This document shows, piece after piece, positions 1 through 64,000 of a DNA stretch of 64,000 nt. The stretch lies in contig NZ_CP069338.1 in the NCBI RefSeq assembly GCF_016859125.1, positions 10,419,501 to 10,483,500 of the forward strand. The letters run 5' to 3'. The stretch is from Archangium violaceum (GTDB lineage Bacteria > Myxococcota > Myxococcia > Myxococcales > Myxococcaceae). Position 1 is the stretch's first letter, and each line of letters begins with the position of its first letter. A program made the position numbers and the translations under genes. The notes under the pieces are model-generated. The model was not told where the DNA came from. It saw only the letters and a program-made list of their open reading frames with translations, and did not search any database.

Positions 1-815
1 TCCACCACGTCCTCAAGGACTTCGCCGCCAAGACGGGCATCGACCTGGCCACGGATCCGGTGGCCATGCAGCGCATCAAGGACCTCGCCGAGCGCACGAA
101 GATCGATCTGTCGGCGCGCGACGACGTGCAGTTCAACATCCCCTTCATCACGATGACGGCGCAGGGCCAGCCGCTGAACATCGAGATGAAGTTCACGCGC
201 AAGATGCTGCAGCAGCTCACCAACCACCTGGTGGACCGGACGCTGCAGATGGTGGCGCGGGTGCTGGTGGACTCGGGGCTGAGCACCAAGGACATCGACG
301 AGGTGCTGCTGGTGGGCGGGCAGACGCGCATGCCAATCGTCCAGGACCGGTTGACGAAGTTCTTCGGCAAGACGCCGAGCAAGGGCGTGCACCCGGACGA
401 GGCGGTGGCGGTGGGCGCGGCGCTGTACGCGAAGTCCCTGGAGGACAACTCGAGCCTGCGGCTGCAGCTGCTGGACGTGATCCCGATGGCCATCGGCCTG
501 GAGCGCGCGGGCGGGGCGTTCCACACGGTGTTCCCGCGCAACGCGCCAATCCCCAACGCCCGGCAGCTGGTGGCGACCACGAGCATGGACAACCAGACCG
601 AGCTGGCCATGCGCATCTACCAGGGCGACCACGAGCAGGTGGTGAAGAACGATCTGCTGGGCGAGTTCACGTTCTCGGGGATCCGCCCGGCCCGAGCGGG
701 CTCGGTGCAGGTGGAGATCACCTTCGACGTGAACGTGGAAGGCATCCTCACCATGCGCGCCAGGGATCCGGCCACCGGCCGGGAGATGAACACCACGGTC
801 CGCGTGAGCAGCTGA
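1..815 (+). CDS. Hsp70/DnaK-family chaperone, 3' part only
   Basis: The coding frame begins before the window (first full codon at 3) and gives the last 270 residues of an Hsp70. Visible are the C-terminal half of the ATPase domain, with the phosphate-2 motif LLVGGQTRMP and the HPDEAVAVGAALYA segment, and then the beta-sandwich substrate-binding domain (from about LQLLDVIPMAIGLE to the end). The protein stops at TTVRVSS, where DnaK would continue into its alpha-helical lid, so this Hsp70 lacks the lid and any disordered tail. Myxobacteria carry many Hsp70 paralogues, some tied to motility and development; which one this is cannot be told. The stop is followed within 10 bases by a REP-like palindrome. 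Confidence 0.9.
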   Translation, partial: HHVLKDFAAKTGIDLATDPVAMQRIKDLAERTKIDLSARDDVQFNIPFITMTAQGQPLNIEMKFTRKMLQQLTNHLVDRTLQMVARVLVDSGLSTKDIDEVLLVGGQTRMPIVQDRLTKFFGKTPSKGVHPDEAVAVGAALYAKSLEDNSSLRLQLLDVIPMAIGLERAGGAFHTVFPRNAPIPNARQLVATTSMDNQTELAMRIYQGDHEQVVKNDLLGEFTFSGIRPARAGSVQVEITFDVNVEGILTMRARDPATGREMNTTVRVSS

Positions 816-818
816 CCT

Positions 819-1229
819 TTACTTCCCCTCTCCCGCCGGGAGAGGGACGGGGTGAGGGGACGTGCTCATCTGGTTCCAGATCCGTGTGAGCACGGCCTCG
901 GTCTCCTGCAGCACCTCCCGATTGGAAAACCGCAACACCGTGAGGCCGTGCGCCTCCAGGAACTCCGTGCGCGCCGCATCTCGGGCCTGTTGCTCGGGCC
1001 GCGCATGGCCGTCCCCGTCCAGTTCGAGGGCCAGCTTCGCCTCGTGTGCGTAGAAGTCGAGGATGTAGGGGCCGAACTGATGCTGGCGCCGGAACTTCAC
1101 GCCCATGAGTTGACGGGCCCTCAGCAGCCTCCACAGCAGGGACTCCGCATCCGTGGTGTTCGCCCGGAGCCGCCGACACAGATCGAGCAACCCGAGTTGA
1201 CTCAGTTCACCGTGTGACGCGCGATGCAC
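819..1229 (-). CDS. DUF559-family endonuclease-like protein
   Basis: This 136-residue protein matches the DUF559 pattern, a small PD-(D/E)XK/Vsr-like nuclease fold. It has an N-terminal LLWRLLRARQL helix, the core FRRQHQFGPYILDFYAHEA with conserved D, then LALELDGDGH with acidic residues and a C-terminal TVLRFSNREVL strand. The start is GTG at 1229, three bases from a REP-like palindrome. The last codons (about SPHPVPLPAGEGK) are encoded by a second, inverted copy of the same palindrome. Biochemical function of the family is largely unproven; nuclease activity is inferred from fold. Confidence 0.8.
   Translation of the reverse strand: MHRASHGELSQLGLLDLCRRLRANTTDAESLLWRLLRARQLMGVKFRRQHQFGPYILDFYAHEAKLALELDGDGHARPEQQARDAARTEFLEAHGLTVLRFSNREVLQETEAVLTRIWNQMSTSPHPVPLPAGEGK
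825..859 (-). repeat. REP-like palindrome, copy 1
   Basis: A 9-bp perfect stem CCCTCTCCC (826-834) / GGGAGAGGG (838-846) with a 3-base loop is followed by GACGGGGTGAGGGG. The same element recurs at 1233 and 6194, in the opposite orientation to this copy. It lies 9 bases after the Hsp70 stop and inside the 3' end of the DUF559 gene, so it may also act as a transcription end or RNA-stability hairpin for the Hsp70 message. Confidence 0.75.
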
Positions 1230-1232
1230 GTA

Positions 1233-1265
1233 CCCTCACCCCGACCCTCTCCCGAGGGGAGAGGG
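1233..1265 (+). repeat. REP-like palindrome, copy 2
   Basis: CCCTCACCCCGA leads into the stem CCCTCTCCC (1245-1253) / GGGAGAGGG (1257-1265). It is inverted relative to copy 1, and the pair brackets the DUF559 gene like terminal inverted repeats, with this copy three bases upstream of its GTG start. Confidence 0.75.
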
Positions 1266-1300
1266 AGAGGTGCGTACCACGGACCGGGAGATTACCCCCT

Positions 1301-1341
1301 GAAATGAAAAACCCCCGTGCCTCGGCGGGCAACGGGGGTTT
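1301..1341 (-). terminator. Rho-independent terminator of clpX
   Basis: Read on the minus strand, 25 bases after the clpX stop, a stem of AAACCCCCGT with ACGGGGGTTT (1309-1318 pairing with 1332-1341) and an inner GCC/GGC pairing is followed by TTTTCATTTC. This is a typical intrinsic terminator. Confidence 0.75.
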
Positions 1342-1366
1342 CCCCTGTGGAAGATGAAGTGGGCCT

Positions 1367-2644
<1,278 letters not shown>

Positions 2645-2845
2645 TGCCGCCTCCGAGTTCACCGACCCCGGTTCCCCGGAGCCTATCAGCCGACACCACC
2701 ACACCCAAGTCGTTTGGCTGCCCACGTCTCGAACAGCCTTCCGCCAAAATATAGGCCCCGGTTGAATCCACAGGAAGCCCATCCCGAATGTGTCGTCCAA
2801 CGGGCTGTGCACCGTCGGACGGGGTCAGCGTTGAGTAACACTCGT
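2645..2845. other. Intergenic region upstream of clpX
   Basis: About 200 bases without a gene between clpX and the next upstream minus-strand gene. On the minus strand CCTATATTTTGG (around 2743-2754) is a plausible -10 (TATATT), but no good -35 was found at 16-18 bases. Nothing else was recognised. Confidence 0.3.
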
Positions 2846-3478
2846 TCAGGCGTCATTCACGCCCGAAGCGAGCTCCTCCAGATCCTGGGCGAGGGCGCCC
2901 GCCCGCTCGGCGATGGCATGGGGAACCCGGCGGCACCCGGACACCTCGGCGGCCAGCTTACGGGCCATCTGGGCCAGCTTGCGCACCTGGAAGCTCTCCG
3001 GAGGGGGCTCCGGCGGCGGCCGGGGGAAGCGCTCCACGATCTCCTTCTTGAGCTCGTTCGGCGGCTTCTCGGGGTCCCAGATACTGTCACGCAGTGAACG
3101 ATACTCCTGCGGCGAGAGCTGGCCACGCTCCTCGGCGTCCGCCAGGACCTCGATGACCTCGAAGGCCGGGGCCTTCTGGGGGAAGTCCGGCTGGGCCACA
3201 TCCTCGGCGGGCTCGTGCTTGGCCAGGAAGCTGAACGAGCGCGTCAGCTTCAGGGCCGTCTGCTTCTTGATGTGGAGCTCCTTGAGGCAGTAGGCCTCGA
3301 AGGAGGCGTAGCCCCAGGGCTCCCAGAGGTTCTCGTCCCGCACCTGGACGAGCAGCTTGCCCAGCTCGGCCCAGGTGGACTTGAAGCGCTTGGCCGCCAC
3401 CAGGACGGTGTGGCGGAAGGTGCCCGGGGGCACGGACGCGGCCTTCTTCTCGATGTCGACTTCTGCAGCGGTCACCAT
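2846..3478 (-). CDS. Conserved hypothetical protein, possible DNA-binding
   Basis: A 210-residue soluble protein of unrecognised family. After a short N-terminus it has a helical segment (about 20-90) containing EAYCLKELHIKKQTALKL, which looks like a helix-turn-helix or SAM-like unit. A helical middle, a proline-rich linker (FPRPPPEPPPESF, about 150-162) and a helical C-terminus follow. There is no signal peptide or membrane segment. ATG at 3478 has an AGGGGG ribosome site directly upstream. It is on the same strand as clpX but 200 bases away, so operon membership is doubtful. DNA binding is inference only. Confidence 0.6.
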   Translation of the reverse strand: MVTAAEVDIEKKAASVPPGTFRHTVLVAAKRFKSTWAELGKLLVQVRDENLWEPWGYASFEAYCLKELHIKKQTALKLTRSFSFLAKHEPAEDVAQPDFPQKAPAFEVIEVLADAEERGQLSPQEYRSLRDSIWDPEKPPNELKKEIVERFPRPPPEPPPESFQVRKLAQMARKLAAEVSGCRRVPHAIAERAGALAQDLEELASGVNDA

Positions 3479-3546
3479 GCCCCCTGTATCGGGCAGGAAA
3501 ACCGAGGGGGCAAAAAAGCGGCCCGCTGCCCCCCAACATCCTCCGC

Positions 3547-4482
3547 CTATTTCCTACCGATGGTGAACGCGAGGTTCACCGTGGCGCGCTCCCCCGTGTA
3601 GGGCTTGAAGGGCCACTTCTTCATCTCGCTCAGCAGGCAGTCGAAGAGCGGGCCCTTCTTGAGCTGCGGGTGGTCCACCCAGAGCTGCGCCACCCGGCCA
3701 TCGTTGCCGATGGTGAACTCGAGCGGCACCTTGGCGGCGAACCCTGGACGGCGCTCGGCCTCTTCCTTGAAGCAGTGGTAGAGCGTGCTCTGGGACTTCT
3801 TCACCACCCGGTTGATGGCCGCCTGATCGTAGTTGACCTCCGTCGACAGGCCGTCCGCGTCCGTGGTCACCCTGCCCGTCGGACGCCCTCCCGAGGGACG
3901 GCGATCCGGCTTCTGCGACAGCGAGGCCGAGGCCACCTTCTCCGTCTTCCCGGTCTTGTCCGGCGGCGTCTCGGTGGGCTTGCTGGGGAGCTTCTCCGGC
4001 TTCGGTCCGCCCGGGTAGTCGAACAGTTCCTCGGGCACGGAGCGCTTCGCCACGGTGATGACGGGCGGGTCCACCTGGATGGCGAGCTCCCCGCGATCCA
4101 CGCTCGGCAGGTACACGACCGAATAGCGCGCGATCTGCCACGCGCCCAGCCCCAGCCCTCCGAGCACCACCGCCGCCACGCCGCCGGTGATGAGTCGCGC
4201 GCGGTTGCGCCGGGCCCGCGCGGCCCGGGCCTCGGCCTCCACCCGCAGCTTCACCGCCGCCTTGGAGACGTGGAGCTTGAAGGCGTCCAGGTCCTTGAGC
4301 TTGCGGAAGCCGCTCGGGCCCGAGGCGGACACGTCCGTCTCACCGGTCAGCTCCCCGGTGTACAGCTTCTCCACCACCTGGTGCCCGGTCAGGGGTCCGA
4401 GGACGAGGTCCCCCTGACGGTAAAGCCACTGGGAATCGAGCTGCGCCCTCTCGAGGTCATGGAGATCTTGTGCGGCCGACAT
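3547..4482 (-). CDS. GYF-domain / AgmX-PglI C-terminal domain membrane protein
   Basis: This 311-residue protein begins with a GYF_2-like domain (about 17-72; motifs WLYRQGDLVLGPLT and TGETDV), which usually binds proline-rich peptides. One membrane helix follows (about 96-117), then a proline/lysine-rich periplasmic spacer and a C-terminal domain (about 222-311) of the AgmX/PglI type. That domain carries Cys residues in LYHCFKEE and FDCLLSEMKKWPF and resembles TonB C-termini. In Myxococcus this architecture occurs in gliding-motility proteins. ATG at 4482 gives the natural N-terminus; upstream codons in the frame overlap the divergent truA. Motility or energy-transducing envelope function is inferred. 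Confidence 0.75.
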   Translation of the reverse strand: MSAAQDLHDLERAQLDSQWLYRQGDLVLGPLTGHQVVEKLYTGELTGETDVSASGPSGFRKLKDLDAFKLHVSKAAVKLRVEAEARAARARRNRARLITGGVAAVVLGGLGLGAWQIARYSVVYLPSVDRGELAIQVDPPVITVAKRSVPEELFDYPGGPKPEKLPSKPTETPPDKTGKTEKVASASLSQKPDRRPSGGRPTGRVTTDADGLSTEVNYDQAAINRVVKKSQSTLYHCFKEEAERRPGFAAKVPLEFTIGNDGRVAQLWVDHPQLKKGPLFDCLLSEMKKWPFKPYTGERATVNLAFTIGRK

Positions 4483-4543
4483 GGGCCGGGAAGTATCCCA
4501 GGCCACACGGGCCACTACAACGCCCCTCAACCCCCCACCCTCC

Positions 4544-5401
4544 GTGAAAAGAACCCCCGCCACCCTGTGGATCTGGTACCGCGGCACCCGCTTCATCGGT
4601 TTCCAGCGCCAGCCAGGCGGCCTTACCGTGCAGGAGGCCCTCGAGGACTCCATGCGCAGGGCCGGGGTCCCCTACCCCATCATGCCCGCCGGCCGCACCG
4701 ACCGCGGCGTCCACGCGCGCATGCAGGTGGTGAGTGTCCGGCTTCCTCCCTGCTACACCCCGGAGATGCTCGCCGAGCGGCTCCCCCCACAGCTCCCGCC
4801 GGATCTCGGGCTGTGCGTGGCCAGGCGTGCTCCCGATGGTTTCCACTCCCAATGGAGCGCCGTCGGCAAGGAGTACCGCTACCGCGTCCAGCTCGGCGGC
4901 ACCCCGTCCGAGGCGTGGCGGCCCTTCGTGATGGAGCCCTCGCGCGAGCCCCGGTTGGAGGGCGCGGTGCTGAAGCCGGAGCGGATCTCGGAGTTGCTCG
5001 GCGCCATGGTGGGCCGCCGCGACTTCTACGCCTTCCACGAGCACTCCAGTCAGCGCAAGCCGCGCACGCTGGAGTCGGCCACCCTGCACGAGCTGGGGGG
5101 CGGTCTCTTCGAGTTCCGGCTTCGGGGAGATGGCTTCGGCCGCTACCAGGTCCGCTACCTGGTGGGCTCCACGCTGCTCACCGCCTCGGGCGCCCTCTCC
5201 GAGGAGCGCTTCCGCGCCGCGCTCGACTCGGGCACCACCATCCCCGGCCTCAAGGCCCCCGCCCAGGGGCTCCTGCTCTGGGAGGTGCACTACCCGTCCG
5301 ACAAGGAGCCCTTCCCGCCCGAGGAGCGGGCCCTCGCCCCGGGTCTCCCCTCGGCGCCCCCCTTCCGCCTCCCGGCCGAAGCGGACGCCCAGGCCGCCTA
5401 G
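4544..5401 (+). CDS. truA: tRNA pseudouridine(38-40) synthase TruA
   Basis: TruA converts U38-U40 of tRNA anticodon arms to pseudouridine. The catalytic aspartate is Asp53 in AGRTDRGVHA. The substrate-loop and core motifs KEYRYRV, RRDFYAFHEHSS and GDGFGRYQVRYLVG are present. With the GTG start at 4544 the protein has 285 residues. An in-frame ATG at 4481 would add 21 unconvincing residues and overlap the start of the divergent GYF gene, so the GTG is preferred although neither start has a strong ribosome site. The 3' end overlaps the stop of the small minus-strand RHH gene by 2 bases. Confidence 0.9.
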   Translation: MKRTPATLWIWYRGTRFIGFQRQPGGLTVQEALEDSMRRAGVPYPIMPAGRTDRGVHARMQVVSVRLPPCYTPEMLAERLPPQLPPDLGLCVARRAPDGFHSQWSAVGKEYRYRVQLGGTPSEAWRPFVMEPSREPRLEGAVLKPERISELLGAMVGRRDFYAFHEHSSQRKPRTLESATLHELGGGLFEFRLRGDGFGRYQVRYLVGSTLLTASGALSEERFRAALDSGTTIPGLKAPAQGLLLWEVHYPSDKEPFPPEERALAPGLPSAPPFRLPAEADAQAA

Positions 5402-5562
5402 TCGACCAGCCGCTCCTCGTACTTCGTCAGCAGATCCGAGATCGCCTCCCGGAGGTACTCGCTCTGGCGGATCCTCGTCGACCGCGACAGCTCCTTGAGC
5501 GCATCCAGCTTCTCGCGGTTGAGACGGAACACCACCGAGGTGAGACGAGGATTCATGTCCAT
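5398..5562 (-). CDS. Ribbon-helix-helix (CopG-type) small regulator
   Basis: A 54-residue protein read directly from the minus strand. An N-terminal strand RLTSVVFRLNREKL is followed by two helices around RSTRIRQSEYLREAI, the ribbon-helix-helix pattern of CopG/Arc-type dimeric repressors. AGGAG lies 9 bases before ATG 5562; a second ATG two codons later is also possible. Such proteins are often antitoxins, but no toxin gene is adjacent. Three GGATCA repeats spaced 11 bp apart about 70-100 bases upstream are a candidate binding site. The gene is too short for usual ORF cut-offs. Confidence 0.75.
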   Translation of the reverse strand: MDMNPRLTSVVFRLNREKLDALKELSRSTRIRQSEYLREAISDLLTKYEERLVD

Positions 5563-5632
5563 GTGCGTTGTCTCCTACAGGTGCGCACAACGTCTCACAG
5601 ACGCATCGGATCGCAAGAAAATCATCAGACCC

Positions 5633-5665
5633 GTTGGATCACCCGTGGATCAGAAACGGATCACA
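5633..5665. promoter_or_regulatory. Three 11-bp-phased GGATCA repeats (candidate operator)
   Basis: GGATCA occurs at 5636, 5647 and 5658, exactly one helical turn apart, upstream of the RHH regulator gene and at the very 3' end of the outer-membrane protein gene. RHH repressors commonly bind phased short repeats as arrays of dimers, so autoregulation is a reasonable guess. Confidence 0.4.
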
Positions 5666-6170
5666 GGCCCCAGCGCACGCCGGTGCACAGCTCTACGTCC
5701 AATCGGAGTCCGGATCCAAATCCCAGCTGCGCGCCCAGCCCTCCGTAGAGGGAAATGCGCTCCGTCAGGGTGCGCCGGGCCCCCAGGCTCAACCGCGGAC
5801 CCGCCCAGAAGCCCGGTCGGACGTGCACCCCGGCGCCCACCTCCGTGTAGCTGCGCCACACGTCCGTGATCTCGAAGACGCTCCTCCAGCCCCCGTGCGC
5901 CGACAGGCTGAAGCCCGGCGCTCCTCCTCCCACTCGCCCCAGCAGGAAGAGCTCGTCCTCCTCGTATCCCACCGGGATGCTGCCCCCGAGCTCCAGCAGG
6001 CCGCTGAGTCCCCGATTCAGTTCCGTGCCCTGGAAGCCCTCCGTGTGCGTCAGCACCGGTCCGGCCTGCAGCGCCGGTGTCCGGAGCGGCCGGCGTGGAA
6101 TGATCCAGGTCTCCGCCAGGGCCAGCGTGGGGAGTATCGCGAACAGGAGCGATAGCGGGAGGTGGCGCAT
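5661..6170 (-). CDS. Predicted outer-membrane beta-barrel protein
   Basis: A 169-residue secreted protein. Its signal peptide is MRHLPLSLLFAILPTLALA with cleavage after ALA. The remainder is glycine-rich with alternating hydrophobic strands, as in small outer-membrane barrels, and ends in the strand-like CTGVRWGL. ATG at 6170 was chosen because it opens the signal peptide; upstream in-frame codons run through a REP-like palindrome. The gene lies downstream of larE on the same strand. No specific family was recognised. Confidence 0.65.
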   Translation of the reverse strand: MRHLPLSLLFAILPTLALAETWIIPRRPLRTPALQAGPVLTHTEGFQGTELNRGLSGLLELGGSIPVGYEEDELFLLGRVGGGAPGFSLSAHGGWRSVFEITDVWRSYTEVGAGVHVRPGFWAGPRLSLGARRTLTERISLYGGLGAQLGFGSGLRLDVELCTGVRWGL

Positions 6171-6193
6171 GGGAAGAACCCGGGGGCGACAGA

Positions 6194-6227
6194 CCCTCAC
6201 CCCGACCCTCTCCCGGGGGGGAGAGGG
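6194..6227 (+). repeat. REP-like palindrome, copy 3
   Basis: CCCTCACCCCGA followed by the stem CCCTCTCCC (6206-6214) / GGGAGAGGG (6219-6227), the same element and orientation as copy 2. It sits between larE and the outer-membrane protein gene. Confidence 0.75.
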
Positions 6228-6235
6228 AGGGTTGA

Positions 6236-7120
6236 TCAGCTCACCACGGGAAGCGGGTGGCTGTCCGCCGCCGGGCGCTGGATTCCCGCCGCGTCGTTCA
6301 TCCGTCCCGAACGGAATGGCTCGAGATCCAGGGCCACGAACTTGAACCCCAGCGCCTTCAGCGCCGCGTCCACCTCGCGCCTCACCTCCGCCGACAGGAA
6401 GCGCTCGTACTCGTCCGCCGACAGCTCGATGCGCGCGATCTCCTGGTGGTACCTCACCCGGAACTGACGGAAGCCCCTCTTGCGCAGCTCCGACTCCGCC
6501 CCCGCGATCTGGAACAGGCGCTCCCTCGTCACCGACGTCCCGTAGGGGATCCGCGACGCCAGGCACGCCATCTGCGGCTTGTCCCACGTGGGCAGCCCCA
6601 GCGCGTGGCTCCACGCCCGGATCTCCTCCTTCGTCAGCCCCGCCTTCGCCAGCGGCGACTGCACCGCGTGCTCCTTCGCCGCCTGGTGCCCCGGCCGGTG
6701 ATCCTTGAAGTCGTCCGCGTTGAAGCCGTCCAGCACCACCTCCAGCCCCAGCTCCTTCCGCTTCGCCTCGCAGAGGTCGTACAGCTCCGTCTTGCAGAAG
6801 TAGCAGCGGTTCGTCGGGTTGGCCGCGTAGCTCGGGTTGGCCAGCTCGTCGCTCGACACCACCACGTGCCGCGCCCCCATCCGCGCCGCCAGCTCCCGAG
6901 CCTCCCGCTCCTCCTCCGGCGCCACCGACGCCGACAGCGCCGTCAGCGCCAACGCCCGCTCCCCCAGCTCCTCCACCGCGATCTTCAGGACGAACGTGGA
7001 GTCCACCCCTCCCGAGAACGCCACCAGCGCCGAACCGTGCGCGCGCAACGCCGCACGCATCGCCTCCAGCTTGGGACGGGAGGAGTCACACAGGGCCTGG
7101 ATCCGCTCGGGCGTCAGCAT
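6236..7120 (-). CDS. larE: LarE-type ATP-dependent sulfur transferase
   Basis: This 294-residue PP-loop enzyme has the ATP pyrophosphatase loop SGGVDS (36-41). LarE proteins adenylate and sulfurate a nicotinate-derived cofactor of nickel-pincer enzymes, or related substrates. Three cysteines stand out: Cys106 and Cys109 in NRCYFCK, and Cys186 in ACLASRIPYG. The three-cysteine type is reported to bind a [4Fe-4S] cluster and to act catalytically, unlike the single-cysteine sacrificial enzyme of Lactobacillus. No larA, larB or larC lies in the window, so the substrate is unknown. It follows the APS kinase gene on the same strand after a terminator-like hairpin. Confidence 0.85.
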   Translation of the reverse strand: MLTPERIQALCDSSRPKLEAMRAALRAHGSALVAFSGGVDSTFVLKIAVEELGERALALTALSASVAPEEEREARELAARMGARHVVVSSDELANPSYAANPTNRCYFCKTELYDLCEAKRKELGLEVVLDGFNADDFKDHRPGHQAAKEHAVQSPLAKAGLTKEEIRAWSHALGLPTWDKPQMACLASRIPYGTSVTRERLFQIAGAESELRKRGFRQFRVRYHQEIARIELSADEYERFLSAEVRREVDAALKALGFKFVALDLEPFRSGRMNDAAGIQRPAADSHPLPVVS

Positions 7121-7141
7121 GGGGGCACCTCTATAAACGAA

Positions 7142-7173
7142 GAACCCCCGGGTTGCTCATGCAACCTGGGGGT
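7142..7173 (-). terminator. Terminator-like hairpin after the APS kinase gene
   Basis: A 13-bp stem (7144-7156 with 7161-7173, one non-Watson-Crick pair) and a 4-base loop. On the minus strand it is followed by TTCTTCGTTT. It lies between the kinase stop and the larE start and probably ends or attenuates the upstream transcript. Confidence 0.6.
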
Positions 7174-7207
7174 CCGACCCTCCCTCGAAAGGAAGAGGCA
7201 AGCCCGG

Positions 7208-7951
7208 CTAGCGGGCCTTGCGCTTGGTCGCCGCCGCCTTCTTGGCCGGCTTGGCCACCCGGGCCGCCCGCGCCGCCGGACGCGCCTTGGCACCCTTGCC
7301 CGCCTTGGCCGCCGTCTTCGCCGCCTTGGCCGGCTTCGCCGACGACACCCGCGTCACCGGCGTCTTCGTGGGCGGCTGCGCCTTCATCTTCTTGCCCGTG
7401 ATGATCTTCAGCTCCTCGGACGTCACGTACCCGAGGTCCAGCAGCGACTGGAAGATCTTCCCCGCCCCCTCCTCCACGCTCTCCTGATCCGAGTGGATCA
7501 CCACCTCGGCCGAGGCCGGCGGCTCATACGGCTCGGTGATGCCGATGAAGTTGGGGATCTCCCCGCTCAGCGCCTTCTTGTAGCGCCCCGTGCTGTCCCG
7601 CTCGATGAGCTTCTCGGTCGGGCAGTCCACGTACACCTCGATGTAACGGCCGATCGTCCGGCGATTCTCCTCACGGGCCGCCTTGTAGGGGCTCACGCAG
7701 GGAACCAGCACCGCCACGTTGTTGCGCGTGAGCAGACCCGCCACGAAACCCAGCCGGCGCACGAGCGTATTGCGCTCGTCCTTGCTGTCTCCCATGCCCT
7801 GCCACAGAGCACCCTCGAGCTCGTTCTCATCGAGGATTTCCACGTTGCGATCGACCTGCCGGAGCCGGGCCGCGATGTAGGCAGCCATCGTACTCTTGCC
7901 GGTACCGGACATGCCGGTCAGCCAAACGGTAAAACCAGTCATCTGCGCCAT
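7208..7951 (-). CDS. cysC: Adenylylsulfate (APS) kinase with basic histone-H1-like tail
   Basis: The first 185 or so of 247 residues form a CysC kinase that phosphorylates APS to PAPS. It has P-loop GMSGTGKS (13-20), the DENELEGALWQGMG region and the family motifs FVAGLLTRNNVAVLV and VSPYKAAREENR. The last 60 residues (about 188-247) are almost only Ala, Lys, Pro and Arg in AKPAKAAK-like repeats, resembling bacterial histone-H1-like tails, and are not part of a normal CysC. ATG at 7951 is chosen; ATG 7942 also fits. A promoter-like pair lies at 8032-8061. No cysD, cysN or cysH is nearby. Confidence 0.88.
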   Translation of the reverse strand: MAQMTGFTVWLTGMSGTGKSTMAAYIAARLRQVDRNVEILDENELEGALWQGMGDSKDERNTLVRRLGFVAGLLTRNNVAVLVPCVSPYKAAREENRRTIGRYIEVYVDCPTEKLIERDSTGRYKKALSGEIPNFIGITEPYEPPASAEVVIHSDQESVEEGAGKIFQSLLDLGYVTSEELKIITGKKMKAQPPTKTPVTRVSSAKPAKAAKTAAKAGKGAKARPAARAARVAKPAKKAAATKRKAR

Positions 7952-8031
7952 ACGGGTCCCAAACTCCCTGCGCCTTCCGGGGGCTTCAACTCCGTGCCCC
8001 CCAAGAGCGCGGCAGATCAAAAGTCGGGGGC

Positions 8032-8061
8032 GTTATAGACGAAAATCACGTCGTTTGACAA
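8032..8061 (-). promoter_or_regulatory. Predicted sigma-70-type promoter for cysC
   Basis: On the minus strand TTGTCA (8061-8056) and TATAAC (8037-8032) are separated by 18 bases. Each matches five of six consensus positions, and the -10 lies about 80 bases upstream of the cysC start. Confidence 0.45.
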
Positions 8062-8142
8062 TTCGTGCCCACCTTTCCGCAGGTAGGGGGGACAGGCGGC
8101 CAGGTGCCCGTCTTCTCAAGGGATTTCCAAGGGTTGGATGAT

Positions 8143-8568
8143 TCAAGAACCCCGCGAAACGCGAAATCCCCTGAATTCTCCACGTTCCCACCAGAAAATT
8201 CTCGTATCCCTGACACACCCGGAGTGGACAGCCATCACGAGGTAGGAAACGCCGGGAAGCAGCGGATGTCCGTCCGGTGCCGCCTGATGGCGGTCCTCGT
8301 CGGAGAAATCCGCACTGCTGTCCACATGCGAGTGGAACACACACGCCACGTGCTCGCCGCGGGATTCGGCCTCCAGCAGGACGGCGAGCCACTCGCGCGG
8401 CTCGAAGGCGTAGGCGGTCCTGGGCGTGGCATGAGCGTTGCCCAAGGGGCGGACCCGCCAGGGGCCCTCCCGTCCCGCGCGCAGCAGCACCCCACAGCCT
8501 TCCCGCGGATAGGACGACTCCAGGTGTCGGGCGACCTCCGAGAGATCTTCTGGCAGCGCGGGGCTCAC
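8143..8568 (-). CDS. mec: JAMM/MPN metalloprotease, Mec+-like
   Basis: This 141-residue zinc metalloprotease has a complete JAMM site: Glu23, then His79-x-His81, Ser89 and Asp92 in FHSHVDSSADFSDED (H-x-H-x7-S-x2-D). In Mycobacterium, Mec+ cleaves newly made cysteine from the CysO carrier. Size, motif and the carrier gene 8 bases upstream fit that role. The start is GTG at 8568 with a G-rich ribosome site. It is likely co-transcribed with the carrier gene. Removal of another adduct from the carrier is the main alternative. Confidence 0.85.
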   Translation of the reverse strand: MSPALPEDLSEVARHLESSYPREGCGVLLRAGREGPWRVRPLGNAHATPRTAYAFEPREWLAVLLEAESRGEHVACVFHSHVDSSADFSDEDRHQAAPDGHPLLPGVSYLVMAVHSGCVRDTRIFWWERGEFRGFRVSRGS

Positions 8569-8576
8569 CCGTGCCC

Positions 8577-8849
8577 CTACCCTCCGGCGATGGCGGGGAT
8601 CAGGGTGATGCGGTCTCCGTCCGCCACCGGCGTGGCCAGCTCCCCGAGGAACCGGATGTCCTCGTCATTGAGGAACACGTTGACGTAGCGCCGCACCGCG
8701 CCCTTGTCGTCGAGCACGCGCGCGCCGATCCCCGGGTGCGCCTTCTCCAGGTTGATCAGCACCTCGCCCACCGTGGCGCCCGCGACGCGGACCTCGCCCT
8801 TGTTCCCCGTGAAGCTCCTCAGGGACGTGGGAATTCGAACCGTGGCCAT
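8577..8849 (-). CDS. cysO: CysO-like sulfur-carrier protein (MoaD/ThiS fold)
   Basis: A 90-residue beta-grasp protein ending in Ala-Gly-Gly, the C-terminus that is activated to a thiocarboxylate. Segments VRIPTSLRSFTG, RRYVNVFLNDEDIRF, LATPVADGDRITLIPAIAGG match remembered mycobacterial CysO closely along the whole length. CysO donates sulfide to O-phosphoserine through CysM, and Mec+ then releases cysteine. Neither a CysM nor an activating MoeB-like adenylyltransferase gene is in the window. First gene of a two-gene unit with the JAMM protease. Confidence 0.88.
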   Translation of the reverse strand: MATVRIPTSLRSFTGNKGEVRVAGATVGEVLINLEKAHPGIGARVLDDKGAVRRYVNVFLNDEDIRFLGELATPVADGDRITLIPAIAGG

Positions 8850-9005
8850 GGCACGTGACCCTCGCCGAGCCCCCGTTGGCCGTCAACCCGGCCCGGCGAA
8901 AAGCCGCACGCCGCCCACACCGACCGAATATCTTCCCGCCCCGCTCCGTCGTCCCTCACACCCGCGCACCCGCTCCGGAGCCCCTACCCTTCCCCCTGAG
9001 GACCC

Positions 9006-9425
9006 ATGAGACACGCGCTCGCATTGATCACCTTCGCCCTCCTGGCCACCGGTTGCCCCAAGAAGACCGGGGAGAGCCCCAACCCGCCGGCGGACAACCC
9101 CTCCTACCGTGATGCCGGACAGACCGGCTCGACCGGGGCCGCCCTCTCCGGCGCAACGCCCACCAACCCGGGCACCGCCGACTCGGGCACCGCCGACTCG
9201 GGCACCCAGGCCCAGGGCGGCAACCGCGCGGCGGTGGAGGCCTGCGTGGACCGCTGGCTCCAGGAGCGCAAGCTCGACACCTACGGCCACCCCGAGGGCA
9301 CCATGTACGCGGGCGGCACCCCGCTCTTCAACGAGGCCACCGGCGAGAGCCGCGACCGGCTCGAGTACGTCTTCTCGCGTCAGCCCGAGGCCCGCAAGGC
9401 CTGCGCCGACAAGAGCGCCCAATAG
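9006..9425 (+). CDS. Small lipoprotein, function unknown
   Basis: A 139-residue protein with lipoprotein signal MRHALALITFALLATGC (lipobox LATGC). A low-complexity spacer follows, including a short GTADS-type repeat (about 57-67), and then a small C-terminal domain with one Cys pair (EACVDRW and RKACADK). ATG 9006 follows GAGGACCC. It diverges from cysO across a 156-bp gap. No family was recognised. Confidence 0.7.
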   Translation: MRHALALITFALLATGCPKKTGESPNPPADNPSYRDAGQTGSTGAALSGATPTNPGTADSGTADSGTQAQGGNRAAVEACVDRWLQERKLDTYGHPEGTMYAGGTPLFNEATGESRDRLEYVFSRQPEARKACADKSAQ

Positions 9426-9524
9426 TCCCTCCCCCTCGCCGCCCCCCGCGACCAGGGGGGCAGGCGTCCCGCCAGAGGATGGGATTCCCGAAAACCCGGC
9501 AGGTCCCTTAAGCTCGCCGGCCAG

Positions 9525-10805
9525 ATGGAACCCGCCCTCTCGCTCGACGAAGACAATCCCGACTCGCACCGGCGCGCCCGCGTGCGCCAGGTGCTCGAGC
9601 GACGCAAGCTGACCGACAGCGTCTCCGCCGAGCAGGCCGCCGCCTCCTGGGAGCAGGATCGCTTCGTGGCCCGTGCCCGCGCCCTCTTCTACGCGCGGCT
9701 CATGTTCCTCACCCTGGGCCTGCTCATCCTCGCCGTCCCCCGGTGGTCCCTCTACTTCGGCTTCCAGGGCACCCTCGCCTTCGCCGGCTACTTCACGATG
9801 CTGCTCTACAGCGTCGCGAACTTCCTGGTGATCGATCATCCCAAGGCCGGCCGGTGGGTGACCTACATCACCCTGTGCCTCGACCTGACCATCGTGGTGG
9901 TGCTCATCAACAAGCCCCAGGTCGGCGGAGGTCTGCAGAGCCCGCTGCTCGGCACGCAGCTGCTCTTCACCGCCCTGTTCGCCATCCTCTTCCCCAAGCC
10001 GCTGGCGATCCTCCCCTCCATGCTGACGCTGCCCATCACCGCGCGGCTGGATCTGCTCCTGGAGCGCGAGGTCACCGCCGTCGAGGTGCTCACCCTGCTG
10101 TGGTACTCGGCGCTCAACTTCATCATCATCTACGTGCTGGTGTACCTGAACGAGCGCGAGGCCACCGCCCACCGTGAGGTGGTGGAGCTGCAGGGTGACC
10201 TCAAGGAGATCGCCGTGGTGGAGGAGCGCAACCGGCTGGCGCGGGAGATCCACGATGGCCTGGGCGCCTCGCTCTCCTCGATGATCATCCAGGCCGAGTA
10301 CCTCCTGGGCATGGCGAAGGACGACTCCCTGCGCGCGGAGATCCAGGAGCTCAAGAGCACCGCCGAGGAGTCCATCGAGGAGCTGCGCCGCAACCTGCAG
10401 ATGATGCGCGAGGACTTCGAGCTCACCCAGGGGCTCGAGGACTACGTGAAGACGTTCCACGAGCGCACCCAGGTGGACATCCGCTTCGAGCGCAGCGGCC
10501 TGCCCCAGAAGCTGTCCCCGGACGCCCAGCTCGCCCTCTTCCGCATCCTCCAGGAGAGCCTCTCCAACGCCGTCAAGCACGCCGCCCCCCGGCAGGTGCG
10601 GGTGAAGCTCGACTACGATCAGGACCGGGTGCACCTCAGCGTCAACGACGACGGCAAGGGATTCGATCCGCGGCAGACTCCCCGCGGCCATTACGGCCTG
10701 CTCAACATGCGCGAGCGGGCCATGAAGCTCGGCGGCACCCTCATCGTGGACTCGGCGCCGGGTAACGGCACCCGCGTCTCCTTCTCCCTCCCCTCCAGCC
10801 CATGA
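9525..10805 (+). CDS. Membrane sensor histidine kinase, NarL/DegS type
   Basis: This 426-residue kinase has a cytoplasmic N-terminus, about six membrane helices between residues 55 and 205, and then a HisKA_3 dimerisation domain with the phospho-histidine in AREIHDGLG (about 241). A HATPase domain with N box SLSNAVKHAA (about 345) and G box DDGKGFD follows. There is no PAS or periplasmic sensor domain, so the signal is probably sensed by the membrane part. It overlaps the response regulator start by four bases, which supports a cognate pair. Confidence 0.9.
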   Translation: MEPALSLDEDNPDSHRRARVRQVLERRKLTDSVSAEQAAASWEQDRFVARARALFYARLMFLTLGLLILAVPRWSLYFGFQGTLAFAGYFTMLLYSVANFLVIDHPKAGRWVTYITLCLDLTIVVVLINKPQVGGGLQSPLLGTQLLFTALFAILFPKPLAILPSMLTLPITARLDLLLEREVTAVEVLTLLWYSALNFIIIYVLVYLNEREATAHREVVELQGDLKEIAVVEERNRLAREIHDGLGASLSSMIIQAEYLLGMAKDDSLRAEIQELKSTAEESIEELRRNLQMMREDFELTQGLEDYVKTFHERTQVDIRFERSGLPQKLSPDAQLALFRILQESLSNAVKHAAPRQVRVKLDYDQDRVHLSVNDDGKGFDPRQTPRGHYGLLNMRERAMKLGGTLIVDSAPGNGTRVSFSLPSSP

Positions 10806-11536
10806 CCGAAGAGCTCGCGTCCTCCCCCATCCGCGTCTTCGTCGTCGAGGACCAGACGCGCATCCTCAAGAACCAGCTCCGCCTGCTCGAGAACCACCAG
10901 GACATCGAGATCGTCGGCACCGCGCTGTCCGGCGAGGCCGCGCTCGAGGAGGTGGCCCGGGCCACCCCGGACGTGCTCCTGCTGGACCTGGGCCTGCCGC
11001 GCATGAGTGGCATCGACGTCACCCGCCACGTCAAGGCACAGTGGCCCCAGGTGGAGATCCTCATCTTCACCATCTTCGACGAGGAGGACAAAGTCCTCGA
11101 GGCGGTGAAGGCCGGCGCCTCGGGCTACCTGCTCAAGGGCACGCCCGCGGACAAGATCATCGAGGCCATCAAGGAGGTGCGCGCCGGCGGCACCGTCATC
11201 CAGCCCAGCCTGGCGCGCCGGCTGCTGCGCCACTTCCGCGTGGAGCCAGATCCCAGCCCCGTGCCCACCGAGCCCCTGCCCCCGGCTCCCGCAACTCCCG
11301 AGCCGCCACCCACCGCCGCGGCCGACGAGCCCCCGAGCAAGCCGCTGTCCAACCGCGAGACGGAGCTGCTCCAGCTCATCGCCAAGGGCGTGTCCAACAG
11401 CGAGGCGGCCCGGCTGCTCAACCTCTCCAAGGCCACCATCCGCACCCACCTCGAGCACATCTACCGCAAGCTCGAGGTCACCAACCGCGTGGAGGCCGTC
11501 ACGGAGGGCATCCGCAAGGGCCTCATCTCGGTGTGA
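10802..11536 (+). CDS. NarL/LuxR-family response regulator
   Basis: A 244-residue regulator with a receiver domain (phospho-acceptor Asp in LLLDLGLPRMSG, about 62; Lys in GYLLKGTPADK). A long Pro/Ala linker (about 145-180) leads to a LuxR-type helix-turn-helix (SNRETELLQLIAKG through THLEHIYRKL). ATG overlaps the kinase stop as ATGA, indicating translational coupling. Targets are unknown; the neighbouring minus-strand envelope protein gene is convergent. Confidence 0.9.
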   Translation: MTEELASSPIRVFVVEDQTRILKNQLRLLENHQDIEIVGTALSGEAALEEVARATPDVLLLDLGLPRMSGIDVTRHVKAQWPQVEILIFTIFDEEDKVLEAVKAGASGYLLKGTPADKIIEAIKEVRAGGTVIQPSLARRLLRHFRVEPDPSPVPTEPLPPAPATPEPPPTAAADEPPSKPLSNRETELLQLIAKGVSNSEAARLLNLSKATIRTHLEHIYRKLEVTNRVEAVTEGIRKGLISV

Positions 11537-11548
11537 GGCGCCCGGACC

Positions 11549-13183
11549 TCACCAGGAGGCGGTGACGCCCGCGAGGATGCTGGAGAAGGTGTCCTCGGCC
11601 ACGCCTCCGGCCGTCCAGCCGCGCCGGGTGCCCTGCCCCTCGAAGCGATCCACGTAGTGCTCCAGCCGGAAGCGCGCGGAGAAGCCGAAGGGGCCCCAGA
11701 TGTCGCCCGCCAGGCCCAGCTCCGCCGCCCAGCCGAGGGTCGACACCGACGTGCCGTAGTCGCGCACCTCCGCGACGAGCGAGCCGTCCTCATCACCGCC
11801 CAGCGAATGCCCGGGGGTCGGCAGGAGGAAGAACTGGCCCGAGCCCACGATGCGCACCGAGCGCATCAGCGGCACCGACGCGTCCAGCGCCACCACCGGG
11901 TAGAAACGGTGCGTCACCGGCAGCGGCGACTCCACCGCCTCGTCCACGTCGAACTCCCGGCCGTGCGCCCCCAGCCGCAACCCCGCGTAGCCCCACTGCG
12001 GCGCCCCCTGATTCCCCAGGTCGAAGAAGTAGCGGTACGCGAGCATGGCCTCGTAGTCCGTGTCCGTCGCGTACACCTCGCGCTCGGGCGTCGAGCCGAC
12101 GGGCGTCGACACCGTCACCGTCGTCCGCGCGAAGCCGCGATGGTAGCCCAGCGTGAGCCCCACGCCGCGCAGCAGCGACGGCCAGTGCGACAGGGGGAAC
12201 ACCTCCGCCTCCACCGCCAGCCCCGCGTACGGCGCGTTCGAGTTGAAGTCCGCGATGTCCCCCACCTGCTGCTCCTCGGGCAGCGCGTCGTACGCCGCGC
12301 ACGACGCCACTCCCGGCCGCGCGCAGTACCTGCGCCACGTCACCGCCGCCCCGAGCAACACCCGCGCCCTCGGCGGGAACAGGCCCCGGGCCGACGTCCC
12401 CTCCTCCGGGGCCTGGGCATCCTCGGCCAGGGGGAAACCTCCACCGCTGCCCGCGAACTCCGGGGTGTAGGTGTGCGATTCGTCGTCCAGTTCCACCCAC
12501 CTGGCGGCGAGCTTCGTCCCGGAGGCGCTCGGCGCCCGGGGTAGCGGCTCCTCGGCGACCGGCGCCGGCTTCTCCTTCGACGCCTGGGGCACCGGCTCCG
12601 CCCGGGCCACCACGGGAGGCTCGGGGGCCGGCTGCACCACCTGGGGCGCGGGTGATGGCTCGGGCGGGGCCTTCGCCACGGGCTCGGGCGGCGTGGGCGG
12701 TAGCTCGGGCGGGGGCGGGGCCCGCTTCGCCGCCTTCATCGCCTCGGCCACGGCCAGGGCGAGCTTCTTCGCCGCCTGGGGCGGGAGCAGCCCCTTCTTG
12801 AGCGGGTAGCGCCCGGACCACAGCTCCCGGCCATCCCTCGCGACGAGGCGGGCATTGAAGGAGTCACGCACCACCGAGCCCGTGAGGACGGCATCCACCT
12901 TGAGCTTCGGTGCCAGGCGGGACATCGCCTCGGGTCCCACCATGGCGGGGCCCTTCAGTCCCAGCTTCCCGGCCGCCATTCCCCACGCCGCGGGGGGCGA
13001 CACCTGCACCTTGCGCGTCTTGCGCAGCGCCGCCGTCACCTGCGCCCGAAGCCGATAGCTCTTGTCTCCCTCGAGCGTCGAGACGGCAACGCGCTCGGCG
13101 AGCGCCACCTGTGAGGTGAGCATCAGGGCCAGGGCCAATGCCGCGCCGCCCCATCGACACATCCAGCGTCCGGAGGCCTTCAT
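11549..13183 (-). CDS. Predicted outer-membrane protein with Pro-rich linker
   Basis: A 544-residue exported protein with a signal peptide (about 1-29, cleavage near QVALA). The first domain (about 30-150) has an alpha/beta pattern like proteins that assess variable lipoprotein-type folds. A Pro/Ala/Glu linker follows (about 155-215), then a 300-residue region of alternating aromatic strands ending in AGVTASW, consistent with an outer-membrane barrel. No characterised family was recognised. Similar modular proteins are common in myxobacteria. Confidence 0.65.
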   Translation of the reverse strand: MKASGRWMCRWGGAALALALMLTSQVALAERVAVSTLEGDKSYRLRAQVTAALRKTRKVQVSPPAAWGMAAGKLGLKGPAMVGPEAMSRLAPKLKVDAVLTGSVVRDSFNARLVARDGRELWSGRYPLKKGLLPPQAAKKLALAVAEAMKAAKRAPPPPELPPTPPEPVAKAPPEPSPAPQVVQPAPEPPVVARAEPVPQASKEKPAPVAEEPLPRAPSASGTKLAARWVELDDESHTYTPEFAGSGGGFPLAEDAQAPEEGTSARGLFPPRARVLLGAAVTWRRYCARPGVASCAAYDALPEEQQVGDIADFNSNAPYAGLAVEAEVFPLSHWPSLLRGVGLTLGYHRGFARTTVTVSTPVGSTPEREVYATDTDYEAMLAYRYFFDLGNQGAPQWGYAGLRLGAHGREFDVDEAVESPLPVTHRFYPVVALDASVPLMRSVRIVGSGQFFLLPTPGHSLGGDEDGSLVAEVRDYGTSVSTLGWAAELGLAGDIWGPFGFSARFRLEHYVDRFEGQGTRRGWTAGGVAEDTFSSILAGVTASW

Positions 13184-13239
13184 GGATGCCCGGCAGCCTC
13201 ACCCAGCGCGCGGGCCCTTGTCCAGACTCGAGAGCGTCG

Positions 13240-14391
13240 TCAGCCCTCGACCACCGAGGGCGTGGGCCCGACCACCGACTGCTGCGCGACCACGGGCGCG
13301 GGGACCGACAGGGACGAGGGTTCGGACCCAGGCATCAGCACCACGGGCTGGAGCTTCAGGAAGTCGCGGCGGTAGATGCGCACCATGGCCATGAAGAGGG
13401 ACGCGATGAGCGGCCCCACCAGCAGCCCCATCATCCCGAACACCGCCAGCCCGCCGAACATGGACAGGAAGACGAGCAGCGGGTGGAGCGTCATCCTCGA
13501 GCCGCACAGCTTCGGCCGGATGACGTTGTCGATGCTGCCCACCACGAAGGCCCCCCAGGCCAGCAGGAAGACGCCCTCGTTCACCTTGCCGGCCAGCAGC
13601 AGCACCACGCCAATGGGCCCCCAGACGAGCGCCGTGCCCCCCACCGGCACCATCGCCACCAGCACCATGGCCGCGCCCCACACCCCCGCGTGCGGCACCT
13701 TCGCCAGCATCAGCCCCACCATCCCCAGCGTCCCCTGCACCAGCGCGGTGATGGTGTTGCCGTAGATGATGGCGTGCGCCACGTCGGTGAACTCCTGCGC
13801 GAACGCCTGGATGTAGCGCTTGTCCAGCGGGATGAGCTGCGTGGCCTCGGTCCACAGGCGGCGGCCATCCAGGAAGAAGTAGTACATGGCCACCATCATC
13901 AGGAACAAATCGATGATCAGCGCCGTGCCGGCCCCCAGCAACCCGCTGAGCACCGAGGCCCCGCTGGCCATGGCCCCCACCAGCGCCTGCTCCGTCTGCG
14001 ATCCCTCCAGGTTCGCCGGCACGTAGCGCCGCAGCCCGCGCGGCAGGTTCGTGGCGAGCAGCTGCCGCAGATCCACCCGGTCGAGCAGCTCCTGGCCGTG
14101 CTCCATCATCCCCAACACCTCGCGCACCACCAGCCACCCCACCACCGACAGGGGCACCAGGATGAGCAGGAAGATGGCCAGCGTGGACAGGCCCGCGCAC
14201 AGCGACGGCCAGGCCCTCAGCCGGGTGCGGAACAGGAGATCCTGGAGCGGCAGGAACAGCACCACCAGGAAGCCTCCCAGCAGCACCGGCATCAGGAACG
14301 GAAGAAGAATCCTCGAGAAGAGGATCAACGCCAGGGCGAACAGCCCGGCGAAGATAAGATTGGACCACCGCTTGGTGTCGAAACCCGTCAC
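13240..14391 (-). CDS. AI-2E family (PerM/TqsA-like) membrane transporter
   Basis: This 383-residue protein has the AI-2E transporter layout. Paired helices lie near the N-terminus (LIFAGLFALALILF, LLGGFLVVLFLPL), followed by a soluble helical region. The C-terminal helices contain the signature-like YGNTITALVQG, PVGGTALVW and GSIDNVIRPKL motifs. Transported substrates vary in this family and cannot be predicted. Start GTG 14391 is preferred; GTG 14454 would add a Trp/Gly-rich stretch and has a GAGGAA site only two bases away, so the start is uncertain. Confidence 0.85.
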   Translation of the reverse strand: MTGFDTKRWSNLIFAGLFALALILFSRILLPFLMPVLLGGFLVVLFLPLQDLLFRTRLRAWPSLCAGLSTLAIFLLILVPLSVVGWLVVREVLGMMEHGQELLDRVDLRQLLATNLPRGLRRYVPANLEGSQTEQALVGAMASGASVLSGLLGAGTALIIDLFLMMVAMYYFFLDGRRLWTEATQLIPLDKRYIQAFAQEFTDVAHAIIYGNTITALVQGTLGMVGLMLAKVPHAGVWGAAMVLVAMVPVGGTALVWGPIGVVLLLAGKVNEGVFLLAWGAFVVGSIDNVIRPKLCGSRMTLHPLLVFLSMFGGLAVFGMMGLLVGPLIASLFMAMVRIYRRDFLKLQPVVLMPGSEPSSLSVPAPVVAQQSVVGPTPSVVEG

Positions 14392-14498
14392 GCCCCCACC
14401 CCCACCCCACCACCACACGCCCGCCCAGGACGTGACAAAACGTAGGAACGTCACTTCCTCACGGGAAGTCCGCGCACTCTCTCCCAGGTAGATGATCC

Positions 14499-14996
14499 AT
14501 GACTTCTGGACGCTTCCGGTTCCCCACCTTCTCCCTCATCACAATGGGAACCCTGACCCTGACCGCCTCCGCCTGTGGCGGCGGCTTTTCACCCGGGTGC
14601 TCCCAGTGCGCCCCCATCGAGGGCCGCTACACCCTGGAGCTCGAGCAGGGAACGACTCCCGCTTCCTGCGGTGGGGTGACGGTGGAGTTGCCCGAGGGGC
14701 CTCTGGAGGTGAGCCGTCAGGACAGCGACGTGACCGCCGCGCTGGACGGGCTGACGCTCCGCGGCACGCTCTACCCGACAAATGACTTCAACCTGATCGG
14801 CTTCCGCTCCGTCCAGACGGATGGAGGCACCAGCGGGCCCGAGTCGGCGAGCCTCTCCGGCAGCTACGTCCCGGCGGTCGGCGACGGCGGCGTGCCCAGA
14901 CTGGTGGGGGACTGGCAGGGGAACTTCTCGAGCACATCGTCCGGGACCACCCGGCGATGCTCGGTGACCCGCCCCTTCACGGCGACCCGCCAGTAG
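14499..14996 (+). CDS. Small Cys-rich lipoprotein, function unknown
   Basis: A 165-residue protein with a long N-terminus and signal segment ending in the lipobox-like TASAC (about 22-26). Further cysteines lie in GCSQC, TPASCGG and RRCSVT. The rest is Ser/Gly/Thr-rich and strand-like. It is divergent from the AI-2E transporter gene. No family was recognised. Confidence 0.6.
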   Translation: MTSGRFRFPTFSLITMGTLTLTASACGGGFSPGCSQCAPIEGRYTLELEQGTTPASCGGVTVELPEGPLEVSRQDSDVTAALDGLTLRGTLYPTNDFNLIGFRSVQTDGGTSGPESASLSGSYVPAVGDGGVPRLVGDWQGNFSSTSSGTTRRCSVTRPFTATRQ

Positions 14997-15047
14997 GCAG
15001 GCGGGCGTGCTCCGGCGGAGCGGGTCCGACGAGGCAAGCAGCGAGAA

Positions 15048-15158
15048 CTACTTCTTCTCGCCCTCGGCCGCCTTCGCCGCCTTGCGCTTGAACTGGCGCT
15101 TCCACTTCTGACGGATCTTGTGCTGAACGCGGCGGTGCTTGCTCTTGCTACGGGCCAT
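15048..15158 (-). CDS. 36-residue very basic protein
   Basis: ATG 15158 is preceded by AGGAG seven bases away, and the frame encodes MARSKSKHRRVQHKIRQ followed by a Lys/Arg/Ala-rich helix. About half the residues are Lys, Arg or His. The strong ribosome site and compact basic make-up suggest a real nucleic-acid- or ribosome-associated micro-protein, and I have a vague memory of similar short proteins in other myxobacteria. It lies 40 bases after the peptidase gene on the same strand. Confidence 0.6.
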   Translation of the reverse strand: MARSKSKHRRVQHKIRQKWKRQFKRKAAKAAEGEKK

Positions 15159-15198
15159 GGAGGTGTCTCCTGATGCAGGTAGGACAGACGAAAGGCGC

Positions 15199-16533
15199 CT
15201 AAGTACCAGAACTTCCCCCGGAAGAGGAGTCCTCGATGTCATCCGGGGCGGGACGTGTGGGGTAAGGGATGCCTTCCGCCCCCCGGACCTCGGTGGGGAG
15301 CACCTTCCCGGCCGTCACCTCGCCCTCCTTGTCCACGTCCGCCGGCTTGTCCAGGGCCACCGGTGCGCTCGTCTGCTGGGGGCGCTTCTTCACCGAGGCG
15401 AAGATGGGCCGGCAGGCCTGCACGAAGCGCCGCACCTCGTCCAACGGCAGCGCCGGGACGACGTTGTCGTTCACCCCCTTCATGGAGGTGGCCATGCACA
15501 TGGCGTTGAGGATGGCCTCCTCGGTGGCCTCCATCACCGCCTCGTAGAGAGGATCCAGGCGCTGATCCAGGAGGATCTTCAGCTTGTAGACCATCTTCTG
15601 GGTGCGCCGCGGGATGATGTTGGCGGTGGAGAAGCCCACGACGATCTCCCCCGAGCCGTGCGCCGCGTAGCTGCCCACCCGGCCGATGCCCAGCGCCACG
15701 CGCTTGCACAGGCGGTTGATCTGATGGCTGAGCAACGGTGCGTCCGTGGCCACCACCGCGATGATGGAGCCGTACGTCTGCCCGCGCCGGGGCGAGCCCT
15801 TGAACTTCTCCGCGAGCACCTCGCCCACCGGCAGGCCGCCCACGCGCAGGTTGTGCATCTTCCCGAAGTTGGACATCACCAGCACGCCCAGGGTGTAGCC
15901 GCCCAGGGCCTCGGGGAGCTTGCGCGAGGAGGTGCCAATGCCCCCCTTGAAGTCGCACGTCACCATGCCCGTGCCGCCCCCCACGTTGCCCTCGGCCACC
16001 GGGCCGTCCGAGGCATTGCGGATGGCCTCGAAGACGTGCTCGGCGCGCACGTGCCGGCCGGCGATGTCGTTGAGGTAACTGTCGTCGCACTCGCCGACGA
16101 TGGGGATGATGACGTCGTGCTCGTCGCCGATGCCCGGATACTTCTCCACCATGTGGCGGGCCACCGCGTCGGACACCGCGCCCACGGACATGGTGTTGGT
16201 GAGGAGCATGGGCGTCTCCACCAGGCCCCACTCCATGAGCTGCGTCATGCCGGCCACCTCGCCGGCCCCGTTGAGCACGAAGCCTCCGCCGTTCATGCGC
16301 TCCATGAAGATGTTGCCCCGGTTGGGCAGGATGGCGGTGACTCCGGTGCGCACGGGCCCGTGGCCGGGCCGCAGCGGCCCCTCGCCCCGGATGATGGTGC
16401 TGTGCCCGACGAGCACGCCCTCCACGTCGGTGATGGCGTTGTGCCGGCCTGGCTTGAAGCGGCCCAGTGGAATGCCGAGCTCCCGGGCTCGGACGCGCTT
16501 CTCGGTGGGCTCGGTCTCGGGTGGGTTGGCCAT
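15199..16533 (-). CDS. P1-family aminopeptidase (DmpA-type), self-processing
   Basis: This 444-residue Ntn-type hydrolase belongs to the DmpA / L-aminopeptidase-D-esterase family. These precursors cleave themselves before a serine that becomes the nucleophile. Here the site is most likely Gly255-Ser256 in QTYGSIIAVVATDAP. Other family motifs are NAITDVEGVLVGH near the N-terminus, TNTMSVGAVSDAV and GVLVMSNFG. The C-terminal 70 residues (Pro, Asp and Ser-rich) extend beyond the catalytic fold. There is no signal peptide, so it is probably cytoplasmic. Confidence 0.9.
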   Translation of the reverse strand: MANPPETEPTEKRVRARELGIPLGRFKPGRHNAITDVEGVLVGHSTIIRGEGPLRPGHGPVRTGVTAILPNRGNIFMERMNGGGFVLNGAGEVAGMTQLMEWGLVETPMLLTNTMSVGAVSDAVARHMVEKYPGIGDEHDVIIPIVGECDDSYLNDIAGRHVRAEHVFEAIRNASDGPVAEGNVGGGTGMVTCDFKGGIGTSSRKLPEALGGYTLGVLVMSNFGKMHNLRVGGLPVGEVLAEKFKGSPRRGQTYGSIIAVVATDAPLLSHQINRLCKRVALGIGRVGSYAAHGSGEIVVGFSTANIIPRRTQKMVYKLKILLDQRLDPLYEAVMEATEEAILNAMCMATSMKGVNDNVVPALPLDEVRRFVQACRPIFASVKKRPQQTSAPVALDKPADVDKEGEVTAGKVLPTEVRGAEGIPYPTRPAPDDIEDSSSGGSSGT

Positions 16534-16565
16534 GGGTGCTCAAACTAGCCGAGACTCACCTCCGG

Positions 16566-17213
16566 TCAATCGCTCGTTGCGCGCACCAGCCCTTGCAGCA
16601 ACACACGCGTGTGCGCCTCGGCCAGCGCCTCCGCCTGCGCGACGGTGGTGACGCCCGCGAACTCCAGCTTCCGGTCCACCAGCAGCGAGCCCAGCCCGTG
16701 CACCAGGGACCAGCACGTCAGCGCGAGCACCGGGGGCTCGCCCTCGCGGAACACGCCGGCCCGCAGGCCCTCGGTGATGGAGTCCACCAGCAGACCGAAT
16801 GCATCGGTGTCCCCACCGGGCGGGCCCAACTGCGGCGGCTGGGTGAAGTGCGGGCCGAACATCACCCGGAAGTGCGAGGGGTGCTCCATGGCGAAGAGCA
16901 CATAGGCCACGCCGCAGGCGCGCAGCCGCCCCTCGGGTGTCGTCTCCCGGGCCATGCGCTCCTTCATCCGGGCCGTCATGACGCGGAAGCCCTCCTCGGC
17001 CACCGCCACCAGCAGCGCCTCCTTGTCCGCGAAATGACGGTACGGCGCCGCGTGCGTCACCCCGGCCCGCCGGGCCACCTCGCGCAGGGACAGGGCCCCG
17101 AAGCCCTCCTCGGAGATGAGCGCCAGCGAGGCGTCCAACAGCGCCCGGCGCAGATCGCCATGGTGGTAGTGCGGCTTGTCCGCCGTCTTCTTCCGGGTAC
17201 CTCGGGTGGCCAT
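16566..17213 (-). CDS. TetR/AcrR-family repressor (WHG-type C-domain)
   Basis: This 215-residue regulator has an N-terminal helix-turn-helix (LREVARRAGVTHAAPYRHFADKEALL, in parts) and a C-terminal ligand domain of the WHG type with HPSHFRVMFGP. ATG 17213 is preferred because GGAGG lies five bases upstream. It diverges from the carotenoid oxygenase gene; two overlapping palindromes in the shared region are its probable operators. Confidence 0.9.
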   Translation of the reverse strand: MATRGTRKKTADKPHYHHGDLRRALLDASLALISEEGFGALSLREVARRAGVTHAAPYRHFADKEALLVAVAEEGFRVMTARMKERMARETTPEGRLRACGVAYVLFAMEHPSHFRVMFGPHFTQPPQLGPPGGDTDAFGLLVDSITEGLRAGVFREGEPPVLALTCWSLVHGLGSLLVDRKLEFAGVTTVAQAEALAEAHTRVLLQGLVRATSD

Positions 17214-17260
17214 GCCACCCTCCTCGCTCAACGGGCATTCGCGCGCAACATGTAATCACC

Positions 17261-17303
17261 GTCAACTTCCAATGTTGACACCGGAAACTTCGGTGTCTAC
17301 ATC
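17261..17303 (+). promoter_or_regulatory. Promoter with two overlapping palindromic operators
   Basis: GTCAAC-N7-GTTGAC (17261-17279) overlaps GACACCG-N7-CGGTGTC (17277-17297). The first base block contains TTGACA (17275-17280), and 17 bases later comes TACATC (17298-17303), a good -35/-10 pair for the carotenoid oxygenase gene. A TetR dimer on either palindrome would block the polymerase. Confidence 0.6.
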
Positions 17304-17357
17304 TTGCTGGTGGGCAGGGGGCTTCCCAGGGGCGGCCCGAACCGGAGGACACACGAG

Positions 17358-18791
17358 ATGACGAGCACGGCGACGAAGCGTTCCTCCCCCGCGCAGCCCG
17401 GCTGGCGTGGGGCCTTCCGTGACTTCACGCGGGACCACGGCTTCCAACCGCTCCGGGTGGAGGGGAAGCCGCCGGAGGATCTGCGGGGCACGCTGATGCG
17501 GGTGGGCCCGGTGAGCTTCGGGGTGGGCACGCAGCGCTACGGGCACTGGTTCGACGGGGACGGCGGCATCCTGGCGGTGCGCTTCGACGGGAGCGGCGCA
17601 CAGGGGGCGGCACGGCGGATCGAGACACGGAGCATCCTGGCCGAGCGCGAGGCGGGCAGGATCACCCACAGCAACTACGGCACGAGCATTCCCCCGTGGA
17701 TGAAGCTGACGGGGCGCGGCGGGAACAAGAACGCGGCGAACACCTCGGTGATGGCGTGGAACGGGCGGATCTTCGCGCTGTTCGAGGGGAGCGTGCCCAC
17801 GGAGCTCTCCCCGGAGGATCTGCACGTCCTGGGCGAGACGAACCTGGGCGTCATCGTGAGCAACTTCTCCGCGCATCCACACCGGGTGCCGGCACGTAGG
17901 GCGACGTACAACTTCGGCATGCGGTTCGGCCGCGTCACCACGCTGGAGCTGTACGAGATGCCGGACGGCGGGGCCGTGAGACATATGGGCCAGGTGCCGC
18001 TGCCCGGGCCGACGATGATCCACGACTACATCGCCACCGAGCGCCACCTGATCTTCTTCGTGACGCCGCTGCGGCTGAAGGTCTTCCGGATGCTCCTGGG
18101 GCTGGGGGCGTACTCGGAGAACCTGGAGTGGCGGCCGGAGCTGGGAACGGAGGTGCTGGTCATCCCCATCGACGATCTGGCGAACCCGGTGCGCATCGAG
18201 ACGGAGCCCTTCTTCACGTGGCACTTCGCCAATGCATACGAGCAGGACGGGAGCCTCGTGGTGGACTACGTGCGCTTCCCGGACTTCGGCATCAACACGT
18301 GGCTGCGCGAGCTGCCGCGCGGAGTGCCCTCGCCCAACGTGGGGGGCCGGCTGCACCGGGCGACGGTGGACCTGAAGGCGCGCGCCTTCCGCACCGAGGA
18401 GCGCTCGGCGGTGTCCTCCGAGTACCCCCGCGTATCGCCCTCGGTGCAGGCGCGCGAGCATCGTTATCTCTACCAGGCGGTGCACTCGGGGCCGGCGGCG
18501 CTGAGCGGCCCGTTCGACGCGCTGGCGAAGATGGACATGGCGACGGGCCGGGAGGAGCGCTTCGGGCTCGGCGGGGAGCAGTACGCCACGGAGCCGGTGT
18601 TCGTGCCGCGCGCGGGGGCCACCCAGGAAGACGATGGTTACGTGCTGACCCAGGTGTACGACGCGCCGAGCGGCCAGACGCACGTGGCGGTGCTGGACGC
18701 GCGCGACCCCGGAGCGGAGCCGCTGGCGAAGGCGTGGTTCGAGCACGCATTCCCCATCACCTTCCACGGCGGCTTCATGCCGGCGAAGTGA
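17358..18791 (+). CDS. Carotenoid oxygenase (RPE65/CCD family)
   Basis: This 477-residue enzyme belongs to the iron(II) dioxygenases that cleave carotenoids or stilbene-like alkenes. Candidate iron histidines lie in HWFDGDG, GPTMIHDYI, FTWHFANAYE and the C-terminal FHGGFMP. Start ATG 17358 follows GGAGG by nine bases and lies downstream of the predicted promoter; an earlier TTG at 17304 would fall at the transcription start. It is likely repressed by the divergent TetR protein. Substrate is unknown; a carotenoid of the myxobacterial light response is a guess. Confidence 0.88.
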   Translation: MTSTATKRSSPAQPGWRGAFRDFTRDHGFQPLRVEGKPPEDLRGTLMRVGPVSFGVGTQRYGHWFDGDGGILAVRFDGSGAQGAARRIETRSILAEREAGRITHSNYGTSIPPWMKLTGRGGNKNAANTSVMAWNGRIFALFEGSVPTELSPEDLHVLGETNLGVIVSNFSAHPHRVPARRATYNFGMRFGRVTTLELYEMPDGGAVRHMGQVPLPGPTMIHDYIATERHLIFFVTPLRLKVFRMLLGLGAYSENLEWRPELGTEVLVIPIDDLANPVRIETEPFFTWHFANAYEQDGSLVVDYVRFPDFGINTWLRELPRGVPSPNVGGRLHRATVDLKARAFRTEERSAVSSEYPRVSPSVQAREHRYLYQAVHSGPAALSGPFDALAKMDMATGREERFGLGGEQYATEPVFVPRAGATQEDDGYVLTQVYDAPSGQTHVAVLDARDPGAEPLAKAWFEHAFPITFHGGFMPAK

Positions 18792-18799
18792 GACCCCCT
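18750..18799 (+). repeat. Direct repeat copy A: 3' end of the carotenoid oxygenase gene
   Basis: A stretch with a perfect 20-base core (18763-18782) recurs at 20155-20174 and partial matches extend to about 50 bases. Here it encodes the FHGGFMPAK end of the oxygenase. Confidence 0.6.
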
Positions 18800-18934
18800 G
18801 GCGAAGATGCGCATGTCGTGCCCCCCTAACGACACTGGAAAAAGCAGCGCGGCATCGCAACACGTCCCGTCTCGGGCCGTTCACCCTCGAGACTCCACTG
18901 GCGTGCCCGGTTCCAGGCCCCGTACGCTCGCCGC

Positions 18935-20125
18935 ATGACCCTTCCCGCTTCCCCCGCCGTGAAGACGCCTGGAGAGCACCCGGTGCTCACCGCCGCACGA
19001 CAGCTCGCCCCCAGGGTGACTGCCCGCTCCGAGGAAATCGAAACAGCCCGCAGGTTGCCGGCCGATCTCGCCCGCGAGCTGGCCGAGGCCGGGCTCTTCC
19101 GCATGGTGGTGCCCGAGGCCTACGGCGGCTTCGAGCTCCACCCCGCCCTCGTCATCGAGGCCGTCGAGGAGCTCTCGCGAGCGGATGGCTCGACGGGCTG
19201 GTGCGTCATGATCGGCGCGCTCACCGCCATGTGCTCGGCCTGGCTGCCCGAGCCGGCGGCGCGCGCCATCTACGGAGCCCCGGACGTCATCACCGGAGGA
19301 GTGGCCGCCCCCCAGGGACGCGCCGAGCTCGTCGAGGGCGGCTACCGCGTCACCGGGCGCTGGTCCTGGGCGAGTGGCAGCCAGAACTGCCGCTGGCTGA
19401 CGGGAGGCGTGGTGGTGACGAAGGATGGCGCCCCCCGCATGGTGCGCGAGGGAATCCCCGAGACGCGCGTGCTCCTCTTCCCCATCGAGGACGTGACGCT
19501 GCACGACACCTGGCATGCCACGGGCCTGTGCGGCACGGGCAGCGGCGACATGGAGGTGCGGGACGTCTTCGTGCCCGCCGATCGCGGCCTGTCACTCGTC
19601 ACGGAGCGCCCGCGTGTCGATCGGCCGCTCTACGGCCTCCCCGCCTTCGGGCTGCTGGGGCTGGGCCTGCCGGCCGTCGGGCTCGGCATCGCCCGCCGCG
19701 CCATCGATGAGCTGACGGAGCTGGCGCACAAGAAGAAGATCATGCCGCTCGGCCGCCACGCCATCGCCACCCGGCCGGCGGTGCAGGAAGCCGTGGCCGA
19801 GGCCGAGGCCACCCTGCGCGCCGCACGTGCCTTCCTGTTGGAGACGGTGAACGCCACCTACGAGGCCGCCACGCGCCGCGAGGTCACCCTGCGCCACCGG
19901 GCGGAGCTGCGGCTGGCCTATACCCACGCCATGCGGAGCTCCGCGCGCGTGGTGGACCGGATGTACGAGGCGGCGGGAGGCGCGGCCGTCTATCGCTCCA
20001 ATCCCTTGCAGCGATGCATGCGCGACATCCATGTAGCGACACAGCACGCCATGGTGGCTCCGCCCACCCTGGAGCTCATTGGCAGCGTGCTGCTCGGCCT
20101 GGAAGCCAATACCGCCATGCTTTGA
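18935..20125 (+). CDS. Acyl-CoA-dehydrogenase-fold flavoprotein, HsaA/DszC-like
   Basis: This 396-residue protein has the acyl-CoA dehydrogenase fold. It lacks the catalytic glutamate region of true dehydrogenases and carries the QRCMRDIHVATQHAM segment typical of flavin-dependent monooxygenases such as HsaA and DszC (group D). The N-terminal helix domain (RLPADLARELAEAGLFRM), the beta domain with GRWSWASGS and GLCGTGSGDM, and the C-terminal helices are complete. It probably needs a partner flavin reductase, not seen nearby. It sits between two copies of a short repeat derived from the carotenoid oxygenase end. Confidence 0.8.
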   Translation: MTLPASPAVKTPGEHPVLTAARQLAPRVTARSEEIETARRLPADLARELAEAGLFRMVVPEAYGGFELHPALVIEAVEELSRADGSTGWCVMIGALTAMCSAWLPEPAARAIYGAPDVITGGVAAPQGRAELVEGGYRVTGRWSWASGSQNCRWLTGGVVVTKDGAPRMVREGIPETRVLLFPIEDVTLHDTWHATGLCGTGSGDMEVRDVFVPADRGLSLVTERPRVDRPLYGLPAFGLLGLGLPAVGLGIARRAIDELTELAHKKKIMPLGRHAIATRPAVQEAVAEAEATLRAARAFLLETVNATYEAATRREVTLRHRAELRLAYTHAMRSSARVVDRMYEAAGGAAVYRSNPLQRCMRDIHVATQHAMVAPPTLELIGSVLLGLEANTAML

Positions 20126-20141
20126 GCGCCCGGAGCCCCGG

Positions 20142-20190
20142 TTCTCATCACCCGTCCACGGCGGCTTCATGCCGTCGAGGCGAGCCCCTC
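20142..20190 (+). repeat. Direct repeat copy B: decayed copy of the oxygenase 3' end
   Basis: The 20-base core at 20155-20174 is identical to 18763-18782. Read in the matching frame it gives VHGGFMPS in place of FHGGFMPA, but no oxygenase precedes it. It looks like a scar of a duplication or of insertion of the flavoprotein gene. Confidence 0.55.
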
Positions 20191-20309
20191 GAGCGAGGGT
20201 CACCCGTCGATTCCCGAGTGTCGGAAAACTGGCGCTCCCGGGGCTCCCTCTTAGGCTCCGGAGATTGAGCTGGAGCCGCTCCCTCGACTCTGGGAGAGGG
20301 GAAAACGTG

Positions 20310-23300
20310 ATGATCCGACTGAATCTCCTGGCCCTCCTCAGCTGCCTGGGCTTGTTCACCGCCTGTACGTCGGAGGAGCCGCGCACGGACGATACGGCAT
20401 GGCCCTCGCAGGAGCGCGGCGATGCGCTGGCGGGCGACGCGGGCACCTCCTCCGACGCGGGCACCTCCTCCGACGCGGGCACCTCCTCCGACGCGGGCAC
20501 CTCCTCCGACGCGGGCACCTCCTCCGACGCGGGCACCTCCTCCGACGCGGGCACCTCTCCCGCGCCCGTCATCTCGCCGAGCCCCTCTCCCTTCTCCTTC
20601 GGCAATCAGCGCGTGGGGACATCCAGCACGTTCCAGAAGGTGATGATCGCCAACAGAGGGACCGCCGAGCTCATCGTCAACGGCGTCACCGTCACCTCCA
20701 CCACCGGCCCCCCCGACGGCGGCACCTTCGCGCTCGACCCCAGTTCGCCCACCTTCTTCACGGTGCAACCGGGCCGCCAGCAGGAGATCCAGTTGAGCTT
20801 CAGCCCCACCGTCAAGGGCGATGCCAGGGGCACCCTCACCCTCAAGAGCAATGCCGCCTCCTCCCCGACCTCCGTGAGCCTGTCCGGCAGGGGCATCGCT
20901 CCTGACATCACGGTGAGCCCCACCACCGGGCTCGATTTCGGCAACCAGCTCGTGGGGACCCCGAGTACCTCCAAGAACGTCTCCATCACCAACAGCAGCG
21001 CTGCCGAGGCCTCTCTCCCCATTACCGACGTCATCGTCACCGGGCCTTTCGACTGGGACAGCGCCAGGTTCTCTCCTCCGCTCGAGCTGGATCCCGGCGA
21101 AACGACGAACATCCCGGTGATGTTCACGCCCACGGCCAAGGATCTCGCCACGGGCACGCTGAAGCTCATCACCACCGATCCCACCTATCCGGAAATCGAA
21201 GTGGAGCTCCGGGGCAATGGAGTGCAGGCCGGTATCGAGGCGGACCCCAAGTCACTCGAGTTCGGCGAGAAGCGGATCGGGACCGACAACTCGCTGCCGG
21301 TCACCCTCAGCAATCCCGGGGCGGGCACGCTCACTCTGGGCAGACCCACGATCAACGCCCCCTTCAGGGTCGGGAGCCTGCCGAGCACGCTCGAACCAGG
21401 GAAGAGCACCGAATTCCTGGTCCACTTCGCGCCCGACAGCGGCACGTCGTACACGGGCGAGCTCTCCATTCCGAGCAACGCCCCCACCTCGCCCATCGTC
21501 ATCACGCTGCGGGGCACGGGAACCACCGGACTGATCGCGCTCGACCCGGCGGCGGGGATGAAGTTCGGCGACCAACGGTACAAAACCACCGGCGTTCAAA
21601 CCGCGACCGTCCGCAACATCGGCACCGGGCCGGTCCGGATCAACAACCTGGTGGTGGCGCCCCCCTTCAAAATCAGGAATCTCGCCGGGCTCGGACTGCC
21701 GCTGAGCCTCGCTTCCGGGAGCCCCCCCCTCTCTTTCGAGGTGGAATTCACCCCCGACAGACTCACCTCCTACTCGGAGACGCTCTCCGTGCTGTCGGAT
21801 GCCACTGGAGGCCCGCATGAGATCACGCTCACGGGCAGGGGCGTCGCTCCGGACATCTCGCTCAATCCTTCCTTCGTGAACTTCGGAAATCGGAAGGTGG
21901 GCCAGAGCGACTGGATCACCGTGCGCCTCGAGAATCCGGGAGAGGACCGCCTCACGATCTCCAGATACACCCTCTCCCCGACCTCCTCCTCGGATGCCGG
22001 GGTGGATGATGTGCCGTTCAAGATCCTGGGATTGAACGCCGGGACCACGGTGGAGGCGCACGAAGACATCGAGTTCCAGGTCGAGTTCACGCCCACCAAC
22101 CTGGGTCTGAGGAACACGGATCTCCTCATCGAGTCCGACGCGTACAGTGGGCCCCGGGTGCTGAAGCTGAGCGGTATTGGCATCGGCGCCAAGTTGGAGC
22201 CCTCGCCCACGAAGGTGGACTTCGGTAACCATCCGGTGACCACCACCAGCACGGAGTTCTCGCTCCTCCTCTCCAACGTCGGCACCGACTCGGTTCAGAT
22301 CGACGCGATCGATACCTCCCCTCCCTTCAAGCTGGAGTCGATCAGCCAGAAGCTTCCGTTCGTGCTCTCGGGGCAGAACAGCGCGGGCGATGCGGACGGG
22401 GGCAGCGATGGTGGAATCAGTTCCCTCTCCCTGAAATTGACCTTCAGCCCCACCACGATCGGCCTGGCCACCCGGGACCTCAACATCGCGACCGCGGACG
22501 GCGTCGTGAGGGTGCCACTGGAGGGCAACGGCCTGGGCTCGGAGATGGTGTTCAGCCCCAACATCGCCGACTTCAAGGATCTGCAGGTGGGCTCGCCCAG
22601 CAGTCCGATGGTGGTTCGACTCATCAACACGGGCAACGCCGACCTCACCATCAGGAGCATCGATGAACCCGGCGCTCCGTTCACCTACTCTGGATTGAGC
22701 GCGAATCAGGTGGTCAAGGCGGACGCGGGCACCGAATTCCAGGTGTTCTTCAATCCCACCACGACGGGAACCATCAACAGATCCCTCACGATCAACTCGG
22801 ATTCGCGCGTAACCCCCAAGGCATTGCTCACCCTTCGAGGCAATGGCATCCGGGCGGAAGCAGCGCTGTGGCCGGCCCAGCTCGACTTCGGGCCGCAGCG
22901 GATGGGAGAGCCCGCCACCTTGACCGCCACCCTCACCAACACTGGCACGGCCCCGCTGCAGATTTCCAAGATCGAGGTTCCGGCCGCCTACAGGGTCGAC
23001 GGGCTCCAGATCTCACAGATCCTCGACGTGGCGGGCGCCGATGGAGGCACCGATGGGGGGAACACCGCCGAGTTCTCGGTGATCTTCACGCCAGAGATGC
23101 TGGGCCCCGACGCGGGTGTTGGAACGATCCAGATCCACAGCAACGCCCGCACGAGCCCCACCCTCCTGGACCTCAGGGGGACTGGCATCGGAGGCCGAGC
23201 GACACTGGATGTGGATGCGGGAGTGACCCTGGATTTCGGAGAGGTGCAGATCGGAAGCCTCTCGGGGAACCAGAAGAGCGTCCGCCTCGTCAACACCGGG

Positions 23301-25295
23301 AACGCGAAGCTGAAGATCCTGAACGTCAAGACCAGCGCCCAGTATGCCATCGATCCGCCGCCCCCCGACGGTGGCCTCGACATCGACCTGGAGCCGAACG
23401 AGGACAGGACGTTCAACGTCAACTTCAACCCCACCACCCGCGGCCGAACTTCGGGCACCCTCACCTTCGAAACCGATGCCCCGGGGAACCCCAACGTCAA
23501 TCAGGCGCTCACGGGCGTGGGCGTGGGGCCCCAGCTGGTACTGCTCACGTCGAACCCGCTCCGGTTCGGCTCGGCCATCGTGAGGGATCCCGAGCCCGAT
23601 CCCTCGTCCCTGCAGGACATCCTCATCAAGAACGAGGGCGACACCGAGGTCACGATCAACGCGTTCATCTTCTCGTCGGCATCAACGGGCCCCAGCGCCA
23701 CGGGGGATTTCAAGTTCGATCCCGATGACCAACTCCCGAAGGTGGTGAAGAGCGGCGAGACCGTCAACTTCAAGCTGCGCTTCCTCCCCAGTGTGGTGGG
23801 AGAGCGCAATGCCCGGCTCACCTTCCTCACCACCGCCATCAACCCGGGCAGCAAGGAGGTGTCGATCGATCTCACCGGCACGGGGACCTCGCCGGTATTG
23901 AAGATCTCGTCGCCGTCGATCAACTTCGGGGGTGTGCTGGTGGGAACTCCCGCCGACAGGTCTCTCGACGTCATCAACGAGGGCGATGGGGCGCTCACGC
24001 TCACCATCACCGACCTGAGCGGAGTGGATCCGGGCAAATTCCTCCTGGAGCCGAAGAACCAGTCGATCATCGTGCAGCCGAAGAGCTCCTCGCAGCTCCT
24101 GGTGACGTTCAACCCGGACGAGACGCGACGCTTCTCCGCCACGCTGGTGCTGAAATCGGACGACCTGTCGAAGCCGAGCGTGACGGTGCCCATCACCGGC
24201 GACGGCATCAACCAGGAGCTCCAGCTCTCGGAGAACATCCTGGACTTCGGCGCGCTGCTGGTGGGCGACCCCGCGCAGCGCACCGTCTCCCTCACCAACA
24301 TCAGCTCCAAGGAGATCTCCGTCACCATCCAGAAGCCGGAGGGAGCCGGGAAGTCCCAGTTCAGTGTCGTCTCTCCAGAAACAGGGACACCGGTCCTGGT
24401 GAAGCCGGCGGAGAGCCTCCAGGTGAAGGTGTCCTTCACTCCGGCAGCCAACGCCGAGGTGTTGGCCTCCCTCCCCATCTCCAGCGACTCGTCGCAAGCG
24501 GCACCGCTAAAGGTGGAGCTGCGTGGCCTCGGTGTGTCCTCCGTGCTCTCGGCGTCCATCGCCCGGCTGGACTTCGGAACGGTGCGCGCACCGGCCACGG
24601 ACGAGCAGAGGACCTTCACCCTCGTCAACATCAGCAGCAAGGAGATCACCCTCAAACCTCCGGAGCTGGAGGGCCGTCAGAAAGATCACTTCTCCATCGA
24701 GCCACTGGACAAGAGCACGCTCGGGCCGGGCGAATCCGCCACCATCCAGGTGAACTACATCTCGCCGGTGGCGGCCGTGTCCGAGGCCTCTCTGTCCTTC
24801 CAATCGACACCGACCCAGCCCCAGAAGTCGGTGGTGGCCCTGGCCGGCAAGGCGGTGTCGAGCCTCTTCATCGTCGAGCCGATGAGCGTGGAGTTCGGCC
24901 GGGTGGAGATCAGTGCCCAGAGCGCGCCGAAGACGATCACCCTCACCAACCAGTCCTCCTCGCCGCAGCTCGTGCAGAGCGTGCAGTCCGACAGCGAGGC
25001 CTTCCAGGTGAACGCCAAGGAGTTGCTGGCCACCGCCATCCCGGCGGGCGGGACCAGCACCTTCACGGTGAGCTTCCTCCCCAAGCAGGGGGGACCGAGC
25101 GAGGGCAACCTGCAGGTGACGCTCCAGGGAGAGGAGAACCCCGAGGTGCAGATCGCGGTGAGCGGCACGGGCCGCAGCCTCGACGCGGAGGGCGGCGGGT
25201 GTACGTGCAACAGCAGCGGCAACGGAAGCCTGCTGGCATTGGCGCTGCTGGCGCTCGCGTCCGTGCGTGCGCGGCGCCGGTCGAAGGCGGGTTGA
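20310..25295 (+). CDS. Giant ASH-repeat surface lipoprotein with MYXO-CTERM tail
   Basis: This 1661-residue protein starts with a lipoprotein signal (lipobox LFTAC, about 16-20). A DAGTSS tandem repeat (about 43-84) follows, then about fourteen choice-of-anchor-D/ASH immunoglobulin-like repeats of roughly 100-110 residues. Each repeat opens with a variant of LDFGNQ-VGTP. Asp/Gly-rich insertions such as DADGGSDGG occur inside repeats. The C-terminus has GGGCTC, a hydrophobic stretch and RARRR, the MYXO-CTERM signal for myxosortase processing and surface anchoring. ATG 20310 follows GAGAGGGG; longer in-frame starts run into the upstream repeat. The OmpA gene follows after one base. Likely an adhesin or surface scaffold. 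Confidence 0.8.
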   Translation: MIRLNLLALLSCLGLFTACTSEEPRTDDTAWPSQERGDALAGDAGTSSDAGTSSDAGTSSDAGTSSDAGTSSDAGTSSDAGTSPAPVISPSPSPFSFGNQRVGTSSTFQKVMIANRGTAELIVNGVTVTSTTGPPDGGTFALDPSSPTFFTVQPGRQQEIQLSFSPTVKGDARGTLTLKSNAASSPTSVSLSGRGIAPDITVSPTTGLDFGNQLVGTPSTSKNVSITNSSAAEASLPITDVIVTGPFDWDSARFSPPLELDPGETTNIPVMFTPTAKDLATGTLKLITTDPTYPEIEVELRGNGVQAGIEADPKSLEFGEKRIGTDNSLPVTLSNPGAGTLTLGRPTINAPFRVGSLPSTLEPGKSTEFLVHFAPDSGTSYTGELSIPSNAPTSPIVITLRGTGTTGLIALDPAAGMKFGDQRYKTTGVQTATVRNIGTGPVRINNLVVAPPFKIRNLAGLGLPLSLASGSPPLSFEVEFTPDRLTSYSETLSVLSDATGGPHEITLTGRGVAPDISLNPSFVNFGNRKVGQSDWITVRLENPGEDRLTISRYTLSPTSSSDAGVDDVPFKILGLNAGTTVEAHEDIEFQVEFTPTNLGLRNTDLLIESDAYSGPRVLKLSGIGIGAKLEPSPTKVDFGNHPVTTTSTEFSLLLSNVGTDSVQIDAIDTSPPFKLESISQKLPFVLSGQNSAGDADGGSDGGISSLSLKLTFSPTTIGLATRDLNIATADGVVRVPLEGNGLGSEMVFSPNIADFKDLQVGSPSSPMVVRLINTGNADLTIRSIDEPGAPFTYSGLSANQVVKADAGTEFQVFFNPTTTGTINRSLTINSDSRVTPKALLTLRGNGIRAEAALWPAQLDFGPQRMGEPATLTATLTNTGTAPLQISKIEVPAAYRVDGLQISQILDVAGADGGTDGGNTAEFSVIFTPEMLGPDAGVGTIQIHSNARTSPTLLDLRGTGIGGRATLDVDAGVTLDFGEVQIGSLSGNQKSVRLVNTGNAKLKILNVKTSAQYAIDPPPPDGGLDIDLEPNEDRTFNVNFNPTTRGRTSGTLTFETDAPGNPNVNQALTGVGVGPQLVLLTSNPLRFGSAIVRDPEPDPSSLQDILIKNEGDTEVTINAFIFSSASTGPSATGDFKFDPDDQLPKVVKSGETVNFKLRFLPSVVGERNARLTFLTTAINPGSKEVSIDLTGTGTSPVLKISSPSINFGGVLVGTPADRSLDVINEGDGALTLTITDLSGVDPGKFLLEPKNQSIIVQPKSSSQLLVTFNPDETRRFSATLVLKSDDLSKPSVTVPITGDGINQELQLSENILDFGALLVGDPAQRTVSLTNISSKEISVTIQKPEGAGKSQFSVVSPETGTPVLVKPAESLQVKVSFTPAANAEVLASLPISSDSSQAAPLKVELRGLGVSSVLSASIARLDFGTVRAPATDEQRTFTLVNISSKEITLKPPELEGRQKDHFSIEPLDKSTLGPGESATIQVNYISPVAAVSEASLSFQSTPTQPQKSVVALAGKAVSSLFIVEPMSVEFGRVEISAQSAPKTITLTNQSSSPQLVQSVQSDSEAFQVNAKELLATAIPAGGTSTFTVSFLPKQGGPSEGNLQVTLQGEENPEVQIAVSGTGRSLDAEGGGCTCNSSGNGSLLALALLALASVRARRRSKAG
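20436..20561 (+). repeat. 18-bp coding tandem repeat (DAGTSS)
   Basis: Six identical 18-base units starting GACGCGGGCACC are followed by one variant unit, encoding DAGTSS six times and then DAGTSP. Identity at the DNA level implies recent expansion; copy number is likely to differ between strains. Confidence 0.9.
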
Positions 25296-25296
25296 G

Positions 25297-26847
25297 ATGA
25301 GGACCCCGCGTTCCATGTGCCCACGACCTTCTCCCCGGATGCTCCTGGCGCTCGCGGTGCTGGCGGCATCCCCGGCCTGGACGCAGGATGAGCCCACGCC
25401 GCTGCCCGGCTTCGAGCTGGAGCGCCTGGATCCCAACCCGGGGCTCGGCTCGCTGTTGGTGGGGAGCGGCGAGACGCTGCCCATTGGCGGCCTGCGCCTG
25501 ATGCTCCTGGGCAACTACCAACACCAGCCCCTGCGGCTGCTGGATGAGGAACAGCAGCTGGAGATCGTCAAGAATCGGGTGGTGGGGGTGCTGTCCGGCT
25601 CCTATGGCGTGTTCTCCTGGCTCGAGGTGGGCGCCCAGCTCCCCGTGGTGCTCTGGCAGCGCGGCGAGGATCCGCGCATCGGTGGCTTCACCACCCTCGC
25701 CCCGCAGGGTCTCGGAACGCCCCAGGTCCACGCGCGGCTGGGGCTGCTGTCGCAGCGCGCCCAGCAGCCGGTGGACCTGTCGATGGATCTGGTGCTGGGA
25801 ATTCCGGTGGGGAGCGCGGATGCGCTGTCCCGCGATCCGGGGCTGCGCTTCCTGTCCCGGGTGGTGCTGGGCGGGCGGATGGGTCAGGTGCGGCCGTCGC
25901 TCGAGGCGGGCGTGCTGCTGCACCCCTCCGTACCGCTCGGTGCCAGCGTGGGCGCGAAGGAGATCGCCGGCCCGGAGATCCGCGTGGGCCTGGGGCTGAG
26001 CACGGTGACGGCTCCGCTGCGCGGGGAGCTGTCCGCGCGGGCCTCGCTCCCGTCCACGTCCCCCCAGGCCTCGGTGGAGGTGATGGGCGGCCTGCGCTAC
26101 CAGATCCGCCCCGGAATGGAGCTCTTCGGCATGGGAGGCCCTGGCTTCGGCCTGTTCCCGGGCACGCCCCTCTTCCGCGTGGTGGCCGGCCTGACCTACA
26201 CGATGGAGCCGCCGCCCCGGCTCGTGTTCATCGACGAGATCCCGGCCCGCCAGCTCCAGCTCCAGGAAGCCGTGAGGCAGGCGATGCGCCAGGCAGAGGA
26301 GGACGCGCGAGGCCCCAGGCCCGTCAGCGTCTGGGAGCTCAACGCCCTCTCCCTCGAGGATCCGGACAAGATGATGCCGGACCCCAGGCCCCTGGAGGGA
26401 AGCACCGGCTCCTCCGGGCCTCCGGAGCCCTACGAGGGGGAGGCGCGGCCCTTCCAGCCGAGCTCGCCCGAGCGGCTCGTGCTGCGCGGCACGGTGCTCT
26501 TCGAGCAGGGCAGCGCGAAGCTGCCGGACTCGCTGCCGCTGTTGGATCAAATGGCCCAGATCCTCCAGGAATTGCCGGAGAGCGCCACCGTGCTCATCGA
26601 GGGGCACTCGGATGCCGAGGGCAGCGTGGCGTACCGGCGGGCACTGTCGATGCTGCGCGCCAAGGCCGTGCGCAAGTACCTCATCTATCGGGGCGTGGCC
26701 GCGAAGCGCTTGCAGCTCCGTGGCTTCGGCGCGGACTGGCCCGCGAGCACCAACACCACCGAGGAGGGCCGCCGGCTGAACCGCCGGGCGGAGCTGCTCA
26801 TCCTCACCGCGCCGCCCCCGGGTGCGACGGCGATGCCCGTACCGTAG
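25297..26847 (+). CDS. OmpA-family outer-membrane protein
   Basis: This 516-residue exported protein has a signal peptide ending near SPAWTQ (about 28). A barrel-like middle (about 40-310) and a linker (about 320-400) lead to a C-terminal OmpA domain (about 400-500) that binds peptidoglycan. That domain carries VLFEQGSAKL, LIEGHSDAEGS and TEEGRRLNRRAEL with the usual Asp and Arg. The start lies one base after the giant repeat protein stop, and the next gene follows within seven bases, so all three are probably one transcript leading into the T6SS cluster. It could anchor the secretion machine or the giant protein to the cell wall; that is inference. Confidence 0.85.
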   Translation: MRTPRSMCPRPSPRMLLALAVLAASPAWTQDEPTPLPGFELERLDPNPGLGSLLVGSGETLPIGGLRLMLLGNYQHQPLRLLDEEQQLEIVKNRVVGVLSGSYGVFSWLEVGAQLPVVLWQRGEDPRIGGFTTLAPQGLGTPQVHARLGLLSQRAQQPVDLSMDLVLGIPVGSADALSRDPGLRFLSRVVLGGRMGQVRPSLEAGVLLHPSVPLGASVGAKEIAGPEIRVGLGLSTVTAPLRGELSARASLPSTSPQASVEVMGGLRYQIRPGMELFGMGGPGFGLFPGTPLFRVVAGLTYTMEPPPRLVFIDEIPARQLQLQEAVRQAMRQAEEDARGPRPVSVWELNALSLEDPDKMMPDPRPLEGSTGSSGPPEPYEGEARPFQPSSPERLVLRGTVLFEQGSAKLPDSLPLLDQMAQILQELPESATVLIEGHSDAEGSVAYRRALSMLRAKAVRKYLIYRGVAAKRLQLRGFGADWPASTNTTEEGRRLNRRAELLILTAPPPGATAMPVP

Positions 26848-26853
26848 GTGACC

Positions 26854-28554
26854 ATGCCCTTCGACGTGAGGAAGATTCTCGAGCAGCTCGGCACGGGCTC
26901 CGCCGACGTGGGCGTGCCGGCCTGGCTCCAGGAGAGCTGGGGCGATCCAGAAGGGTTCGCCGTCGCGCTGGCCACCGCGAGCGTGGGCCGGGGCCCGCCG
27001 CTCAAGAGCCGCCCCGGCCAGCACCATGACTTCTTCCACGATCTGATCGCCCGCCACGCGAACACGGACCTCATCGCCCTGCGCACCTGGAGCAAGGCAC
27101 ACGGCTGGCGGACGCTCGGCTATCGCCAGCTCCACGAACAGGCGGCGCGGCGGGCCACGACGTGGGCGCAGCAGGGCGTGAAGCCCGGGGCGAGGGTGTG
27201 CCTGCTCTACCACCCGGGGCCCGAGCTGCTCGTCTCGCTGGCGGCGGCGCTGGGCCTGGGCGCCTGCATCAGCATCCTGCCCCCCCAGGGCCGCGGCTTC
27301 CTCACGCGCCGCCTCACCGCGCTCGCCCCCGAGCACATCGCCGCCGAGCCCCACCAGGCGCTCCTGCTCGGGGACTTCGAGAAGCTGCTGCTGCACGGCC
27401 GTGGCAACGCCTCGCCCGCCTTCACCTCGCACACCTACAAGCCGGCCGAGCCGGTGGGGCTCCTCTTCTCGCCGCTGGCGGAGCCACCGGACGTCCCCGT
27501 GCCCCTCACCGCGGACGACGCCTGGCATGGGGCGCTGGTGGATGGACTGCTCACCTTCGGCCTGGGCCCCGGCGAGCACCTGGCCGCGCCCGGCTTCCAC
27601 CCGCTGCAGCACCTGCCCGCCCTGCTCTTCGCCACCCTGCTGCGCGGCGCCACCTTCCTCCACCTCGAGCCGGCCGACCTCGAGACGAACCCCGCCCCGC
27701 TGACGGAGCACCCGCTGCGCGCGCTCGGCGTCACCCCGGCCCTGCGTGACGTGCTGCTGAAGACGCGCACCCGGCTCGAGAAGGTGGGCCACTGGTTCCG
27801 CAACCCCGAGGAGCCGCTCGACTGGCAGAGCTGGCGCGAGTGGGTGAAGCAGTGCGGGCTGTCCTCGGTGCCCACCTCCAACGTGCTCGTCGACGCGGCG
27901 GCTGGAGGCGCGGTGCTCTGCTCCCCGCGACGCGTGGGTGACATCCACCTCGACGCGGCCCCGGCCCCGGGCCGCCGCTGGGCGCTGAAGGATCTCAACC
28001 TCAGTGGCCAGGAGGCACCGGGCGACGTGGGCCTCTTCACCCTGCTGCCCGACAAGGACCGGCCACTCCCCTATGTCATCCTCTCGCGCGTCCATGGCCA
28101 GTACCTCTACGGTGGCACGCGCAACGCACGGCGGGAGGGGCGCGTCTACCCCGCCGCCGAGGTGATGGAGACGCTGGAGTCCCTCGCCTCACTGCGCGGC
28201 ACCTCCGTGTTCGCCGTGCCCGTTGGAGGCACGTCCGGTCAACATCGCCACCTGTTGCTCGCCTTCACCGGCGCGCGGCAGCCGGACGGCGGCACGCTCC
28301 AGCAGGAGATCCGCCGCTGTATCGAGTTGCAGCTCGGCGCCGAGCACCTGCCGGATCGCTACGAGTTCTTCCCCCTCTACCCGCGGCGGAAGAAGGGCCG
28401 GATCGACGAGGCCTGGTGCCACTGGCAATACCAAACGGGCGCGCTGCACAAGAAGAGCACCGATGCGCTCGCCCAGGCGCTGACGGCGCTGCGCGGCCAC
28501 GTTCTGGATACGGAGGGAAAGCCGGGTGACGATGATCCGGCAGGCCAGCCGTGA
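26854..28554 (+). CDS. ANL-fold (AMP-binding-like) protein, probably inactive
   Basis: This 566-residue protein follows the acyl-CoA synthetase/adenylation fold. Recognisable are YRQLHEQAARRA and VCLLYHPGPELLVSLAAALGLGA near the N-terminus, a GRVYPAAEVMETL hinge segment and an A10-like YPRRKKGRIDEAW at the end. The ATP-binding P-loop (normally SSGTTGxPK) is replaced by LLFSPLAEPPDVPV, and the YGxTE motif is absent. Catalysis therefore looks lost. ATG 26854 is preferred (AGGTGA upstream); GTG 26848 is possible. It lies directly before the PAAR-like gene, so a role in spike or effector assembly is plausible. Confidence 0.7.
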   Translation: MPFDVRKILEQLGTGSADVGVPAWLQESWGDPEGFAVALATASVGRGPPLKSRPGQHHDFFHDLIARHANTDLIALRTWSKAHGWRTLGYRQLHEQAARRATTWAQQGVKPGARVCLLYHPGPELLVSLAAALGLGACISILPPQGRGFLTRRLTALAPEHIAAEPHQALLLGDFEKLLLHGRGNASPAFTSHTYKPAEPVGLLFSPLAEPPDVPVPLTADDAWHGALVDGLLTFGLGPGEHLAAPGFHPLQHLPALLFATLLRGATFLHLEPADLETNPAPLTEHPLRALGVTPALRDVLLKTRTRLEKVGHWFRNPEEPLDWQSWREWVKQCGLSSVPTSNVLVDAAAGGAVLCSPRRVGDIHLDAAPAPGRRWALKDLNLSGQEAPGDVGLFTLLPDKDRPLPYVILSRVHGQYLYGGTRNARREGRVYPAAEVMETLESLASLRGTSVFAVPVGGTSGQHRHLLLAFTGARQPDGGTLQQEIRRCIELQLGAEHLPDRYEFFPLYPRRKKGRIDEAWCHWQYQTGALHKKSTDALAQALTALRGHVLDTEGKPGDDDPAGQP

Positions 28555-28567
28555 AAGGAAACGGGCC

Positions 28568-28951
28568 ATGGGACTCCAGATCGTCATGGGCGCCATGATG
28601 CAGTGCAGCTTCGGGTTGTCGCCCTCCTCGTTGATGGTGCTGCCCACCAACAAGGTGATGGGCACGACACCGGCGGCCAACATCATGGACAACAAGCCCT
28701 TCGTGAACATCCTCCCCTTCGGGATGTGCAAGTCGATGGCGAACCCCGCGGTGGCCGCGGCCACGGCGGCGAACAAGGGCGTGCTCACCCAGATGCCGTG
28801 CGTGCCCGCCACGGCGGCGCCCTGGGTCCCCGGATGCCCCAAGGTCCTCATCGGCAACATGCCGGCCCTGGAGAGCAACTCGAAGCTCATGTGCAGCTTC
28901 GGCGGCGTCATCCAGATCGTCATGCCCGGCCAGTTCACGGTGACGGAGTAA
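28568..28951 (+). CDS. PAAR-like T6SS spike-tip protein (DUF4280)
   Basis: A 127-residue protein of the DUF4280 type. It has GAMMQCSFG and NIMDNKPFVNILPFGMC, then VLTQMPCVPAT and a closing CSFGGVIQIVMPGQF. Four conserved Cys positions could bind a metal as in PAAR tips. DUF4280 proteins are regarded as PAAR-like caps for VgrG spikes. ATG 28568 is chosen with AAAGGAAA upstream; ATG 28526 overlaps the previous gene. It is followed three bases later by the TssA-like gene. Confidence 0.8.
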   Translation: MGLQIVMGAMMQCSFGLSPSSLMVLPTNKVMGTTPAANIMDNKPFVNILPFGMCKSMANPAVAAATAANKGVLTQMPCVPATAAPWVPGCPKVLIGNMPALESNSKLMCSFGGVIQIVMPGQFTVTE

Positions 28952-28954
28952 CCC

Positions 28955-30004
28955 ATGGCCGACACGTCCCCGACCGCCGCGCCCTTCGATTCCACCCTCC
29001 TGGAGCAGCCGCGCGACAAGGTCGAGATACCGGATGCGGAGAGCGCGGAGGAGCGCCTGGAGAGGGTGCTCGGACTGGTGGCCCGGGGCGCCTACGCGGA
29101 GGCGTCGCGCGCCGCCGAGGCACTGCTGAGCGAGGGCATGCGTGACGTGCGGCTGGTGACGCCCTACCTCTTCGGGGGCTTCCTCGAGCACGGCCTGCGT
29201 GCCATGCCGGTCATCTTCTCCTCGCTCGCCAAGGTCCTGACGAGCCAGTGGGAGAGCTTCGGTCCGGCCGAGAAGAAGACCGTCTTCGCCCGGAGCGGCC
29301 TGCTCTGGCTGTTCAAGACGCTGTCCAAGCATCTCCAGCACCACGAGATAGCCAAGGACGAGACGTGGCACCAGTGGAACACGGCGGACAACCGGGTCCC
29401 CCTGCAGGACGCGCTGACGCTCGCGGGCGAGGTGAACGAGGCCCTCGCCACCACGCTGCCGGGGAGCGGCTGCGAGGGGCCCTTCCGGCAGATCACCCAC
29501 TGGCTGGGCACGCACCTGTCGGCCCTCCCGAGCGAGCCCCCGCCTCCCGCGGACGAGCCGGCCCACGAGGAGAGCCCCGAGGGAGCCAGCGCGACCCACC
29601 CAGACGAGGACGAGGAGCCAGAAGCCCGGGCCAGGCCCACACCGGCCGCCCGGCCCCCCGAGGCACCAGCGCCCAAGGGCCCCGTCATCCCCGTCTCGCC
29701 AGCGCTCGCCCTGCTGATGCGCAAGCTGGACGCCTTCGACACGCTCGTGGAGCGCAGGGACCTGGCCCGGGCCAGCGTGGTGGCCTCGGACGTGCTCCAC
29801 ACCCTCGAGCACTTCGATCCGCGCGTCTACCTGCCCTCGCTCTTCGCGCGCTTCTTCGGCGGCCTGGGGATGCACGCCGACGTCATCGAGCGGCTGCTGC
29901 AGAGCACCGACACCCTGGCCTTCCGCGCGCTCGAGCAGCTCTACCGGGTGGACCTCGACGCCTTCATGGCCGCGCCGCCGAGCTCCCTGTCGTCGGAGGA
30001 GTAG
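28955..30004 (+). CDS. TssA/IglI-like T6SS component
   Basis: A 349-residue protein with two helical blocks (about 30-190 and 245-340) joined by a long acidic/proline linker (about 193-240). Similar proteins in other myxobacterial T6SS clusters are, as I recall, labelled IglI-like. Position between the PAAR-like gene and tssG fits a baseplate-capping TssA role. The N-terminal ImpA signature of classical TssA is not obvious, so the exact class is uncertain. Four bases separate it from tssG. Confidence 0.6.
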   Translation: MADTSPTAAPFDSTLLEQPRDKVEIPDAESAEERLERVLGLVARGAYAEASRAAEALLSEGMRDVRLVTPYLFGGFLEHGLRAMPVIFSSLAKVLTSQWESFGPAEKKTVFARSGLLWLFKTLSKHLQHHEIAKDETWHQWNTADNRVPLQDALTLAGEVNEALATTLPGSGCEGPFRQITHWLGTHLSALPSEPPPPADEPAHEESPEGASATHPDEDEEPEARARPTPAARPPEAPAPKGPVIPVSPALALLMRKLDAFDTLVERRDLARASVVASDVLHTLEHFDPRVYLPSLFARFFGGLGMHADVIERLLQSTDTLAFRALEQLYRVDLDAFMAAPPSSLSSEE

Positions 30005-30007
30005 CGG

Positions 30008-30934
30008 ATGGGCACCCTCTCCGCCGTGTCACCGAACGGCCAGCCCCCTCTGGAGCAGCGCATCCGTGAGCGCATCCGCTCCTTCGACATCCCCGCGTTG
30101 CTGGAGCAGCTGGCCCGCATGGGCTACCGCGCGGCCGACATCGAGTACCGCAGCCAGCGCACCAACGTGCACCAGGGCCACCTCGTGCACGACATCCAAT
30201 TCCTGCCTCCACCGAACCGGCGCGCCGTCATCACGGTGAACGTGGGACTGCTCAGCGTACAGTCGCTGTTGCCCTCCTTCCTCCTCCAGGCCCTGGAGCG
30301 ACAGGACAATGATCGGATGGAGCTCTTCCTGGGCTACTTCGATCACCTGCTGCTCCACGCCCGTTTCGCCGGGCTCCATCCGGAGCGGGACGCGTCGCTG
30401 CTCCCGGGGTGGGGAGAGACGGCGCGGCACCGGCTGCTCCTGCTGCGCCCCAACAGCCCCAGCACGCTTCACTGGCTCTTCTCCAGCGTCTACCCCGAGG
30501 CGGAGATCTCCGTGCGGCGCGAGCTCCGCCGCCAACAGGTGCCCTCCACCAACCTCCGGCTCGGCACCACCACGCTCGGGGACACCACCTCCATGGGGGG
30601 CTTCGCCTACGTGCCCACCGGAGGCATGGAGGTCTCCATCCACTGCGACGAGCCCTGGTGCGGCACCGGCGTCCCGTGGTCGAAGGAGGCCCCGCGCCGC
30701 CTGTTCACACGGATCCTCCCATTGCTCTCCGAGCGCTCGCTGCTGCTCACCACCGTGCTCGTGCTGCGCGATTACGAGAGCTACGCGCGCATCGAGGACG
30801 ACAGCTATGTCGGCTACGATCCACTCGTCTTTGGCGAGGACGTGCGGCACGTCGTCCTCTTCTCAGACGATACAGCCCGCTACAAGCCCGTGGATCCAAA
30901 CGAGCCGGGACCGGAAATCCGGCGCGCGGGCTGA
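30008..30934 (+). CDS. tssG: TssG, T6SS baseplate wedge protein
   Basis: A 308-residue protein with TssG features: RMGYRAADIEYRSQ near residue 37, PNRRAVITVNVGLLS and the LPSFLLQAL region, FLGYFDHLLLHARFAGL, and a C-terminal strand-rich domain with LRLGTTTLGD. TssG pairs with TssF and TssE in the wedge around the VgrG hub. The call is supported by tssK, tssE and tssF nearby in the same direction. The gene is followed by a 136-bp gap before tssB. Confidence 0.75.
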   Translation: MGTLSAVSPNGQPPLEQRIRERIRSFDIPALLEQLARMGYRAADIEYRSQRTNVHQGHLVHDIQFLPPPNRRAVITVNVGLLSVQSLLPSFLLQALERQDNDRMELFLGYFDHLLLHARFAGLHPERDASLLPGWGETARHRLLLLRPNSPSTLHWLFSSVYPEAEISVRRELRRQQVPSTNLRLGTTTLGDTTSMGGFAYVPTGGMEVSIHCDEPWCGTGVPWSKEAPRRLFTRILPLLSERSLLLTTVLVLRDYESYARIEDDSYVGYDPLVFGEDVRHVVLFSDDTARYKPVDPNEPGPEIRRAG

Positions 30935-30947
30935 ATTCTTGCTCCAC
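30929..30947 (+). promoter_or_regulatory. Possible sigma-54 promoter upstream of tssB
   Basis: GG-N10-GC (30929-30942) within GGGCTGAATTCTTGCT keeps the invariant -24/-12 dinucleotides and TTGCT, but the -24 block is only partly like TGGCAC. It lies 120 bases before tssB in the largest gap of the cluster. Weak evidence. Confidence 0.25.
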
Positions 30948-31070
30948 CTGAAGTCAGGGATATTTTCACTAACTAACACGCGGCGGACCGTGTCCTGGGG
31001 CGGGAGGGGGCATTCTGGGCGTCTTGAACAAGGGACGCGCACCACTTCCGCGTAAGCGTAAGGAGAGACA

Positions 31071-31652
31071 GTGCCCATCCAGGACAAGCTTCCCAAATCC
31101 CGTATCACACTCACATATCGCACCAACATCAGCGGGCAGGAGCAGGAGGTCGATCTTCCCTTCCGGGTCCTCGTCCTCGGCGACTACTCGCTGGGTTCCT
31201 CGAAGGATCGCAAGCAGGACCTCGAGGATCGCAAGCTGCGCTCGGTGACGGGCAACAACATCAACGATCTCATGAAGGACATGGACATGTCCGTCGAGTT
31301 CGAGGTGCCCAACAAGATCAACCCGAGCGCCGAGGAGAACATCCAGGTCCAGCTGAAGATCGACCGGATGAAGTCCTTCAACCCGGACGAGATCGTCCAC
31401 CAGGTGCCCAAGCTCAAGGCGCTCCTGCTGCTGCGCAAGCTGCTGCTGGAGATGCAGTCGGACATCGACAACCGCAAGGAGCTGCGGCGCACGCTCTATG
31501 AGCTGTACTCCAACCCGGAGGAGCTCAAGAAGCTGATGGAGAGCGAGAAGCTCAAGGCCTACGAGCCCCTGCGCCTGCCCGCCGACACCGGCTCCGAGCC
31601 CACCGCCAAGCCCGCCTCCGGTCCCGACGTGCCGGCCGCCAAGCCCAACTGA
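31071..31652 (+). CDS. tssB: TssB (VipA), small sheath subunit
   Basis: A 193-residue sheath protein with the TssB start SRITLTYRTNI, the LPFRVLVLGDYSLG strand, RKLRSVTGNNINDLMKDM, and the FNPDEIVHQVPKLKALLLLR core. TssB and TssC form the contractile sheath that propels the Hcp tube. The GTG start at 31071 has AAGGAG upstream. The last 25 residues are Pro/Ala-rich. Followed by tssC after 47 bases. Confidence 0.93.
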   Translation: MPIQDKLPKSRITLTYRTNISGQEQEVDLPFRVLVLGDYSLGSSKDRKQDLEDRKLRSVTGNNINDLMKDMDMSVEFEVPNKINPSAEENIQVQLKIDRMKSFNPDEIVHQVPKLKALLLLRKLLLEMQSDIDNRKELRRTLYELYSNPEELKKLMESEKLKAYEPLRLPADTGSEPTAKPASGPDVPAAKPN

Positions 31653-31699
31653 GCCACTCCCCGTCCTGAACCCTTTCCTCTCCGAGGAGCCATCCTTTC

Positions 31700-33193
31700 A
31701 TGGCTGAAAAAGACTATCTGATCGAGTTGTTCAAGAACCGGAGCTACGAGGCGCCGCCCGCCGCTCCGCAACCGCTGATCGAGAAGAACCTGGTGCCCGC
31801 CCCGCTGGACGAGTCGGCGGTGCCCGGTGAGAGCCGCTTCCTCTCCTCGCTGGCGGCCCTGCTCTACAACGTCGAGCCCATCAAGGACGACGAGGGCAAG
31901 GTCCGCTTCGACAAGGGCGAGGTGATGAAGGCCGTCAAGCGCGTCGATGAGCTCATCGAGGCGCAGATGAACGAGATCCTCCACAACGAGAAGTTCCAGC
32001 AGATGGAGTCCGCCTGGCGCGGGCTGGAGGATCTGGTCCAGCACACCAACTTCCAGGCGAACATCACCATCGAGCTGCTGGACGTGTCCAAGCAGGAGCT
32101 GGGCGAGGACTTCGAGAAGAACTCGAGCAGCATCTTCTCCAGCGCCCTCTTCGACAAGGTCTACATCCAGGAGTACGACCAGTACGGCGGCCGTCCCTAC
32201 GGCGCGATGATCGGTCTGTATGAGTTCGCGGCCACCAAGGCGGACCTCACCTGGCTGGAGCGCATGAGCTGGGTGGCCAACGCGGCGCACTGCCCCTTCG
32301 TCGCCTCGGCCACCCACAAGTTCTTCGACTGTGAGAGCGTCCAGCAACTCGAGACGCTCAAGAACCTGGATGGCGTGCTCTCCCACCCGCGCTATAGCAA
32401 GTGGGCCGAGCTGCGCGACTCCGAGTCGGGCGCCTATATCGGTCTCACGCTTCCGCGCTTCGTGCTGCGCCTGCCGTGGAACCCCGTCACCAACCCGTGT
32501 GACGTGCTCAACTTCACCGAGGAGGCCTCGGGCGATCCCCAGAAGTACCTGTGGGGCAACTCCGCCATCCTCTTCGCCCGCAACCTGGTGAAGGCCTTCG
32601 AGCAGTCCGGCTGGTGCCAGTCCATCCGCGGCCCCAAGGGCGGCGGACAGATCAAGGGCCTGCCGGTGGACACCTTCACCCTGCGCGGCCAGAAGATGAT
32701 CCAGCCGCCGCTGGAGATGACCATCCCGGACTACCGCGAGTTCGAGTTCGCCCGGAATGGCTTCATCCCGCTCGTCTACCGGAAGAACGAGGCCGAGGCG
32801 TCCTTCTTCAGCACCCAGTCCATCAAGCGATCCAAGCGCTTCAAGGATCCGAAGGACTCGGAGAACTCGCAGCTCGTCACCAACCTGGCCTACACGTTCT
32901 CCATCACCCGCATCGCGCACTACATCAAGTGCATCATGCGCGACAACATCGGCAGCACCGCGGACGAGGGTTACATCCAGCGGCAGATCGACGCGTGGCT
33001 CGGCGGGTACGTGACCACGGTGGTCAACCCGGATGACCTGACGCTGCGCCGCTTCCCCTTCAAGGCCACCAACGTCGCGGTGGCGCGCCGCGCCGGGGAG
33101 ATCGGCTGGTACGACTGCAAGGTCGCCGTGCTTCCCCATATCCAGTTCGAAGGCCTCAACGTGGAGCTGATGCTCGAGTCCCGGCTCGGCTAG
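31700..33193 (+). CDS. tssC: TssC (VipB), large sheath subunit
   Basis: This 497-residue protein is of normal length for TssC. Signature segments include WRGLEDLVQHTNF, ELLDVSKQELGEDF, YGAMIGLYEF, LPRFVLRLPW, the FEFARNGFIPLVYRK region and the C-terminal VARRAGEIGWYDCKV. ATG 31700 follows GAGGAGCC. It works with TssB; a ClpV would normally recycle the contracted sheath, but no clpV gene is in this window. Confidence 0.95.
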   Translation: MAEKDYLIELFKNRSYEAPPAAPQPLIEKNLVPAPLDESAVPGESRFLSSLAALLYNVEPIKDDEGKVRFDKGEVMKAVKRVDELIEAQMNEILHNEKFQQMESAWRGLEDLVQHTNFQANITIELLDVSKQELGEDFEKNSSSIFSSALFDKVYIQEYDQYGGRPYGAMIGLYEFAATKADLTWLERMSWVANAAHCPFVASATHKFFDCESVQQLETLKNLDGVLSHPRYSKWAELRDSESGAYIGLTLPRFVLRLPWNPVTNPCDVLNFTEEASGDPQKYLWGNSAILFARNLVKAFEQSGWCQSIRGPKGGGQIKGLPVDTFTLRGQKMIQPPLEMTIPDYREFEFARNGFIPLVYRKNEAEASFFSTQSIKRSKRFKDPKDSENSQLVTNLAYTFSITRIAHYIKCIMRDNIGSTADEGYIQRQIDAWLGGYVTTVVNPDDLTLRRFPFKATNVAVARRAGEIGWYDCKVAVLPHIQFEGLNVELMLESRLG

Positions 33194-33228
33194 GCCCTCC
33201 CCCAACCGTTTTGGAATAGGAGCAAGAC

Positions 33229-33813
33229 ATGCCCCAGTTCTCGCGCGCCCTGGATGTCTACCAGGGCTTCAACTTCAAGAAGGACAAGCAGTCCCCCGTG
33301 GGTTACATCCTGTCGATCAAGATCGGCGACAAGACCCTGACGGCCGACCAGGAGACCATCAAGAACCCCGAGGAGCCGGACAAGGCGATCGCGGAGAAGG
33401 TGGTGGCAGTGCTCAACCACTACCTGTGGGAGACGGGCGCCACGGACGCCATCTACATGTCCGGTCAGGTGTCCACCGCGAACAAGCAGATGCTCGCGGA
33501 GATGCTGCTGGGCACCTGGTCCAGCATCGACGTGGAGTTCAAGTACGTCGTCTACGAGTACGATCCGCTCGCCAAGAAGTACTTCAAGTCCAACTTCGTG
33601 GACGCGGCGGTCAAGGGCCTGCTGGAGAAGAACGGGGACGATCTGAACCTGGCGATCGCGGACAACCCGTCCACCGAGGTGCAGTCGCCGAAGAACTACA
33701 CCTTCCAGATCGGCATCAAGCCCCAGACGCTCGAGCAGACGGTGAACGTGGCGGTCGCCTCGGGCAAGAACATCGTCAAGCAGTGGGGCGTCACGGAGAC
33801 CGCGGCGGGTTAG
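33229..33813 (+). CDS. Hcp-like tube protein (TssD candidate)
   Basis: A 194-residue soluble protein directly after tssC, the usual place for hcp. The first part is less typical (YQGFNFKKDKQSPVGY), then LSIKIGDKTLT and a mixed strand/helix pattern with a C-terminal SPKNYTFQIGIKPQTLEQ. It has no signal peptide. The match to classical Hcp is not strong by eye, so the call rests mainly on position and size. AATAGGAG lies upstream of ATG 33229. Confidence 0.6.
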   Translation: MPQFSRALDVYQGFNFKKDKQSPVGYILSIKIGDKTLTADQETIKNPEEPDKAIAEKVVAVLNHYLWETGATDAIYMSGQVSTANKQMLAEMLLGTWSSIDVEFKYVVYEYDPLAKKYFKSNFVDAAVKGLLEKNGDDLNLAIADNPSTEVQSPKNYTFQIGIKPQTLEQTVNVAVASGKNIVKQWGVTETAAG

Positions 33814-33838
33814 CCGCGCGCGGCCCCTCTTCCAACGG

Positions 33839-35104
33839 ATGAACCGAGCCATGCAGCCTCACAAGCTCGCGCGGGTCCGCTGGCAGGTGGGCCAGACGCT
33901 GCTTCCCGAGCATTTCCGTACCCAGGACGGCGCCCTGTCGGAGGAGGCCCGGCTGTATGCCGAGCTGTCCGGCCTCCCTCTGCGGGGCGTCGCCGCCCTG
34001 GATTTGAACGAGGTGCTGCTCGGCGAGGGCACCTTCAGCATTTCCTCACTGACCGCGGTGATGCCGGGCGGCTTCCTGGTGGAGGTCCCCGGCAACGCCA
34101 CGGTGTCGCCCCTGTCGCTGGAAGACACCGGCCGCTCCGAGGTCACCCTCTTCCTCCACCTCCTGGCGGAGACGAGCGGCAGCGAGGGCATCCCGCTCTA
34201 CACGGAGGATCCGCCCACCGTCCACCGCACCCTCCACACGCTGCTGCTCTCCACCGAGCACGCGGTGGATGGCGCCGTGTCCACGCTGGAGCTGGCCTCG
34301 CTCTCCAAGGACACCGAGGGCCAGTGGCACCTGTCCGCGGAGAACGTGCCCCCGCTGCTGCTGGTGGGCCCCAACCCCTTCCTGGAGCCGGTGCTCGCGG
34401 ACCTGGACAGTCTGCTCGAGCAGGCCCAGGGCCAGCTGCGCACGCGCCTGCAGGACAGCTACCTGCGAAGTGATCGGCTCACCACCGCCCGCCGCGCGTT
34501 GTGCGAGGTGCGCCGGCTGCAGGCCCTGCGGGCCGACATGCGGCATCACGTCTACCCGCACCCGTACAAGTTCCTCGACGCGCTGCGCGGGCTCTACTTC
34601 GAGGCGTGCTGCTACCTGGAGGCCGAGCCCGACGAGAACCTCCCCACCTACCATCACGAGGATCTCGGCCCGGCCCTGCGCCGGTGGATGGAGCTACTCA
34701 ACCGGAGCTTCCGCCCCGAGGCCACGCGCCTCACCCACCGCGCCTTCACCAGCCGCGATGGCCGCTTCATCCTGTCGCCATTGCCCAAGGAGACTCCTCC
34801 GCCCAACGACTTCTATCTGCTGGTGCAGCGCAAGGATCCGAGCAGGCCGCTGCCGCTGGAGGGCGTGAAGCTGGCCAGCCCGCTGCGCCTGCCGGTGGTG
34901 CGCCGCCTGGCGCTCAAGGGCATCAGCTACCGCCACGTGCCCCACCCCGCCTTCCCCCACGCCTTCGGCCCGGAGATCGACTGGTACCAGCTCACCGCCA
35001 CGGGCGAGGAGTGGCAGTACGCCCTGCGCGAGGACGGCCTGGCCTTCTTCGTCACCCCCGCGCTCGACGGCACCCAGATCTCCCTCTTCTGGCGGAGGCA
35101 GTGA
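33839..35104 (+). CDS. tssK: TssK, baseplate-membrane complex connector
   Basis: A 421-residue protein with the TssK N-terminal motif VRWQVGQTLLPEHFRTQD, a shoulder domain, the RRLQALRADMRHHVYPHPYKF helical middle in parts, and a C-terminal head with YRHVPHPAFPHAFGPEIDW. TssK links the baseplate wedge to TssL and TssM. Its stop directly abuts the tssE start. Confidence 0.88.
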   Translation: MNRAMQPHKLARVRWQVGQTLLPEHFRTQDGALSEEARLYAELSGLPLRGVAALDLNEVLLGEGTFSISSLTAVMPGGFLVEVPGNATVSPLSLEDTGRSEVTLFLHLLAETSGSEGIPLYTEDPPTVHRTLHTLLLSTEHAVDGAVSTLELASLSKDTEGQWHLSAENVPPLLLVGPNPFLEPVLADLDSLLEQAQGQLRTRLQDSYLRSDRLTTARRALCEVRRLQALRADMRHHVYPHPYKFLDALRGLYFEACCYLEAEPDENLPTYHHEDLGPALRRWMELLNRSFRPEATRLTHRAFTSRDGRFILSPLPKETPPPNDFYLLVQRKDPSRPLPLEGVKLASPLRLPVVRRLALKGISYRHVPHPAFPHAFGPEIDWYQLTATGEEWQYALREDGLAFFVTPALDGTQISLFWRRQ

Positions 35105-35491
35105 ATGGCGCGTCAGGCCTTCCTGGACAAGTTCGGCAACAACCGCCGTGACGGCACGCGCGACGAGCTGGTGCAGGTGCTACGCAACCTGGAGGCCGTG
35201 CTCAACACGCAGCAGGGCTACGGCTTCTTCAGGCGGGACTTCGGGCTCGGGGAGTACATGGAGAAGCGCGGCACCCGCGCGCTCGTGCAGACGCTCACCT
35301 CGGAGATCCAGAGCGAGATCGAAACCAACGAGCCACGCCTGAAGGACGTGGAGGTGACGCTCGAGGGCCGCGACGCCACGCTGTGGCTGCACTTCAAGCT
35401 GACCGCCACGCTGGGCGGCCAACCCGTCGAGCTGCGGCTCTTCTTCGACACCGTGAGCAGCCGGGTCCGCGTCCAGAAGAAGGAAGAGTGA
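35105..35491 (+). CDS. tssE: TssE, gp25-like baseplate protein
   Basis: A 128-residue gp25-like protein. It has the LVQVLRNLEAVLNTQQGYG segment, with the conserved DFGLGEYM following, and a C-terminal strand domain LWLHFKLTATLGG. TssE initiates sheath assembly at the baseplate. It starts on the base after the tssK stop and is followed one base later by vgrG. Confidence 0.9.
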   Translation: MARQAFLDKFGNNRRDGTRDELVQVLRNLEAVLNTQQGYGFFRRDFGLGEYMEKRGTRALVQTLTSEIQSEIETNEPRLKDVEVTLEGRDATLWLHFKLTATLGGQPVELRLFFDTVSSRVRVQKKEE

Positions 35492-35492
35492 C

Positions 35493-37139
35493 ATGGCGGG
35501 ACCCTTCCAGGAGCGGCTGGTCGTCTCACTCACCGTGACGATCGGCGGCACGGCGCACGCCATCCCTCCCGGCAACATCAAGTCCTTCTCGCTGGAGCTG
35601 CGCGGCTGGGGCCACGAGGGCCACGTCGAGTTCATCATCGCCGACAACCAGGGGCTCGGTGGGCAGCAGCAGGACACGCTCCTGGCCGACTTCCTGAAGC
35701 CGGATCTGGCCGAGGTGTCGCTCGAGTTGAAGTCCCTCCACACCGACCTTCCGGCGAAGCCGACCCCCACCTCGCTGACGGTGAAGGGCCTGGTACACGA
35801 CAAGACGCTCACCGAGCTCCGGGCCACGCCCGCGCAGGGAGATCCGATCCTCTACCGCCGCTATGGCGTCTCCTTCCGCGACGCCGCGCGCCTGCTCTGG
35901 TCGCAGCACTTCCCCTGCGTCCTCTACACGCAGAAGTCCTTCAAGGACGTGCTCGACGCGCACAAGGGAGACAAGATCTCCCTCACGTACGACTGGAGCG
36001 CCGTGCTGGACACCACCTGCCCGATGATCTTCCTCGGGTTGGATCCGGAGAAGGCGTCCAGCTTCTACGATCTCCTGCTCTGGTACGTGGACGGCCACAA
36101 CGGCGTGCTCGCCTATGACTACTCGACGCAGGGGTACGAGCTCTCCGCCACCAAGGACGGCACGGGCACGCCGCTGGAGCTGAAGCCCCAGGAGGTGGCC
36201 TCGCTGGAGGTCCGCTTCCCCGAGGTCATCCGCCACGACATGGCGGTGCTCAACGCCGTCGCCGAGGGCCCCCAGAACCAGGCCATCACCCAGACGAGCG
36301 CCGTCTCCGGTATCCGCCAGGACGTGCTGCTGCGCACCGCCATCGCGGACGAGGTGCAGGCGCGGGTGGACCTGGAGACGGCGCGGCTGAAGGTGCGCGG
36401 GCTGGAGCTGGAGCTGGAGTGGAACCGCTTCCCCGCGATCGCCTTCACCCCGGGCACGTTGGTGAAGCTGCCTTCCACCGCGGGGTGGAACGCCGCCGGA
36501 GTGCCCGCGAGCGAGACCTTCCGCGTCCGCCACATGCTCCTGCGGGGAGATGCCCTCCAGCCCGGTCCCGACGCGGAGCGCGACCAGCCAGACGCCGGCT
36601 TCCACTTCCAGATGCGCACCCGGCTGGAGCGCAAGGACGAGACCTGGGTCGAGCTGCCCGAGTACATCCCACCGCCCTACCCCCGCTACGTGGAGGGGCT
36701 CATCGTCAGCGAGGTGGGCGAGGACGCGGACGAGACGTGGCAGGCCTACACCGACGAGGCCACGTCGCTGGACGGCTACAAGGTGAAGATCCCTCTCTGG
36801 GAGGATCAGATCATCACCGCCCCCTTCAACCCCAACCTGCTGCCGGGCCACTACTACTTCCCGGCCTACAAGGGCGAGAAGGTGCTGGTGGGGCTCGACT
36901 TCCAGCGTGCGTGGATCAAACGCTTCCTCGACTGGCGCACCGGCGCCCGCATGCCCCAGGACGGCCAGGGCGTGCACCTGCTGATGGGCAAGACGACGCA
37001 GAGCAACACGTCGATGAAGCACTACTACGACGACGCCAGACCCGTGTTCCTGCTCAAGCGCACGAACGACAAGGACACCGGGACGCTCCGCATCCAGGAG
37101 GGCAACCTGTTCCTCCAGGTGAAGGAAGACGAGGGCTGA
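35493..37139 (+). CDS. vgrG: VgrG-type T6SS spike hub, lacking its own needle
   Basis: A 548-residue protein with a gp27-like hub. Visible are FSLELRGWGHEGHVEF, VKGLVHDKTL, YGVSFRDAARLLWSQHFP and LLWYVDGHNGVLAYDY, followed by an OB-like region with VKIPLWEDQIITAPFNP and YKGEKVLVGLDF. It ends at about GNLFLQVKEDEG without the beta-helical needle of classical VgrG. That needle appears to be the next gene. A short hairpin (37140-37159) follows the stop. It is paralogous to the VgrG at 47952-49883 (shared VLNA-x3-GP and DVLLRT motifs). Confidence 0.8.
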   Translation: MAGPFQERLVVSLTVTIGGTAHAIPPGNIKSFSLELRGWGHEGHVEFIIADNQGLGGQQQDTLLADFLKPDLAEVSLELKSLHTDLPAKPTPTSLTVKGLVHDKTLTELRATPAQGDPILYRRYGVSFRDAARLLWSQHFPCVLYTQKSFKDVLDAHKGDKISLTYDWSAVLDTTCPMIFLGLDPEKASSFYDLLLWYVDGHNGVLAYDYSTQGYELSATKDGTGTPLELKPQEVASLEVRFPEVIRHDMAVLNAVAEGPQNQAITQTSAVSGIRQDVLLRTAIADEVQARVDLETARLKVRGLELELEWNRFPAIAFTPGTLVKLPSTAGWNAAGVPASETFRVRHMLLRGDALQPGPDAERDQPDAGFHFQMRTRLERKDETWVELPEYIPPPYPRYVEGLIVSEVGEDADETWQAYTDEATSLDGYKVKIPLWEDQIITAPFNPNLLPGHYYFPAYKGEKVLVGLDFQRAWIKRFLDWRTGARMPQDGQGVHLLMGKTTQSNTSMKHYYDDARPVFLLKRTNDKDTGTLRIQEGNLFLQVKEDEG

Positions 37140-37200
37140 GAGCGGGAAACTTGCCGCTCCCCCGGGTGCGGGGTCTCATGCGCCACGAGGGCGAGCGTCC

Positions 37201-37797
37201 ATGGCCAAGCTGGTCTGCACCATCGAGATGGACAAGACGAATGGCATCACCGTGAAGGTAGAGGACCCTCAGGGTCAGATCACCCAGGTGATGACCATGG
37301 ACAGCCAGAGCATCACCATCAAGATGCAGAACCAGTCCAACACGAGCACCATCGTCCAGAAGGCCGACAGCATCACCGTCACCGTCCAGGACTTCACCGT
37401 CAACGCCGACACCATCACGCTGACGTCGACGAAGGACTCGAAGTGGACGAGCCAGCAGAAGCTGACGCTGGAGAGCACGCAGGACATGACCCTCACCTCC
37501 AGCGCGAAGCTCACCCAGAGCGCCACCCAGGACGCGAAGCTCTCCTCCACCGCCAACGTGAACGTGGAGGCCACCAGCAACATCACGCTCAAGGGCATGC
37601 AGGCCACCCTCCAGGCCACCGCGGGCGAGGCGAAGGTGGACGGCGTGATGCTCAAGCTGAACGGTCAGGCCCAGGCCGAGATGGCCGCTCCCCTGGCCAC
37701 GGTGTCCGCCCAGGGCAAGCTCAGCCTCGAGTCCACGGGCCTCGCGGACCTCAAGGGCACCATGACCAACGTCGGCGGTATCGTGAAGCTCGGGTGA
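37201..37797 (+). CDS. Beta-helical needle protein (VgrG gp5-C-like)
   Basis: A 198-residue protein made largely of short Thr/Ser/Ala-rich strands in register, such as SITVTVQDFTV, DTITLTSTKD and VNVEATSNITLKG. It ends in GKLSLESTGLADLKG and GGIVKLG. This is the make-up of the triple-stranded beta-helix at the tip of VgrG/gp5. With the upstream VgrG ending before that part, the two probably form one spike from two chains, which the DUF4280 protein would cap. Confidence 0.65.
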   Translation: MAKLVCTIEMDKTNGITVKVEDPQGQITQVMTMDSQSITIKMQNQSNTSTIVQKADSITVTVQDFTVNADTITLTSTKDSKWTSQQKLTLESTQDMTLTSSAKLTQSATQDAKLSSTANVNVEATSNITLKGMQATLQATAGEAKVDGVMLKLNGQAQAEMAAPLATVSAQGKLSLESTGLADLKGTMTNVGGIVKLG

Positions 37798-37807
37798 GGG
37801 ACCGGTG

Positions 37808-39454
37808 ATGGACTCCACGGACCAGCTCTACCAGGACTTCCTCACGGAGATGGACTCGCTCGAGCGCTTCCGCCAGCGCTACCAGCGCAACCATCCCTCC
37901 GTCCCCATCGACCGGGATGATCCGGACGTGCGCCGGCTCATGGAGTCGATGGCCTTCTTCTCGGTGCAGACGCGGCAGGCCACGCTGCACAACCTGCGCT
38001 CCACCTGGCTGCGCCTCTTCTCCAGCTTCTTCGACTTCCTGCTGGAGCCGCTCCCCGCCGCGGCGATGGTGCAGGCGGTGCCCACGGAGAAGATGGTCGA
38101 GGCGGTGGTGCTCCCCCGCGGCACCGAGCTGCGGCTGACGCCCACCGATGGCGTGGCCGGCTCCTTCCGCCTCCAGCGCGACCTCCACATCCTGCCCATC
38201 TTCCTGGAGGACTCGAGTGTGGTGCGGCTGGCCAATGGCGGCCACCGCCTCATCCTGCGCTTCGCCTCGGCCCACCCTCGCAAGGATCCGGTGGGCCTGT
38301 TCAGCCTCCACGTCCGCCACCTGGACGACTACCGCTCCTCCCTGGCCGTGTACCACGCGCTGAGCAAGCACCTGGAGCAGGTGTCGGTGGTCTACGATCA
38401 GACGGCCGACGAGCGCACCGTCGGCACCCGTTGCGAGCACACCTTCGGCCGCGACCGGCCCGCCCCCGAGGATGGCACCGAGTACGCGCACCCCGTGCAG
38501 CGCGTGCGCGCCTTCTTCCAGATGCCCGAGCAGGGGCTCTTCCTCCACGTGCAGGTGGCCCCCACCCGCCAGGCCTGGACGCGCTTCTCCCTCTGCCTGG
38601 ATTTGAAGAAGGAGTGGACGGTGGGCCGCTCGCCCCACCCGGACATCCTCCATCCCTGCGTCGTGCCGGTGGTGAACCTCAAGGCCGAGCCCGCGCAGCC
38701 CCTCACCGTCGACGGCACCCGCTCCGAGTTCCCCATCCTCGGGCTGAGCGCCGGGCGCGACTTCCGCCTGCAGTCGGTGACCGGCGTCTATCAACTCACC
38801 CAGACGGGGCGAGAGCCCCTGCGTCCGGCCTACCTCCCGGGAGACGGACCGAGCTACGAGATCGACGAGGAGCTCGCCGAGGATCTCAGCCCGCGCCAAC
38901 GCCTGCTGGTGCGCATGCCGGAGGCCTTCGACGAGCCGCGCAAGGTGCTGGTGGAGGCGCTCTGGTACCAGCCACGCTTCGCCTCGCAGGCCAGCGGTCG
39001 CATCGAGGTGAGCACGCCGAGCCGTCACGTGGAGGGCCTGCGCTGGCAGATGGTGGGCGGTCTCCAGCCCCACCGGGACAGCCCGCTGCGCAACGACGTG
39101 GCGGCCCTCACCCAGGTGCTGTCCTGGAAGGTCAAGTCGACGCTCGAGCGCAACGAGCTCATCGCCCTGCTCTCCTACCTCGGCACGCCCGTGGAGGGCC
39201 CGTTCCGCGCCATCATCCCGTGGATCCGCAAGACGAAGGTGTCCGTCCTTCCGGATGGCGCGCTGCGCGGCACGGGCCTGCGGCACCTGTACGAAATGCA
39301 GCTCGAGCCCTTCGACTCCAGCGCCGAGCCCCTGGTGGTCTGCCTCCTCGAGCAGGTGAAGGAACTGCTCGATGCCTGGAATGGCGAGGCGACAGTGGAG
39401 CTCAGGCCGTCCATGGCGGGCGGTGGCCCCATCTCCCCGCGGGTCTCCCCATGA
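37808..39454 (+). CDS. tssF: TssF, T6SS baseplate wedge protein
   Basis: A 549-residue protein with the TssF N-terminus YQDFLTEMDSLERFRQRY and DPDVRRLMESMAFFSVQTRQ. Further TssF features are LPRGTELRLTP, RTVGTRCEHTFGR and the C-terminal LRNDVAALTQVLSWKVKST in part. TssF binds two copies around TssG in the wedge. ATG 37808 is preferred; GTG 37805 is in the same frame. The stop overlaps the tssL start by four bases. Confidence 0.88.
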   Translation: MDSTDQLYQDFLTEMDSLERFRQRYQRNHPSVPIDRDDPDVRRLMESMAFFSVQTRQATLHNLRSTWLRLFSSFFDFLLEPLPAAAMVQAVPTEKMVEAVVLPRGTELRLTPTDGVAGSFRLQRDLHILPIFLEDSSVVRLANGGHRLILRFASAHPRKDPVGLFSLHVRHLDDYRSSLAVYHALSKHLEQVSVVYDQTADERTVGTRCEHTFGRDRPAPEDGTEYAHPVQRVRAFFQMPEQGLFLHVQVAPTRQAWTRFSLCLDLKKEWTVGRSPHPDILHPCVVPVVNLKAEPAQPLTVDGTRSEFPILGLSAGRDFRLQSVTGVYQLTQTGREPLRPAYLPGDGPSYEIDEELAEDLSPRQRLLVRMPEAFDEPRKVLVEALWYQPRFASQASGRIEVSTPSRHVEGLRWQMVGGLQPHRDSPLRNDVAALTQVLSWKVKSTLERNELIALLSYLGTPVEGPFRAIIPWIRKTKVSVLPDGALRGTGLRHLYEMQLEPFDSSAEPLVVCLLEQVKELLDAWNGEATVELRPSMAGGGPISPRVSP

Positions 39455-40095
39455 AGCTCGAACACTGGCAGATCCTCTTCAAGGCCTACCGTCAGGTGAT
39501 CACCCTGCTCGACCAGTGGCTGCCGACCGAGTCGGCCCGGGGCAAGGAGCGCGCGATGGCGCACGTGGGCCGCGTGGGGTTGAACCAACTCCAGCAGCAG
39601 CTCCTGGAGACGGTGTTGTCCCTTCAGTCCGGGCTGGGCACCGTCTACGACGCCGAGGAGATCGACGAGGCGGTCCGCCCCTTCATCTACCTGGTGGATG
39701 AAATGGTGCTCCGGCGGCTCTCCGAGGACGAGCAACCGGACTGGCCGCTGTTGCAGTACCAGTGCTTCGGCGAGGACTCGGGAGGAGACCTCTTCTACGA
39801 TCTCGCCGACCGGAAGCTGCACCGGCCGGGGCCCTCGACGATCGTCTTCGAGATGCTCCACTTCTGCCTGGCCGCCGGGTTCGTCGGCCGCTACGTGGGC
39901 AACGTGGCCAGGCTGCGCGAGTACAAGGAAAAGCTCGCGGCCTGCATCCCCAAGCCGGAGACCCTGGCGGCGCCCCCGCCTCCCCCTTCCTCAGAGCCTC
40001 CCCTCCTCTACGAGTTCCCCCTCCGTTATTACATCGGGACCGCGATTCTCGTCGTGGCGGTACCGGTGGGACTGTGGTTGCTCTCTCGCTACTGA
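39451..40095 (+). CDS. tssL: TssL (DotU/IcmH), inner-membrane protein
   Basis: A 214-residue protein with the DotU helical bundle (WQILFKAYRQVITLL, EIDEAVRPFIYLVDEMVLR, YQCFGEDSGGDLFYD, CLAAGFVGRY). A Pro-rich linker (about 172-183) leads to a C-terminal membrane helix IGTAILVVAVPVGLWLL. It has no peptidoglycan-binding extension. ATGA overlap with tssF indicates coupling. It forms the inner-membrane complex with TssM. Confidence 0.9.
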   Translation: MKLEHWQILFKAYRQVITLLDQWLPTESARGKERAMAHVGRVGLNQLQQQLLETVLSLQSGLGTVYDAEEIDEAVRPFIYLVDEMVLRRLSEDEQPDWPLLQYQCFGEDSGGDLFYDLADRKLHRPGPSTIVFEMLHFCLAAGFVGRYVGNVARLREYKEKLAACIPKPETLAAPPPPPSSEPPLLYEFPLRYYIGTAILVVAVPVGLWLLSRY

Positions 40096-40116
40096 GGGAG
40101 GGCGGGCGCCCGTCAT

Positions 40117-40143
40117 GGGATGAAGGGCCGGTTTCTTCATCCC
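40117..40143 (+). other. Hairpin between tssL and the tssM block
   Basis: GGGATGAA (40117-40124) and TTCATCCC (40136-40143) form a perfect 8-bp stem; an alternative GGCCGG/CCGGCC stem overlaps it. No T-tract follows, so it may be an RNA-processing or stability element instead of a terminator. Confidence 0.35.
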
Positions 40144-40189
40144 GGCCATCCCGGTGGTACTCTGACGGACGTTCAACAAAGGCGAGGGG

Positions 40190-40555
40190 ATGAAGGAGCC
40201 GACCGTTACCGCTGAAGACGGCCGCGCTCCCCGGGTCACGCAAGCGAACCGGGGGGGAGCGGGTTCACGCCGCACCCGTCCGGCGGGTGCCGCCGCGCCC
40301 GTGACGGCCGCGACGCTGTTCGCGCGTCTGGAGAAGCGGATCGACTCCGAGCTCGGCTCACTGCGCGCGGGCGTGGAGCCGCTCCTGGGCGAGGTGCGTC
40401 AGGCCCTCGAGGCGCTCTACCCCGGACCGGAGGGAACCCTCCTGCCACCCAAGGAGCAGCAGGCGCGGCGCGAGAAGCTGGCCGGGACCCTGGACCAGCT
40501 GGAGGACATCCTCGAGGCCCTCCAGCTCGCCGCGCGGACTCGAAGGGGGGCGTGA
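40190..40555 (+). CDS. Small helical protein of the T6SS cluster
   Basis: A 121-residue protein with a basic, Ala/Gly-rich N-terminus (1-38) followed by a predicted coiled coil (about 40-118; LFARLEKRIDSELGSLRAG and LAGTLDQLEDILEALQLA). There is no signal peptide or membrane helix. ATG 40190 follows GGCGAGGGG. It lies three bases before tssM, so translation is probably coupled. No known Tss family is recognised; it may be a clade-specific cytoplasmic partner of the TssL-TssM complex. Confidence 0.6.
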   Translation: MKEPTVTAEDGRAPRVTQANRGGAGSRRTRPAGAAAPVTAATLFARLEKRIDSELGSLRAGVEPLLGEVRQALEALYPGPEGTLLPPKEQQARREKLAGTLDQLEDILEALQLAARTRRGA

Positions 40556-40558
40556 CGC

Positions 40559-43500
40559 GTGGAGACGCTCGGCAAGGTCTGGGCCGTGGTGAGTCCCCAC
40601 CTGGTATGGGTGCTGCTGGTGCTGCTCGTCGTGGGCCTCGGCGTGGCGCTCTTCTGGTGGTGGCGCAAGCGGCGGATGAGCGCCCCGGCCGTCGGCGAGC
40701 CCAGGCCCATGCAGGCCAACCAGCTGTTGAAGATCCGCGAGCGCTTCCTCAACGGGCTGCCGTGGCTCAACCGCGCCGCCATCCGGGATCTGCCCCACGT
40801 GGTGGTGCTCGGGCCCGCGGGCTGCGGCAAGACGAAGCTCATCGGGCTCGACGTGGACTGGGAGCGGCAGGCCCGCCAGTTCCTCCCCAGCTACACCAGT
40901 GATCCGCTGCTGCAGATCTACCTCGGCCCGGACAGCGTGGTGCAGGAGCTCTCCGCGCCGCTGCTCGAGGACGACTCGCCCCAGGCCCGCACGGCCCTGC
41001 GGCGGCTGTGGAAGTCCAGCTTCAGCCGCCAGCAGCGCGGCGTGACCATCATCGCGCTCGACGTGCGCTGGCTCGCGGACACCGCGCCCGACGAGGTGCG
41101 GCGCACCGCCCAGCTGCTGCGCGGAAAGCTCAACCTCATCTCCGAGATGAGCCGGGGCCCGGTGGAGGCGCGCGTCTGCCTGACGAACATGGACGCGCTG
41201 GAGGGCTACTCCGACTTCGCGCAGCTCCTGCACAAGCACGGGGTGCCGCTCTCCTTCGAGATCCCCAGGCGCGGCGAGGAGGGGAAGCTGGCCACGCTCC
41301 TGGAGGCGCAGGAGCAATACCTCGCCCTGGGGCTGACCTCGCTCCCGGTGGACGCCTTCGAGCGCCTGGAGCGCTTCTACTCCACGGGAGGCCGCTCCTT
41401 CTCGGCGCTCGCCCGCTTCGTCACCGCGCTGCTGGAGGGAAACACCCTCTCCTTCAAGCCCAGCCTCTCGCGGGTGTACCTCTCCTCCCCCTCTCCCGAG
41501 GCTCGTGCGAGTGGGGTGCTCTCCGTCACCACCGAGGAGACCAGCTCCCAGGCCCTGCGCGCACGCTACCTGAGGACCCACCTGCGGCGCTGCGCGTTGA
41601 TCGCCGCCGTGTGCACCCTGCCCGTGGTGGCCGCGTACGGCCATTACTACCTGCTGCTGAAAGAGACGCAGCAGCTGATGAAGAGCTTCCAGCAGACGGC
41701 CGAACGGCTGCACGATCAGAAGCTGGAGAGTGTCGGCACCCTGGTCGAGGAGAAGGTGGACAAGGCGGGCGAGTCGCTCGACGAGCTGTGGCACGCCGAG
41801 CGCTACTGGCCGCCGCTGAAGAAGAGCTTCCCCAAGCAGAAGAACGAGCTGCGCCAGCAGCTGGCCACGGCCATCCGCGAAGCGCACATCCGGCCCGCCC
41901 TCGCTCGCTGCCATGAGAAGCTCGATGAGTGTCGCCCGGAGCAGGTGGTCTATCTGCTGGCGGTGCTCCATTCCTCGGAAAAGCAGGAGCTCGGCAAGTT
42001 CATCCTCTCCGGGCTCCGCAACCGGCACAAGTGGCGGTGGAACTCGGATGACGAGGAGGAGCTGTCGACCAGTTCCAGCCACGATTCGCGGCCCACCTGG
42101 GTGAAGTCCCTCAAGCTGAACGAGGCCATTGTCGGCGACTACGTCGAAACCAGCGATAGCCCCTGGGAAACGCCGCCCTCGGGTGCGAACTGGGCCCGCT
42201 GGCCCTTCAAGGATGAGCTGACACGCGAAAATCAGCTCAAGCCCTGGCAGCTCCATCTCGAGCGCCTATCCAATCTCCTGCAGGGCAACCGCGTGCAGGA
42301 ACTGCTGAACGCCGGGCCCCAGGCCCTGACCGAGGAGCTGAACACGCTGAGCGAGGAGCGCGCCAGGCTACAGGCCTGGCTCGACGACAGCGTTCTGTTC
42401 GCGGATCTGCCCCGCGTGCTGGATCTGCTCAACGACTCCCGGGCCGGCGCAAACGTGGGTCAGTTCGCGGGCATCAAGTCCACCATCCGGACCCTCGACT
42501 GGCTGAACGACGAAGAGAACCGCGAGCAGCTCTCGTCGGTGCTGCGCATGGAGCAGGAGGCGTTCGACGGCTTCAAGGCGGTGGAGAGGATGACCGCGGC
42601 CGAGCTGCTCACCCGGGACGGGCTGTGGGAGCCGCGCGGTGGCAGTGGCCCCTTCAAGGTCACCGTGCTCCAGGAGTCGTTCACGTTCCGCCCCCGGGAG
42701 CACTCGCTCGAGCTGTTGCGCATGCTCATCCGCCATTACGAGACGACCGGCCGCATGCCCTTCCGTGGCGTGGGCCCGCACACCTCCAGCCTGTCCCTGT
42801 ATGGCGCGGTGGCGGACGCCTCGGGGAACCACCTGCCGGAGGCTACGGGTGCCGAGGCGGGTGACGCCTCGGATGTCCTCTCCGTGCTGGACCGGCTGCA
42901 GTTCGACACGAAGATCAAGCCGCTGGTGGACGAGTTCACCCAGCGGCTGAAGAACGCGCAACTCTCGCCGGAGGAGGCCGCGGCCCGCCAGGAGTACGTG
43001 CGCAGGCGGATGGACCAGTTCTCCCAGGCCTACCGCGAGGGCCTCTTCATGAGCGTGCGCGACTACCGCTTCTTCGCGGCCTCCCGCACCACGCTGACCA
43101 AGGAGCTGTCGGAGCTCACCCAGCCCTCCTCCAAGCTGGTGGACATGCTGCGCGACGTGGCCAACCGGGCCAACCTGGAGCCGCTGGACGGGCCCTATTA
43201 CGAGCCGCTGCGCAATGCCGTGGCGCCCTTCAAGCCCGTCATCCAGCTGATGGTGCAGGACAAGAACGGCAACTACACCGCCATGGATCCCTACCGGGCG
43301 CTGGTGGCGCAGTTGCATGACGAACTCAACGCCGTGACAAAGGCCGGCGGCGACAAGGGCAAGGCGGCCAAGGGAAGCAAGCCCTCCGCGGACAAGGCCG
43401 CCGCGGGCGAGGAAGCCTCGGACGACAGCGAGGCCGACGGCCCCGCCCAGCTCACGGACATGCTCACGCCGCTGGGGCAGGTGGGGCTCTCGATGATGCT

Positions 43501-44347
43501 GGAGGAAGAGGGCTCGTACCTGCGCAAGGTGGACGCCTGGCTGGACCAGCAGGGCCTCATCGGCGAGCTGCGGGAGCCCTTCCGCCTGCCCTTCCTGGCG
43601 GCGAAGGAACTGGGACGCGCGGAGCTGGAGCGGGTGCTGGCCCGGCAGTGGAACGAGGCGGCCTCTCGCATGCTCCTGCCGCTGCTCGAGCGCTACCCGT
43701 TCAACCCGAACGCGACCGAGGAGGTGGACCCCGCCGATCTGGAGATGTTGCGCCGCAAGGACGGCGACTTCTGGCAGCTCGTGGAGCGGGTGTTCTCGCC
43801 GGTGTGCGTGGAGCGCGGCACGGAGTGGGCGCTGCGCAGTCCGCTGCGAGGGGGCAGGCTGGTGCTGCCGTCGCGGGTGCTGCCCACGCTCAGCCGGCTG
43901 GCGAAGATGTCGAAGACGCTGTGGGACGACAAGGGGCAGCCCCGGCCGTTGATGCTGCAGATGATGCCGCTGCCCCTGCCCGCTCCGCCGGATCCCGGGA
44001 GCTTCGTCACCATGGCGTCGCTCAAGTGCGGGAAGACGGCCGCGTTCGGCTACAACCAGAGCCCCGCCTGGCAGGAGTTCCCGGTGGAGTGGTGGGACCA
44101 GCAGACGGCCTCGCTCGTGCTGGAGGTGCGCTCGCCCAAGCGCGAGGCCAAGCAGTACCACTGGCTGGAGAAGGCCCGCTCGTCCTGGAGCTGCTTCCGC
44201 CTGCTGGAGTCCTCCACCCTCACCACCGATCAGCACCGGATGTGGCGTCTGAACAACCGCGGCGACGAGGCCTCCAAGCGCGTGCTGGAGATCAGCTTCG
44301 GCGTGAAAGGTGAGCCCTGGGCACCGTTCCGAGAGGTGCCGAGATGA
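40559..44347 (+). CDS. tssM: TssM (IcmF), inner-membrane core protein
   Basis: This 1262-residue protein is within the usual TssM range. It has one membrane helix near residues 16-36, a cytoplasmic GTPase-like domain with an intact Walker A GPAGCGKT (85-92), another membrane helix near 344-366 and a large periplasmic part. That part has an acidic/Ala-Lys spacer near 930-960. The C-terminal beta domain would contact TssJ. Start is GTG 40559. The stop overlaps the tssJ start by four bases. Confidence 0.9.
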   Translation: METLGKVWAVVSPHLVWVLLVLLVVGLGVALFWWWRKRRMSAPAVGEPRPMQANQLLKIRERFLNGLPWLNRAAIRDLPHVVVLGPAGCGKTKLIGLDVDWERQARQFLPSYTSDPLLQIYLGPDSVVQELSAPLLEDDSPQARTALRRLWKSSFSRQQRGVTIIALDVRWLADTAPDEVRRTAQLLRGKLNLISEMSRGPVEARVCLTNMDALEGYSDFAQLLHKHGVPLSFEIPRRGEEGKLATLLEAQEQYLALGLTSLPVDAFERLERFYSTGGRSFSALARFVTALLEGNTLSFKPSLSRVYLSSPSPEARASGVLSVTTEETSSQALRARYLRTHLRRCALIAAVCTLPVVAAYGHYYLLLKETQQLMKSFQQTAERLHDQKLESVGTLVEEKVDKAGESLDELWHAERYWPPLKKSFPKQKNELRQQLATAIREAHIRPALARCHEKLDECRPEQVVYLLAVLHSSEKQELGKFILSGLRNRHKWRWNSDDEEELSTSSSHDSRPTWVKSLKLNEAIVGDYVETSDSPWETPPSGANWARWPFKDELTRENQLKPWQLHLERLSNLLQGNRVQELLNAGPQALTEELNTLSEERARLQAWLDDSVLFADLPRVLDLLNDSRAGANVGQFAGIKSTIRTLDWLNDEENREQLSSVLRMEQEAFDGFKAVERMTAAELLTRDGLWEPRGGSGPFKVTVLQESFTFRPREHSLELLRMLIRHYETTGRMPFRGVGPHTSSLSLYGAVADASGNHLPEATGAEAGDASDVLSVLDRLQFDTKIKPLVDEFTQRLKNAQLSPEEAAARQEYVRRRMDQFSQAYREGLFMSVRDYRFFAASRTTLTKELSELTQPSSKLVDMLRDVANRANLEPLDGPYYEPLRNAVAPFKPVIQLMVQDKNGNYTAMDPYRALVAQLHDELNAVTKAGGDKGKAAKGSKPSADKAAAGEEASDDSEADGPAQLTDMLTPLGQVGLSMMLEEEGSYLRKVDAWLDQQGLIGELREPFRLPFLAAKELGRAELERVLARQWNEAASRMLLPLLERYPFNPNATEEVDPADLEMLRRKDGDFWQLVERVFSPVCVERGTEWALRSPLRGGRLVLPSRVLPTLSRLAKMSKTLWDDKGQPRPLMLQMMPLPLPAPPDPGSFVTMASLKCGKTAAFGYNQSPAWQEFPVEWWDQQTASLVLEVRSPKREAKQYHWLEKARSSWSCFRLLESSTLTTDQHRMWRLNNRGDEASKRVLEISFGVKGEPWAPFREVPR

Positions 44348-44856
44348 ACCGCACGCGCCTTGGGCCCGCTCCGCTGGTGGCGCTCGCCGCGCTGCTGCTG
44401 GGCGGATGCCTGCCCGGCCACGTCACCTTGAGCATCAAGTCCCCGCCCGGCACCAACCACGGGCGCCCGCTCTACATGATCGTCCGCACGGTGGATCCCA
44501 AGCAGTACTCCACCGAGTCGTACAACGACGTGGCCGCCAAGGTCATCTCCCCGGACGAGTCGGTGCTGCAGGCGGATGTCATCTATCCCGGCACCTTCCA
44601 GAACATCAAGGTGAAGGTGCCCAAGGCGGCGTCGGTGGCGGTCTCCTTCCTCTTCACCGCTCCGAATGGCTCATGGCAGATGTTGCTCAATGAGCCGCTG
44701 CCATCCTCGGTCGACATCGAGCTGATGGAAGGCCGCATCCAGACGGACATGTCGCCAGGACTCCCCTCCGGAGCCGAGGCCAAACCGCCCGAGGCGCCCA
44801 AGATGGAAGCGCCGAAGGTGGAGGCCCCGAAGGCGCCCGGAGCCGACAAGAAATAG
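44344..44856 (+). CDS. tssJ: TssJ-like outer-membrane lipoprotein
   Basis: A 170-residue lipoprotein (lipobox LLGGC, about 18-22) with a transthyretin-like strand pattern: VTLSIKSPPGTNHGRPL, YMIVRTVDPKQYSTESYNDV and IYPGTFQNIKVKVP. This is the TssJ layout. The C-terminal 40 residues are Pro/Glu/Lys-rich repeats of the EAPK type. It is the last gene of the plus-strand T6SS run and its ATGA overlaps the tssM stop. Confidence 0.8.
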   Translation: MNRTRLGPAPLVALAALLLGGCLPGHVTLSIKSPPGTNHGRPLYMIVRTVDPKQYSTESYNDVAAKVISPDESVLQADVIYPGTFQNIKVKVPKAASVAVSFLFTAPNGSWQMLLNEPLPSSVDIELMEGRIQTDMSPGLPSGAEAKPPEAPKMEAPKVEAPKAPGADKK

Positions 44857-44875
44857 CGGAACGTCCGCGAAGTCT

Positions 44876-45268
44876 TCAGAACGAAAGCCTGTTTAGCTTC
44901 TCTATTTCCTTCACGGCTACATCCCGATACAGCGGCACAACCTCTACGGCGAGGACGTCGCGCATTTGTTGGCGTGCGCCGTCAAAATCCCCTCTGTCTC
45001 GAAACTGGTACATCCGGTGGAGTGCATCGATGAGCCGGTTTGAGCCTTCGGTAATGCGACGCCGAATCTCATGAAGTAGAGCAGTGCCACTCTCCACACT
45101 GGCGAGGGCGGATTCCGCGTCGCTCTCGGGGATGGCCACCGTCGGGGCCGTGCGTTTGAGTAGATCGCGCACGTCATTGGTCAGTTCCAGAGGCTCCCCT
45201 CGCCGAACCCGGTTGTCCAGCACCCGTATCTCGTGCCAGTCGCCCTCTTCCTCTTCTACTGTCTCCAT
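44876..45268 (-). CDS. DUSAM-domain protein (myxobacterial family)
   Basis: A 130-residue cytoplasmic protein with the DUSAM pattern: DWHEIRVLDNRVRRGEPLELT, in parts, then APTVAIPESDAESAL, TALLHEIRRRITEGS, LHRMYQFRDRGD and the closing AVEVVPLYRDVA. DUSAM proteins are a large paralogous family in Myxococcales with unknown function. ATG 45268 follows GGAGAGG; a TTG six codons earlier is weaker. It lies 18 bases after the Cys-rich lipoprotein remnant on the same strand, and local GC is lower than in the T6SS genes. Confidence 0.8.
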   Translation of the reverse strand: METVEEEEGDWHEIRVLDNRVRRGEPLELTNDVRDLLKRTAPTVAIPESDAESALASVESGTALLHEIRRRITEGSNRLIDALHRMYQFRDRGDFDGARQQMRDVLAVEVVPLYRDVAVKEIEKLNRLSF

Positions 45269-45286
45269 GCATCGCCTCTCCTTCAA

Positions 45287-45701
45287 TCAACTGCGGGGCC
45301 TACACTTGCGGATTGGCCATTCGTGCTGTCCTTCACAATATCGGAGGCAGTCGTCACATTTGCCGGTCCATCCGTTGTTCTTGCAGCTGACGTAGGCCTT
45401 GATGCATCGCTGCTTCCACTCCGGTAGATCTTTGTTGTTGGCGAATTCGTCCTCCTCAACCATCGGCATTATCGGCATTGGCACGAATTCATCAACCATC
45501 ACTCCAGCCTCTACCGCCTCCTCTATGTCCGCAGCAGTGGCACCGCATGCTCCCACTGGGTCGTTATGGGTGCTTTTGGATGCAACAGGTCATGGTGTTG
45601 TTTCCGCAGTCGCTCAGACCCACAGCCACCGTACCAGCCAAGCAACCCGATGCGAGCACGCCCCACAACACAGCCGCTCCAAGGCACAGATCAATATTCA
45701 T
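45287..45701 (-). pseudogene. Frameshifted Cys-rich lipoprotein
   Basis: Reading from ATG 45701 gives a lipoprotein start (MNIDLCLGAAVLWGVLASGC, lipobox LASGC) that stops after 45 residues at 45564. Another frame, open from 45590 to 45287, continues as STHNDPVGACGATAADIEEAV and ends in a Cys/Trp-rich domain (CIKAYVSCKNNGWTGKCDDC, then CEGQHEWP). Removing one base from the TTTT run at 45574-45577 joins both into one protein of about 135 residues. It is either a real frameshift or a homopolymer error. Local GC is low, which suggests transfer. An exported immunity protein or small toxin is possible. Confidence 0.6.
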
Positions 45702-45813
45702 ACTTTCCACCAATCTAAAATCAGACGAGTTGGCCAGGGACGTCAGAGAGCGACAGGGCGTGACGGTCCGGCCCTGCACACCCGTTCGAGTAGGTCGGCC
45801 CTCCTTCCATTCC

Positions 45814-47694
45814 TCAGGCCAGCGCACGTACCTGGGCGTTCAGGGCCTCCAGCTCCGCCGAGATCCGCGCGCGAGCCGCCTCCAGCGGCTGCGAGGTGGC
45901 TGTTCCCGCATCCACCTGGGTCTCCAGCGAGTCGAGCGGCGCGAGGAGCTCCGTTCGGGCCGAGCTGACGCGGCCGGATAGCTGCTCCATCTGCGTCGCC
46001 GTCGCGTCCTCCACCCCACTGGCCCTCTGTTGGAAGCCGCTCAGCGTCGCCTCCACCCGGCCGGCCAGCTCCTCCTCGAGCTGCGCCTTGCCCTGCCTCG
46101 CCGTGTCGAGCCCGGTGCCCACCGACGAGCGGGTCGCGTCGAGCCCGGAGCGCATCTGCTCCTGGGAGGAGGCAATCTGGCTCTCGGCGGAGCTCCGGGC
46201 CGCGTTCAGGGGCTCGATGGATGTCTGGAGCCCCCCATCGAGGCTCCCCTGGAGCGTCCCGAGCTGCTGCTGGACCTGGGACTTCAGCGTCTCCACCTGG
46301 GAGGCCACCTGCTCCTTCAGGGTCCCCACCTGGCCTACTGCCTGATCTCGAGCAGTGCCAATCTGTTGCACCACGCTGGCCACCACCTGATCCACCTGTG
46401 TCATGGCCTGCTCGATGGCGCTCTGGATGGACTGGGTCAACGTGTCGATCTGCTGGAGGAGCTGCTGCTGCATGGTCTGGACCTGCCCCACGGCCTGGGC
46501 CTGGACGTTCTCCACCTGCGCCAGGATCTGGTCCTGCACCGTCGTCATCTGCTGGGCCACCTGACTGGAGATTGTCTGGAGCTGGGTGGTGATCCGCGTG
46601 ACGACCTGGCCGATCGCCTGGATGGCTGGATTCACCAGCGGCTTGGGCAAAGCCGAGGCGGGAATGGCATCCAGCAGATCGGTGGCCCGGGCGAGCAGGG
46701 CCTGAAGTGTGCCAACCAGGGTCTGGAACAAGGATTGGAGGGCACTGAGCTGCGCCGGCAGCGCCTCCAGGAGGGCCAGGAGTTGCTCCTTGAGCGCATC
46801 GATCTGAGCCAGGAGGGTGTCGAGCGTGGCGAAGGTCGCATCCAGGGTCTGCTGGAGGGGCGTCTGGATGGCGGCGATGCTGGCGAGCGCCCCCTGTACG
46901 AGCGAGTCGAGGCCATTGCCCACCTGGGTGATGAGCGTGTCGATCTGCTCCTGGACCTGATCGATCAACGACTCCACCACCTGGATCTGCCCGCCCAGGG
47001 ACTCCACCTGCCCGGACAGCGTCCCCTGCAAGGTGTCGAGCGCCTGGGAAGCCTGCGCCTTCGCGCTGTCGAGCGACCCGGCCACCTCGGTCTCCAGCGA
47101 GTCGAGGAGCTCGGTGGTCGTCTGGGCCACGCCCTGGACCTGGGAGCGCAGCGGTGCGAGCCCCGCTCGGAGCTGCTCCACCCGTTGCTTCACCTCGGCC
47201 TTCAGCGACGTCCCCGCGGATTGGATCTCCTCCTGGAGGGACCGCAAGGTCTCGGATGGCGTGGCGACCGTGGCATCCACGGCCTGGGAGAGTTCGGAGG
47301 TCCTCGCGCCAGCGCTCTCTCGCGCCGAGGTGATCTGTCCGAGCAGGGATTGCGTGGAGGCAGAGAGTTGAGCGGCCGTGTCCTTCAACTCCTGCTCCAG
47401 CCGCGCCCGCGTCCGCGCGATGAGCGCCCTCCCCTGCGCCCGGCGGCGGTCATCGAGCCCGGCGGCGAGCACCTCGCACTTCTGCCCGAGCTCCTGCTTC
47501 AGCGCCTCGAGCTCCGCCTGGGCGGACTGCTCCTGCTCGTGGGCCTTGCCCTCCAGCGCCTCGCAACGGGCCGAGACCTCGGAGTCGAGCTCCTCGAGGG
47601 GACCCCGCACGCGGCCGGCGGACGCCCCGAGTTGCTGCTCGAGGATGCCCACCTCGGAGGCCGTCTCGTCGAATCTGGCCCACAGCGCCTTCAT
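45814..47694 (-). CDS. Large Ala/Gln-rich coiled-coil protein of the VgrG island
   Basis: A 626-residue, almost wholly helical protein with no signal peptide. The outer parts are charged heptads such as ALKQELGQKCEVLAAGLDD. The middle (about residues 230-400) is more hydrophobic, with IDALKEQLLALLEALPAQL and QTLVGTLQALLARATDLL. A Gln-rich stretch (QVQTMQQQLLQQIDTL) follows. It resembles apolipoprotein-like or pore-forming helical bundles. ATG 47694 lies four bases after the stop of the upstream 74-residue gene. No family is recognised; effector, adaptor or scaffold loaded on the upstream VgrG are all possible. Confidence 0.65.
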   Translation of the reverse strand: MKALWARFDETASEVGILEQQLGASAGRVRGPLEELDSEVSARCEALEGKAHEQEQSAQAELEALKQELGQKCEVLAAGLDDRRRAQGRALIARTRARLEQELKDTAAQLSASTQSLLGQITSARESAGARTSELSQAVDATVATPSETLRSLQEEIQSAGTSLKAEVKQRVEQLRAGLAPLRSQVQGVAQTTTELLDSLETEVAGSLDSAKAQASQALDTLQGTLSGQVESLGGQIQVVESLIDQVQEQIDTLITQVGNGLDSLVQGALASIAAIQTPLQQTLDATFATLDTLLAQIDALKEQLLALLEALPAQLSALQSLFQTLVGTLQALLARATDLLDAIPASALPKPLVNPAIQAIGQVVTRITTQLQTISSQVAQQMTTVQDQILAQVENVQAQAVGQVQTMQQQLLQQIDTLTQSIQSAIEQAMTQVDQVVASVVQQIGTARDQAVGQVGTLKEQVASQVETLKSQVQQQLGTLQGSLDGGLQTSIEPLNAARSSAESQIASSQEQMRSGLDATRSSVGTGLDTARQGKAQLEEELAGRVEATLSGFQQRASGVEDATATQMEQLSGRVSSARTELLAPLDSLETQVDAGTATSQPLEAARARISAELEALNAQVRALA

Positions 47695-47698
47695 CGGC

Positions 47699-47923
47699 TC
47701 AGGGCTCCAGCTCCGCCAGCTCGGCGTCGAGCGCGTCGATCTGGGACGAGAGCTCCGAGACGGCCGACTCGGCCTCGGGGCGGAGGCTGGCGATGGCGTC
47801 CACCACCCCGCTGACGAGCGACTCGAGCTCGGCCCGGGTGCTCCCGACGCGAGCACCCACGGAGCCGCCAAAGGACTCCAGCTCCCCTCGGAGGTCCGTC
47901 ACCTGGGCACGCAACTCCTGCAT
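47699..47923 (-). CDS. Small coiled-coil protein of the VgrG island
   Basis: A 74-residue helical protein starting MQELRAQVTDLRGELESFGG and ending SSQIDALDAELAELEP. Acidic, with heptad repeats like the outer parts of the next, larger coiled-coil protein, from which it may be a detached N-terminus. It starts 28 bases after the VgrG stop and ends four bases before the next gene. AGGAAG precedes the ATG. Confidence 0.6.
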   Translation of the reverse strand: MQELRAQVTDLRGELESFGGSVGARVGSTRAELESLVSGVVDAIASLRPEAESAVSELSSQIDALDAELAELEP

Positions 47924-47951
47924 GGACTTCCTCCCTACCCCAGCCGGGGCA

Positions 47952-49883
47952 TCAGCGCAGCTTTCCGAGCGCCACCTTGGCCTCCGCCGCCGCGCTCGAG
48001 AGCGGGGCCGCCTTACCCGACATCCCCGAGAGCGCCCCGGAGAGCGCGGCCTTGGCGGCGGACACCTTGGCCTTCACCTCGGCCCGAGCGGACTCGAGCG
48101 CGGCCACGGTCTCCGTGGTGGCGGCCTCGATGCGGCCCTTCACGTTCGCCACCGCGCCCTGGTAGGCGGTCGTGGTCTCGCCGATGGCACCGCCCACGCC
48201 CAGGGCGAGATCTCCCTTGGCCGCCTCGACCTGGGGCGTCACGTCATAGGTGGAGCTGGCGGGCGCGACGCCCTGCTTCTCCTCGACCTTGATGAGAAGG
48301 TTGCCCTCGCTGATGCGAACGGTCTGAGTGTCCCCGGCCGAGACGCGCTGGAGGTTCCACACCGGGTTGGCTTCCTGGTAGTCGTGGGTGATCGCCGTCT
48401 GGCTCGTCTTGTTCTTCCCGAGCAACATCTGATCGCCCTGCCCGTCCTGAGGCAGGCGTACGGTCTCGCCCCAGTCGAGGAAGCGGTGCAGCTCGGCGCG
48501 ATCGAAGTGGAGGGCCAGCAGCACGCGCTCGTTCTTGTAGGGCGGGAAGTAGAAGTGCCCCGAGAAGAAGTGCGGCTGCGCGGGCACGCTCACCGTCTTG
48601 TTCCACAGCGGCACCGTCACCCGGTAGTTGGAGACGGAGGTCTTGTCGTCCTCGACGACGAACCAGGACCGGTCCGTCTCCTGTCCCCCGGGGCTGTGGA
48701 CCTTCCCCTCGACGTAGAGGGGATAGCGCGGCGCGCGGTACGCGGGAAGCGTGGGCACCGGGTCGGTCTTCTGCTCGAGCAGGGCGGACATCTCCAGCGA
48801 GTAGCCGGCATCGGGAGACTGCTGCTCGTCGTAGGGGCCCTGTCGAAGAGCGCGGAGCTCCAGATCCAGCGCGAGCACCCGGAGGTCCTCACCGGTGCCC
48901 CTCAGGTCGGGGAGCCAGTGGAAGCCCTGGAGGCGCAGGAGCGCACCGGGGTGCACGGCCACCGTGGGGAACTGCTGGAAGGTCACCTGGAGCCGCCGCT
49001 GCCGGAGCTTCAGCCGGCTCTTCTCGAGCGTCTGACGTTGCTCGGCCTCGGAGGCGATGGGGGTGCGCAGGAGCACGTCGTGGGAGATGCCCTGCGCGGC
49101 CTGGTCCTGCGCCAGCGCCACCGCGGTGGGCCCGTTGGCGAGCGCGTTGAGCACACGGGCGCCGTGGCGGATGGGAGCGGGGAGCTGGACCTGGACATCC
49201 ATGCGCTCGACTTCGCGGCTGTCGAGCACGGCCGCGCGTCCCGAGGAAGACTTGCTATCGGATAGGACGTACTGGTCCTGCTGGCTGTCGTAGGTCCACA
49301 CGCCGTTGCGCGTGTGCACGAACCAGAGGACGAAGTCGTAGAAGCTGGTGCGCCGGTCGTCCGAGCCCAGGGCGAGACAGAGCAGCGGCTGCTCGGCCTG
49401 GAGCACGTCCCAGTCATAGGAGAGGGTCAGCGGCCCCTTGTGCGCGTCGAGCAGGTCCACGAGCTTCTTCTGGGTGTGCAGCTCGGTGGGGCGGTGCTGG
49501 CGCCAGAGCACCTGGGCGGGATCGGCGAACTCGAGCGAGTAGAGACGGAAGGCGCGCTCCTCTCCCTCGTGCGGCCCGTGGGAGAGCCCGGCGAGGCTCC
49601 GGGCCCGGACGAGCCCCTGGACGACGAGCGGGCCGGGAGGAGTGACCTCGGTGGGGTACACGCCGGCCACGGAGAGCCGGACCTGGATGAGGTCGTTCTT
49701 CTTGAAGGCGACGAAGAGGGGCGCGTCGGCCTTCTCCAGCGCGGTCCAGAAGGACACCGAGGCGGTGAAGCCATGATTCGCGAGCCGCACGGCGAAGTGC
49801 TTCACCTGGCCGCCGGGAATGGAGAAGGACTCACCCCCGATGGTGAGCGAGAACTCGAGCTTCAGCTTCTCCTGGAAGGCCAT
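47952..49883 (-). CDS. vgrG: Second VgrG-type spike protein with helical tail
   Basis: This 643-residue paralogue of the VgrG at 35493 shares the hub pattern LEFSLTIGGESFSIPGGQVKH, in parts, VLWFVHTRNGVWTYD, VLNALANGP and SHDVLLRTPIAS. The OB-like part has TVPLWNKTVSVPAQP, YKNERVLLALHFD and a final GNLLIKVEEKQG. Where a needle would start, it carries a helical Ala/Lys/Glu-rich tail of about 90 residues. The lipase gene lies 16 bases upstream and coiled-coil genes follow, the layout of an orphan vgrG-effector island. Confidence 0.8.
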   Translation of the reverse strand: MAFQEKLKLEFSLTIGGESFSIPGGQVKHFAVRLANHGFTASVSFWTALEKADAPLFVAFKKNDLIQVRLSVAGVYPTEVTPPGPLVVQGLVRARSLAGLSHGPHEGEERAFRLYSLEFADPAQVLWRQHRPTELHTQKKLVDLLDAHKGPLTLSYDWDVLQAEQPLLCLALGSDDRRTSFYDFVLWFVHTRNGVWTYDSQQDQYVLSDSKSSSGRAAVLDSREVERMDVQVQLPAPIRHGARVLNALANGPTAVALAQDQAAQGISHDVLLRTPIASEAEQRQTLEKSRLKLRQRRLQVTFQQFPTVAVHPGALLRLQGFHWLPDLRGTGEDLRVLALDLELRALRQGPYDEQQSPDAGYSLEMSALLEQKTDPVPTLPAYRAPRYPLYVEGKVHSPGGQETDRSWFVVEDDKTSVSNYRVTVPLWNKTVSVPAQPHFFSGHFYFPPYKNERVLLALHFDRAELHRFLDWGETVRLPQDGQGDQMLLGKNKTSQTAITHDYQEANPVWNLQRVSAGDTQTVRISEGNLLIKVEEKQGVAPASSTYDVTPQVEAAKGDLALGVGGAIGETTTAYQGAVANVKGRIEAATTETVAALESARAEVKAKVSAAKAALSGALSGMSGKAAPLSSAAAEAKVALGKLR

Positions 49884-49899
49884 GACTCAGGCGCTCTCA

Positions 49900-51834
49900 C
49901 TATTCCGTCTTGTTCTCGTCCTTCCCGGCACGAGCCGCGAACTCCAACTCCTTCTTGCTGGCCTTGAAGGCGAGCCGCGACATCACTGTCCTGCTCAGCC
50001 AGTAATAGTGGCGCAGGAAGTCCGCGGATTTCCACGCTGTGTTGCGGTTGTACTCGACGATCTTATCAGACGGGTGATACGGCCCTCCGTAGATCATCAA
50101 CCAGACCAGGTTCGGGGTCCCATGCCCCAGCAGCAGGTCATCGAATTTCGAGGGGATGATACCGTGCTGCCCGAAGCGGGCGGTCCGGTACGGGACCGCC
50201 ACCTTCGTCCCAAATGGCGTCTCCTCTCCGCCCCAGGGCACTTTGTCCTTCGGATCCTCAATCATGTACACGTTCTTGGCGGACTCCCCAAGACCGGCAT
50301 GAAGCGCCAGGACGGAGAACGTCTCCTCATCCAGCCCTGGCGCGCTGAACGCGACACACTTCGTCTGATCCCTGCCCAGGCTGTGCGCCAGCGTATAGAA
50401 GCGAAGGGCCAGCGCACCGCCCTGGCTATGCCCTGTCACGATCGTCTTGCTGTCAAGCTTCCAGCCGTTGTTCTTGAGCATCTCCAGGATGATGTCCCGC
50501 ACCGCTTCGAATCCCTGTCTGCTGATGCCCTTCGGGTCCGCGTTGCCCAGGGCTCCCGTCGTCACGTCATGCGCCTTCCAGGAGTCGTCCATCTGCGGGT
50601 AGGACGTGGTTCCGGTGAAGCTGACGATGAAGTGATCCTCTCCCTTGACGTTGCGCCCCTTCCAGATCGTCACCTTGACGGAGGGGTGCCACTCCAGACC
50701 CATCCGAGTGAAGGTCTCGAAGCTCTCCTCGGAAATCTGCTGGGTGAAGGTCCCCACCACCTCGTAGGTGTTCGGGAGGGGTCCCCAGCTCCCGTTCGCA
50801 TCCGTCTCGAAGACCGTGGGCCGGCATGGGATTTTGGTGCCCACCTCGAGCGGCATGTAGCCCAGGAGCATGGCGATGCCCTGATAGAAGGCCAGCTCGG
50901 ACTTGAGCTCGGGCATGATCTTCGTGCGGACATGCTCGACGTACTTCGCCTTGACCTTGGGATTCGTGCTGCTCTTGGCGACCCCCATCATCTGGAACGT
51001 CTGCTGCATCAATTCGAAGCCATCGGTCACACCCGGAAGGTCGGGAAAGGGCCCCAGGAAATCGAGGCGCTCCACCGCTTCCGCCAGCAACCTCGCGCTG
51101 GCCTCGAGATGGCGCTGGGAAAGGCTCGAGGCCTTGAGGATCTTCTCCATTACCCGCTCCGACCAGTCGAGTACCCCCAGAGGAGCGGAGAGGCCATCCT
51201 GGAGGATGAGATCGAGCTCGATGGCCGAGTCCGGGAGGATGGAGCGTGCATCGACATCCAGGAGGGCGTGCTTGATCGCCTTCGCATTGCCCAGCGAGTT
51301 CGCCCAGCGGATGGCCCGGGTGCTGAGGTCTTGCGTGATGTCATTCACGGCATTCACGCCGAGCAGCAGGTCCGCGATCCTCTCGACCGCGAGACTCTTG
51401 GCGACCGTCTTCCGAGAGCCCGTCGAAGAAGTGACAGTGTCGTACGAGCCCAGCCGCACATGCTGCACCCCCTGCTCGTCCTCCAGGCCCTGGTAGTTCC
51501 CGGGCGGAAAGGCGAAGACGATGTCGTCTTCCTCGAGCTCCTGCTTCTTGGAAGGCACGAGGGTGCGGGTCTTCTCGTTCCACTTCCCATGGATGAAGGT
51601 CTGCTTCTTCGTGACGACCCCATACTCATGCGGAGTCGCGACCTTCACGCTCTTGAGCAGGGTGAGGAGCTTGTTCAGCTTCTCATGCTGCTCTTGCAGG
51701 TCCACATGGGGCAGATGATCGAGCGATGTCTGGGTGCTCACCCACCTGACCTGTTGGTAGACAGTCTGCAACGTCTTCCGTTTGAGGTTCAGACTCCAAA
51801 GAAAGAGCGGAGTGGTGGTGGTGAGCTTTTTCAT
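49900..51834 (-). CDS. Class-3 lipase-like protein, candidate T6SS effector
   Basis: A 644-residue protein. The last 300 residues hold a class-3 lipase domain with the strand DHFIVSFTGTTSYPQ, nucleophile elbow TGHSQGGAL (Ser near 468), an Asp in MIEDPKDKVPWGG and later His candidates. The N-terminal 300 residues are helical and unrecognised. There is no signal peptide, fitting delivery by the VgrG encoded 16 bases downstream. ATG 51834 is used although no clear ribosome site precedes it; an in-frame ATG about 39 codons upstream is possible. GC looks lower than in neighbours. Phospholipase activity against rival membranes is inferred. Confidence 0.75.
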   Translation of the reverse strand: MKKLTTTTPLFLWSLNLKRKTLQTVYQQVRWVSTQTSLDHLPHVDLQEQHEKLNKLLTLLKSVKVATPHEYGVVTKKQTFIHGKWNEKTRTLVPSKKQELEEDDIVFAFPPGNYQGLEDEQGVQHVRLGSYDTVTSSTGSRKTVAKSLAVERIADLLLGVNAVNDITQDLSTRAIRWANSLGNAKAIKHALLDVDARSILPDSAIELDLILQDGLSAPLGVLDWSERVMEKILKASSLSQRHLEASARLLAEAVERLDFLGPFPDLPGVTDGFELMQQTFQMMGVAKSSTNPKVKAKYVEHVRTKIMPELKSELAFYQGIAMLLGYMPLEVGTKIPCRPTVFETDANGSWGPLPNTYEVVGTFTQQISEESFETFTRMGLEWHPSVKVTIWKGRNVKGEDHFIVSFTGTTSYPQMDDSWKAHDVTTGALGNADPKGISRQGFEAVRDIILEMLKNNGWKLDSKTIVTGHSQGGALALRFYTLAHSLGRDQTKCVAFSAPGLDEETFSVLALHAGLGESAKNVYMIEDPKDKVPWGGEETPFGTKVAVPYRTARFGQHGIIPSKFDDLLLGHGTPNLVWLMIYGGPYHPSDKIVEYNRNTAWKSADFLRHYYWLSRTVMSRLAFKASKKELEFAARAGKDENKTE

Positions 51835-52088
51835 GTGCAGGAGCGAGACCCGTGGGCTCGCACCGAACGAGCTGGAAGGTGCGAACGTGGACGGGTCCAC
51901 AGTACAATCCGCGGTTGCTGTCGGCAAAAACAGCGCCGGAGGACTCATCGGCGCCGCGTTCCACGGCCTGCTCGATCCATCCCGCTGACGCCCGGTGGCT
52001 GGAAACGACGAAGCCCGGCACACGGGGCGAACTCCACCCACGTACCGGGCCGTGACGACGCGACGCCCCGAGGGGCACCCGCCGGTCC
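51835..52088. other. Intergenic region upstream of the lipase gene
   Basis: About 250 bases between the ATP-grasp gene stop and the lipase start, both minus strand. An in-frame extension of the lipase covers part of it. It probably holds the promoter of the effector island; no convincing -35/-10 pair or terminator was seen. Confidence 0.3.
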
Positions 52089-54299
52089 TCAGTGAGACTT
52101 CATCTCCATGCTGACGCGGGCGGGCGCATCCCCGGACGAGGATGAACCAGAGCCGGACGAGCCGCCGGTGGAGACGGACGCGGCCTTGTCCTCGGCCATG
52201 GCGGCCTTCTCCAGGGCGGCCTTCTCCAGGGCCAGCTTCATCAGGGCGCTCTCGTCGGCGGCGCGACGGGCCTCGCGCTCCTTGTAGCGGCGGATGGCGG
52301 GCGCCATGATCTCCCCGATGAGGCCCCGGTAGTCCATGCCGGCGCCCTGGGCGATGAGCACCAGGTCGCTCCAGCCCGGCGTGAGGCCCGGCAGCGGGTT
52401 GCACTCGATGAAGTAGATGCGGCCCTTGTCGTCCATGCGGAAGTCGATGCGCGCCACGTCGCGGCACCCCAGCGCCATGAACGAGTTGCGCGCCGCCGCC
52501 CTCAGCTTCTCCAGCAGCGCGGGCTCGAGCTTCGCCGGCGCGTCGTAGCGGATGCGATCCGTCCAATCCAGCTTGTGCTCGAAGCTGTAGATGGGCGTCT
52601 TCTCCGTCTTGTCCAGGAAGACGATCTCCATGGGCGGCAGCACGCGCGGGCGGCGCTCGCCGAGCAGGCCCACGGTGAACTCACGCCCGCCGATGTACTC
52701 CTCGATGAGCGCGGGCTGCTGGTACTTGGTGACGATCTCCTTCACCACCTCGCGCAGCTCGGCCTCGTTGTGGCAGACGCTCTTGCTCACCACGCCCTTG
52801 GAGGAGCCCTCGGCCACCGGCTTCACCATGAGCGGGAAGCTGGTGAAGTCCTTGTTGAGCCGCTCCTTGCCCGTGTGCATGAGCTGGAAGTTGGGCGTAT
52901 GGATGCCGGCCTGGCGGACGATCTTCTTGGCCAGTGCCTTGTCCAGCGCGATGGAGAGCGTGGCCGGATCGCTTCCCGTGTACGGAATGTCCAGCAGCTC
53001 CAGCATGGCCGGCACCTGGCTCTCGCGGTTGCGGCCCTTGAAGCCCTCGGCGATGTTGAAGACGATGTCCAGCGGCGTGCTGGCCAGCACGCTGGGCAGC
53101 TCCGCCGTGGCCTCCAGGTCCACCACCTCGTGGCCCCACGAGGCAATCGCCTCGCGGATGGCCTGCAGCGTGGTGGGCGAGTCGTACTCGGCCTCGCTGT
53201 CCTCCACGGAAGCGCCTTCCGCCACGGGCTTCACGCGCTTGACGTTGTAGGTGAAGCCCACGCGCAGCGGGCCCGACTTGCGCGTCGGCTTGCCCTGGCG
53301 CTTGCCGTCCTTGATCTTGTAGCGCCGCGCCGCGCTCTGGATGATGGCGTTGACGACGCCGTCCAGGTGCATGCCCTCCAGGGCCGCGGCGGCGTAGATG
53401 CCCGCGCCCGGCTCCAGGCTGGGCAGCGCGTTGAGCTCCAGGAAGTACGGCACGCCCGCGTCGCTCAGCCGGAAGTCGATGCGCCCCAGATCCCGGCAGT
53501 CGAGCACCTGGAGGATCTTCATCGACATGTTGCGCATCTCCTCGGCCACCTTCACGGGAAGGTTGGCCGGGGCGCTCACCTTCACGGCGCTCTCCCGCTT
53601 CGTCTTCAGCTCGTAGTCGTAGATGGCGTACTTGCGCCCGGCGACGGCGGCCGGGTCGATGTCGTACTCCACCGGACTGAGCACGCCGTCATGGTCGTTC
53701 TGCACCGCCGCCAGGTAGGGGACGGTGATGTCCTTGCCGTTGATGAACTCCTCGACGAGGACGCCGGCCGGGTAGCGCGACAGCGCCTGCGTCACCTTCT
53801 CGCGGGCCTGCTCGACCGTCTCGGCCACCGACTCCTGGGTGATGCCCTTGGAGGAGCCCTCGAAGTTGGGCTTGATGATGACGGGGAAGCGCAGATCCTC
53901 GACCTTGAGCTCGTTGAGCTTCTCGACGAACTGCCAGCCGGGGGTGCGGATGCCGTGCTTGGAGAGGACGAGCTTGGTGAGCTGCTTGTCCAGCGTCACC
54001 GCCAGCGCGTACGCGTCCGAGCCGGTGTACGCGAAGCCGAGCTCCTCGAAGAGCGCCGGGTAGAAGGCCTCGCGGAAGCGGCCGCGGCGGCCCTCGGCGA
54101 TGTTGAAGATGAGGTCCGGGCTGTAGGCCTCGAGCCGGGCGACGGTGCGGGAAGCCGGGCCGCTCACCTCGAAGCGCTCCAGACGGTGGCCGAGCCGCTC
54201 GATGGCGGCCGCCAGCGTGTTCACCGTCTCCTGGGTATCGAACTCCGCCTCGTCTTCCGAGTCGGACAACCTGAGGTTGTAGGTCAGCGCGATGCGCAA
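52089..54299 (-). CDS. Tandem D-Ala-D-Ala-ligase-like ATP-grasp protein
   Basis: A 736-residue fusion of two ligase-like units (about 1-350 and 360-690). Each has an N-terminal domain (RIALTYNLRLS; RVGFTYNVKRV), a FNIAEG motif, the ATP-grasp core (PVIIKPNFEGSSKGI; PLMVKPVAEGSSKGV) and a metal-binding end (FLELNALPSLEPG; FIECNPLPGLTPG). A Ser/Gly/Ala-rich tail closes it. Substrates are unknown; ligation of two amino acids or of a peptide is expected. Start TTG 54299 with GAAGGGG upstream overlaps the RDD gene by 16 bases; an ATG at 54335 is the alternative. Confidence 0.85.
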   Translation of the reverse strand: MRIALTYNLRLSDSEDEAEFDTQETVNTLAAAIERLGHRLERFEVSGPASRTVARLEAYSPDLIFNIAEGRRGRFREAFYPALFEELGFAYTGSDAYALAVTLDKQLTKLVLSKHGIRTPGWQFVEKLNELKVEDLRFPVIIKPNFEGSSKGITQESVAETVEQAREKVTQALSRYPAGVLVEEFINGKDITVPYLAAVQNDHDGVLSPVEYDIDPAAVAGRKYAIYDYELKTKRESAVKVSAPANLPVKVAEEMRNMSMKILQVLDCRDLGRIDFRLSDAGVPYFLELNALPSLEPGAGIYAAAALEGMHLDGVVNAIIQSAARRYKIKDGKRQGKPTRKSGPLRVGFTYNVKRVKPVAEGASVEDSEAEYDSPTTLQAIREAIASWGHEVVDLEATAELPSVLASTPLDIVFNIAEGFKGRNRESQVPAMLELLDIPYTGSDPATLSIALDKALAKKIVRQAGIHTPNFQLMHTGKERLNKDFTSFPLMVKPVAEGSSKGVVSKSVCHNEAELREVVKEIVTKYQQPALIEEYIGGREFTVGLLGERRPRVLPPMEIVFLDKTEKTPIYSFEHKLDWTDRIRYDAPAKLEPALLEKLRAAARNSFMALGCRDVARIDFRMDDKGRIYFIECNPLPGLTPGWSDLVLIAQGAGMDYRGLIGEIMAPAIRRYKEREARRAADESALMKLALEKAALEKAAMAEDKAASVSTGGSSGSGSSSSGDAPARVSMEMKSH

Positions 54300-54916
54300 G
54301 GCTTTCCCCTTCTGGACTTCTTGAACGTGCGGCACCGGCGGACCCGGGCCGCGGACAAAAACCGGCCTGGGACGCGAGCGGGCGCCACGGGCGTGCGTGC
54401 AGCAACCGTTGCTCCGGCGACGACCTTCCCGTCCACCACCTGCGTCTGGGCCCAGGTATCACCGAGCCGCCAACCAAGCGGATCCCTCACCACGCGCAGG
54501 GCCTCGATGCCCCCAATGACCACCAGACCCGCCAGACCGGCCACCAGGCCGAGGGGCGGAGGCATCATCCCCAGCAGGACGATGAGCGCCAGGGGTGCGT
54601 TGCGCAGGGTGCTGTCGCGGTGGCGCGCGGCCGACTGCGTGGGCAGGTGCATCACCTTCACGCCGAAGATGCGCTTGCCCACGCTCTGGCCCTGGAGCAT
54701 GCCATCGGCCAGCAGCAGGAAGAGCAGCGCCACCACGCCGCCCGCGGCGCCGCACACCACGTGGAGTCCCCACGCCACGGCGACGTCCACGATGCGCGCG
54801 CCCAGCCTCATCCACAGCGAGGCCTTGGGATAGGGCGAGCCGAGCTCCTCCCCATCGTGCACCACGCGAAGGCCGGGACGGCGGGGGGCGGAGTAGACCG
54901 GATGCGAGGCGCTCAC
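54284..54916 (-). CDS. RDD-family membrane protein
   Basis: A 210-residue RDD protein. The motif SLWMRLGARIVDVAVAWGL has the Arg and Asp residues that name the family, followed by helices AAGGVVALLFLLLADGML and PLALIVLLGMMPPPLGLVAG and the GQSVGKRIFGVKV signature. Function of RDD proteins is mostly unknown (some act in ion transport). GTG 54916 overlaps the upstream DUF4177-like gene by four bases. Confidence 0.8.
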   Translation of the reverse strand: MSASHPVYSAPRRPGLRVVHDGEELGSPYPKASLWMRLGARIVDVAVAWGLHVVCGAAGGVVALLFLLLADGMLQGQSVGKRIFGVKVMHLPTQSAARHRDSTLRNAPLALIVLLGMMPPPLGLVAGLAGLVVIGGIEALRVVRDPLGWRLGDTWAQTQVVDGKVVAGATVAARTPVAPARVPGRFLSAARVRRCRTFKKSRRGKPCASR

Positions 54917-55461
54917 TCTTCGGGCTCCAGGATGAGACCCCTCTCGGGGCGCTCGGGCTCGTCCAGGCCCGCGAGCTGCGCGAGCCGCTCATGGGCGCTC
55001 ACCGTGCCCGGGGGCCGCTGGTAGGTATACGAGGAAGTGACGGCGGCATTGCCGGTGAAGTCCGGCGAGGACACCAGCGCGGCCGTGGGCGAGCCCGTCT
55101 CGGACATCTCCCGCAGCCGGCCGCGCGCGGCCTCCACGTCATGGGTGGCCGGCTCGCCCTCGCGCGTGAAGAAGACGAAGGCCATGGCCGGACGCTTGGA
55201 GGACTCGCGCATGGCGAACTGCACGCCGTCCAACGTCCAACCCTTGGAGCTCCACTCATTCACGGTGCGCTCGAGCGTCCCTTCGTCGACGGTGGACAGC
55301 TCGACGACCTTGTACTGGAGCGGGCCCGCGGGACGAGGCGCGGCGGCGGGCACGGCGGTGCGGGCGGCACCCGGACGCTTGCCAGCGCGCAGCGGGCGCC
55401 GGGTCGCGGTCGGGGGAGCCGCCTTTCGATTGGGGGGCCGTTTCTTCTTGCGGGTGGCCAT
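54913..55461 (-). CDS. DUF4177-like protein with basic N-terminus
   Basis: A 182-residue protein. The first 45 residues are very rich in Arg, Lys, Pro and Ala (MATRKKKRPPNRKAAPP). A DUF4177-like alpha/beta domain follows (about 48-100; LQYKVVELSTVDEGTLE, NEWSSKGWTLDGVQF and MAFVFFTRE), then an unstructured tail ending in acidic residues. It probably lies in one transcript with the RDD and ATP-grasp genes downstream. The molecular role is unknown. Confidence 0.65.
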   Translation of the reverse strand: MATRKKKRPPNRKAAPPTATRRPLRAGKRPGAARTAVPAAAPRPAGPLQYKVVELSTVDEGTLERTVNEWSSKGWTLDGVQFAMRESSKRPAMAFVFFTREGEPATHDVEAARGRLREMSETGSPTAALVSSPDFTGNAAVTSSYTYQRPPGTVSAHERLAQLAGLDEPERPERGLILEPEE

Positions 55462-55535
55462 GGCCGATCCGGATCTTTGCTCCCAGGCGGGGGGGTGGGC
55501 GCAAGCCCCCCCTCGTGAGATGCTCGCCCCAACCG

Positions 55536-56507
55536 TCAACCGAGCAGCTTCGCGGCCTCGAGCGAGTGGTACGTGATGATGAGGTCCGAGCCGGCGCGCT
55601 TGATGGAGGTGAGAATCTCCAGCATCAGCCGATCTCCGTCGACCCACCCGTTCTGCGCGGCGGCCTTCACCATGGAGTACTCGGCGGACACGTTGTAGGC
55701 GACCACCGGCACGTCCACGCGCTCGCGCACCCGGTGGATGACGTCGAGGTAGGACAGCGCGGGCTTCACCATGATCATGTCCGCGCCCTCCTCCAGGTCC
55801 AGATCGACCTCCTTGAGGGCCTCGCGCACGTTGCCGGGATCCATCTGGTGGGTGCGGCGATCGCCGAACTGGGGCGTGCTCTGGGCGGCCTCGCGGAAGG
55901 GCCCGTAGAAGCCCGAGGCGTACTTGGCCGCGTAGGAGAGGATGGGCACCTCGGTGAGCCTCACCTCGTCGAGCGCCGAGCGGATGGCGGCGACGCGCCC
56001 GTCCATCATGTCCGAGGGGGCGATGACATCCGCGCCGGCCTGGGCGCACGTCACCGCCATCTGCGCGAGCAGCGGCAGCGTGGCGTCGTTGGCGACGTGG
56101 CCGCCCTCGATGACGCCGCAGTGGCCATGGTCCGTGTACTCGCACAGGCACACGTCCACCATGACGAGCATGTCCGGGATGGCGTTCTTGATCTCCCGCA
56201 CGGCGCGCTGGACGATGCCGTCGCGCGCATAGGCCTGCGAGCCCTGGGCGTCCTTGTGATCCGGGATGCCGAAGAGGAGCACCGCAGGCACGCCGAGGGC
56301 CCTGGCCTGCTTCGCCTCGGCGACGGCATGCTCCAGCGAGAGGTTGAACACACCGGGCATGGAGCCGATCGGACGGCGGATGTCCCGGCCCTCGACGACG
56401 AAGAGCGGATAGATGAAGTCCGAGGGCGCGAGCGTGGTCTCTCGCACCATCTCACGGAGGGCCGGGGAACGGCGCAGGCGGCGGGGGCGATGGATCGGAA
56501 AGGACAT
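55536..56507 (-). CDS. hemB: Porphobilinogen synthase (HemB)
   Basis: HemB condenses two 5-aminolevulinate molecules to porphobilinogen in haem synthesis. This 323-residue protein is full length. The catalytic zinc cysteines are Cys120, Cys122 and Cys130 in [15 protein letters not shown]. Schiff-base lysines are Lys195 (SYAAKYAS) and Lys248 (MIMVKPAL). [11 protein letters not shown] and the C-terminal [11 protein letters not shown] are as expected. ATG 56507 opens the conserved N-terminus. The DUF4177-like gene is 74 bases downstream. Confidence 0.95.
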
Positions 56508-56565
56508 GGGCCGACGGTATAAACCCTCGGCGCACCCCGGGGAGGAATTCTCTCCTCGGGGCTGC

Positions 56566-56775
56566 CTAGACAGTAGCCAGGCGCCAGCTCTCGTTAAGCC
56601 GCTCTCGCTGCCTGCGCAGGCGATCGACCCGGCGCTCGGCCAGCTCCGCTTCATGGACCGCGCGGGCATAGCGCGTCCGGGCCGCCTCGGTGTTCGCCGG
56701 CAGACCGCGCTCCGCCTCCGCCAACTCTCGCCGCGCCTCGCGCAACTCCTGCTCAATCAGTTCAAGGGTGGACAT
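56566..56775 (-). CDS. Small coiled-coil protein
   Basis: A 69-residue helical, highly charged protein ([18 protein letters not shown] at the start, [14 protein letters not shown] near the end). ATG 56775 has GGAGG eight bases upstream, which supports a real gene. No family recognised. It lies upstream of hemB on the same strand with a 58-bp gap. Confidence 0.6.
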
Positions 56776-57016
56776 GGGTGATTCCTCCTGTGCTCCCAGG
56801 TCAGTGCACACCCCAGGCCACATGCGACGGGCCCTGCAAGGGCGCGAAACGAGGGAACCCGAAATAATTGGAAGACAAAAGGACCTGGAAAAAAGGTGCG
56901 AACAGCATTTCCCGGGTGCGCAAAAAAGGTAGCAAGCGGGTGCGTCACGGGCTCGGCAGGTGGCTCGCATGGGGTGCGAGGCAATGAACAGAGGGCCCTG
57001 TCGTAGAGTGGCCATC
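56776..57016. other. AT-richer divergent intergenic region with direct repeats
   Basis: About 240 bases between the small coiled-coil gene and the ABC operon. AAAAAAGGT occurs at 56889-56897 and 56922-56930, 33 bp (three helical turns) apart, and GGTGCG recurs several times around them. Probably holds both divergent promoters; no confident -35/-10 pair was assigned. Confidence 0.35.
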
Positions 57017-57925
57017 GTGCCAGCCATCGAAGTCATCGGACTCCGTAAGATCTACCGGCGAGCGTTCCGAGCCGGACACGAGGCGCTGCGGGGTGTGGAT
57101 CTCTCCGTGCCGGAGGGCAGTGCGTTCGGGTTGATCGGGCCGAACGGCGCGGGGAAGACGACGTTCATCAAGAGCATCCTGGGCATCGTGCAGCCCACGG
57201 AGGGGACGGTTCGGGTCCTGGGCGGCTCGCCGGAGGATCCTGCCATCCGGGCCCGCATCGGCTACCTGCCCGAGCGCCTGCACCTGCCGGGCTCGTGGGT
57301 GGCGCCGGTCTTCCTGGCCACGGTGGCGCGGCTCAAGGGGCAGAAGCCGGACAAGGACGCGAACCTGCGCCTGTTGGAGCGCGTGGGGCTGGCGGACGCG
57401 CTGGGCCGGCGCATCGGCGGCTACTCGAAGGGCATGCGCCAGCGGCTGGGGCTGGCGGCGGCGCTGCTGGGCAGCCCGGAGCTGCTGATCCTCGACGAGC
57501 CCACGGACGGCATCGATCCGCTGGGCCGGGTGGAGGTGCGGCGGATCCTCCAGGAGGAGGTGCAGCGGGGCACGACCCTCTTCCTCAACTCGCACCTGCT
57601 GGCGGAGACGGAGCGGCTGTGCGACCGGGTGGCGATCCTCGGGGAGGGCAAGGTGCTGCGCGAGGGGCGGTTGGAGGAGCTGTCGCGAGCCGGCTCGCGG
57701 TGGGCGGTGCGCTTCGCGCCGGGAGCGGACGCGGGCGCGCTGACCGCGGCGGGCTTCACCGCGGGAGGCGCCGAGGGGCTGTACCATGTGGAGGCGGCGG
57801 ACGTGGCGGGGCTGAACGCGGCGCTGGACAAGGCGCGGGCCACGGGAGCGCTACTGGTGGAGCTCAAGCGGGACGGACAGGATCTGGAGGCCGTGCTGGC
57901 CTCGGCCATGGGGGTGGCGGCATGA
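57017..57925 (+). CDS. ABC transporter ATP-binding protein
   Basis: A 302-residue ATPase with Walker A GPNGAGKT, signature YSKGMRQRLGLA, Walker B LLILDEPTDGIDP and the H-loop in FLNSHLLAET. The C-terminal domain after about 215 is like that of exporters of the NatA/CcmA type. The start is uncertain (GTG 57017 chosen; GTG 57008 and ATG 56987 are in frame). The stop overlaps the permease start by four bases. Confidence 0.9.
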   Translation: MPAIEVIGLRKIYRRAFRAGHEALRGVDLSVPEGSAFGLIGPNGAGKTTFIKSILGIVQPTEGTVRVLGGSPEDPAIRARIGYLPERLHLPGSWVAPVFLATVARLKGQKPDKDANLRLLERVGLADALGRRIGGYSKGMRQRLGLAAALLGSPELLILDEPTDGIDPLGRVEVRRILQEEVQRGTTLFLNSHLLAETERLCDRVAILGEGKVLREGRLEELSRAGSRWAVRFAPGADAGALTAAGFTAGGAEGLYHVEAADVAGLNAALDKARATGALLVELKRDGQDLEAVLASAMGVAA

Positions 57926-58758
57926 GGGGCGTGCTGGGAATCGCGGGCTACGTGTTGCGCGAGGCGGCCTCGCGTAAGTTCATCCTGGCCTTCCTGTTGG
58001 GCGTCACGGCCGTGCTGGTGACGCTGTCCTTGAGCCTGAAGATCGAGGTGGTGGACGGGGCGCTGGCGGCCTCGCGGCTGTTCGGCGAGGTGATGCGCAC
58101 GGACATCCGCGCGGTGGACGTGGCGCTCAAGCCGGTGTTCATGGCGGCATCGGCCATCGTCTTCTACGGGGGCATCCTGTTCGGCACCGTCTCGTGCTCG
58201 GACTTCGCGCCGAGCCTGCTGTCGCCGGGCCGCATCGAGCACCTGCTCGCCCTGCCCTTGCGCCGCTGGAACATCCTGGCCGGGACGTTCCTCGGGGTGA
58301 TGACGCTGGCGGTGATGGGGGCGCTGTACGGCTCGGTGGGGCTGGTGCTCATCTTCGGGGTGAAGACGGGGTACTGGACGGCGGGCCCGGTGATCGCGGC
58401 GATGCTGGCGTGCGTGAGCTTCGCGGCGGTGTACGCGGTGATGCTGACGACGGCGACGCTGATCCGCAGCGCGGCGCTGTGCGCGGCGCTGGGGGGAGTC
58501 ACCCTGGTGGCGGGCATCATCGCGGGCTTCCGGACGAAGATCGCGCCCTTCCTCGAGGAGGGGCTGAGCCGCGACCTCTTCAAGGGGGTGACGCTGCTGC
58601 TGCCGCGGCTGTCCTCGCTGGCGCAGGCGAGCATGGACCTGGCGGCCTCGGCGCCGCTGGGGGTGCAATCGCTGACGATGCTGCTGGTGGGCGTGTTCGT
58701 GTTCGGTCTGGGAGTGTTGACCGTGGGCTTCTGGTGGTTCGAGGGGAGGGATTACTGA
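57922..58758 (+). CDS. ABC transporter permease
   Basis: A 278-residue membrane protein with about six helices (FILAFLLGVTAVLVTLSLSL, VFMAASAIVFYGGILFGTV and others) and the cytosolic LLSPGRIEHLLALPLRRW loop typical of ABC-2 permeases that pair with NatA-like ATPases. ATGA overlap with the ATPase gene. Exported substrate unknown. Confidence 0.85.
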   Translation: MRGVLGIAGYVLREAASRKFILAFLLGVTAVLVTLSLSLKIEVVDGALAASRLFGEVMRTDIRAVDVALKPVFMAASAIVFYGGILFGTVSCSDFAPSLLSPGRIEHLLALPLRRWNILAGTFLGVMTLAVMGALYGSVGLVLIFGVKTGYWTAGPVIAAMLACVSFAAVYAVMLTTATLIRSAALCAALGGVTLVAGIIAGFRTKIAPFLEEGLSRDLFKGVTLLLPRLSSLAQASMDLAASAPLGVQSLTMLLVGVFVFGLGVLTVGFWWFEGRDY

Positions 58759-59888
58759 TGCAGCGGCGTCGTGGACTGTGGCTGGTGTTCGCGGTGGTGC
58801 TGTTCGGCCTGGCCGCATGGCTGATGCTGTCCGGGCAGGGCGAGCAGGAGGCCCCCGCCCCGCAGAGGGTCGCGTTCCCGAACCGGCTCCGGCCGCAGGA
58901 GCGCGAGCGCATGGAGCGCCGGCGGACGTACGTGATGCCGGTGGTGGACGCGGGGACGGCGGCGGAGCAGAAGCCGGTGCGCCCGAGCGATCCGGTGCTG
59001 GCGGCGCTGCCCCGGGGCAAGGGGAAGACGGCGATGGTCATCGAGGCCAACGCCATCCGCCACTCCCCCATCGGGGAGCTGCTGCTCGAGTGCCTGATGA
59101 ACCGCGGTGGCAAGGACCTGGAGCAGTTCAAGCAGGAGACGGGCGTGGATCCGTTGCAGGACCTGGACCGGATGGTCCTCACGGACGACGGGGTGATCAT
59201 CTCGGGCAACTTCGGGGACGAGCGCCTGAAGGAGCTGCTGACCGGGCGGGGCTCGACGAACTACGACTACGGCGACGGGGCACGGCTCTTCGAGCTCCAG
59301 TCCGAGCGCAAGCTGCCGGACGGCACCCTGGCGAAGAGGAATGGACCGCCGGTGGGCCTGTGGAACAACCAGATGCTGGTGTTCGGAAGGACGCCGGACA
59401 GCGTGAAGGAGGTCATCGATCGGGTGGAGGGACGCGGACCGGACGAGCCGCCGGTGATCTCCGAGGGCAGCACGTACGGGGAGATGTACGGGGTGATCTC
59501 GGTGGAGCGGCTCAAGAAGATGTTCCCGCCGGATCAGCAGGAGCTGGCGACGAGGCTGGCCGAGGTGGCGGAGAACGTGGAGCTGCACGTGGACGCGAGC
59601 TCGGACTTCGCGATGACGGCGCAGGTGAAGGGGCCGAACGCGGACAAGGTGACGGACCTGGGCAAGTCGCTGGGAGGAGCGCTGTCGCTGGCGCGGATGA
59701 AGGCGCAGGCGGACGGCGACGAGAAGCTGGCGCAGCTGCTGGACTTCGCGAAGGTGCGGCCGGATGGCGACGAGTTCAAGCTGGAGCTGGCGGTGCCGCT
59801 CGAGGCCATCAAGCAGCAGCTCGCGTTCTGCCGCGAGCAACAGGAGCCCCAGGAGAACGGCGAGCAGAAGGCCGCGGAGCAGCGGTGA
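58758..59888 (+). CDS. Membrane-anchored protein of the ABC operon
   Basis: A 376-residue protein with an N-terminal membrane anchor (LWLVFAVVLFGLAAWLMLSG, about 7-26) and a large extracytoplasmic domain of mixed strands and helices. It includes GKGKTAMVIEANAIRHSPIG, LDRMVLTDDGVIISGNFG and QMLVFGRTPDSVKEV. ATG overlaps the permease stop by one base, so it belongs to the export operon and may be a substrate-binding or accessory subunit. No family identified with confidence. Confidence 0.65.
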   Translation: MQRRRGLWLVFAVVLFGLAAWLMLSGQGEQEAPAPQRVAFPNRLRPQERERMERRRTYVMPVVDAGTAAEQKPVRPSDPVLAALPRGKGKTAMVIEANAIRHSPIGELLLECLMNRGGKDLEQFKQETGVDPLQDLDRMVLTDDGVIISGNFGDERLKELLTGRGSTNYDYGDGARLFELQSERKLPDGTLAKRNGPPVGLWNNQMLVFGRTPDSVKEVIDRVEGRGPDEPPVISEGSTYGEMYGVISVERLKKMFPPDQQELATRLAEVAENVELHVDASSDFAMTAQVKGPNADKVTDLGKSLGGALSLARMKAQADGDEKLAQLLDFAKVRPDGDEFKLELAVPLEAIKQQLAFCREQQEPQENGEQKAAEQR

Positions 59889-59906
59889 CTCCGGCGCGGG
59901 GCCACC

Positions 59907-60695
59907 TCACCTGGCCTTCGTGCGCATTTCCGATGGGGTGCTCCCGGCCGGGTCCGTGACGAATCCCCCCTCGGGAAGCGGACGCCGCGAGACGGCCCCC
60001 GCTTCCGCCGAGGAAAGCCCGAGCGTGCGCAGCAGCATGGCGGCCGTGCGCTCCGGCAACTCATCACCCCGCAGGCCCAGGCTGTCGAGCGGCGCGGCCT
60101 GCGACGCGTCGAGCGTGCCAAAATGCAGTTCCGCCGAGAGCGCACCGAGCACGGTGCCGCCGACGGCGATGAAGGTCATCAGCGGATCCTCGGCCTTGAA
60201 GCGTTTGGCCGCGAGGCCTTTCTGGATGTCACGCAGCAGGCGCTGGCCGAGGCCGCGTGACACCGCGCGTGCCGATAGGCCCTCGCGGACCAGGAAGCGG
60301 CCCCACACGGGCTCCCGCTGTGCACGCCGGAGGGCGTGGCGGACAGAGACCGCGAGAACCTCCGCCGGATCGCTGATGTCCGCCGTGAGCCGGTCGAGTG
60401 CATCGGCGAAGTCCTCGAAGACGGTGTCCACCAGCGCCTCGTAGATCGCCTCCTTGGACTCGAAGTGGTTGTAGAACGAGCCGAAGCCGACGTCGGCGGC
60501 TTCCGTGATCTCGTTGATCGCGACCCCTTCCATTCCGCGCTCGGACATCAACTGCAGCGCCGCCTCCAGCAGACGCGCCCGCGTCTCACGCTTGCGGCGT
60601 GCGCCGCGCGGCTCCTTCTCCGTGGGCTCATCCGTCGACGGTTTCGGGGACTGGCGCGACCGCTGCGGGCGCTTCGGGACGGTGGTCTTCGGCAT
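59907..60695 (-). CDS. TetR-family regulator
   Basis: A 262-residue regulator with a long basic N-terminus (1-38), then a TetR helix-turn-helix (ETRARLLEAALQLMSERG; NEITEAADVGFGSFYNHF) and a C-terminal helical ligand domain. ATG 60695 was chosen because it keeps the helix-turn-helix near the start. It diverges from the aromatic-degradation operon and probably represses it in the absence of an aromatic ligand. Confidence 0.88.
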   Translation of the reverse strand: MPKTTVPKRPQRSRQSPKPSTDEPTEKEPRGARRKRETRARLLEAALQLMSERGMEGVAINEITEAADVGFGSFYNHFESKEAIYEALVDTVFEDFADALDRLTADISDPAEVLAVSVRHALRRAQREPVWGRFLVREGLSARAVSRGLGQRLLRDIQKGLAAKRFKAEDPLMTFIAVGGTVLGALSAELHFGTLDASQAAPLDSLGLRGDELPERTAAMLLRTLGLSSAEAGAVSRRPLPEGGFVTDPAGSTPSEMRTKAR

Positions 60696-60741
60696 GGTGT
60701 CGGGAAAGAGGAGACAGCGGCCAATATAGGCATCCGGCTCA

Positions 60742-60781
60742 AAGTTGACAAAATCATCAGTTATGATGCACATATCAACTT
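60742..60781. promoter_or_regulatory. Candidate operator/promoter of the degradation operon
   Basis: A perfect 5-bp palindrome CATCA-N4-TGATG (60755-60768) lies inside a wider AAGTTGA/TCAACTT pair (60742-60748 and 60775-60781). TTGACA (60745-60750) could be a -35 element; no clear -10 at standard spacing was found. Confidence 0.35.
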
Positions 60782-60786
60782 CAGGA

Positions 60787-62427
60787 ATGAACCTGCCCTC
60801 GAAGATTGATGTGCTGGTGGTCGGCTTCGGCCCGGTTGGCGCCGTGGTGGCCAACCTGCTCGGTGGCCATGGCGTGAGAACGCTCGTCATCGACCGCTCG
60901 CCGGAGCTGCTCACACATCCCCGCGCCATCGCGCTCGACAACGAAGCACTGCGCATCCTGCAGCTCGCCGGGCTCTCCGAGGACGCCTTCGCCACCCTCG
61001 CGATTCCCTACGTGTGCATGCACTCGCCCTACTGCGGCGAGTTCGCGCGCTTCAACACCGGCGGTTCCATCGACGGCCACCCGAAGCTGGTCACCTTCTT
61101 CCAGCCCGAGCTGGAGCAGGCGCTGCGGGCGAACGTCGCGTCCCATCCCACCGTGCACACGGCGCTGGGCGTGGAGCTGACGGAGCTCGAGGAGCGCGGC
61201 GAGACGGTCATCGCGATACTGAAGCGGGCCGACGGGAGCACGACCTCGGTGGAGGCGACCTACGTCGTCGGCGCGGATGGTGCCAGCTCCATCGTGCGTC
61301 GGCTCATCGGGTTGGACTTCCAGGGACGCACCTACGCCGAGGACTGGCTGATCGTCGACGCTCGGAACGTGCCACGGCCGATCGACCACGTGGAGTTCCT
61401 GTGCGACCCGCGACGGCCCACACCGCACATGGTGGCGCCGGGCGGGCGCGAACGTTGGGAATTCATGCTGCAAGCGGGTGAATCGCCCGAGGAGATCGCG
61501 ACCGACGAAAGCATCCGGCGCCTGCTCTCACGCTGGGGCCGGCCCGAGGACATGGTGATCGAGCGCAAGGCCGTCTACCGCTTCCACGCGCGCGTGGCCG
61601 ATGCCTTCCGCCGTGGCCGCGTGTTCCTGGCTGGCGACGCCGCCCACATCACACCGCCCTTCGTGGGCCAGGGCCTGGTCGCGGGCCTGCGCGACGCCGC
61701 CAACCTCTGTTGGAAGCTCGCCTGGGTGCTGCGGCACCGTGCCGCACCGTCGATTCTCGACAGCTACGACACCGAGCGCCGCCCGCATGCGAAGGCCATG
61801 ATCGCACTGGCCAGACGGATGGGCAGGCTGGTGATGCCAGGCAACGCCGCCGTCGCGATGTTGATGCATGGCCTGATGCGGCTGATCCGGCTCGTGCCGC
61901 CGCTGAGCACCTACGTCGCGGAGCTGGGCATCAAGCCCAAGAACCGTTTCGCGCGCGGACTGTTCGTGGCGGGGCGCGCGTCCTCGCACCTCGTCCGCGG
62001 CGGTGTGCTGCCCCAGGGTTGGCTGCGCGGCGCCGAGGGTTCGACGCGGTTGAGCGACGACGTGTTCGGCCCCTCGTTGACGCTGATCGGCTTCGGCCTG
62101 GACGCCGGCGCGCGGCTCGACGAGGCGACGCGGGCCGACTTCGCCGCTTGCGGCGGCAAGGTCGTGCAGATCCGCCATCGCGGCCAGCGCCTGCATCGAG
62201 CGGCGCACGGCGACTCCTGGGAGGACCTGCACGAAGCGCTGATTCCAGGCGCGGCCCCCTTCGGCTGGGCGGCGATCGTACGCCCGGACCGCACCGTGCT
62301 GCACGACGGTCCAGTGACCGAGGTGAATCGCCTCGTGCGCGAAGCGCTCGTTCTGCTCGGCGCGCCACGAGCGGCCGACATCGCCCCCGCCCTCCCCTAC
62401 CGCATGAACGATGGAGCGGTCCTATGA
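60787..62427 (+). CDS. FAD-dependent aromatic hydroxylase, MhpA-like
   Basis: A 546-residue class-A flavoprotein hydroxylase with an N-terminal Rossmann FAD motif (VLVVGFGPVGAVVANLL), the DG motif VVGADGASSIVRR and the second FAD motif RVFLAGDAAHITPP (about 278). A thioredoxin-like C-terminal domain closes it, as in 3-(3-hydroxyphenyl)propionate hydroxylase. It would add a hydroxyl to a phenol to make a catechol for the next enzyme. The start is uncertain: ATG 60787 chosen; ATG 60763/60766 are upstream. The stop overlaps the dioxygenase start by four bases. Confidence 0.87.
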   Translation: MNLPSKIDVLVVGFGPVGAVVANLLGGHGVRTLVIDRSPELLTHPRAIALDNEALRILQLAGLSEDAFATLAIPYVCMHSPYCGEFARFNTGGSIDGHPKLVTFFQPELEQALRANVASHPTVHTALGVELTELEERGETVIAILKRADGSTTSVEATYVVGADGASSIVRRLIGLDFQGRTYAEDWLIVDARNVPRPIDHVEFLCDPRRPTPHMVAPGGRERWEFMLQAGESPEEIATDESIRRLLSRWGRPEDMVIERKAVYRFHARVADAFRRGRVFLAGDAAHITPPFVGQGLVAGLRDAANLCWKLAWVLRHRAAPSILDSYDTERRPHAKAMIALARRMGRLVMPGNAAVAMLMHGLMRLIRLVPPLSTYVAELGIKPKNRFARGLFVAGRASSHLVRGGVLPQGWLRGAEGSTRLSDDVFGPSLTLIGFGLDAGARLDEATRADFAACGGKVVQIRHRGQRLHRAAHGDSWEDLHEALIPGAAPFGWAAIVRPDRTVLHDGPVTEVNRLVREALVLLGAPRAADIAPALPYRMNDGAVL

Positions 62428-63497
62428 CGAGACTTCCGACCCCCCACCCTGCCCGTCATCCCAACCCGACGGTGAAGGCGCAGGCACTCGCCTACCTGAT
62501 GTTCGAGCGTCCCGATCTCGAGCTCACCGAGCGCTTCCTCGCGGACTTCGGCCTGCGCGTGGTCGCGCGCACGAACGAAGCGCTATTCCTGCGCGGCACG
62601 GCACCCACGCCGTTCTGCTATGTCGCACTCCGAGGCAACAAACCGCGCTTCGTCGGCTTCGGCCTGCGCCTGGGTTCGCGCGAGGACCTGGAGAAACTCG
62701 CGACGTTGCCAGGCGCCTCGGAGATCGAGCCGGTGCCCTGGCCGGGCGGCGGTGAGCGCATCCGCCTGACCGATCCTTCCGGATTCACGGTGCACGCCGT
62801 GTCCGGCGCGGCCGAGGCCACGGGACTGCCGCACCGAGCGCCGGTGCAGCTCAACTTCGCGGACGAGCGCCCGCGCATCAACGACACGCAGCGGCCACCC
62901 GTCTCCCCGCCGGAAGTCATCCGCCTGGGCCACGTGGTGCTCGAAGTGACGGACTTCCAGGCGACCGCCGACTGGTACACGCGGCACTTCGGCTTCATCC
63001 CCTCCGACGTGCAGGTCCTGCCGGATGGCTCGCCGGCCGTCGCCTTCATGCGCCTGGATCTCGGCGACCGTCCGGCCGACCATCACACGCTGGCCCTGGC
63101 GCAGGGCGTGGTGCCGACCTACAGCCACAGCGCCTACGAAGTCGTGGACGCGGACGCCGTCGGCATGGGTCAGCGCGTGCTGCGCGACAAGGGGTGGAGG
63201 CATGCCTGGGGCATCGGCCGCCACATCCTCGGCAGCCAGATCTTCGACTACTGGCACGACCCCTACGGCGACAAGCATGAGCACTACACCGATGGCGATC
63301 TCTTCACCGCTGACGTGGCCACTGGCATCCACCCGACCTCTCGCGACGCGATGGCGCAATGGGGCCAGCCGATGCCACGCGGCTTCACCCAGCCCAGGCT
63401 CACGCCAGCGACTCTCATCCGGACCCTGCGCCACCTGCGCCGTAGCCCGGACCTGAGCGTCGGCAAGCTGATCACGCTGGCACGTCTGTTTGGCTAG
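62424..63497 (+). CDS. Extradiol (meta-cleavage) catechol dioxygenase
   Basis: A 357-residue two-module VOC-fold dioxygenase. The iron ligands are His170 (RLGHVVLEV), His235 (TYSHSAYEV) and Glu286 (DKHEHYTDG), with spacing like other two-domain extradiol enzymes such as BphC. An N-terminal module (about 20-135) lacks the ligands, as usual. It cleaves the ring next to the two hydroxyls made by the upstream hydroxylase. ATG 62424 overlaps the previous stop. Confidence 0.9.
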   Translation: MTRLPTPHPARHPNPTVKAQALAYLMFERPDLELTERFLADFGLRVVARTNEALFLRGTAPTPFCYVALRGNKPRFVGFGLRLGSREDLEKLATLPGASEIEPVPWPGGGERIRLTDPSGFTVHAVSGAAEATGLPHRAPVQLNFADERPRINDTQRPPVSPPEVIRLGHVVLEVTDFQATADWYTRHFGFIPSDVQVLPDGSPAVAFMRLDLGDRPADHHTLALAQGVVPTYSHSAYEVVDADAVGMGQRVLRDKGWRHAWGIGRHILGSQIFDYWHDPYGDKHEHYTDGDLFTADVATGIHPTSRDAMAQWGQPMPRGFTQPRLTPATLIRTLRHLRRSPDLSVGKLITLARLFG

Positions 63498-63518
63498 ACA
63501 CCTTCGAGGGAGACCGTC

Positions 63519-64000
63519 ATGGCATTGCATGTCGTGCGCTTCGAGCATCAGGGCCGCGCCCGGTGGGGCGTGATACGCGAGAACCGGATCACACCGGTTC
63601 CAGCCGACTTCGCGACCACGGGTGATTTCATCCGCGGCACGAGCATCGGCGAGCTTTCCACGCTTTCGGGCCCGAGCCTCGCCGAAACAGAGGTCAAGCT
63701 GCTTTCGCCGGTAACGCGCAACCAGCAGTTCGTCTGCCAGGGCGCGAACTACCGGCAGCACATGATCGAGTCCGGCATGGATCCGGACACCAAGACCTTC
63801 AACATGATCTTCACCAAGGCGCAGAGCTGCATCGTGCCCGCGGACAGCGAACTGGTGAAGCCCTCGCACGTGCGCTTCCTGGACTACGAAATCGAGCTGG
63901 GCCTGGTGCTCAAACGCGAGCTCGACCGCGGGGTCACGGTCACCCAGGCCAACCTGCACGAGTTCATCGCCGGCATCGTCATCGTCAACGACTACTCGGC
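63519..64000 (+). CDS. Fumarylacetoacetase-family hydrolase, 5' part
   Basis: The first 160 residues of an FAH-family protein, cut by the window end. Visible are an N-terminal FAH domain, the QFVCQGANYRQHM segment and VRFLDYEIELGLVLKRE with the acidic metal ligands of the family. In meta-cleavage pathways FAH enzymes hydrate or hydrolyse the ring-opened product. ATG 63519 follows GAGGGAG by six or seven bases and lies 21 bases after the dioxygenase stop. Confidence 0.88.
   Translation, partial: MALHVVRFEHQGRARWGVIRENRITPVPADFATTGDFIRGTSIGELSTLSGPSLAETEVKLLSPVTRNQQFVCQGANYRQHMIESGMDPDTKTFNMIFTKAQSCIVPADSELVKPSHVRFLDYEIELGLVLKRELDRGVTVTQANLHEFIAGIVIVNDYS

What the first reader, a model, noticed from the sequence alone, without database searches (positions are those of the whole stretch)
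44876..51834. Minus-strand VgrG effector island facing the T6SS cluster
Lipase, VgrG-2, a small coiled-coil, a 626-residue coiled-coil, a Cys-rich lipoprotein and a DUSAM protein run in one direction with tight spacing. This is the layout of a vgrG island. The parts other than lipase and VgrG have no known T6SS role, so effector, adaptor and immunity functions may be new.
Basis: partly seen in the sequence, partly recalled or inferred. Interest (0 to 1): 0.7.

Follow-up and report, generated by a model that had tools for sequence, protein, structure and literature searches.

The report
Secretion hub module plus acquired genes
Next to a myxobacterial type VI secretion cluster, three genes form a conserved machine part (a second spike hub and its long helical partner), while a lipase on one side and a broken lipoprotein with its partner on the other look like later additions, so this is not one coherent effector island.

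Summary
The six-gene minus-strand run exists but is a composite. (1) VgrG-2 and the two coiled-coils are a conserved module: present in 40 of 40 relatives fetched, beside tssJ/tssM in 39. VgrG-2 models as a hub like Francisella PdpA/VgrG, with a 94-residue helix instead of a beta-helix needle. The coiled-coils are one protein by origin (fused in 27 of 39 loci), with length-variable arms around an invariant proline-rich centre: probably a helical hairpin carried by VgrG-2. (2) The lipase, 16 bp upstream of vgrG-2, is an acquired gene with an invariant Ser-Asp-His set. No fetched relative has it there and none of its seven homologous loci shows genes of this T6SS. T6SS cargo is plausible, not shown. 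(3) Cys-rich lipoprotein and DUSAM protein are a foreign two-gene cassette (GC3 0.63-0.65 against 0.90-0.93). In 30 of 30 lipoprotein-anchored loci DUSAM follows directly, and 12 genomes have the cassette without any such T6SS hub. Here the lipoprotein gene is frame-broken and DUSAM intact. That suits a polymorphic toxin-immunity pair, not immunity to the lipase. The T6SS resembles the Francisella type. I found no paper on DUSAM.

The parts
47952..49883 (-). VgrG-2: PdpA/VgrG-like hub (gp27 and OB parts) with a C-terminal helix of about 94 residues in place of a beta-helix needle
47699..47923 (-). small coiled-coil, 74 aa: N-terminal piece of the helical partner, separate in this lineage
   Evidence: ORF; separate in 12 and fused to the large one in 27 of the 39 loci where both were found by phmmer
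45814..47694 (-). 626-aa helical protein: two length-variable arms around an invariant proline-rich centre (residues about 343-357)
   Evidence: periodicity about 3.6, arms variable; invariant columns; AF2: helices broken at 343-353; blocks 1-170 at pLDDT 78-95 and 541-626 at 84-92, blocks 231-460 at 37-55
49900..51834 (-). class 3 lipase-like protein, 644 aa, with a roughly 350-residue N-terminal part without a Pfam or NCBIfam match; rare, acquired
   Evidence: PF01764 E 1e-5; Ser470 (GHSQGG), Asp527/Asp530 and His571 invariant in the 4 aligned sequences; 3 hits among the 8000 candidates scored; 8 of 145 genomes incl. own, six of them weak; GC3 0.84
45564..45701 (-). N-terminal piece of the Cys-rich lipoprotein (signal and lipobox), ends in a stop
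   Evidence: 62% identical to residues 4-50 of intact homologue P0125
45287..45556 (-). Cys-rich C-terminal piece in another frame
   Evidence: 70% identical to residues 54-138 of P0125; matches in 53 of 145 genomes incl. own
44876..45268 (-). DUSAM (DUF2379) protein, partner of the Cys-rich lipoprotein
   Evidence: PF09543 3.5e-46, TIGR02267 2.2e-44; directly downstream in 30 of 30 lipoprotein-anchored loci, this window being one
35493..37139 (+). VgrG-1, core hub paralogue (ends where VgrG-2's helical tail begins)
   Evidence: no Pfam match
37201..37797 (+). separate spike protein, 198 aa, best PDB sequence match Francisella VgrG
   Evidence: E 0.0029
44344..44856 (+). tssJ (IglE-type), convergent neighbour
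   Evidence: PF22361 1.3e-31

Best explanation
A three-gene module of a Francisella-like T6SS, with two unrelated acquisitions at its ends. VgrG-2 is a second hub: as a trimer it would cap the Hcp tube like PdpA/VgrG (inferred from fold and paralogy), but its C-terminus is a helix that would form a coiled-coil stalk where other hubs carry or bind a beta-helix spike. The small and large coiled-coils are one protein by origin (shown by fusion) that folds back at a conserved proline-rich turn into a long hairpin (inferred), docks on the VgrG-2 stalk and is carried or fired with it, as an alternative tip or cargo carrier (inferred). The lipase is a strain-specific gene captured just upstream of vgrG-2 and perhaps delivered with it (inferred). 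The lipoprotein/DUSAM cassette is a spreading two-gene unit, probably a lipoprotein toxin or surface factor with its cytoplasmic immunity partner (inferred); here the lipoprotein gene is broken and the partner survives (shown).
For: Shown: vgrG-2 and large coiled-coil in 40 of 40 fetched relatives, tssJ and tssM in 39; lipase, Cys piece and DUSAM in none of these or of 19 named loci, genomes overlapping. VgrG-2 in 49 of the 52 order genomes with a hub of this kind (one weak coil-only genome dropped). Five clusters without vgrG-2 also lack the coiled-coils beside tssJ, with 5 to over 10 kb seen beyond it. PdpA-like fold; separate Francisella-VgrG-like spike; TssC best PDB match IglB. Fused coiled-coils in 27 of 39. 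Invariant centre, variable arms; model with confident arms and a break in the centre. GC3 split. Cassette: 30 of 30 lipoprotein-anchored loci, 25 of 30 from the DUSAM side; counts per genome correlate, rho 0.85.
Against: No secretion, binding or toxicity data. The VgrG-2 helix and the middle of the large coiled-coil have low pLDDT; hairpin pairing was not measured on coordinates (none available). G097 and G100 keep a T6SS of this kind without VgrG-2 anywhere in the held genome, and G047, G068 and G075 have second clusters without it, so the module is not essential to the machine. In some loci (L120, L124, L128) one or more genes lie between the coiled-coil and tssJ. Lipase homologues show no linkage to this T6SS. 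The toxin-immunity reading of the cassette rests on pairing and distribution only; pairing from the DUSAM side has 5 misses in 30.
Confidence: 0.62

Rival explanations
1. True vgrG island: lipase is the effector, the large coiled-coil an adaptor, lipoprotein or DUSAM the immunity, all one functional unit.
For: Tight same-strand layout, lipase 16 bp from vgrG-2; an outer-membrane lipoprotein is the immunity to a T6SS lipase elsewhere (Tli3, start of abstract in the listing).
Against: Lipoprotein and DUSAM pair with each other in 30 of 30 lipoprotein-anchored loci, occur in 14 genomes without VgrG-2, have foreign GC3; the lipoprotein gene is broken here; lipase absent from the relatives' loci.
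Confidence: 0.1
2. The large coiled-coil is itself a secreted membrane-active effector (amphipathic alpha-helical toxin) and VgrG-2 its dedicated carrier.
For: Amphipathic helices of period about 3.6, Leu-rich conserved centre, apolipoprotein-like Pfam score below cut-off.
Against: No transmembrane-grade segment in the window protein (highest 19-residue mean 1.41; of six relatives printed one overlong ORF reached 1.63); no shared extra gene beside it in the relatives' ORF maps that could be its immunity (read by eye); such Pfam scores are common for long helices; conserved across genera rather than polymorphic.
Confidence: 0.2
3. The coiled-coil is a length-setting or scaffold protein, tape-measure-like, that never leaves the cell.
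For: Total length varies from about 445 to 885 aa beside a VgrG-2 of near constant length.
Against: Invariant centre and variable arms fit a hairpin better than a linear ruler; clusters of the same kind lack it; length not compared with sheath length.
Confidence: 0.12
4. The lipase is an unrelated enzyme that landed upstream of vgrG-2 by chance.
For: 0 of 7 homologous loci show genes of this T6SS; transposase-like genes surround one of them; 8 of 145 genomes.
Against: 16-bp spacing to vgrG-2 and a large uncharacterised N-terminal part suit a cargo protein; a 601-aa protein with a recalled LysM-like start and a GHSLGG lipase domain lies beside a related cluster in G068 (32% over 87 residues of the lipase, 5e-7).
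Confidence: 0.42

Closest known systems
Francisella PdpA-VgrG central spike (6u9e/f/g)
   Same: gp27/OB hub chain with a separate short VgrG-like spike; IglE-type TssJ, IglB-like TssC
   Different: here two hub paralogues exist, and VgrG-2 ends in a long helix; a length-variable helical partner is encoded next to it
VgrG1 of Pseudomonas (4mtk) and classical VgrG
   Different: no Pfam/NCBIfam VgrG match, no fused beta-helix in the model
M. xanthus vgrG2-tsxEI locus (PMC5801462, passages read)
   Same: a second VgrG with neighbouring genes in a myxobacterium, non-redundant with VgrG1 (43% identical there)
   Different: there vgrG2 is an orphan away from the T6SS cluster with an effector-immunity pair; here the neighbours are a conserved helical protein and the cluster itself
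SitA/SitI polymorphic lipoprotein toxins delivered by outer membrane exchange (PMC5562445, PMC8546572, passages read)
   Same: multi-copy lipoprotein plus partner in one operon, scattered in myxobacterial genomes
   Different: no room for an escort domain of about 375 aa; lipoprotein only about 140 aa and Cys-rich; nuclease activity and delivery untested
T6SS lipase effectors (Tle families)
   Same: GXSXG lipase beside vgrG
   Different: no immunity candidate beside it; sequence relation to the Tle families not tested

Membership tests
VgrG / gp27 hub | gp27-like fold with OB part | tested here: met
   VgrG, PdpA and phage hub chains head the lists; model residues 3-535
VgrG / gp27 hub | match to Pfam/NCBIfam VgrG models | tested here: not met
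   none at E 0.01; so filed by fold and paralogy only, as a hub protein of the PdpA kind
VgrG / gp27 hub | beta-helix needle in the same chain | tested here: inconclusive
   model shows a helix 549-642, at low pLDDT
Francisella-type T6SS | split hub and spike, IglE-type TssJ | tested here: met
   (spike match weak, E 0.0029)
Francisella-type T6SS | sheath phylogeny within that class | not tested
   only best PDB hit: IglB 380.7 bits against 355.7 for the next; no tree built
vgrG effector island | variable cargo and immunity genes beside vgrG | tested here: inconclusive
   downstream genes conserved; upstream slot variable and holds the lipase here
T6SS lipase effector (Tle) | GXSXG with Asp and His | tested here: met
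   invariant in 4 of 4 aligned sequences (one covers only the C-terminal half)
T6SS lipase effector (Tle) | T6SS-dependent secretion, cognate immunity | not testable with these tools
   no adjacent immunity candidate; upstream neighbour is a D-Ala-D-Ala-ligase-like gene
DUSAM / DUF2379 | family model above cut-off | tested here: met
   156.9 bits, cut-off 21.1
SitA/SitI | family escort domain (about 375 aa, defines each SitA family by PMC8546572) | tested here: not met
   intact full-length homologues read are 127-147 aa; not filed as SitA
toxin-immunity pair | tandem pairing, many alleles per genome | tested here: met
   25 of 30 from the DUSAM side
toxin-immunity pair | toxicity relieved by partner | not testable with these tools
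   needs a bench test

The most novel reading that the evidence does not exclude
Myxobacterial Francisella-type T6SSs carry a second, needle-less hub whose spike is replaced by a helical stalk that presents a long, length-variable helical hairpin: a new kind of T6SS tip or cargo carrier, open to strain-specific cargo such as the lipase. Beside it, the Cys-rich lipoprotein/DUSAM cassette would be an undescribed polymorphic toxin-immunity family of myxobacteria.
Probability: 0.3. Interest if true: 0.78.

Novelty: new variant of a known kind. Interest (0 to 1): 0.52.

Why it matters
If right, contractile injection tips need not be beta-helical needles: a hub can end in a helical stalk carrying a hairpin of adjustable length, testable in free-living myxobacteria instead of a listed pathogen. 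The lipoprotein/DUSAM pair gives a function hypothesis for a domain named only as unknown, on which I found no paper in the held library (two hits, both about etanercept in rats).

Tried and rejected
Immunity role of DUSAM for the lipase: rejected because DUSAM follows the Cys gene in 30 of 30 lipoprotein-anchored loci and occurs in genomes without this T6SS.

SitA membership: considered for the lipoprotein and not adopted (too short for an escort domain; one search found no Cys-rich or DUF2379 mention).

Anti-phage defence: PADLOC gave nothing for lipase, DUSAM or the Cys proteins; the 19 hits for the coiled-coil (ZorA, LmuB, JetC and others) look like long-helix similarity and were discounted. 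The same goes for the Pfam/NCBIfam hits of the coiled-coil and its Foldseek matches, headed by SMC-like coiled-coils with TM-scores near 0.1-0.2.

Phage or plasmid home of DUSAM: no match in phages; one on Myxococcus stipitatus plasmid pYRE, 38% identical, not preceded by an annotated same-strand Cys gene (that gene table is incomplete).

Promoter, RNA-family and repeat scans were not run. A solved-structure sequence search with the lipase found nothing at E 0.1.

Dropped or weak rows: G134 (coil-only match). L127 gave no coiled-coil because my search interval missed it, though both are seen. L149 (partial Cys match) and L160 (pair elsewhere in the locus) count as misses in the 25 of 30. In one search, 57 of 57 Cys cores had DUSAM 28-64 bp downstream, but about half of those loci were picked because they hold DUSAM, so I rest on the 30 lipoprotein-anchored loci, the best match per genome, 30 of 240 matches in 53 genomes. 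Lipobox count: 23 of 54 with a strict and 43 of 54 with a loose pattern; some loose ones look dubious. One search scored at most 28 candidates per genome and only 8000 candidates, so those counts may be low. The N-terminal Cys query was out of frame by my own slip, so its absence there means nothing; the other Cys piece and DUSAM carry that conclusion. An earlier count said 26 of 30; 25 is right. In one search some upstream ORFs may be spurious.
Full report
WHAT IS THERE. The window lies in a 12.68-Mb single-contig genome; its closest named VgrG-2 homologues are from Archangium, Hyalangium, Vitiosangium and Corallococcus. A T6SS cluster runs on the plus strand to tssM and tssJ. Convergent with tssJ lie, in order of transcription, lipase, VgrG-2, a 74-aa and a 626-aa coiled-coil protein, a Cys-rich lipoprotein and a DUSAM protein. 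Upstream of the lipase, about 250 bp away, is a double D-Ala-D-Ala-ligase-like gene (52089-54335). The lipoprotein is broken into two frames.

THE CORE MODULE. The two sets share genomes. In the 40, VgrG-2 and the large coiled-coil are present in 40, tssJ and tssM in 39 (in L128 neither is found in the stretch, other genes intervene). In the 19, VgrG-2 and the large coiled-coil are present in 19 and tssJ in 18; L014 ends first. In L120 and L124 one or two genes also lie between coiled-coil and tssJ. Lipase, Cys piece and DUSAM were found in none. The small coiled-coil is a separate ORF in 12 loci and part of one long ORF in 27; in L127 my interval missed it. So the two are one protein by origin. 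Its total length runs from about 445 to 885 aa (start codons uncertain), while the 107 longest VgrG-2-type hits of the protein search are mostly 640-660 aa.

THE COILED-COIL. In 40 aligned sequences conservation peaks in the middle (positions about 376-450 of small plus large) and the arms vary in length. In 20 sequences the centre has invariant P345, L349, P350, K351, P352, L353, V354, P356 and A357 (numbering of the 626-aa protein). Hydrophobic residues repeat with a period near 3.6, not the 3.5 of a classical coiled-coil, though single stretches reach 3.52-3.54. No 19-residue segment of the window protein reaches 1.6 on the Kyte-Doolittle scale (maximum 1.41); of six relatives printed, one overlong ORF reaches 1.63. 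The model is all helix, broken at 343-353 and at three or four lesser points; both ends are confident (blocks 1-170 at 78-95, 541-626 at 84-92) and the middle is not (pTM 0.45). I infer a hairpin in which the two ends lie together; I had no coordinates to measure contacts. Foldseek matches have TM-scores of about 0.1-0.2 and mean little.

THE LIPASE. It matches class 3 lipase weakly; Ser470, Asp527/530 and His571 are invariant in the four aligned sequences (which Asp acts is inferred). Three proteins were found among the 8000 candidates scored, and 8 of 145 genomes including its own have a match, one at 39% and six weak. None of the seven other loci (L162-L168) shows genes of this T6SS in the stretch (about 5-8 kb each side); in L167 my tblastn did not recover the lipase either, L162 holds a 30% match to the 1738-aa Ig-repeat protein of the window, and canonical T6SS genes were not looked for. 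On the other side, a 601-aa protein with a lipase domain (GHSLGG) and a LysM-like start (recalled by eye) lies behind the Ig-repeat gene of a related cluster in G068 (L181 3074-4879). In 25 of the 40 relatives I could pick a same-strand ORF ending shortly before vgrG-2: 10 form one family (VipB N-terminal piece in 4 of 4 scanned, VipA-like piece in 2), 7 another (MshEN domain in 2 of 2 scanned), the other 8 differ, none is the lipase. So the slot is variable and this strain filled it with a lipase.

THE LIPOPROTEIN/DUSAM CASSETTE. Starting from the Cys piece, the 30 best loci, one per genome and including this window, all have a DUSAM gene directly downstream on the same strand (30 of 240 matches in 53 genomes). 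From the DUSAM side 25 of 30 loci have the Cys core directly upstream; the five misses (L132, L139, L146, L149 partial, L160 for the queried copy) show no shared replacement by eye. All 53 genomes with the Cys family have DUSAM; 7 more have DUSAM alone; 85 of 145 have neither; counts correlate (rho 0.85). Fourteen genomes have the cassette without VgrG-2 (G081 and G100 of these do have a hub of this kind, 12 have none) and ten the reverse. Genomes carry up to 13 Cys and 27 DUSAM domain hits. Distances in the two families correlate over 54 non-redundant pairs (Mantel rho 0.40, 0 of 999 permutations), which common descent alone could give. The second copy in this genome lies among transposase-like genes (the word transposase is recalled from the look of the sequences). 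A lipobox-like motif precedes 43 of 54 Cys cores by a loose pattern, 23 by a strict one. This is how lipoprotein toxin-immunity pairs such as SitAI are laid out (PMC8546572, passages), but the proteins are too short for the escort domain, so I do not call it SitA. A broken first gene with an intact second gene is what loss of a toxin and retention of immunity would leave.

LITERATURE. M. xanthus is described as having one T6SS gene cluster (PMC10433427, passages), with VgrG1/VgrG2 and TsxEI (PMC5801462, passages). Searches for DUSAM/DUF2379/TIGR02267 and for Francisella-like or related T6SS in myxobacteria (listings only) showed no title on this module; most subscription papers are not in that library.

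VERDICT. A real gene run with a partly wrong reading: one conserved, unusual T6SS module plus two acquisitions.

Noticed in passing
window 26848-28554 and 28526-28951: A protein with an AMP-binding-enzyme match (PF00501, 4e-10) and a DUF4280 protein (6e-37; recalled as PAAR-like) lie in the T6SS cluster; both recur in L170, L171 and L173, DUF4280 alone in L172 and the AMP-binding one alone in L175.
   Followed up: partly
window 20079-25295: 1738-aa protein of about nine HYDIN/ASH-type Ig-like domains next to the T6SS cluster; related long genes lie next to tssJ in five clusters that lack VgrG-2 (L178-L182).
   Followed up: partly
L097, L099, L105, L107, L108, L118, L119, L121, L126, L129, upstream of vgrG-2: A 430-500 aa protein family with a VipB N-terminal piece (4 of 4 scanned) and in 2 a VipA-like piece, upstream of vgrG-2: a possible sheath-derived baseplate or adaptor protein.
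   Followed up: partly
L169, L173, L175: A further divergent cluster type in some genomes (TssC 54-55% to the window's) with tssK/spike facing away from tssB/tssC and no vgrG-2 module.
   Followed up: partly
L181 3074-4879: A 601-aa LysM-like plus lipase-domain protein (GHSLGG) near a divergent T6SS cluster, a candidate effector.
   Followed up: partly
NZ_CP102771.1 46373-46756 (L177): DUSAM gene on Myxococcus stipitatus plasmid pYRE without an annotated same-strand Cys gene before it.
   Followed up: no
window 52089-54335: Tandem double D-Ala-D-Ala-ligase-like protein of 748 aa.
   Followed up: no
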